Origin: Amphiura filiformis
Lineage: Eukaryota; Echinodermata; Ophiuroidea; Amphilepidida; Amphiuridae
Assembly: GCF_039555335.1 (NCBI RefSeq)
Contig: NC_092629.1
Coordinates: 35,380,965 to 35,444,964, forward strand
Length of the DNA stretch: 64,000 nucleotides
Reading direction: 5' to 3'
The notes under the pieces were generated by a model that did not search any database, was not told where the DNA came from, and saw only the letters and a program-made list of their open reading frames with translations. Position numbers and translations under genes: made by a program. Below are positions 1-64,000 of the stretch, piece after piece. The first letter of the stretch is position 1. Each line of letters opens with the position of its first letter.

Positions 1-3000
1 CTTTGTTCTTAGATTCAGACAATAATAATTTAATATACCCCGCCCGCGAGTGAATGAGGAGCCTATGGAACAGCTCAACGTCCAATAATTCGAAAATCGA
101 AGTGTTTCGCCGACAAACATGGTTTTCAATTGCAAATCAAACTTTTCAGCTGAATTAATAATAATAATATAATATAATAATAATGAGGCGCTTGTATAGC
201 GCAGAAATACCTTAAAAAGGCCTCTAAGCGCTTTACATAAATCTACAACCAATACACAAAATTAAAAGTTATAAAAAACAATGATAAAACCGCATTAAAT
301 ATACAAATTTCAGAGAGTGAAAGCAGCACTCATAAACATGACCATACGATAAAACGTGATTTAAAAAGCAAACATAGTATAGGTCCAAAACATACAATAT
401 ACATATGACTTGAAAACAACATAAGCAATCTGAAAAGAAATATTGCACAAAATTGAATTGCTGGACATTGCGCGTCAATGATCCAAGTTTTTCAATCAAA
501 AATCCAAGTTTTTCAAATCTGTATCGATAAACGAAGATTTTCAATCCAAAAAACATGGATTATCGACGCGCAATAGGCCTATCCAGTAATTCGAAAACCG
601 TTTTTCAAAACGAAAAACTTGGGTTTTCAACTGGGCATTTCAATCGAAAAATGTCCAGTAATTCGAAAAACCAAATTTTGCAAATTGAAAAGCTCGGTTT
701 TTCAAACAGATTTGATTGAATAGATTGGTTTTTTTTTTCAAACGGATTCGTAAAACTTGGATTTTCGATCGTAAAAACTTGGATTATCCACGTGCAATGC
801 AGGGACGTCGCCAGCTTTTTGGTCGGGGGGGGGGGCAAATAAATTTTCAAGGGCACAGACGAAAAAATTGCAGTTGCATCATACAGTAATAGAGACTGTA
901 TGTCTTCGAGCTTCAAAAAAGGCTTTATTGGGATGATGTGCGCGCAAAAATTTGGTACTTTACACTTTTTTCGCCCTTTATCTTTAAAATTTTTGTATTT
1001 TACACTACACGAACATTTGACTTCCATTGCTTGGAGGGGCGCAGAATCGAATTGGTACGGTAGGTTCAATTTTTTAAGGCCGATTTGGCGCCCCCTAGCA
1101 ATGGCGTAGCCAGGATTTTGGAACCGAGGGGGCACAACTTGTAAATGTACCGACGGAAATATTTTTTGCCGACGGAAGTTGTGATTTGTTGACCCAAACA
1201 AAAATGTTTTGCATGGTTTGAAAAAGTGAAGAGCAAAAAAAACCCAAACAAGAAGAGTCTTTCAAAAAGACACAGTTCACGGATCAGGTGTATAGTAATT
1301 TGTTCTTTAACTTTCCATTTTCATATCTAACCTACTCTGCACTGATCTTACAATAAATTAGTGATTTGAGGCATAATGACTCCTAAATCCTGACTCTGGC
1401 TATAACTCTCCATCCAGCAAGAAACTCATTATCACTATCATAGCTTATTGAAATTCAATTTAATGCAGATAATAACCTTGGCCCAATAATTATTTGGGAT
1501 CCAATTTAGATAAGCAAACATTACTGGGTAGATAACAGGAATTAAGTTTTGTCAGTTGGAACTTGGAATTGAGTAAATCGCCTGTATCAAAATAGCAGTG
1601 TATTTTTCATATATGCAGTAATATGCTCAGCCTTATCACAAAATAAACAATAGCATTGACCTTACCCACCAATCAGAAAAGCCTATTATAATCATGTGAT
1701 GGCTCAATCAAATAGTAAACATGCTTAGAAAAAAGGCGAAAAAATAGTCCTGGCTGCCATTGTCTCAATACAAGATAAGATGTGCTAAAAAGTCATCGTC
1801 ATGTGGGGTCGGATTAGGTAAAGGGATACAAACCTGGGTATGAGACATTAGGAATTATTTCCTAGCCTCATAACAACAGGTTGATGGGCTACAATAGTTA
1901 TTCAAGACACAGTGTATGTAAGGGATAAACTGTGCATATGAGATATGGGTTCAAGTGGGGGAAATGTTCACTGCCGTGAACAAAAAACCAAAACAAAAAC
2001 AAGGATTATAGATGGTACCATACATATACATACATACATATACAATTTATACCGCGCATATTATTATTATCTATTTAAAGGTCAAAGCGCCATTACAAAC
2101 TGCAGCCAAGGCTGGAATAGAAACAAACAAAAAATACATAAAGAAATCATTACAAATTACAATTACATAAAAAGATGTGTTTTTAAAAGTTTTTTGAAAG
2201 CAATAAGGGAAACAGCTTCTCTGATGGAGAGAGGAAGCATGTTCCATAGCCGGGGTCCAATAACAGAAAAGGCTCTGTCAACTGTTGAACGATGGGTTTT
2301 GGGAATGTGGAGCCTAGTATGATCAACGGATGAACGGAGATAATGGTGTGAAATGCTTTGACTGTTGTATAAAGTAATATCGGAGGAGAGGTATCATATA
2401 TTAAAACACAAAATTGTCATCACAATTTTTCATCATTTTTTTTACAATTCTCCCCTTTTTTCTGTCACCCTGGCCCGCACCCTGGGTCAAAAATTAATTA
2501 CACCGAATAATTCTTCATCCAAAAGTCTATAGCGGCCCTGAAGGCGTTAAGCGTAGTGGTAAATAAAAACGTAATTTTCCACGTAGGCCTAATCTGATTA
2601 GGCCATGGTTTATTTCTCGCGATGTAAATAGTGCAATCCTATTGACATGCCTAGCTCGTTATCGTATTGTGTCGGGATTATACTGACTTGTACAAACTCA
2701 AATTATCGGCTTATCTTCAGCACGGATCGATTAAAGACTTCCCAGCATGCATTTAGGGATGCACCATTAGACATCAAGTTAGGAAGTTTTGAAAAAAAAA
2801 AACTTCCCCACTATATACTAGTCTCAGACTACATGAGCAAAAAAACAACTTTCCCAACCAACACTAAAAAAAAAAAAAAAAAAAAAGAAGACTTGCCGCC
2901 TTCGACGGCGAAAACAAAAAATTTCCCCGACGCGACCCCAACTTCCTACCCCCCCTTGAAGTCTGATGGTGCGTCCCTTAGCAAACAATATTAATTTTAG

Positions 3001-4259
3001 GCAAAAAAAAATGTTTGTCTATATTATAGACAAATGATAATTATTTTTTAAGGTCATAGCCTATTTTTTTTATAATGCGTATAATTAAATAGTCCAAATA
3101 GGTGGTGTGATACTTCTCTATTTTGTACACTTTTTCATTCATGTTTTTTTTAAACAGATTATAAAGAAACAAAATTTTAGGAGCGATTGCCGAATAGGAG
3201 CCAGTCTTATTAGTCTTATTACGTAAGACTGCCCTATCTACCCCAACCCTAACCCCTAAACTCCGTAAACGAGGACTGGACTATTTTTAAAACAATTTTT
3301 CAAAATTTGCCAAGAATTCGTTAAAATTTTGAACCCCGTCACCCACCACATGGGCGGTATTGGCCGCATTGCATTGTGGTATTGGGTCTAACCCTCCCTG
3401 TGTCCTCATAAGCCTCCTATTCAACGCCACGGTCAACTGCCCATCAATGGTGTCCATCACTGCATCATCATTCCCTTCTAACGCTTGCTTGCTCAATGAA
3501 AGTTAATGAAGAGTGTGTCGGATGTAAGGTGTTGAAGAGGTTGATCGATCAGCTGGTGGTCAGTAAACAATTGTTTATGGTGATTCAACATGTGTGAAAA
3601 ATGAGTGACCCACCCCAAGATTAAAAGTGGTCATCTCAATGGCTATTGACCGGTGAAGACATATACTTGAGGGTACTTGGTGAAGTCACTGTACTGCATC
3701 ATGCTGTTACATTCAACAACAAGAACTTCTTTTCCATCACGGATGATGATCAAGTGATGAGCACAAGTCCACAATTCTACATCAGTAAATTTCAAGAATT
3801 TTGCAAGGCAACAAATGACCTAAAAGCTGGCATCTCTTTCGTGATAGAACATGCGACATAGGGCCTACTGTGTAGTCAAGTAGGCCTATAGCTAGAGACT
3901 CAAGATCTACAGACCTCAAGGTAATACTTCAAGCATCAGTATCTCACACAGTCGTGGAAGGAACAAAATCCACAGAAACGATATCGAAATGTCGCGGAAA
4001 CTTTGAGTGAAGTGTGGAGCCATCATCATCATCCAGGCTACATCATGACTTTTCTATTCTAATCTGAAGACGGAAATCAAAACTTTATTTTAAGCATCAA
4101 GACCAGGATTGTATGCATGGTATGAGGAAAGAGAGCCTTCAGATCTTTATCACTGGGATCATATCATTTTGAAACCATTTTAAAACCTTGTAACTTGGAA
4201 ACCACACTCGACTCTTGAATACATACCTGTTCCCGGGACCTGTTCTTTGGAATAAATTG
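1..4259. other. Repeat-rich intergenic DNA upstream of the EGF-CFC gene
   Basis: I recognise no gene here. The stretch holds AT-rich simple sequence (around 150-185), several inverted fragments of a 'ttcgaaaa / ttttcaat' repeat between 90 and 800, and fragments of interspersed repeats that recur elsewhere in the window, such as the 'gtagccaggattt' type near 1105. A roughly 300-bp repeat fragment lies at 2040-2345, and there is an A-rich tract at 2866-2886. The 5' UTR and promoter of the EGF-CFC gene should lie in the last few hundred bases, but no TATA box or initiator could be assigned with confidence. Confidence 0.5.
3646..3861 (+). CDS. Possible small ORF, 71 codons, unrecognised
   Basis: An ATG-initiated reading frame of 71 codons with mixed, non-repetitive composition sits about 400 bp upstream of the EGF-CFC start codon. 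It has no signal peptide, membrane segment or motif I recognise. It could be a chance ORF, a decayed transposon fragment or part of a transcribed 5' leader. It is listed only because its codon content looks less repeat-like than its surroundings. Confidence 0.15.
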   Translation: MTGEDIYLRVLGEVTVLHHAVTFNNKNFFSITDDDQVMSTSPQFYISKFQEFCKATNDLKAGISFVIEHAT

Positions 4260-4294
4260 ATGGAAATAAGTATGCATCATTTGCGAACTTATAG
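4260..4294 (+). CDS. EGF-CFC gene exon 1 (start codon, start of signal peptide)
   Basis: ATG at 4260 reads MEISMHHLRTY and ends with AG before gtgagt, phase 2. The next in-frame Met is residue 5. The first ATG was chosen because it is the most upstream one in the exon and the resulting N-terminus suits a signal peptide once joined to exon 2. Confidence 0.75.
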
Positions 4295-7200
4295 GTGAGT
4301 CAATTTTCTAGAATTATTATTAAACAGGTAAATGGTCCAGTAAACAGTAATGTTATTAAAACATTTTAGCCAAAACCAAAAACCCAAAATAAAACCGTTT
4401 TGTGCGGGCCAATGGTAAATCCAGTCCCATGCTGGGCGTAGATCCCGGGGATGGGGGGATAAATCCCCAATATTTTGTCAGGGAGATGGTCCATACAATC
4501 ATCCCTCCAATGTTGACGCCTGAATATGTTTTTGACCAAATTAACCTAAAATTTCCCCATTTTAGCCCCCAAAGTGCAAATTTGTGTGCACTTTCTGTGC
4601 ATTTATTCCACTTTGCACCATATTTCATCACTTTACCATAACTTATTCTATCCCCAAACGCTGCTGGATTCACTATACATCAAGAAATTTTTCCAACAAC
4701 CACCCCCAATGTCAAAAAGAAACCTACGCCACTGATCCCATGTTTCCAAACCTTTGTGATAAACAAGAAAAGCCTTTAAAAGGCTTATGCTTAAAAAAAC
4801 CTTATTGAGCCCCATAAGCCCCCCCCCATTTTAAAGAAAATTTTAACTAAGAATTACACCATGTATTTTTTTTTCCATCTCCAGCATTCTGATGGCAGTG
4901 GTGCTATTTTCTTTGATATCGATGAGCCTTGGCAAAGGAAGGAAAGGTACTATTAATTACATACAATTATTATAATAGAAAATAATGAAACACTGGGTTG
5001 CAATGAAAAAAGAATGTATTTCAAGCATTAGGGGCTGTGCAATAATTATGAGCCCTGGCCCCTGGGGAGGGTAAAATGGGGGGGCAATTTTGACCAGGCA
5101 AGGGGGGGCAAACAATTTTGGCACACATTCATGGGTTAATAATTATTGTACAGCCCCTTATATAGTTTAGCTGCTAAGCTCCCAAATTTGTCGACAGATA
5201 CACCAAATTATTTGTCTGATCACAGGGATCTCATAAATGCATAGTTTGTGCTATCTATGACCTATCGTTACAGAGTTATTATACATTTTTACCCCTGTGT
5301 GACCTTTCGTGACCTCTAGAGGTCACTAGAGGTCAAATCTGAAATGGCTCCACATCTTAAAATAAACTTTGGACCATGTACTTCATGTGTGGACATTCTC
5401 ATGCTTTTTATCACAAAGTGCACAATGATTCAGCTTAGCAGCTGTACTATTATGAATTTTAGGATTACCTTTGATTTTGGTCGAAGTCTACATACAAATA
5501 AGGCCAGAATTCAATTAAAGGCCCATTCATTTATACCAGCAAAACTGTAAGAAAAATTATTTAATTAAATTGTCATTAGGTATTTTGAATTGAAAAATTT
5601 GTCAGAACACAGCAGTAATGACAAATTTGAAACCCCATTCAAATGTGTGTACAATGTATAGGCCTATATAATTCATCTACATGTACATGTATGGCACTAA
5701 CAGAGGTACCAAAATCTTTTGATGATTTTTAGCTTCAGGATGAAAAGAAAAAAAAATATAGGTTTATCTCTATAGTATACAAAGACTAATTGTCACTTAT
5801 CTCCAACAGACAAGGAATCGGCAAAGGGATGGTTTAGTAAAACGACAACGATAGCTCCAACAAAATGGTTCAATTTAGTCACACACAAAGGTTCAGAGTC
5901 ATATGCGGACGACAACATTAACAAAGAATGGTTCGAATTACTCACAGTCACACCCGACGGTTCAGAGACGTCCACCGATGATGTCAATCATGAAACAATG
6001 ACAATGAAGGGTACCTCAGCATTACAACAGAGTAAGTAAAAAGTTTACAGACGACAACTTTCAAAATTTCTTTAAAAATGTCAAAATTGTATATTTTTAC
6101 GTCCATATTTGGAATCAGCATGAAAAATACTTTAATATGAGTACAAACAGGCCTAGTGTATTGGATCAGTGGTTCTTGAGATAGATCTTGATATTTTGAG
6201 AAAATATCTCAGAACTTGGACTTTTTATGTTGAAGCCTATGCCCAGCATGCAGAGTGTTAAAGAGCGAGACACTGGGCTTTTAATTCCATAAAATCCAAA
6301 GGTTGTACTTTAATCTCAATTTTGCTATCTTCAGTAGACAGCACAAGTGTAGAAAAAGTATTTATATGTTAAACATGTTAAAAGCTTTTGTACATAATTA
6401 TTGATGCAACTTTTGAATATAACATGATACTCCATACATGTAGATTACTTTGAAAACAGTGCATTGGGCTATGAAATCCACTTTCCACTGTGTAAGATTT
6501 AGCTAGTCTTCCACAGATCGGTTTGACATTTGGTCAACTTACATTTGAAATGCTCACTCCAGTTGTGAAATATATAGGAGAGTGTTGGTTTAGCCAACTC
6601 CATTTGAAAAACATACTCCATCTGTGGTAGCCTTTACTAAATCTTCCACAGGCAGATTTTAAATGGAATAGATTTGTACATATTTTCTCACAGCCTCAGA
6701 GATGGCCCTAACCCCCTCAGGGGAACACTGTGGTGGCTGAGCGGAATGGGCTTCAACTCATAATCAGAAGGTTGCAGGTTTGAGCCCTGGCAACACCATC
6801 GTGGTGTGCCTTTGAATAAGGCACTTTATCTCGATTACTCCTTCCCACCCCCGGGTTTCCAGGTGTATAAATGGGTAGGGGCCTACCGGCATTCCTAAAT
6901 GCTGTTGAGGAGGTGTGGCAATCCCCCCACAGCAACATTTCGCAGTGGAGCCTGGCCTAAATGCCAACAAAATAGAGATGGGCACTCCATCATGTAAAAA
7001 ATGTGCAATGTAACATGTGCAGTGTTATTGCAAAATAATTATCCCTAGCCAATTCCAGTTCTAAAAAATTCTCCCTCTGTGGAAGACTTTAAATACTAAA
7101 TCTTCCACAGGGGTAGGCAGATTTTAAATAGAATAGTGTATTCAGTTTTTTTCTCACAACCTCCAAGATGGGCACCCTTAAGACCCCTCCAGCTGTGGAC

Positions 7201-10200
7201 AAGTCACTGCCCATCATTTTTACTTGCACCTCTGCACCCACAGCACTGTTTCTTTCCCACCAACATTTTGCTCTGGTGCGATAATACTCCATGGCCAGGG
7301 ATGCACTTACATGTACATGTACAATGTAAAAACAAAAGCCCAGCACCCATTGAAATACATGTACATGTAGCTCTTTAAAACATAGACCATAGGGTATTCC
7401 AGTTGAAATCCCATGATGATACACCCTTATGGAAGATTGTGACTTAATATTTTATCACAGGGAGTGTGAATTTCAAATGGGATCAGCAGAATGGGCAACT
7501 CCATTTGAAGTCTACACCCCCTGCATTGGAGATTAATGTCATATCTTCCATAGGGGGTGTGTGGATCTTAACTGGAATAGCACAATTTGTTTCATATCTC
7601 CAACAGAAACAAATTTTGCCAGGAGACGACGTGGTGGTGAGACAAAAATAGCGCCAGCAGAATGGTTTGAATTACTAGTGCCAGAAGGTTCTGAGTCATC
7701 TGTCGACGATGTCGACAATGAAACAATGGTGATGAATGGTACTTCATTGTTAGATTTACAGTCGAGTAAGTCAATTTAGCATAGTCAGGATTTTTATAGA
7801 GGGGGGAGGTAAGGCTACCTTCAGGGGGAAATTTTGTGACAAAAATTGTCAAAAAGGCCTTAAAAATTGTGAAGAGCTCGAGAGAACATCAACAGAGAGT
7901 TTGATTGTTTAAACTATTATGCCTATCATGGGGTACAAATCACCAGTGGCGTAGTGTGGGTCATCATGATTGGGGGGCCGGGTCTGATTGGGGGGTACAT
8001 ACCATTTTTTGGCAATTTTCCTATGGTATTTTCTACATTTTGCAAACGATGGGGGGGATGTGCCCCCACCGTGCCCCTATGACACTATAAACGCCACTGT
8101 AAATCACTAGTCAAATTGAGCCAAATATTGGGCTTTCAATCATCTTCAATAGCATGTTTGATATCTTCAGTAGATAGTACTAGAGATACCGGCTTTCTTA
8201 GTATGAAATTAAGCAAATATACATGTTGAAATAGCATGTTTAGGCCAGATTATTTCTGCAATGGGCCATTCCAATCAAAATCCACACTCCCCCCTGTGGA
8301 AGATTTTGGAAATATCTTCAAATGGAATGTATACATTAGACGGCTCCAATTTGTCCAGTTTGAATTCCATACACGTTTACACACCATTTCATTATATTGG
8401 GGGAGGGTGATTTTCAAATGGAGCTGCTATTGAATGTGTTCATTCCATTTGCAATTCATACAATGTACTCTCCCCAACAGAAGATGGTTACAGTTCGCTA
8501 TCTCTAAGGTTCGCTATCACTAATTACGAAAAAGGTCCGCTATACCTAAGGTTCGATATCACTAATTTTGAAAAAGGTTTGGTATTTCTAAGGTTCGATA
8601 TCACTAATTTTAAATAAGGTTCGCTATCTCTAATTTTAAAAAAGGTCCGCTATCACTAATTTATTGAAGGTTCGCTATCTCTAAGGTTATCTATCACTAA
8701 TTTAAAATAAGGTCCGCTATCCCTAATTTTAACAATCCCGGTATCCCTAAGGTTCGCTATATCTAATTTTAAATAAGGTCCGCTATCTCTAAGGTTCGCT
8801 ATCTCTAAGGTTCGCTATCACTAATTTAAAATAAGATTCGCTATCTCTAATTTTAAATAAGGTTCGCTATCTCTAATTTTAAATAACGTTCGCTATCTCT
8901 AATTTCAAATGAGGTTCGCTATAGCGGTCCTTATTTAAAATTAGAGATAGCGGACCTTATTTATGATTAGTGATAACGAACCTTAGGTGTAGCGAACCTT
9001 AATCGAAATTAGTGATAGCGAACCTTAGAGATAGCGAACCTTGATAATTAGGGATAGCGAACCTTAAACAAAATTAGTGATAGCGAACCTTAGGTATAGC
9101 GGACCTTTATTGCAATTAGTGATAGCGAACCTTAGAGATAGCGAACCTTCAATAAATTAGTGACAGCGGACCTTATTCAAAATTAGTGATAGCGAACCTT
9201 ATTTTAAATTAGTGATAGCGAACCTTATTTAAAATTAGTGATATCGAACCTTAGAAGTAGCGGACCTTTTTTTAGGTATGGCGAACCTTTTTCTCTATTA
9301 GAGATAGCGGGATTCTGATCTCCATAGACTTTACACGTTAGTGATAGTGAACCTTAGAGATAGCGAACCTTAGAGATAGCGGACCTTAGAGATAGCGGGA
9401 TGTCACCCCCCTCACCCAGAAGATATTTCAAAACTCTTCCACAGGGGGAGTGTGAATTTTACATGGAACAGCCCAATACATGGAATATCTTCTTTTCCAC
9501 ATTTCTCCAGCGACTCACGATTCTTCCCACTGCAAGAATGGTGGCATAGGATTTCTAGGTAGTTTCTGCATCTGTTCTGATGAGTACACAGGCCAGTATT
9601 GTGAGAAGATCATCAAAGGAAGCTGTGATGTCATACCTCATGATGGAGAATGGACGTATCTTGATTGTTGTATCTGTAGATGTGTGGATGGGCATTTGGA
9701 GTGCACTCCTCATCATCTGGATGGATGTGGTAAGAATCATGGGTCTGTGCCAGGTGGTGAGCGCCATGCATTCTCTAAACTCAGTACATTTCAGTTGTTA
9801 ACTGTGTAATTGAATGGGATTATTTTGAAATTTTAAAATGCTCAAAATATCACAAACAAGTAGGCCTAATAAATAATATTAATACAAGCTCAAACCGTTG
9901 GGGTTCGATATAAATGAACCCCACAAAACTAACCGAGTGTATGGAAAATGCCATATATACGGCTGAGCAGTTTTGCCATCGCGCCCATCATGCTGCTCGC
10001 CGTCTGGGTCTGTGCCATTATTGGCATTTACTCGGCTAACGTACACATGCACACGATTAAAGATGCCGCATAGATACGCGAGTGAAACAGCTGCCTCAAC
10101 ACGATGAGGTCACTGCCACTTCAGGGTGCTGGCCATAGGCGTAAAAGTTTGAGATATTTTCTCAAAATATCAAGAGCTATCTCAAGAACCACTGAACCAA

Positions 10201-13066
10201 TGCTTGTTTGTACCAATTTTTATGCATTTTTCTTGCTGATTCCAAATATGATTATGAAAATGCACAATTCTGAAATTTTTGTTGTTTTGAAAATTTGGAC
10301 CTTGTTGTCTGCAGTCAACACCTGCGTAAAATAAAAAGGTTACAAAAATATACAAATATCGTAAAATTCCATCAACAAGCATGCCTCTATAAACAGGTGT
10401 TTTTGACGAAAGGCAGATACATGTGCCCTCCTCAAAAACATTTAATATTTGGAGTTCGAGCAATTAATACAGGTGGCTGTACAAACGTGTACTATTATAT
10501 ATGTGGACCAATTTATTGTAATGTTTTCATGGAAGGTGTCTGCCTTTCATCTCTTTTGTCAAAAAAAAACCTGTTTGAGGTACAATGCTTGTATTAGCCT
10601 ATGTTGGGTCAAATTTTACATTAACTATTTTATAAACCAACAAATATATAGCCAATGTTCTGAGAGTGTATTTTCTAATCTAGGGTGAGTAAGTGAGTAA
10701 GCTATTATACAAGCTGAATCAAAATGATTGGTACCCATCACTTCAGCAGTTTTAGACTTCCTAGCTCACAGCATGATTGCCCGGGGTGCAAACATGGGTA
10801 GACGGCATTTTCAGCCTTTTGGTACAACAATGACCCCTTTTTCTAGGCAATTTTGGTTAAGGATGGTCCTTTTTAGCCCAATTTTGCCTCACCATAGCCA
10901 ACATTTTTGGAATTTCCGGGGAGGGGGGACTCAGAACAAATGACCATATGGGTTGATAGCTCCCCTCCCAAACACACAACCAATCACAAGTGAGTTGGCA
11001 TGATTGGAATCACTCACACTGGCGTACATAGCGCAGTACGCGAAAAATCATCATGCTACATGTATGTCCCCTATGTCAGGCCATGGAAATAGTCGAGCTA
11101 TTCATTCAATTGAAATTTCACCTGTAGTCTCAGAGTATTTCAGTGTCCATTTCGCTCCCATCAATACACATAAGTTATCAATATTATTGGCTATAACCAT
11201 TATGGCATTAACTTCCTGTACTAATATTGACAATTCTTGGTGAAAATTGAATAATGGTATTGATTATTGACAAAGAACTTCAACTTGTATAATTTTCTAG
11301 GATGTGTGGTTTAAACTGTTTGATATACATGTAAATCAGGAAGTGGAGAAAGATTCTCAACTTTCATGATATACACTGTAATGGTCAGGCCAGGTCAATA
11401 GTACTCTTGACTCCACGCTTGACTCCATAGCCTTCTACATAAAAAGTTCTAGTTTTGAGATATTTTCCCAAAATATCAAGAACTATATCAAGAACCACTG
11501 AACCATTTGGCTTGTTTGTACTCATTTTAATGCATTTTCCATGCTGACTCCAAAATATGGTCATGAAAATGTACAATTCAAAAGTCAACATCGTGCGGAG
11601 AGGGTTAAATTTTGACAGAGCAGATGAGAATATCTTCTCTGATATAAATCATCAATAATAATATTATTGGTTCTATTATTGGTTAACCATTATGGGATTA
11701 ACTTTCTCTACTAATATTGACAACCTCAAGTGTGCTTTTCTAACTTCCTATTGACATCACAATGCTATTATTGGTGAAAATTGATCCATGATTGATTATT
11801 GACAAGGAATTTCAACTTGTATGATTTTCTAAGATGTGTGGATACAATGAAAGGTCTTTTTGACTTCTTGAATGAATAGCCTTTGACAAAAAGTTTTGAC
11901 ATTGATTAGCATACTTATGAGGTCAGGTTAAAAACTTGGACTAGTTTTTCATCATTTTTAAAAGGGGGTACTACACCCATGGTCAATTGTGTGCCTATTT
12001 TTGCATTTTTCTCAAAAATTATAGCACATTGGTGACAAATAAGATTATGTATATTATAGGGGCAAGGACTACAACTACTGTACTGAGAATTTAGCAACTC
12101 AAAGCAAATAGTTATTAATTTATTGATCAAATATTGGTTTTCCCTCATTTTTGACTGTAACTCCACAAATGTTGTCTGTGCTGAAATAAAATTTCCAGTG
12201 CAGTAGTTGTAGTCCTTGCCCCTATAATATACATATCTTACTTGTCCCAAATGCGCTATAATTTTTGAGAAAAATGCACAAATAGGCACAAAATTGGGCA
12301 GGGGTGTAGTACCCCCGTAAGTAATAGCTTCCCACAGTGCACTATGATTAAGGGGGATGTCATTTTTTTTGGAAGGGGTTCATGACTATGTCTGTGACCA
12401 GAGTCAATTTTTATGACCTCCCCCTATAGTGGGCTAAAATTTTGTATGACCCTCCATATCTTGAGTTGAACATTTTTATGACCCCCCTTCCGCCTACCCC
12501 TTCCGCCTACCCCTTCCGCCTAGACAGACTCATGACAAACTATTCATTGCCGGAACTAAGGAGCGGAGTGTGCAAAAATTTAATGTGAAGAAAGTGCGCG
12601 GAGCGCATTAACATTTTGATCATAAGTGTAAAGAAGGTGTGTGGAGCGCACAAAATTGTTTGCATTTTTATATAACTAAAGATTGTGCGCACATTTTGAT
12701 CGTACGTTAAAAGAACTATTAACGGTTTCGCCTATCATTGTCGAGAGGTATCATCAAAATGATGATGTCTATCGACCATAATAGGCGAAACCGTCAATAG
12801 CGAGTAAAACATTTGGTTTTGTTCAAAAGAAATTTTTCTTACATATACTGTACATTATATCTACAAACCTGATGAATCTATTTCATACATTTGTACGTAT
12901 GTTTGTTTAACTTTCAGAGGAAAGAGAAGTGGAGAGGCAGCGACAACTTGAAGAAAAAAATAATTGCCAAACCAGACAAAGACCTCAAATACTGGTATTC
13001 TATATAGCTTTGCTAATTGCAATATCCTGGACAAATATCCTATACAGATTGGACTCCATCAGGTGA
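4260..13066 (+). CDS. EGF-CFC family protein (Cripto/Cryptic/one-eyed-pinhead type), six exons, 281 aa
   Basis: EGF-CFC proteins are extracellular membrane-tethered co-receptors for Nodal-class TGF-beta ligands. Six exons (35+62+222+159+219+149 nt) join in frame to 281 codons. In order: a signal peptide in residues 1-30 (hydrophobic run ILMAVVLFSLISM), two homologous exons encoding an acidic W-F repeat region (34-159), an EGF-like module (about 162-191), a CFC module (198-232), a charged Glu/Arg/Gln linker, and a hydrophobic segment at about 257-275 followed by RLDSIR and the stop. The family call rests on CKNGG, then LGSFCIC, then a C-terminal EGF Cys at 190, then the CFC spacing with PHD-G-E-W and CICRC. 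The first and third EGF cysteines are missing (H166, G173), and the CFC module has seven cysteines, one more than usual. A basic RRRR run (112-115) could be a convertase site, and N150-G-T is a glycosylation sequon. The tail could be a GPI signal or a membrane anchor; the charged end favours the latter. Family call strong; ligand role inferred. Confidence 0.88.
4885..4946 (+). CDS. EGF-CFC gene exon 2 (signal peptide core)
   Basis: The exon follows a pyrimidine-rich acceptor (ttttccatctccag) and ends before gtacta. It supplies the hydrophobic core ILMAVVLFSLISMSLG and a basic KGRK. The 62 nt keep frame (phase 2 in, phase 1 out). Confidence 0.8.
5030..5161. mobile_element. Short inverted-repeat element (MITE) in EGF-CFC intron 2
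   Basis: The ends aggggctgtgcaataatta and taattattgtacagccccttt-like sequence are inverted copies of each other, spanning about 130 bp. One arm recurs at 39541-39565 in RTCA intron 1. No coding capacity. Confidence 0.6.
5810..6031 (+). CDS. EGF-CFC gene exon 3 (W-F repeat units 1 and 2)
   Basis: Acceptor tctccaacag, donor gtaagt, 222 nt, phase 1 in and out, so it can be skipped or duplicated without a frameshift. It encodes two copies of a W-F-x-L...G-S-E-[ST] unit, with W at residues 52 and 73, each followed by an Asp-Asp pair, and it ends HETMTMKGTSALQQ. Exon 4 is its paralogue. Confidence 0.85.
6470..7145. mobile_element. Fragments of the 'ccatttgaaat...cttccacagg' MITE family around a SINE
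   Basis: Pieces at 6470-6680 and 7045-7145 share the arms seen in better preserved copies at 7389-7592, 8263-9478 and 34533-34686, namely a half-site like 'tccatttgaaat' followed by 'cctctgtggaaga'. A tRNA-derived SINE at 6729-6975 lies between them. These fragments fill most of EGF-CFC intron 3. Confidence 0.55.
6729..6975 (+). mobile_element. tRNA-derived SINE
   Basis: It begins with a tRNA-like head: 'gtggctgagcgg' resembles an A box and 'ggtttgagccc' resembles a B box. It continues into a body with 'gaataaggcactttatctc' and a C-rich 'cccacccccgggtttcc' stretch. A related motif, 'ttgagcaaggcacttcatt', is in the SINE at 55062, so the two share a body domain. Confidence 0.6.
7389..7592. mobile_element. 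MITE with inverted arms in EGF-CFC intron 3
   Basis: The left arm (tattccagttgaaatccca, then acacccttatggaaga) and right arm (tcttccatagggggtgtgtg, then ttaactggaata) are inverted copies. The right end finishes only about 15 bp before the exon 4 acceptor. Confidence 0.7.
7607..7765 (+). CDS. EGF-CFC gene exon 4 (duplicate of exon 3, W-F repeat unit 3)
   Basis: The exon uses the same tctccaacag acceptor and gtaagt donor as exon 3 and has the same phase (159 nt, 1 to 1). It encodes RRRRGG, then TKIAPAEWFELL, GSESSVDD and NETMVMNGTS, matching exon 3 at both ends but with one internal W-F unit instead of two. N150 of N-G-T is a possible glycosylation site. Confidence 0.85.
8263..9478. mobile_element. 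MITE of the same family, split by the foldback element
   Basis: The left terminal arm, about 8263-8321, reads gggccattccaat, then cacactcccccctgtggaag, then gaaatatcttc. It pairs with the right arm at about 9418-9478 read in reverse. The foldback element at 8478-9424 sits inside the right arm. Excising it together with one copy of its 8-bp duplication restores the arm, which fixes the order of insertion. Confidence 0.75.
8478..9424. mobile_element. Foldback element built of 'ggttcgctatctctaa' units, 8-bp target duplication
   Basis: About twenty degenerate 16-nt units (ggttcgctatctctaa or ggtccgctatcactaa, with A/T-rich spacers) run in one direction from about 8490 to 8918. Their reverse complements (ttagagatagcgaacc) then run from about 8925 to 9400, meeting at the palindrome gctatagc. 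The whole is flanked by direct repeats cagaagat at 8478-8485 and 9417-9424. There is no coding sequence. Foldback transposons with arms made of short tandem repeats are known from Drosophila (FB) and, as I recall, sea urchin (TU elements); assignment to either family is inference. Confidence 0.82.
9511..9729 (+). CDS. EGF-CFC gene exon 5 (EGF-like and CFC modules)
   Basis: This 219-nt exon (phase 1 to 1) encodes both diagnostic modules. EGF cysteines are present at 167, 179, 181 and 190 only. CFC cysteines are at 198, 212, 213, 215, 217, 224 and 232. H203 and W207 in PHDGEW align with the PHDTW His and Trp implicated in ALK4 binding by human Cripto; here one residue is inserted between them. 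Donor gtaaga. Confidence 0.92.
10065..10128. repeat. Partial copy of the 'ccctgatgtggcaatgac' MITE
   Basis: The sequence around 'gccgcatagatacgcgagtgaaacagctgcctcaa' and the end 'cactgccacttcagggtg' match the elements at 14202-14377 and 15976-16146. The left arm is degraded. Confidence 0.5.
10134..10335 (+). repeat. Interspersed repeat, 'gagatattttctcaaaatatc' family
   Basis: This roughly 200-bp repeat begins at a short palindrome (gagatattttctcaaaatatc, in which gatatttt pairs with aaaatatc) and includes 'ctatctcaagaaccactgaa'. Homologous copies are at 11406-11606 and 48803-49034, with partial copies at 6173-6250 (inverted) and 35441-35500. Confidence 0.7.
11406..11606 (+). repeat. Second copy of the 'gagatattttctcaaaatatc' repeat
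   Basis: It is homologous over about 200 bp to 10134-10335, in the same orientation, within EGF-CFC intron 5. Confidence 0.65.
11963..12317. mobile_element. MITE with about 115-bp inverted arms
   Basis: Both ends carry gggggtactacaccc in inverted orientation. Pairing continues through 'gcctatttttgcatttttct' and 'ataggggcaaggactacaac', leaving a central loop of roughly 120 bp. No ORF fits a transposase. Confidence 0.8.
12717..12799. repeat. 83-bp imperfect hairpin
   Basis: The arms ctattaacggtttcgcctat and ataggcgaaaccgtcaatag pair almost perfectly, and the pairing continues with mismatches to a central tcatcaaaatgatga. It lies about 120 bp upstream of the last EGF-CFC exon. Confidence 0.7.
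12918..13066 (+). CDS. EGF-CFC gene exon 6 (linker, hydrophobic tail, stop)
   Basis: After the acceptor aactttcag the frame reads a highly charged stretch (EEREVERQRQLEEK), one Cys at 249, then ILVFYIALLIAISWTNILY and RLDSIR before TGA at 13064. The last six codons and the stop lie inside the first copy of the tandem repeat that fills the downstream region. Confidence 0.82.
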
Positions 13067-13830
13067 TGGTGGGGGTCAAAGGTTAAGTATGCAACTTTCA
13101 CAACTTTGTTTATCCTAGCCCATTTGTTTCCTATTGCCATATCTTTGAAACAATGACTGTACTACACATACCTATGCAGAAAGCGACCTCATAAAGGACA
13201 TTGGCTGGTGACAAACCATGTTGGACTCTTCTACGTGATGACAATGGTCAAAGGTCAAATTGGTAAATACCTCACCTCACAATCACATGAAGGACATTTG
13301 GTATTCACATAACTTTTGGACCTCATCAAGTGATGACAGCTAGGGGTCAAAGGTCAAAGTATGCGAGTCTGGTAAACTGTACTTTGTTTCTATATTGCTA
13401 ACTTTTTCATCACATGAAAATGGAGACTATCCCACACATGCAGAAAACAATCTCATGAAGGAGTCGATAGCAGATATTAGCAGTTGACAGAACTTTTTGG
13501 ATCCATCAAGTGATGGCAGGGTCAAAGGTCAAAGTATGTGAGTTAGACAAACATTTTTGATCTATATTGCCAAATTTGGAACTTTTTCATCACATGAAAT
13601 TGGAGACTACCTATAAATGTATGAAGAAAATAATCCCAAGAAGGACATTTGGAAGTTCACATAACTTTTTGGACCCCATCAAGTGATGACAGGGTCAAAG
13701 GTCAAAGTATGTGAGGTTTAAAAACTTTCACACATTTTTTTTTTTTATATGAAGGAGTCGGACATTGGTAGTTCACATAATTTTATTTGATCCATCAAGT
13801 GATGACAGGGTCAAAGTATGTAAGGCTGAT
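13049..13830 (+). repeat. Tandem repeat seeded at the end of the EGF-CFC coding region
   Basis: Copies of 'ttggaccccatcaagtgatg' followed by 'acagggtcaaaggtcaaag' start near 13049, 13230, 13318, 13498, 13670 and 13785, at intervals of roughly 90-180 bp. The first copy contains the last codons and TGA stop of the EGF-CFC gene. Several later copies keep the same stop-like tga. Confidence 0.75.
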
Positions 13831-14201
13831 GACAAACTTTGATACAACTTTATTGCCACATTTGGAACTTTTTCATCACATGAATTCAGAGAATACCACA
13901 TTGCAGAACTTTTTAAAACTTGAATGAATAGCAAGGTGGTTTTGTGATGAGTGTAAAGCACATAATGTAGAAATGTTTTAATTAAGTATTCTGACACAGC
14001 TATATGACAGTATTTTAGTCAGTTTTAATAACAGCTTATTCATTTGATTTTTACATGAAAGTAAGCTTTTTAAATATTTATTATTTATGTTAGCAATTTT
14101 ATACTTTTAAATTCAAAGAGCTGCTAATACTTGTAGTAGCTAGTGGCATTTTAAGACCCAGGGTATTTTCACAAAGAGCTGTGATGTATACCTACCTTCC
14201 A

Positions 14202-14377
14202 GGGGTATGATGTGGCAATGACGTCAACAGAATTGAGGCAGCTGTTTCTTGCGCGTATCTATGCGGCGTCTTTAAGTGCATGCGTGTGTACACCAGCACT
14301 TTGAGCGAACACTGGCGATTTGAAGCTGCGTCCAATGAAATATACGCTGATGTCATTGCCATATCAGGGTGAAAAAT
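14202..14377. mobile_element. MITE, 'ccctgatgtggcaatgac' family, copy 1
   Basis: The arms tatgatgtggcaatgacgtc and gatgtcattgccatatcagg are inverted. The middle includes 'atctatgcggcgtctttaag' and is GC-richer than the surroundings. Confidence 0.65.
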
Positions 14378-15060
14378 ATTATAATAAATGTGTATCACTT
14401 GTTGGGAGTGAAATTGTAATTGCATTAGATGAATCAACATCTCAGTACAAGTGAAGGAGAGAACTAAATTATCATTCTCAGTACAAGTGCATTATTTTGT
14501 ACAATTTCTCAAGCAACAAGTAATATGCATTTACCTATTTCATACACAACTAACACAAGAAATTTTTTTTATAACAATAAATATAAATGCATCAACCCGC
14601 AAGAAGAAACTTCGGGTAGTGGGCGGAGTGTACGCCCATGCATTATACATAATACATGTTCACATTTGTATAACGTTTGCTCTGATTGGTTCTTGCTATC
14701 TAAGAGTACGAAATTAAATCAAGTTTCAACCACGAAAACAAGCAAATTTTAATGTTTTAAGCCCATTTCCCCTAAAATTGCACAAAATATTAAAATTTAA
14801 CTTTTTAAAGTGTAACATGATTACCTTTTTAATAGGAACACACGCTTCTACACACTATTTCCCAACAGCCAAAATCCCCATGCTTTGTATGCTGTGAATT
14901 CTCGCATATTCACGAGGGTTGACATGTGTCTCTGACAAATCACATAAGCATTGCGTGCCTCCACAATTACATGATAGAGTGTTGCATGTCTTCACGTTTA
15001 TGCCAAAGACATAAAAATATGTGGTATGAGTTTAGCAGTTTCAGTATGTTGCACTTCATA

Positions 15061-15378
15061 TGGAGCGATTGGCCCCGGGGAGGGTTCTCAGTACAAATGA
15101 CCATACGGGGACGTGCCGCAAATATGGGTAGCATTTTCAGCCTTTTGGTATATCATTGCTAAAATAGCCCAATTTTTCCTTAATCTAGCCAAAATTGTCA
15201 AAATTTTGGGAAAATTTGTAAAAACTAAGACAATTTGGGTTAAATTCGGCCGAAAATTTTGACTTTTGGTATATCAATGGGTCCAAATTTCTTGAAAAAT
15301 TGGTATATTTATGGATCCACTTTCAAATTCTCAGCGGCACATCCCTACCAAAACCAAACTTGAGCCCCCGGGATTGGC
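15061..15378. repeat. Low-complexity interspersed repeat with 'ccccgggg' ends
   Basis: The stretch is bounded by ggccccggggagggt and gagcccccgggattggcc. It is filled with 'aaaattttg'-like sequence and the phrase 'gcattttcagccttttggta', which also occurs at 10804-10824. No coding content seen. Confidence 0.5.
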
Positions 15379-15418
15379 CCTCATCAACGGGTGATGCTAT
15401 AGTGTGTAGCAATTCAGA

Positions 15419-15699
15419 GAAGATACCTTACACTTCCCATAATGCATTTCTCCGATTTCAATTTTATGTACTGATTTGCTAGCTAGTGCAACATGGGTCG
15501 ATAGTGACAAATGTGCCTCAATGAACAGGGCACACCCAGATCTTGTTAAATATGTTTATTTCTTGACTATCGACCCATGTTTAGCGAGTCTATTATCAAA
15601 ATGAAAACAAAGGGAACCTGTACAAAGTAATGGGAGTGCCATAATGAAATGAGGGGATGTATCATGTTGCAAAGGATTTTGGGAAGGGTAAGATATCAT
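15419..15699. mobile_element. MITE, 'gatatcttacccttccca' family, copy 1
   Basis: The ends agataccttacacttcccat and gggaagggtaagatatc are inverted. The core contains an inner inverted pair, 'catgggtcgatagtgacaaa' and 'tgactatcgacccatg'. Related copies: 37477-37896 and 53594-53841. Confidence 0.7.
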
Positions 15700-15975
15700 C
15701 TCTGGTAGTAGTCTGTGAATGGTAAATACATAAATAATTTAGTTCATCATTGTCACTTATAACACTTGAAAATCGATAATCATCAAAATAGTACTACAAT
15801 AACTGTTTTTTATAATAAAAAGTTACTCAAATAACTATAAAAGTGTTTCTTAAACTTTTTGCTTTTCAACCAGTATGCTTGGTAAATAAATAAATGTTCT
15901 CTCATCACAATTCTATAGTAATAGCAAAGAAATACGTTTCTACGGCAACATTACAATACCTGGTCTGCTATAATA

Positions 15976-16146
15976 TTTTTCACCCTGATGTGGCAGTGAC
16001 TTCAATGCGCCGAGGCAGCTGCACACATCTATGCGGAGTCTTCAAGCATGTACGTGCAGACACCAGTGCTTTGCGCATCCGCTAGCTGCTTGAAGCTGTG
16101 CCTACTGAAATGCGCACAGACGTTATTGCCACATCAGGGTGAAAAA
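15976..16146. mobile_element. MITE, 'ccctgatgtggcaatgac' family, copy 2
   Basis: The terminal arms ttttcaccctgatgtggcag and ttgccacatcagggtgaaaa are almost perfect inverted copies, 171 bp overall. The internal sequence matches the copy at 14202-14377. Confidence 0.8.
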
Positions 16147-16340
16147 TGGTAAACCAGACTATTTGGTTTCCAAAATAAGTACTGCGAGTTGTATTCTTAA
16201 CAAACACTAGACCCAAAGAGAACTGTCTAAGAATTGCTCTGTGCGTAAGGCTAATCAACCATATTAGTTGTGGGTACCTAAATAGTGTACCTCGGGCATT
16301 TTATTAACAAAAGCTTGATATCGAATGATAATTTGCATCT

Positions 16341-17002
16341 TTAAGGGAACTGGAATGAGCGTTTTCAGCGTTTCGACAGAATTTTTTGTGGGACATGAGA
16401 GCACATCAGACCTTTGAGAGCACATCAGACCTTTGAGAGCACATCAGACATCAGAATTGCATTCTGAATACAAAGAATGTCTTTCTGATATCAAATAATT
16501 TTCATTTTATGAAATTCACGATATAATACAAATATTATGGCAAATTATTAAAATTTGATATTTTATAAATTTAATGATATTGTCTTAAAGTGTATGTAGG
16601 GAGGAAAAGCCGACGATCAATTGAAAATTTTGACCTTTCATATTGAAGATATGGATTTTTTCCCAAAAGACCAAATTTTTTTGGTGTTTTGGGAAAAAAA
16701 ATTCATATCTTCAATACGAAAGGTCAAAATTTTCAATTGATCGTCGGTTTTTCATCCCACCTACATACACTTTAAGTATAAATCATCAGATTTATAAAGT
16801 TTACTTCAAGTACTGTTAAATATCAAAAATATAAATTTTTAATGATTTGCCATAAAATGTGTATTACATTGCAATTTCAAAAATGAAAATTATTTGATAT
16901 CAGAAGGACATTCTTCGTATTCAGAATGCAATTCGATATGTCTGATGTGCTCTAATGTCCCACAATAAATACTGTCCAAACGCTTCATACCCCATCCCTT
17001 AA
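16341..17002. mobile_element. piggyBac-like MITE, long palindrome flanked by TTAA (copy 1)
   Basis: The element starts TTAAGGGA and ends TCCCTTAA and is self-complementary over most of its 662 bp. Its centre is near 16680 (ttttttggtgttttggg). Inside the left arm, a 22-bp sequence with 'gagcacatcagacctttga' is repeated three times at about 16396-16450. The TTAA ends are typical of piggyBac target duplications; superfamily assignment is inference. It lies about 220 bp from the RTCA stop codon. Confidence 0.75.
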
Positions 17003-17220
17003 GCTTGAGTATTACAAATGACTGCCTGTGTAGCGTTGTTGGCACAACCCACTACTCATAGCTTGAAAAAGTGGGTATTGAGGGCAGAACTTACCCGTGG
17101 TGCAAAGGTATATGGTATACAGAACCCCCCCTGGTCTTATCTCTTTGATTATCATTTCCCAGATCTTACAATTTCCTTCCTCTTTGGTTTCTGCAATCTG
17201 TACTCTCAAAGTCCAGCCCA

Positions 17221-40552
<23,332 letters not shown>

Positions 40553-41534
40553 CCTAACAAATGTCTTCAGTGCAACTAGGAATCGTATTCTTGAAATATA
40601 CACTGCTGCTTTTCAAAGTGTGAGGCAAATTAAATTATCTGAATAAAAGGAAAGAAAAAGCACATAATGTGATATGGATAAATTTTATGAATATCATGAC
40701 TGTGTCATGGTGTATTTAAAGAAATTACTATTATATAGACTGTTGTCGAGAGCGTACTTCCGTGATAAATGTGATGTTGACACTGTAGCGCAAACTCATT
40801 AAAGTTAAAAACAATGTGTAATGTGTATGATAGGCCTTTGGCGACAGAATTTACAATGTGTGCGACGTGGTAAAGCACACATAATACGCTTTAGAGGTGC
40901 CTTGTTAACATCACAGAAGTATGCTTCAAAGCTATATCAATTTTTGCAGAATTCCTTTTAGTTTTACAAATTAAAGCGCACTGCCACTGCTAACCGCTGC
41001 AGCGCGTATTATTTTCCACTTGTAAGCATGCACACGCTTGACGTTGTGCATGCACATACGCCATGTACGCAATGGTTAACGCACACAAGGAACCTTGCAA
41101 CAGATTTATTTATCATCTCCCGGGTATCATCTATAAGTCATGAATGATATTGTGAAGCATGCACATGCATGCATGTATCAGTGCAAACTTGCTTGGCAAG
41201 GTATTTTCAATTTTGTGCATGAAAATATTTGTGCATAAAAGCATATTTTCCAAATGCCTTTGGCCATAAATGTAACAACTGAACATAAAATAATAAATAT
41301 CCATCCTATTTATAATACTTACTGAGGTCCAACCACTTGCAAATTGAAGAAAAACACGAAAAGTTCTGCCACATTTCACCACAACATGAAACACAACACA
41401 ACATTAATTTACCGACAGCCGTCTCCCAATCAATCATCTATCACAGCCCGTAGTCCTGTGTTATTGAGCGTGTGGAAAGGGAAAGTGGGGCAATAAAAGT
41501 GCAATTTAGAGCACTTTAACATTTAATTTACACT
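40553..41534. promoter_or_regulatory. Divergent promoter interval between RTCA and DBT
   Basis: 982 bp separate the two start codons, so both 5' UTRs and at least the core promoters must lie here unless a 5' non-coding exon exists further away. An inverted CCAAT (cccaatcaatcatc) lies at about 41426, close upstream of DBT. No clear TATA box. The central part is rich in 'gcatgcacat'-like alternating sequence (41025-41060 and 41160-41180). Confidence 0.55.
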
Positions 41535-41597
41535 ATGGCAGCGTTATTAAGAAGAACTTTAGGGGCACCTGTAACATTTCGCCTTTGCTGTTTGAAG
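41535..41597 (+). CDS. DBT: DBT exon 1
   Basis: [20 protein letters not shown] plus K, donor gtgagt, phase 0. The N-terminus is basic and amphipathic, as expected of a mitochondrial presequence. This start fits human DBT, which also begins MAA. Confidence 0.82.
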
Positions 41598-44500
41598 GTG
41601 AGTATCACAGCATGATAAAAATCAAGATCGGAATCCATGACGTGTGACGTGAATTATCTTTCTGGTTGCTGAATTCGGCAGGTTGGTTCATTGTTCGTTA
41701 CACCTGATACATGTAAGCTTAACTATGGTAAAAGTTGCCACATTACCCGGGGGTAGGGGGCACTTCAATAGGAAATGGATATAGGTGTAGGGCTGGCACT
41801 TTTGCAGTAAGGGGCATTCGGTGAGAGCAAAATGTTCAAAATGTCTAGTCAGTGAGCAAATTTCTTCAATATTTTGAGAAAATGTCAAATTTTCTATTCT
41901 ATATTTAGGTATGCCAGGTGAATTCAAATTTGCCATCAAACTGCATCATTTTATATATCAAATTACAGCCCTTGAGTAAAGAAAGCCAACACTGAAAACC
42001 TTTTTGTCATAGCACTTTCCGTAGCAAAGTTACATCTTGTCAAAGATTGACTTTCATCAAAAAGATTCTGCTAGCAAAATTCCCCAAAATAGCATTACGG
42101 GGGTGTTTCTAGATCTTAGTCTCATGACGATAGCACCTTTTTTTAATGGAACTGCTATCAAAATCTCTCTGAAATTCCATGTGGTCATGTATTTTGAGGT
42201 GGGACCCAATTGTGTCACATCTTGCAATTTGTCAAAAATCAACTCCTTTTTGTATTTCTGATTATATTTCAAAAGTTTTCACCCAAACTATGTAAAAGTA
42301 TATATTTTTAGAAAGCATATATTGTCAGGATTGCAAATCTGTTAAGTTTGAGTGGATATACAGGGTGTGCCAAAAAAATATACAGGGTGATTCCATTGAA
42401 AAATACCTAAAATATTACATTTCTTTACCACTCTAATATTTCTACATAGCATATTAAATTGGAAAATGAACTTGGTATTTGGAATGTACACAATTAGTCC
42501 TTTCATTAAATATTTAGTTCGCACTATATTTGTTAAGCCCATTATGTTATACAGAGTGTGAAAAAGTTGTATCTTAAATTGTTTAATTTAATGTAAAATT
42601 TCCCTAAGTGCCATTTGTAAGCAAATGCACTTCAAATTTGGAAACAAAATAGTTTAAAGAATTGCTATAATATCACATTTAAATATCCAATTCCATATAG
42701 GTGTTTCAAAAATCAATTTACAGTGAATAAATTGTAACAATGGTACATGTACATGTAGGCATATACAGATGCACAATTAGCCTACATCAATAAACTATTT
42801 AACAATAACCAGAGATCAATATGTCATCAGATTAAATCCTTTGACTGCAATAATCTCCTTTGAGAAGATTTATTTGATACATGTAGATATTTCAAAGATA
42901 AAACAATTTAAACAAGAGCTATATAGAAAGTCATGCGAGACATGACACACAAGCCGACCTGTTAATGGGTCAAGTTTGAGCAATTTAGAAATTTGACATT
43001 TGACCCCTAAACTTTGACCTTTGGGGTCATAAATATTTTTAACATGTTTAGAATGTCGTAAGAATAATTCCTGTTGAATTTGAGCTCGATTGGACCAATT
43101 TCGAAATTTGATCTTTGACCCCTATAACTTGACCCTTGGGTCACGGATGGGGTCAACTGCTCTTGCATTGTGCTTAGGATGTCATAAGAAAGATTCCTGG
43201 TGAATTTCAGCTTAATCGAACTTATACATGGATTTTGATTTTTTAAATTTTTGATTGACCTTTTGACCCCCTTAATGACCTTTGACCTCAATGAAAAAAA
43301 ACCTTATGTACACCGACAAAATGTATTGTTCTAATTTTAATCAAAAAATTCTAACATGTTTAGTTCTTGAGATAAAAATTCTTGAAGTTATTCAGCTAAA
43401 AACAGGAAGTGACCCTTAATGACCTTTGACCCCCAAAATAAAAAATACCATTCATACATCAGGAACACTGATTCATATATGATGGTTATATTATTCTGGT
43501 CTGTTTATCTTTTGAGATAAATTTTTTGAACATTTTTGATAATTTTGGTTTTTGACCGGAAGTAACCCTTTAATGACCTTTGACCCCAAAACTGTAGGCA
43601 TCCTAAAGACCCCGTCTAGTAGCAATGCATGTGTGCTAATGGCGACACTCTGCTATGTAATTTGTAAAGACAGTGATTTTTTTAATATTATTTACAAGTT
43701 TTTCAGACTGTAACCGGAAATGACCCCTTAATGACCTTTGACCCCTTATCAATGAACAGCCTATATACACCGACCATAGACGAGTCATGTGACCAAACCG
43801 TGTCATCATCGCATGTTGTTTGTAGGAGAAGATACATTTTGAAGAAAAATCACATTGTTGACCTCTTTATCTAGGTCAAAGGTCACACGTAGTTCAAAGT
43901 CATATGACATGTGTGGGCAATACCAACGGTCCTTCTGACAACGTTTAGTTAAAATACGTCAACCCGTGACTGAGTTATACGTACGAATGTGGTCGACAGA
44001 AGAAAGAAGAAAGAAGAAACAAGAGCTATATAGAAAGTCATGCGAGACATGACAACAAGCCGACTAAATTTGACCTTTGACCCCTATAACTTGACCCCTG
44101 GGTCACGGATGGGGTCAACTGCTCTTGCATTATGCTTAGGATGTCATAAGAAAGATTCCTGGTGAATTTCAGCTTAATCGGAACTTATACATGGATTTTG
44201 ATTTTTTGAAAATTTTGATTGACCTTTTGACCCCCTTAATGACCTTTGACTTCAATGGAAAAAAAAAACCTTACGTACACCGACAAAATGCATTGTTCCA
44301 ATTTTAATTAAAAATTTTTAGCATGTTTAGTTCTCGAGATAAAAATTCTTAAAGTTATTCAGCTAAAAACAGGAAGTGACCCCTTAATGACCTTTGACCC
44401 CCAAAATAAAAATACCATGCATACATCAGGGAACACTGATTCATGTATGATGGTTATATTATTCTGGTCTGTTTATCTTTTGAGATAAAAATTTTTTTGA

Positions 44501-47500
44501 ACATTTTTTATAATTTTGGTTTTTGACCGGAAGTAACCCCTTAATGACCTTTGACCCCAAAACTGTAGGCATCCTAAAGACCCTGTCTAGTAGCGATGCA
44601 TGTGTGCTAATGGCGACTCTCTGCTATGTAATTTGTAAAGACAGTGATTTTTTGAATATTATTTACAAGTTTTTCAGACTGTAACCGGAAATGACCCCTT
44701 AATGACCTTTGACCCCTTATCAATGAACACCGTATATACACCGACCATAGGCGAGTCATGTGACCAAACCGTGTCATCATCGCATGTTGTTTGTAGGAGA
44801 AGATACATTTTGAAGAAAAATCACATTGTTGACCTCTTTATCTAGGTCAAAGGTCACACGTAGTTCAAAGTCATATGACATGTGCGGGCAATGCCAACGG
44901 TCCTTCTGACAACGTTTAGTTAAAATCGTCAACCCGTGACTGAGTTATACGTCACGTCTGAATGTGGTCGACAGAAGAAAGAAGAAAGAAAGAAAGAAGA
45001 AGCACGCCAATAAGACAGTACAAGCCGACGTTCGGCGTCGGCTTGTAAGAAGAAGAACGCCAAGAAGACAGTACAAGCCGACGTTCGTCGTCGGCTTGTA
45101 AAGATCTATTTATGACAGATGAGATTTATTTTCATTCCTTTCTTCATGCATGCAAAATTTAAAGCCCATTTTATTGCATGACACACATTCCCCTGCATTA
45201 ATTAAAAGCTTGTTAAATCCTTAATTACTAAGTTTATTAAGATTAGCTAGGCAATTATAGTTATAGAAAGTTTAAAAAAAAATAAGATTAACATTATGCA
45301 AATGCATTTTTACTTCTATTAGGTAACAAAGTGCATATATTTTATTATTGAACACCAACTTCTCATTGGATTTACACAGAGCTCCTCCTCTACCGGCTCC
45401 TCCTCTACCGGCTCCACCCATGGCTAATTAACTTAATTAAGCAGTTGTAATTAATTAATACATTTGTTCAACTGTATTTGTTACTATTTCATTAGATTAA
45501 TAATTTATCTTCCAAATGAGACCAAAACCATTTCTTCATGATGGATTTTAGCAAAAATATATGAAGAAGAAGATAATTTTTTTTGGAAAATGTGACAGCT
45601 CCACCTTTTTTTGGGTGCCCACCTCAAAAAACATGACCATGTCTTGAGTCTCTCATCACCAAAAAAAAAATCATATATTTGGGTCAAGTGAAGTATAGAC
45701 AACATATTTAGGAAGGTTTCCTTCTTAAAAAGCTTCTTTTAAATTTCAATGTAAATTTGTATTGCCGGTTTAGGCCATTTTGACTGACTAGCAAATGTGT
45801 TAACTGAGGTTTCCCTGTCATACCTACTATATTGTTTGGTAATAATGTCTTTTGCCAATAGTATGTTTAAAGTTGTAATTTTGTGTTTTTGATCTCAAAG
45901 ATCGGATATTTCCGTTCCCGATTCGAATTCTGAACCCTTCGAAAGGGTGCCGATTTAGTATGCCTGGTCGAGCACCCTCACAGACCCGAACGTAGTGAGG
46001 GTGCTTGGTATATCCGCCATGTTTCAAATACATGGATGGCCAGCATAATGTCCCGCAAATTTAAGCTTTATGAGAAGCCTATTTTTGTTGCAAAATGAAA
46101 ACACAGAGTGGCTTATCTTTAACCCACATTCTCAATCTCTCATGCCAGAGGTTAAAATAAAACGATCCCTAACTAATTATCAAAAGATCGTAAATTTAAT
46201 TTCTTGAAACATGCCGGCGAAACGATTTGTTTACAAGTAACAATCCTTGTTCCGACACCGATACCGTTCATTCGGCTTCATTCGGTTTCATTTGGCAAAC
46301 CACATGATCACTCAGGTGAACTAGGATTGACGATCGATTACGTTAAATTTTATCCAGGTTACGGGCCATGCTTAATGGCGATACTCGCGTCTTGGAAATA
46401 TTTTTCAACCACGTTGCAAAATGATCGAAATACACCATCAAGGCGACTTCGATCGGTAAGCATCATTGAAACTGAGCAATATTTAGTATTTCTTCTTTTG
46501 ATTTTTTCGATAAAATTGTTACAGTTTTGATTAGTTTGATGAGAGTGGATTTCAAAACCAGTCCACTAGCAGACGTTGTAATTGACAGTTTGACATTTCC
46601 GCCGGAGGTTAATGTGAATCCAAATCTTTCCTTTGGGGCGATTTCCATTTCTTGCTATCATTTAAAGCCTGAAAGCATCAATACTAAAGATAGGCTATCA
46701 GTCGCTTGTGCAGATATATCTTGTATTGGTTGTATTTCCGACGCATACCGATTTAGACAGAACTTTGACGATAATTTTGCCTTTTTGGGCACTAAAATGC
46801 ATTCGATCCTTAATTTTGTTTCAACCGAGTCTTAAATTAGCAAGCACATAAGGTTGGTACCACTTTTATATACATTGATGAAATTTTAAAGATTTTTTTT
46901 CAAGTATCTAACTGGCGCAAATCGTTAAGTGTGTATTTCCCATTGACATCCAAAATGGCGTAAGCCAGTCCTTAATATACAATATAAGGTACGGCGTATA
47001 TAGGACTGGCAAGCGAGTCTAGGTCATTTGGTTACTCGAGAACTCTAGCTTCGAATTTGCACACGATAGTTACGCATTCGATGCTAGAGTGCATTGGTAT
47101 TGTTTTTCGGTCGGACAGCAGTGCAATTTTTTACACCGGAGGTCTTCTGCTTTGGTTTGGAGGTTTTAAACATCCAGGACTTGTAGCCATTTGCTTTGAG
47201 TGCAGATTTAACATGGCTTGCTTCCTGTTGTTTTTCCTCCTCCGTGGTGACTAATTTATCCACTCTATCCAATGTCAAGAATGACAGAGTCCAATATCAG
47301 TATCCATGCTGTTATTTTACAAAACATACATATTATTATTAGACCCCACTTTGAACACTGCTTACAACCTTGTAGGGGGTACCGTAGTTTAGATCTTACA
47401 GCAGGCATAGTGTTAGTGTGTCTCATCTTAAGTTGAGGGTAATAATGCCATGTTGAATTTCCCAGTGGCAGATACATTCAGCCTAACACTGAATCAGGAC

Positions 47501-50500
47501 ATCATCACCCTGGAGAAAGTGCAAAGATGTGCCACAAAACTTGTGCCAGAACTAAGAGATCTGAGCTACGCTGAGAGACTGGAAGCTTTGAATTCATAGT
47601 CCGACAGTCTGCATTCTTTACCTGATAACATTTTTTTCTTTTTTAATCATACAGAAATCATCAGTTTCTAGACTACAAAGATCGTTAGCTATACACAATC
47701 AGAGGGCTTTATATCATGGGACAACTACAGACCAAAGAAGGCCTACATCTTGTACCTTCCAAGCACTGCCATTGCAAACTGGATTGATGTTAAGGCGTAA
47801 TATTTCAACCTCAAGACGTAAGTAAAACAACTGCTTAAAAATGACAATTGTACAAGAGAACCCAGTATTAGATTTAATTAATTAATTTATTCATTAGATA
47901 ACAGGATCATAACACACATAATTATACAGTTTTTATGTTAGGTAACTGTAATCTCATTCTCAAGATGGCCACAAAGCCATCATCCTTGAGCAGGATTTGA
48001 GACTAATAGTTCCTGATCTATTCACAGGCGAAGTGACATAATAATCGGATTAACTACCATAGCAATAGATTCAAACAATTTTGAATATATCACGCAGCAC
48101 TACAAACAGGTTGCACTTATAACCTGTGTGTGTCTGCAATCATAGATTGAATACAATACCGCTCTTTTTAAAGATACTAATCTTACAGGTGCGAGTGATC
48201 AGCATGATATGGTTCAATGCAGAGGTACCATGTGAACGTACTAGTGCAGTGCGGTATAATCAAAAATCGTTTTCAGCTGTTATGGTAGTTAATCTGATTA
48301 TTCGATCATTTCGCCAGCGTTGTCGTGTTTGTTCTGTAATTTTTGTTTTTTATGATTATTTTACACAATTTGCAATGCAGGAAGTTGTTCAGATATACTC
48401 CAATTCAAACTCTCAGATATTGGTGAGGGAATTGCAGAGGTTACTCTCAAAGAATGGTAAGTTGGAAATGGTTGTTATAGTCTATCTCATCTCAGATGAC
48501 ATTAACTCCATGTTGGATTTTCCAGTAGCAGAGACGAATTGTGCAAGCTAATCTAGTACTGTGTAGCGTATACACACACACATAGATGTCCTATTTGTCT
48601 GTATGCTGCCACACAACTGCGTAATTGCATTGATTAGAATCTGCCACTACGAATAGCGTTACATCAACTTGAGATGAGACGCACTATTATAGTGCGTCTC
48701 ATCTCAAGTTGATGTAACGCTATTCTATAATAGTTGAATCAGTCATCACTAGCAAGTTTTGTGCAAAGGGATGACACACCTCAATCTTGATGCTCTGTGT
48801 GATAGCCATAGGCTTCAACATAAGAAGTCCAAATTTTGAGGTATTTTCTCAAAATATCAAAAGCTATCTCAAGAACCACTGAACCAATACTAGGCTTGTT
48901 TGTACTCATTTTAATGCATATTTCATGCCGATTTCAAATATGGTCATGGAAGTTAACAATTCTGAAATTTTTGAATTTTGATTTAAAAAAACAAAACTAT
49001 TCATCTGCAGTCGACACCCGCATAAAGAGGGTTAACCAGTGCTAATTTGTTGCAAATTTCAGGTATGTCAAAGAAGGAGACATAGTAGCCCAGTTTGAGA
49101 GCATATGTGAAGTACAGAGTGACAAGGCATCGGTGACCATTACAAGTCGTTACGACGGTGTTATACGAAAGCTACATTATGAGGTGGATGACATTGCTAA
49201 AGTTGGCACACCGCTTATAGATATTGAAGTGGAAGATACTGATAAAAGTAAGGAAAAATATCCTTCTTCTGACCTTGCCCTTGCCTCGTCCCAAAATCAT
49301 GAACTTGATATCCTTACCGCAACCAGTCTAACAAAGAGCTTAGCCTTACCCCAATACTAAACTACAGCATAACCTATGCCTAGACCGTACAATGCGTACA
49401 TACAATTTTAACAGTAGCCTAAACCTAGCCTGTAAACACATCCTAACCCTAACACTTTAACTGCCCTTATCCAAAAGGTATGCCATATTTTAAATGTACG
49501 CCGAATTGCCTTCCTGTTTTTCGTGCAAGAAGGGGGCCAAAGCAATCATCCCAAGGAGTGAGATTGCATCCAAACACCGCAGGAAATGCAGTGGACCAGA
49601 TCATTTGTGATCAAGCCATCAGCCTGGATCAGTGTTTAAATATTTATTGGATTTGACATACAATAATCTATCTAATATTATGTACAATTTTACTGATGCA
49701 TCTGTTTATGGAAGACAGTATTTATTATTCAATAAAACCTCAATAACTTTGAGTATTTTTATAATTTTTTTTTCCAGTGGATGAAGATATTGAAGATAGC
49801 TCGTCAAGTTCAAGTGACAGTGATGAAGAAGTTGCACCTGTTGCAGCGACAGCGACAAGCGGGGGCGCTTCTGTCGGGTTAACTCCTGTGCAGGAGAGGG
49901 TTAGGGTACTCGCTACACCAGCAGTAAAACGTTTAGCTATGGAACATGATGTTAGTATTTAACACCCCTGGGTACCATGTCTTTCTAACAGAGTCTCTGA
50001 TTGGTTAATTACATGATATAATCATCTGAGTAACCAATTAAAATAGAGGTTTTAGATCTCTCAGCAAGCTTAATCCCCTACAGCCCTACTGACTGTCCTT
50101 ACCATACCTCTGATTGGCTCTATCATGATATAACTGTTTGTAACCAATCAAAAAAAGTTCTTAGAAGTAGATAATTTGTAATACTGCCATTCTTACAGAG
50201 CCTCTGATTGGGTAATTACATTACATGTATACAGGCTGTATCAAAATGATTGGTGCCCATCGGTTTCCAGTGATATATGGACATGACTACCACATCAGAA
50301 TGCAACATAGGATCTGCATAAATCATGGTAATTGCTATATCCTTTGTTGCATTTGGAAGAAGTAGGATTTTCAATAACAAACAAAACTGATGGATACCAA
50401 TCATTTTGATACAGCCTGTATAATCAGCAGAGTAACCAGTCAAAATTGAGTTTTTAGATCTCTTAGATCAGACTTACTGATTAATATTCTTATACCACAT

Positions 50501-53500
50501 CTCTGATTGGCTCAATACATAACATAACCCTCATTGTAACCAATCAAAATAGTTCTTACTAATTAGAGGCTGATGATTTGGTGTCCATAAGATTAAGGTT
50601 AGAAATGTGTAAGTTAAGGTCTTACAGAAGTCATAGCTAGTGGGGTTCTTTTGTGGTGCCAACTTTGGAACTGGGTAGTCTAGCCCTAGAACTCTGGCCA
50701 TAGTAACCATTCTTACTGTAACTAAGGCCAGGGGTGCTTTACATTGAAAAACTGGAAGGGAATGCTGGAACAAATCAGTACTATTATGCATGTCAAACTT
50801 TTGGTTCCTGGTTGTTTCTTTTTATTCACACTTCAGATTATGCAAATGGTACCAGCCACTTCCTGTCCGGGGCTTGGTGCTAGCTATTATGAAAGACAGA
50901 GATAAAAAAAGACTAGTTCGGGTCTGAAATTCTAACAACTAGACAGAAATTACCGTACTGCACTGGTCGGCAACCAATCATGGCACGCCTTTGCCCTGGC
51001 GTCAGACGCGATTTAGTCTTTAAATCGTTTTGCTGTAGAGCAAAATGTAAACACCATATGTGACACGATCAAGGGAAATGAGTCGGATGTCGCTAATACT
51101 GATTTTGAGATATTGGCAAATAAAGTGTTTATATTCTTTTGTTTTATATTGTTTTCAGCGCTTGATAAATTGACGTAACTTTGTAAAGAAAAGCTGTATC
51201 AACATGGGGTTTTCAGTTTCTGAAAGCTCTTAATGTCCTCTTTAGAAACAAATGTAAAACTCATTTTCGACCATGGTCGACATGTGACTCATTCCCCTTA
51301 ATCATGTCACATGTAAGCTTGCAAGTGTATAAACATGATGGAAGCATAATAGTTTTTCATAAAGTTTATTATATTGTAAAACTATTTCTTTTCCTCCATT
51401 ATTTCAGATCAAATTAATTGATGTAGTTGGCACTGGCAAAGATAGACGTGTATTAAAAGAAGACATGTTAAAACATATAGAGATGTTAGCCAGTGGTCAG
51501 ACACCAGCTAAACCAGGTAGGATATAGAGGATAGATTATAGTCTGTCTCGTTGCTAATACTGATTTTGAGATATTGGCAAAGAAAGTGTTCAAATTCTTA
51601 TGTTTTTATATTGTTTTTAGCAATTGAAAAATTGATTTAACTTCGCTAAGAAAAGTCGTATCAACATGAGGTCTTCAGTTTCTGAAAGCTCTAAATGTCC
51701 TCTTTAGAAACATATGTAAACTCATTTTAGATCATGGTCGACATGTGACTCGTTCCCCTTAATCATGTCACATATGTGTCTAAACCTGTTTAGATCAATT
51801 TTTTTGCATAAGCGCCTTAAATCACCTTTATGTATGTATGTATGTATGTACCAACATTTTACTATATATGTTCAATTGTTCAAATACCCTACAGCAAAAG
51901 CAGCACCGACTAAGCCTATAACAACTCCTCCCGTTCCACAACCAGCAACGCCCCCATCACCAGTCTTACCTCCAGTCCGTCGTCCTGCTCCAGTGTATAT
52001 CAGCGAAGATAGGAAAGAACCTATTAAAGGTATGTAATTGTTGGATTGATTTGTTTATGTAGGGATTTAATTATGTTTCACTGTTGTTCATCACCTTTTA
52101 ACATTCATAACCTCATTAATATACGCGATGTGTTTTATCCAATCACAGATAATAACTTTTAAAAACGCGAACGCAAATGCAGGTTATTGAAAAAGTATAA
52201 TGACCTCGTCTCATGACATAGCTAGAATTACGCTTTACAATGACCGCGTTACGTGACGTGTTATGCATTCAAAAAATATTACGCGGGCGCTGACCACCAT
52301 CTTTGGACATCCAATGATTGTGCGCTAGTGTGATTTGTTGCTAGTGGGATTTGCTTATTCGCATATTCGATTTTTTACAGGGAAAACGAAACATGCAGTT
52401 AAAATTGTATTTTGTTTTCAAATTTAAAAGAAGAAAATGTGACGATAATTGAATTACAAAAGTGAAAAGTGACAGTTATGAATGAGGTTAATGACTGCGC
52501 ATCAGTTATTTTTTGGGTATTGTGAAATATCTAAACATGGGATATTCCAAGGTCCAAAGCACAATATTTAGATATTTCACAATACCCTCAATACAACTGA
52601 TGCGCAGTCATTAACCTCTAAATGATGCATCCGCATCGTCTGCATGCATTGTTTATTTCTCGTGGGTTACTTTAGCTTTAGCTGCCCAAGTGAAGCAAAT
52701 CATGCAAATGCGCCAGAATTCAACAATGAAAACAAGCTAAAGATTGTCTTATTTTATTATTTCATGAGGAATGTCAGTTAGTCATTGCCATTCAACATTA
52801 CAAGAAGATTGATGATTTATCTGTTGATATCAGCAATTAAACTACTGAATAAAATGGCAATGTTGAGCAGCTTCCTCCAAAATAATGAATTCAATGTGTA
52901 AGCGCCGCATCCCACAAGTTTCAGGCATGACAAATTGTACACATTCATTTAACTTGTGTTCGCATACAAAATGTATACGCTGCTGTGAAAGTACTGTGGA
53001 TTCATCGCAGATTAACAACGGTTGGCTCCTGTACAAAGGTACAGGAAGATTTGTTGAATATTTGATCAACAATTTTTTTTTATTGATTGATTGAGTGCTT
53101 GTGTAATTACTTTATTGTATACTTGATCGATTGATTGTTTTATCAACAAAATAAGCTTTTCAGATCATAATAATGTTTAGGTTTTTGAAATATATGGTGT
53201 ATCTTGAGCCACAGTTGTCAGAAAGTTCCTGTAAAGTGTGCTGAGTTGTGTAGGTTTATGTGCATAGTTCACTATAAATCACTGTAGTTCTTTTTTAAAT
53301 GTTCTTATTAACAGGCATCCAGATGGCCATGGTAAAAACAATGAAAATCGCCAATGAGATCCCACACTTTGGATATTGTGATGAAATTGAGGTCAGCCGG
53401 CTAGTGGAGCTGAAACCGACATTGCAAAAGGCGGCTGCGGATAGGGGAGTGAAATTTTCCTTCATGCCGTTGTTTATTAAGGCTGCATCGACAGCGCTGT

Positions 53501-56014
53501 TCAGTTTCCCTATACTAAATGCATATGTGGATGAAAAGTGTGAAAGTATGACGTATAAGGTAGGTCTGGCCTGTAATGTAATCAGTGTATACTGAGAAGA
53601 TATCTTACCCTTCCCAGAATCCTTTGCTGCATGATGCATCACCTCATTTCATCAAATGACACTCCTATTACTTTGTACAGGTTCCCTTTGTTTTCATATT
53701 CAGAATTGACTGGCTAAACATGGGTCGATAGTCAAGAAATAAACACATTTTGCAAGATCCGGAATTGCTCTGTTCATTGAGGTATTTTTTGTCACCATGA
53801 AATTGAAGAAATGCATTGTGGGAAATGTAAGATATCTTCTGGGGTTCAAGGGTGATGTGAGGTAGTATGCATTAACATTTTCAGCAGAAAAAAAATCAGG
53901 CAAAGTGGAAAGGGGACATTTTCATGCAGAATTCTTTTGTGTGTGTGTGCTGGTACTTAGCTAATTTTCAACAGTTTCACATGTTGAACAAATTTTAATC
54001 TGTACCCAGGGCAGGCACTGCACATTAACATTAATGACAAGTAACGTAGTTGGGACATTACTCGGAGCAGTACCTGAGCTAGCATTGTTTGTGCTCAAAT
54101 ATTGAGAAAAATAAAGCCCGCACTCATAGGAAAGGTATGGGTTCAATATGTGAGACCCCAAGGCTCATTGTAAATTAATTTTTTTGTAATAGGTTTCAGT
54201 GCCCCCATGTGCATGATTTTTCTTGGAGGGAGGAAATAACAAAAATTTTCATTTAGGCCTTTTATTTGTCATAACTCAATAACTGCAATACATATGGAAA
54301 TATAAATGTAACCAGTGGCTTCTTTGACTCATTTCCTCAAATATCAATGTTTTACCCTGCAGAAATGGACTGAAGCGAAATGACTAAAACTGGACAAATA
54401 TATCCTGAAGGCTCTGACTCGCCTTAATTAGTAATTATTTGTAAAAGTTATGTTGCTTTTGTTTCCTCCTGACAGGCAGTACATAATATTGGTTTTGCAA
54501 TGGACACACCACATGGTCTGCTGGTTCCCAACATCAAGAATTGTGAATCATTAAGCATATTTGAAATAGCACAAGATTTGAGCAGGTTAATGGAGCTGGG
54601 CAAGGTGGGGAAGCTGGGACAGGATGATCTAAGTGGTGGAACCTTTACTTTATCTAACATTGGAACTGTAAGTAGAGCATTTAAAGTGCCGGCAGCATGC
54701 ACATTGATTTTGAACTCTCTCATATTGACATTATCTGAAAAAGAGACCTTTTCAAAGTCTGTATTAAGCAGAGACGTAGCTTGCAACACCATCATGGCAT
54801 CTTCATCTATGATGATCTGCTGTTATACTTAACCACCCACCAGGTGGTCATGTGACCGGAGGAGTGTAAACACTACGCTGAAAGAAGACGCCATGATGGT
54901 GTCGCAAGCTACATCACTGATCCCGCTGTGTTAATAATTTTAAAATGTATGCGGATCTGTTCTTCATGCTCATTTTGTTGTGCAGATAAGTTATTTTAGA
55001 CCCCTAGAAAACTACTCCAGATTTGAGAAACATTGCACCATGTCTTATGTAGCTAAAAATTGAAGTGTAGCTGAGTGGTTAAGGCGTTGGACTGTGAATC
55101 CCAGGGTCCTGGGTTTGAAATCTGAGTAGGTCCGCTTGAGCTCAGCTGGCTCTTTGTGTCCTTGAGCAAGGCACTTCATTCTGCTTGCTTAGTGCTTCGG
55201 AGGCCACTTTAAGCTGTCGGTCCTGTGTACATGTATTTCTGACATTAATGCAGTGTGTACTTTAAAGAACATCACAGGCTATTCGAAAAAAAGCAGGGGA
55301 TCATCCCAGTTCTGTTGACTGTACTTCAAAAATACACTCATCTACTCTAGGTTCCAGCTTGTCTGTACGCAGTATGATAATACTCATACATAAGAGGCCT
55401 GCACTAATAAGGAAGAAGTAGAAGAGGGAGTTCAGATATGTCAATTGGGAATTTGATCTACTTCTGAATTTAATCAAACCTATAAATCAGCCATAGTTAT
55501 AATTTTGCATGCCTCAAGTGAAAACTGCCTGTCCAAAGTGACATGGGCATGCAACTAACTTGCAAACTGTTGTGGAGATTGAGTAGTAGCACGCCCTTTG
55601 TATAGTGTTGATTTATTAAATTGTAATGCTGATTTTGTCCATGCTAAAATCAGCAATATTATAAGCGTGGAGATTGAGTTGTAAGTGTGGAGATTGAGTA
55701 GTAGCACACCCTTTGTAAAGTGTTGATTTATTAAATTGTAATGCTGATTTTGTCCATGCTAAAATCAGCAATATCTGTAAGACTTTTGAAAGTGTGGGGT
55801 GCAAATATCTATAAGAGTTGTGTATAAGATGTAATTATTTTTTTACCCAAACCAAGTAAAATTCTCTAGCTGATATCTTTTAGGATGTCATCAGAATTGT
55901 ATTTGATTTTAAAACCCAGTGTGTTATTTGATCCTTTTACAGGTTGGTGGGACTTATGCTAAGCCAGTCTTAATGCCACCTCAAGTTGCTATAGGAGCTA
56001 TCGGTAGAATTCAG
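41535..56014 (+). CDS. DBT: Dihydrolipoamide branched-chain transacylase E2 (DBT), exons 1-10, 3' end outside window
   Basis: DBT forms the core of the mitochondrial branched-chain 2-oxoacid dehydrogenase complex and transfers branched-chain acyl groups from its lipoyl arm to CoA in Leu, Ile and Val breakdown. Ten exons (63, 163, 76, 185, 173, 109, 135, 245, 192, 72 nt) read 471 residues without a break. Layout: an Arg-rich, acid-poor mitochondrial targeting region (1-75); lipoyl domain (about 82-157) with lipoyl-Lys122 in EVQSDKASV; an acidic Ser-rich linker; subunit-binding domain (about 204-247, [15 protein letters not shown] then [15 protein letters not shown]); a Pro-rich linker; and the acyltransferase domain from about 293 ([60 protein letters not shown]). 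The HxxxD catalytic motif, expected in the final exon or exons, is not in the window because a 7.8-kb array follows exon 10. Divergent from RTCA. Confidence 0.96.
42911..45105. repeat. Two tandem copies of a 1.1-kb repeat with terminal hairpins, DBT intron 1
   Basis: Copies at 42911-44017 and 44018-45105 both start aacaagagctatatagaaag and are largely collinear. They carry many 'aatgacctttgacccc' phrases. The second lacks about 170 bp near its start. After it come two hairpins (acaagccgacg, ttcgg, cgtcggcttgt) at about 45021-45049 and 45072-45100. No coding sequence recognised. Confidence 0.75.
47655..47817 (+). CDS. DBT: DBT exon 2 (rest of presequence)
   Basis: 163 nt after acceptor taatcatacag. 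It encodes an Arg, Ser and Gln-rich stretch ending [11 protein letters not shown]. It is poorly conserved, as presequences are, but it is in frame with exons 1 and 3 and lacks acidic residues except one Asp. Confidence 0.78.
48381..48456 (+). CDS. DBT: DBT exon 3 (start of lipoyl domain)
   Basis: It encodes [20 protein letters not shown] and the first two bases of Trp. Acceptor caatgcag, donor gtaagt, phase 1 to 2. Confidence 0.95.
48651..48725. repeat. Perfect 36-bp palindrome with a 3-nt spacer, DBT intron 3... upstream copy in intron after exon 3
   Basis: The left arm 48651-48686 (gaatagcgttacatcaactt... to gcacta) and right arm 48690-48725 are exact inverse complements, with tta between them. 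It lies in DBT intron 3 (between exons 3 and 4). Related single-arm phrases ('gtctcatct...aagttga') occur at 47415 and 48485. Confidence 0.9.
48803..49034 (+). repeat. Third copy of the 'gagatattttctcaaaatatc' repeat
   Basis: Homologous to 10134-10335. It ends about 28 bp before DBT exon 4. Confidence 0.65.
49063..49247 (+). CDS. DBT: DBT exon 4 (lipoyl-lysine exon)
   Basis: It encodes [37 protein letters not shown] and [12 protein letters not shown]. Lys122 in SDKA is the lipoylation site. 185 nt, phase 2 to 1. Confidence 0.97.
49778..49950 (+). CDS. DBT: DBT exon 5 (acidic linker, start of subunit-binding domain)
   Basis: It begins with an acidic/Ser run ([17 protein letters not shown]) and ends [15 protein letters not shown] before a gttagt donor, weaker than the others in the gene. 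Phase 1 to 0. Confidence 0.92.
49988..50565. repeat. Loose tandem repeat 'cctctgattggctcaat...taaccaatcaaaa'
   Basis: The paired phrases recur at about 49988, 50105, 50205 and 50500. The block is interrupted by the MITE at 50230-50421. It lies in DBT intron 5. Confidence 0.55.
50230..50421. mobile_element. MITE with tacaggctgtatcaaaatga ends
   Basis: The terminal arms of about 31 bp (tacaggctgtatcaaaatga and tcattttgatacagcctgta) are near-perfect inverted copies. One diverged arm is also found at 10708-10735. Confidence 0.82.
51090..51775 (+). repeat. Direct repeat pair flanking DBT exon 6
   Basis: About 230 bp at 51090-51310 and again at 51545-51775 share 'gctaatactgattttgagat', 'tttctgaaagctct' and 'ggtcgacatgtgactc' in the same order and orientation, with exon 6 between them. 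Confidence 0.8.
51408..51516 (+). CDS. DBT: DBT exon 6 (rest of subunit-binding domain)
   Basis: It encodes [18 protein letters not shown] and [18 protein letters not shown]. 109 nt, phase 0 to 1. The exon is flanked by a direct repeat of about 230 bp in both neighbouring introns. Confidence 0.94.
51895..52029 (+). CDS. DBT: DBT exon 7 (Pro-rich linker)
   Basis: It encodes a Pro, Ala and Thr-rich linker ([20 protein letters not shown]) and then EDRKEPIK, the usual lead-in to the acyltransferase domain. Phase 1 to 1. Confidence 0.9.
52484..52622. mobile_element. MITE with gaggttaatgactgcgcatc ends
   Basis: About 55-bp inverted arms (gaggttaatgactgcgcatc..., and ...gatgcgcagtcattaacctc), also pairing through tattgtgaaatatctaaa. 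DBT intron 7. Confidence 0.82.
53315..53559 (+). CDS. DBT: DBT exon 8 (start of acyltransferase domain)
   Basis: It encodes [20 protein letters not shown], then [20 protein letters not shown] and ESMTYK. 245 nt, phase 1 to 0, donor gtaggt. A MITE begins 35 bp after the donor. Confidence 0.97.
53594..53841. mobile_element. MITE, 'gatatcttacccttccca' family, copy 3 (intact)
   Basis: The ends gaagatatcttacccttccc and gggaaatgtaagatatcttc are inverted. It gives the empty-site reference for the insertion in copy 2. Confidence 0.8.
54476..54667 (+). CDS. DBT: DBT exon 9
   Basis: It encodes [19 protein letters not shown], then a helical stretch and [13 protein letters not shown]. 192 nt, phase 0 to 0, donor gtaagt. 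Confidence 0.97.
54776..54912. mobile_element. MITE with gtagcttgcaacaccatcat ends
   Basis: gtagcttgcaacaccatcat at the left and atgatggtgtcgcaagctac at the right are inverted copies. 137 bp, 109 bp after DBT exon 9. Confidence 0.82.
55062..55385 (+). mobile_element. tRNA-derived SINE
   Basis: The head 'tgtagctgagtggttaaggc' and 'ggtcctgggtttgaaatc' form A- and B-box-like parts of a Ser/Leu-type tRNA. The body has 'ccttgagcaaggcacttcat', shared with the SINE at 6729. The motif recalls the central domains of V-SINE and CORE-SINE families; that link is inference. Confidence 0.65.
55568..55790. repeat. Two-copy tandem repeat, about 115 bp
   Basis: 'ggagattgagtagtagcac' to 'ctaaaatcagcaatat' occurs twice with few differences, in DBT intron 9. 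Each copy contains the inverted pair gctgattttgtcc and catgctaaaatcagc. Confidence 0.8.
55943..56014 (+). CDS. DBT: DBT exon 10 (source exon of the 89/101-bp array)
   Basis: Twenty-four codons, [18 protein letters not shown] then AIGRIQ, after acceptor ccttttacag and before gtaatt. Human DBT continues straight on at this point to the HxxxD motif, so the rest of the domain must come from an exon beyond the window. The last 54 nt are repeated downstream. Confidence 0.95.
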
Positions 56015-59000
56015 GTAATTTCTTATATATTATTGTGTGTTCTATAGGCTGAGTCTGATATAAGCCAGTACAAGTTGCTATAGGAGCTATCGGTAGAATT
56101 CAGGTAATTTCTTATATATTATTGTGTGATCTATAGGCTGAGTCTGGTATAAGCCAGTCTTAATGCCACCTCAAGTTGCTATAGGAGCTATTGGTAGAAT
56201 TCAGGTAATTTCTTATATATTATTGTGTGATCTATAGGCTGAGTCTGGTATAAGCCAGTATTAATGCCACCTCAAGTTGCTATAGGAGCTATTGGTAGAA
56301 TTCAGGTAATTTCTTATATATTATTGTGTGCTCTATAGGCTGAGTCTGGTATAAGCCAGTATTAATGCCACCTCAAGTTGCTATAGGAGCTATTGGTAGA
56401 ATTCAGGTAATTTCTTATATATTATTGTGTGCTCTATAGGCTGAGTCTGGTATAAGCCAGTATTAATGCCACCTCAAGTTGCTATAGGAGCTATTGGTAG
56501 AATTCAGGTAATTTCTTATATATTATTGTGTGCTCTATAGGCTGAGTCTGGTATAAGCCAGTCTTAATGCCACCTCAAGTTGCTATAGGAGCTATTGGTA
56601 GAATTCAGGTAATTTCTTATATATTATTGTGTGCTCTATAGGCTGAGTCTGGTATAAGCCAGTATTAATGCCACCTCAAGTTGCTATAGGAGCTATCGGT
56701 AGAATTCAGGTAATTTCTTATATATTATTGTGTGATCTATAGGCTGAGTCTGGTATAAGCCAGTATTAATGCCACCTCAAGTTGCTATAGGAGCTATCGG
56801 TAGAATTCAGGTAATTTCTTATATATTATTGTGTGCTCTATAGGCTGAGTCTGGTATAAGCCAGTACAAGTTGCTATAGGAGCTATCGGTAGAATTCAGG
56901 TAATTTCTTATATATTATTGTGTGCTCTATAGGCTGAGTCTGATATAAGCCAGTACAAGTTGCTATAGGAGCTATCGGTAGAATTCAGGTAATTTCTTAT
57001 ATATTATTGTGTGCTCTATAGGCTGAGTCTGGTATAAGCCAGTATTAATGCCACCTCAAGTTGCTATAGGAGCTATCGGTAGAATTCAGGTAATTTCTTA
57101 TATATTATTGTGTGATCTATAGGCTGAGTCTGGTATAAGCCAGTATTAATGCCACCTCAAGTTGCCATAGGAGCTATCGGTAGAATTCAGGTAATTTCTT
57201 ATATATTATTGTGTGCTCTATAGGCTGAGTCTGGTATAAGCCAGTATTAATGCCACCTCAAGTTGCTATAGGAGCTATTGGTAGAATTCAGGTAATTTCT
57301 TATATATTATTGTGTGCTCTATAGGCTGAGTCTGGTATAAGCCAGTACAAGTTGCTATAGGAGCTATCGGTAGAATTCAGGTAATTTCTTATATATTATT
57401 GTGTGCTCTATAGGCTGAGTCTGATATAAGCCAGTACAAGTTGCTATAGGAGCTATTGGTAGAATTCAGGTAATTTCTTATATATTATTGTGTGCTCTAT
57501 AGGCTGAGTCTGATATAAGCCAGTACAAGTTGCTATAGGAGCTATCGGTAGAATTCAGGTAATTTTTTATATATTATTGTGTGCTCTATAGGCTGAGTCT
57601 GATATAAGCCAGTACAAGTTGCTATAGGAGCTATCGGTAGAATTCAGGTAATTTCTTATATATTATTGTGTGCTCTATAGGCTGAGTCTGGTATAAGCCA
57701 GTACAAGTTGCTATAGGAGCTATCGGTAGAATTCAGGTAATTTCTTATATATTATTGTGTGCTCTATAGGCTGAGTCTGATATAAGCCAGTACAAGTTGC
57801 TATAGGAGCTATCGGTAGAATTCAGGTAATTTCTTATATATTATTGTGTGCTCTATAGGCTGAGTCTGATATAAGCCAGTACAAGTTGCTATAGGAGCTA
57901 TTGGTAGAATTCAGGTAATTTCTTATATATTATTGTGTGCTCTATAGGCTGAGTCTGGTATAAGCCAGTACAAGTTGCTATAGGAGCTATCGGTAGAATT
58001 CAGGTAATTTCTTATATATTATTGTGTGCTCTATAGGCTGAGTCTGGTATAAGCCAGTACAAGTTGCTATAGGAGCTATCGGTAGAATTCAGGTAATTTC
58101 TTATATATTATTGTGTGCTCTATAGGCTGAGTCTGATATAAGCCAGTACAAGTTGCTATAGGAGCTATTGGTAGAATTCAGGTAATTTCTTATATATTAT
58201 TGTGTGCTCTATAGGCTGAGTCTGGTATAAGCCAGTACAAGTTGCTATAGGAGCTATCGGTAGAATTCAGGTAATTTCTTATATATTATTGTGTGCTCTA
58301 TAGGCTGAGTCTGATATAAGCCAGTACAAGTTGCTATAGGAGCTATCGGTAGAATTCAGGTAATTTCTTATATATTATTGTGTGCTCTATAGGCTGAGTC
58401 TGATATAAGCCAGTACAAGTTGCTATAGGAGCTATCGGTAGAATTCAGGTAATTTCTTATATATTATTGTGTGCTCTATAGGCTGAGTCTGATATAAGCC
58501 AGTACAAGTTGCTATAGGAGCTATCGGTAGAATTCAGGTAATTTCTTATATATTATTGTGTGCTCTATAGGCTGAGTCTGATATAAGCCAGTACAAGTTG
58601 CTATAGGAGCTATTGGTAGAATTCAGGTAATTTCTTATATATTATTGTGTGCTCTATAGGCTGAGTCTGGTATAAGCCAGTACAAGTTGCTATAGGAGCT
58701 ATCGGTAGAATTCAGGTAATTTCTTATATATTATTGTGTGCTCTATAGGCTGAGTCTGGTATAAGCCAGTACAAGTTGCTATAGGAGCTATCGGTAGAAT
58801 TCAGGTAATTTCTTATATATTATTGTGTGCTCTATAGGCTGAGTCTGATATAAGCCAGTACAAGTTGCTATAGGAGCTATTGGTAGAATTCAGGTAATTT
58901 CTTATATATTATTGTGTGCTCTATAGGCTGAGTCTGGTATAAGCCAGTACAAGTTGCTATAGGAGCTATCGGTAGAATTCAGGTAATTTCTTATATATTA

Positions 59001-62000
59001 TTGTGTGCTCTATAGGCTGAGTCTGATATAAGCCAGTACAAGTTGCTATAGGAGCTATCGGTAGAATTCAGGTAATTTCTTATATATTATTGTGTGCTCT
59101 ATAGGCTGAGTCTGATATAAGCCAGTACAAGTTGCTATAGGAGCTATCGGTAGAATTCAGGTAATTTCTTATATATTATTGTGTGCTCTATAGGCTGAGT
59201 CTGATATAAGCCAGTACAAGTTGCTATAGGAGCTATTGGTAGAATTCAGGTAATTTCTTATATATTATTGTGTGCTCTATAGGCTGAGTCTGATATAAGC
59301 CAGTACAAGTTGCTATAGGAGCTATTGGTAGAATTCAGGTAATTTCTTATATATTATTGTGTGTTCTATAGGCTGAGTCTGATATAAGCCAGTACAAGTT
59401 GCTATAGGAGCTATCGGTAGAATTCAGGTAATTTCTTATATATTATTGTGTGCTCTATAGGCTGAGTCTGATATAAGCCAGTACAAGTTGCTATAGGAGC
59501 TATCGGCAGAATTCAGGTAATTTCTTATATATTATTGTGTGCTCTATAGGCTGAGTCTGGTATAAGCCAGTACAAGTTGCTATAGGAGCTATCGGTAGAA
59601 TTCAGGTAATTTCTTATATATTATTGTGTGCTCTATAGGCTGAGTCTGATATAAGCCAGTACAAGTTGCTATAGGAGCTATTGGTAGAATTCAGGTAATT
59701 TCTTATATATTATTGTGTGCTCTATAGGCTGAGTCTGATATAAGCCAGTACAAGTTGCTATAGGAGCTATCGGTAGAATTCAGGTAATTTCTTATATATT
59801 ATTGTGTGCTCTATAGGCTGAGTCTGATATAAGCCAGTACAAGTTGCTATAGGAGCTATCGGTAGAATTCAGGTAATTTCTTATATATTATTGTGTGCTC
59901 TATAGGCTGAGTCTGATATAAGCCAGTACAAGTTGCTATAGGAGCTATCGGTAGAATTCAGGTAATTTCTTATATATTATTGTGTGCTCTATAGGCTGAG
60001 TCTGATATAAGCCAGTACAAGTTGCTATAGGAGCTATCGGTAGAATTCAGGTAATTTCTTATATATTATTGTGTGCTCTATAGGCTGAGTCTGATATAAG
60101 CCAGTACAAGTTGCTATAGGAGCTATCGGTAGAATTCAGGTAATTTCTTATATATTATTGTGTGCTCTATAGGCTGAGTCTGATATAAGCCAGTACAAGT
60201 TGCTATAGGAGCTATCGGTAGAATTCAGGTAATTTCTTATATATTATTGTGTGTTCTATAGGCTGAGTCTGATATAAGCCAGTACAAGTTGCTATAGGAG
60301 CTATCGGTAGAATTCAGGTAATTTCTTATATATTATTGTGTGCTCTATAGGCTGAGTCTGATATAAGCCAGTACAAGTTGCTATAGGAGCTATCGGTAGA
60401 ATTCAGGTAATTTCTTATATATTATTGTGTGCTCTATAGGCTGAGTCTGATATAAGCCAGTACAAGTTGCTATAGGAGCTATCGGTAGAATTCAGGTAAT
60501 TTCTTATATATTATTGTGTGCTCTATAGGCTGAGTCTGATATAAGCCAGTACAAGTTGCTATAGGAGCTATCGGTAGAATTCAGGTAATTTCTTATATAT
60601 TATTGTGTGCTCTATAGGCTGAGTCTGGTATAAGCCAGTCTTAATGCCACCTCAGGTTGCTATAGGAGCTATCGGTAGAATTCAGGTAATTTCTTATATA
60701 TTATTGTGTGCTCTATAGGCTGAGTCTGATATAAGCCAGTACAAGTTGCTATAGGAGCTATCGGTAGAATTCAGGTAATTTCTTATATATTATTGTGTGC
60801 TCTATAGGCTGAGTCTGATATAAGCCAGTACAAGTTGCTATAGGAGCTATCGGTAGAATTCAGGTAATTTCTTATATATTATTGTGTGCTCTATAGGCTG
60901 AGTCTGATATAAGCCAGTACAAGTTGCTATAGGAGCTATCGGTAGAATTCAGGTAATTTCTTATATATTATTGTGTGCTCTATAGGCTGAGTCTGATATA
61001 AGCCAGTACAAGTTGCTATAGGAGCTATCGGTAGAATTCAGGTAATTTCTTATATATTATTGTGTGCTCTATAGGCTGAGTCTGGTATAAGCCAGTACAA
61101 GTTGCTATAGGAGCTATCGGTAGAATTCAGGTAATTTCTTATATATTATTGTGTGCTCTATAGGCTGAGTCTGATATAAGCCAGTACAAGTTGCTATAGG
61201 AGCTATCGGTAGAATTCAGGTAATTTCTTATATATTATTGTGTGCTCTATAGGCTGAGTCTGGTATAAGCCAGTACAAGTTGCTATAGGAGCTATCGGTA
61301 GAATTCAGGTAATTTCTTATATATTATTGTGTGCTCTATAGGCTGAGTCTGGTATAAGCCAGTACAAGTTGCTATAGGAGCTATCGGTAGAATTCAGGTA
61401 ATTTCTTATATATTATTGTGTGCTCTATAGGCTGAGTCTGATATAAGCCAGTACAAGTTGCTATAGGAGCTATCGGTAGAATTCAGGTAATTTCTTATAT
61501 ATTATTGTGTGCTCTATAGGCTGAGTCTGGTATAAGCCAGTACAAGTTGCTATAGGAGCTATCGGTAGAATTCAGGTAATTTCTGATATATTATTGTGTG
61601 CTCTATAGGCTGAGTCTGATATAAGCCAGTACAAGTTGCTATAGGAGCTATCGGTAGAATTCAGGTAATTTCTTATATATTATTGTGTGCTCTATAGGCT
61701 GAGTCTGATATAAGCCAGTACAAGTTGCTATAGGAGCTATCGGTAGAATTCAGGTAATTTCTTATATATTATTGTGTGCTCTATAGGCTGAGTCTGATAT
61801 AAGCCAGTACAAGTTGCTATAGGAGCTATCGGTAGAATTCAGGTAATTTCTTATATATTATTGTGTGCTCTATAGGCTGAGTCTGATATAAGCCAGTACA
61901 AGTTGCTATAGGAGCTATCGGTAGAATTCAGGTAATTTCTTATATATTATTGTGTGCTCTATAGGCTGAGTCTGATATAAGCCAGTACAAGTTGCTATAG

Positions 62001-63758
62001 GAGCTATCGGTAGAATTCAGGTAATTTCTTATATATTATTGTGTGCTCTATAGGCTGAGTCTGGTATAAGCCAGTACAAGTTGCTATAGGAGCTATCGGT
62101 AGAATTCAGGTAATTTCTTATATATTATTGTGTGCTCTATAGGCTGAGTCTGATATAAGCCAGTACAAGTTGCTATAGGAGCTATCGGTAGAATTCAGGT
62201 AATTTCTTATATATTATTGTGTGCTCTATAGGCTGAGTCTGATATAAGCCAGTACAAGTTGCTATAGGAGCTATCGGTAGAATTCAGGTAATTTCTTATA
62301 TATTATTGTGTGCTCTATAGGCTGAGTCTGATATAAGCCAGTACAAGTTGCTATAGGAGCTATCGGTAGAATTCAGGTAATTTCTTATATATTATTGTGT
62401 GCTCTATAGGCTGAGTCTGATATAAGCCAGTACAAGTTGCTATAGGAGCTATCGGTAGAATTCAGGTAATTTCTTATATATTATTGTGTGCTCTATAGGC
62501 TGAGTCTGATATAAGCCAGTACAAGTTGCTATAGGAGCTATCGGTAGAATTCAGGTAATTTCTTATATATTATTGTGTGCTCTATAGGCTGAGTCTGATA
62601 TAAGCCAGTACAAGTTGCTATAGGAGCTATCGGTAGAATTCAGGTAATTTCTTATATATTATTGTGTGCTCTATAGGCTGAGTCTGATATAAGCCAGTAC
62701 AAGTTGCTATAGGAGCTATCGGTAGAATTCAGGTAATTTCTTATATATTATTGTGTGCTCTATAGGCTGAGTCTGATATAAGCCAGTACAAGTTGCTATA
62801 GGAGCTATCGGTAGAATTCAGGTAATTTCTTATATATTATTGTGTGCTCTATAGGCTGAGTCTGATATAAGCCAGTACAAGTTGCTATAGGAGCTATCGG
62901 TAGAATTCAGGTAATTTCTTATATATTATTGTGTGCTCTATAGGCTGAGTCTGATATAAGCCAGTACAAGTTGCTATAGGAGCTATCGGTAGAATTCAGG
63001 TAATTTCTTATATATTATTGTGTGCTCTATAGGCTGAGTCTGATATAAGCCAGTACAAGTTGCTATAGGAGCTATCGGTAGAATTCAGGTAATTTCTTAT
63101 ATATTATTGTGTGCTCTATAGGCTGAGTCTGATATAAGCCAGTACAAGTTGCTATAGGAGCTATCGGTAGAATTCAGGTAATTTCTTATATATTATTGTG
63201 TGCTCTATAGGCTGAGTCTGATATAAGCCAGTACAAGTTGCTATAGGAGCTATCGGTAGAATTCAGGTAATTTCTTATATATTATTGTGTGCTCTATAGG
63301 CTGAGTCTGATATAAGCCAGTACAAGTTGCTATAGGAGCTATCGGTAGAATTCAGGTAATTTCTTATATATTATTGTGTGCTCTATAGGCTGAGTCTGAT
63401 ATAAGCCAGTACAAGTTGCTATAGGAGCTATCGGTAGAATTCAGGTAATTTCTTATATATTATTGTGTGCTCTATAGGCTGAGTCTGATATAAGCCAGTA
63501 CAAGTTGCTATAGGAGCTATCGGTAGAATTCAGGTAATTTCTTATATATTATTGTGTGCTCTATAGGCTGAGTCTGATATAAGCCAGTACAAGTTGCTAT
63601 AGGAGCTATCGGTAGAATTCAGGTAATTTCTTATATATTATTGTGTGCTCTATAGGCTGAGTCTGATATAAGCCAGTACAAGTTGCTATAGGAGCTATCG
63701 GTAGAATTCAGGTAATTTCTTATATATTATTGTGTGATCTATAGGCTGAGTCTGGTTT
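55961..63758 (+). repeat. DBT exon 10-derived tandem array, 86 units of 89 or 101 bp
   Basis: The first unit begins inside exon 10 at 55961. Each unit holds the last 42 or 54 nt of the exon, the donor gtaatt, about 26 bp of intron start and 'ctctataggctgagtctg'. Twelve units are the 101-bp form with the ancestral exon sequence and 74 are an 89-bp form lacking 12 nt (four codons, L-M-P-P). 12x101 + 74x89 equals the measured 7,798 bp exactly. Long units cluster at the left end (the first eleven before 57300, one at about 60630). The right third is almost uniform. Confidence 0.97.
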
Positions 63759-64000
63759 AAGCCAGTATTAATGTCACTTCGAGTCACTATACGAGCTATC
63801 GGTAGCTCTAATTTATCAACTAGTTTGTTAGCAGGTATTAAAGTTAGATCTGAATGTCCATTCAGAAAGAAGCAGCTAGCAATGTTAGACATGTTTGATC
63901 CATTTCATGGATGAGAGAATTGGGGTGTTTTTTCTGATTGAACATGAAGACAGGTTGGGGGCAGTAGGCTCAGTCCTCTGCAGAAAATAATATTCAGGAT
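63759..64000 (+). other. Degenerate terminal unit and following intron sequence
   Basis: A last, diverged copy (gccagtattaatgtcacttc, gagctatcggtag) runs to about 63806, where it leaves the repeat before any splice donor. The rest is unique sequence with no recognised exon. The final DBT exon or exons are not reached. Confidence 0.7.

Follow-up and report, generated by a model that had tools for sequence, protein, structure and literature searches.

Why would an intron contain dozens of copies of the end of the exon before it, each with its own 5′ splice site, and how would the gene cope with them? The question is raised by the DBT gene in a 64,000-nucleotide stretch of Amphiura filiformis DNA (contig NC_092629.1), hereafter the window. 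The reading that we favor, at a probability of about 70%, is that the DBT array is a minisatellite that happens to span a splice donor, a passenger tolerated because its first copy is the real exon.

DBT and the array in its intron 10

DBT, the E2 component of branched-chain ketoacid dehydrogenase, is a mitochondrial enzyme whose gene lies on the plus strand of the window. Eight exons with AG/GT borders, placed by eye, join into a single open frame that encodes a lipoyl domain, a linker and a catalytic domain, with Pfam matches to Biotin_lipoyl and 2-oxoacid_dh. Numbered after what we take to be their human counterparts, these are exons 3 (48381-48456), 4 (49063-49247), 5 (49778-49950), 6 (51408-51516), 7 (51895-52029), 8 (53315-53559), 9 (54476-54667) and 10 (55943-56014). 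The reading frame of exon 8 matched the bovine BCKD E2 core chain (2ihw) with E=7e-28, and the joined peptide of exons 9 and 10 matched 2ihw (E=7.4e-35) and Pfam 2-oxoacid_dh (E=2.4e-33). The gene and exon named in an earlier note on this DNA are borne out by these matches and by the open frame. Exon 10 has 72 nt (24 residues, phase 0/0), an acceptor ttttacag/GTTGGT and a donor TCAG/gtaatttc (slashes mark splice borders), and the repeated segment has its first copy in the final 55 nt of this exon. Elsewhere in the gene, the donor of exon 5 (GAT/GTTAGT, 49948-49956, plus strand) looked weak, its computed U1 pairing of -1.2 kcal/mol being the weakest of 12 donors placed in the window.

Tandem Repeats Finder reported the array at 55982-63767 (period 89, 86.0 copies, 98% matches, score 14006). 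An exact search of the window for ATTCAGGTAATT returned 86 matches, every one within the array, which agrees with the 86 sense-oriented units with an identical donor described earlier (86/86). Two details of that description needed revision. The units do consist of exon end, donor and intron start, but the exonic part measures 43-55 nt and not 42-54 nt; and the array, previously bounded at 55943..63758, shows repeat homology over 55960-63805 (plus strand), its final copy (63758-63805) being a diverged partial exon end with 7 mismatches to exon 10 in 48 nt and no donor. The donor, ATTCAG/GTAATT, has its first GT at 56015 and its last at 63712, the copy number of 86 being that of the assembly. 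No exact copy of the donor core was found in the window outside the array, and 86 of the 87 CAGGTAA sites on the plus strand fall within it.

The 85 intervals between donors comprise 15 distinct sequences and only two lengths, 89 bp (74 intervals) and 101 bp (11 intervals), so that no diverged donor is hidden among them. A long unit is made, in sense orientation, of 46 nt from the start of intron 10 and 55 nt from the end of exon 10. In the short unit, 12 nt of the exonic part are missing in frame (codons LMPP), leaving 43 exonic nt. From the end of the array to the end of the window there are 195 bases.

Besides the 12-nt deletion, 9 of the 101 unit columns vary. Ten of the long intervals lie among intervals 2-13 and the eleventh is interval 51. 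Units 19-26 recur as units 27-34; when units 9-62 were shuffled 1000 times, such an 8-unit block was reached in 6 shuffles. Mean differences between units rise with lag, from 0.90-0.95 (lags 1-8) through 1.1-1.3 (lags 12-40) to 1.8 (lag 60). Exchange of blocks and local expansion would leave such a lag pattern and block repeat. The last 18 intervals (62110-63711) are all identical (type A) and probably form its most recent section, and the divergence of the terminal copy would be expected of an unhomogenized edge. A search for the origin of the first duplication, in which the sequence following the array was compared with the start of intron 10, showed no homology beyond 6 nt.

A minisatellite of this form could have arisen in a few steps. 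The segment first duplicated in tandem would have comprised 55 nt from the end of exon 10, its 5′ splice site and the initial 46 nt of intron 10, and a 12-nt deletion would afterwards have given the 89-bp unit. Exchange between repeats may then have spread this unit until 86 donors were present, with the latest growth at the 3′ end.

A second array in RTCA

RTCA (RNA 3′-terminal phosphate cyclase) lies on the minus strand of the window and is the neighbor of DBT, as the two presumably are in human. It carries an array that the earlier note had not included and that repeats the anatomy of the DBT array at a smaller scale. The parent exon (28960-29113, minus strand; Pfam RTC_insert, E=9.7e-11; 4o89, E=2.3e-09) ends in the donor CCAG/gtaagg. 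Tandem Repeats Finder and a donor search placed a first part of the array at 28742-28991 (minus strand), where the real exon end and its donor are followed by two more donors (28959, 28856, 28753), and a main part at 22122-23518 (minus strand), which has 13 donors (23443-22208) and ends in a donorless partial exon copy. In total there are 16 identical CAG/GTAAGG donors; the minus strand of the window has 17 CAGGTAA sites, of which the array supplies 16. Each unit of 103 bp (102 bp in one case) consists of the last 27-32 nt of the exon, the donor and 71-76 nt of intron. Read-through from the exon meets a stop within the first repeat.

The two parts of the RTCA array are 5.3 kb apart, and the stretch between them looks like an insertion. 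Positions 24763-28739, which split the donor array, have inverted terminal repeats (CATTACTCGTTGAC...) and hold tandem repeats of 116-149 bp; at each end, AGGTAAGG lies on or close to the outer side. In the repeat-rich part of this intron, 26125-26196 (plus strand) gave an Rfam tRNA match of 32.4 bits; ARAGORN reported no tRNA genes in the window. Further upstream in RTCA, 31413-31512 (minus strand) is an 81% copy of part of the exon at 30879-31020 and lies about 0.4 kb upstream of that exon. It is a partial exon duplication or an alternative exon, and its translation had no Pfam match.

Two arrays of one anatomy raise the question of a common cause. Segments made of an exon end and its donor might be prone to tandem amplification in this genome, for instance through transcription-coupled breaks, so that the arrays form a class. 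The two lie on opposite strands, start inside an exon and end in a donorless partial exon copy, and a unit of 89-103 bp placed at random would cover a listed donor (12 in all) in 1.7-2.0% of cases. However, with about six other array loci in the window (period at least 42, RTCA included), the chance that at least one hits a donor is about 10%, and somewhat higher because RTCA exons exist beyond the four counted (e.g., about 37906-38157). Two cases are thus weak evidence, and the pair is suggestive only. In addition, a sense-strand G skew is present in DBT only (0.25 vs 0.01). We consider such a systematic origin unlikely.

Tandem repeats are also found elsewhere in the window. A composite array of 16/26/42-bp repeats at 8493-9397, whose unit passes into its own reverse complement near 8920, looks like a large inverted repeat. 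It adjoins an EGF-CFC exon, an open frame at 9456-9806 (plus strand) with a Pfam CFC (Cripto/FRL-1/Cryptic) domain (E=1.3e-05). Two sequence patterns taken from the window found no exact counterpart in viral and prokaryote collections.

Variation among units was compared between the two genes. The nine donor columns never vary, and they were not significantly more conserved than the remaining columns in either array (P=0.42 in DBT, P=0.20 in RTCA); in a test of how long an invariant stretch covers the donor, P was 0.53 for DBT and 0.039 for RTCA. In the DBT units, all five exonic variable columns fall on third codon positions (hypergeometric P=0.0027, spotted post hoc). The corresponding count is one of three in RTCA, which gives at least 6 of 8 for both arrays (P=0.015), and two of the seven changes in the terminal DBT copy are at third positions. 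This pattern, which we keep as a weak hint, may reflect a recent common ancestry of the units and the functional exon, or post hoc chance. Protein-level selection on all units is rejected, given that 74 of the 85 DBT intervals have the LMPP deletion and that two of the three exonic variable columns of RTCA are first or second positions. A broader idea, doubtful but worth stating, is that arrays of exon ends and donors recur in this lineage, with the real exon at the 5′ end acting as a master copy. Exchange with this exon would keep the coding segments free of amino-acid substitutions, and essential exons would thus lie inside fast-turnover minisatellites.

Reading frame and choice among identical donors

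Read-through past donor 1 of DBT (gtaatt, 56015-56020, plus strand) adds VISYILLCVL and then meets an in-frame TAG at 56045-56047 (plus strand), which would be part of every transcript spliced from donors 2-86. As this stop precedes all 85 later donors, donor 1 is the only one that keeps the normal reading frame, and by reading frame normal protein would come from donor 1 only. The distance from the end of the TAG to the exon end is 56 nt for donor 2 and 157 nt for donor 3. NMD usually requires a distance of 50-55 nt, and the predicted transcripts from donors 2 and 3 would therefore lie near or beyond it.

Which donor would be chosen may be judged from minigenes, in which the upstream one of two identical donors 52 nt apart was used exclusively under exon definition (PMC9225289). 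Intron-defined splicing is described as favoring the downstream donor (Reed and Maniatis, via PMC9225289). Since intron 10 of DBT spans at least about 7.8 kb in the window, exon definition with use of donor 1 is the more likely outcome, and the exon 10 acceptor should pair with the nearest donor, which is donor 1. The donor-spanning minisatellite would thus be tolerated because its 5′-most copy is the real exon end and exon definition should pick the nearest donor. Use of a later donor would bring the in-frame stop of the first repeat into the mRNA and lead to NMD. On this view the array would be a passenger and no device, and only a few non-productive isoforms would leak through.

The opposite view, that the array was selected because its extra donors or pseudo-exons divert DBT pre-mRNA to NMD isoforms or hold U1 snRNP, seems to us improbable. 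Splice-site matrices for this comparison came from the 12 donors and 12 acceptors of the window, which were placed by hand. The repeated donor is ordinary among these donors, seventh by the small matrix, and its rank by U1 pairing (fifth best, -8.1 kcal/mol) would suit a regulatory role. So would an acceptor-like site, tatag/GCTGAG, which follows every one of the 86 donors and gives each unit the look of a 56- or 68-nt pseudo-exon; its score is 8.5, where the top 5% of the 899 AGs at 40000-55900 (real acceptors included) begins at 7.89. However, the acceptor matrix was built on 12 sites, the gap from a donor to the next acceptor-like site is 33 nt, which is too short for an intron, and acceptor-like sites were weaker in the RTCA units scanned (best score, 4.81). 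In favor of the regulatory view, U1 bound downstream of a donor is reported to aid exon definition (PMC5933811), and neither AATAAA nor ATTAAA occurs in the DBT array. Against selection, the 18 identical units point to a recent array, probably of polymorphic length. The RNA of three DBT units folded no better than shuffles (z=+1.45), and no RNA or DNA hairpin in the five stretches folded beat its shuffles.

Least likely of all is an assembly artefact in which a shorter real array was over-assembled and its copy number inflated: the copy number is that of the assembly, and 18 identical units are what an assembler could misjudge, but the 15 unit types occur in non-periodic order, the 85 intervals have just two lengths with no stray single-base indels, and another gene has an array of like design.

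Balance of evidence and known systems

The donor-spanning minisatellite is favored by the 86 identical, regularly placed donors, the near-identical units, the repeated 8-unit block and the 18 identical last intervals. The stop ahead of all 85 later donors and the unremarkable donor conservation and RNA folding also count for it, as do, by analogy, the use of the upstream donor in minigenes (PMC9225289) and the parallel with ABCA7 described below. Other observations count against a neutral array. Pure neutrality does not predict that all five exonic variable columns are third positions (a post hoc observation), nor does the invariant run over the RTCA donor favor it; the matching array in the neighboring gene suggests that the cause may be more systematic; and intron-defined splicing, were it to apply here, would favor downstream donors (via PMC9225289).

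The closest parallel is the intron 18 VNTR of human ABCA7, which includes the exon-18 donor and has about 12-427 copies and a length of up to 10.7 kb (PMC5954066). In some transcripts the donor one unit downstream is used, which retains 25 nt out of frame and makes the product subject to NMD. The share of this downstream donor did not change with VNTR length; skipping of exon 19 increased with length (PMC5954066), and a long array therefore need not be harmless. As in ABCA7, the DBT array flanks an exon and takes in its donor. The ABCA7 unit is 25 bp long, lies in a C-rich region and starts at the donor GT, with no coding segment mentioned in the parts of PMC5954066 that describe it. In contrast, the DBT units of 89 or 101 bp contain 43-55 coding nt and a full donor.

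For IFI6, Turri et al. are said to have found in 1995 that a minisatellite supplies several splice donors. Its repeat unit is reportedly short (12 bp), and downstream units reportedly lead to different protein isoforms, unlike the later DBT donors, which all lie behind a stop. Multiple splice donors in the minisatellite of this gene (6-16, G1P3), with two downstream units serving as donors between exons 2 and 3, are described in PMC4526556, and the DBT minisatellite likewise multiplies donors.

Splice signals are also multiplied by tandem duplication in intron gain, as in the Rogers model, potato RdRp and ATP2A1, and in fission yeast, where multi-copy 24-bp AGGT repeats were spliced across (PMC4974935). 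In DBT, however, an old intron was lengthened and its donor multiplied, with no new intron. Judged by sequence, the AGGT model of intron gain does not fit: exon 10 retains its border, the copies lie on the intron side and read-through from exon 10 meets a stop in the first repeat. An introner-like element was also considered, and the window does not fit it, with no exact DBT donor core outside the array and an RTCA array derived from its own exon.

The choice among identical 5′ splice sites has been studied with pairs of sites in minigenes (PMC9225289), and this locus offers a natural test with 86 such sites in DBT and 16 in neighboring RTCA. As every later DBT donor lies behind a stop, transcripts would show directly how strict the choice of the first donor is. 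They would also show whether array length has a cost, as exon skipping in ABCA7 suggests.

The DBT array takes in the natural donor of a coding exon and repeats a putatively usable donor, identical in all 86 copies and with the computed U1 pairing given above. On these grounds the DBT and RTCA arrays would belong with those of ABCA7 and IFI6, with longer units that carry coding sequence, and the DBT array probably represents the runaway growth of a repeat type known from human genes. The earlier note had called an array that keeps its donor this many times unusual. Arrays that span a donor were already known, from IFI6 and from ABCA7 with up to about 427 copies (PMC5954066); what is unusual is that two neighboring genes are affected and that each unit includes a long coding stretch.
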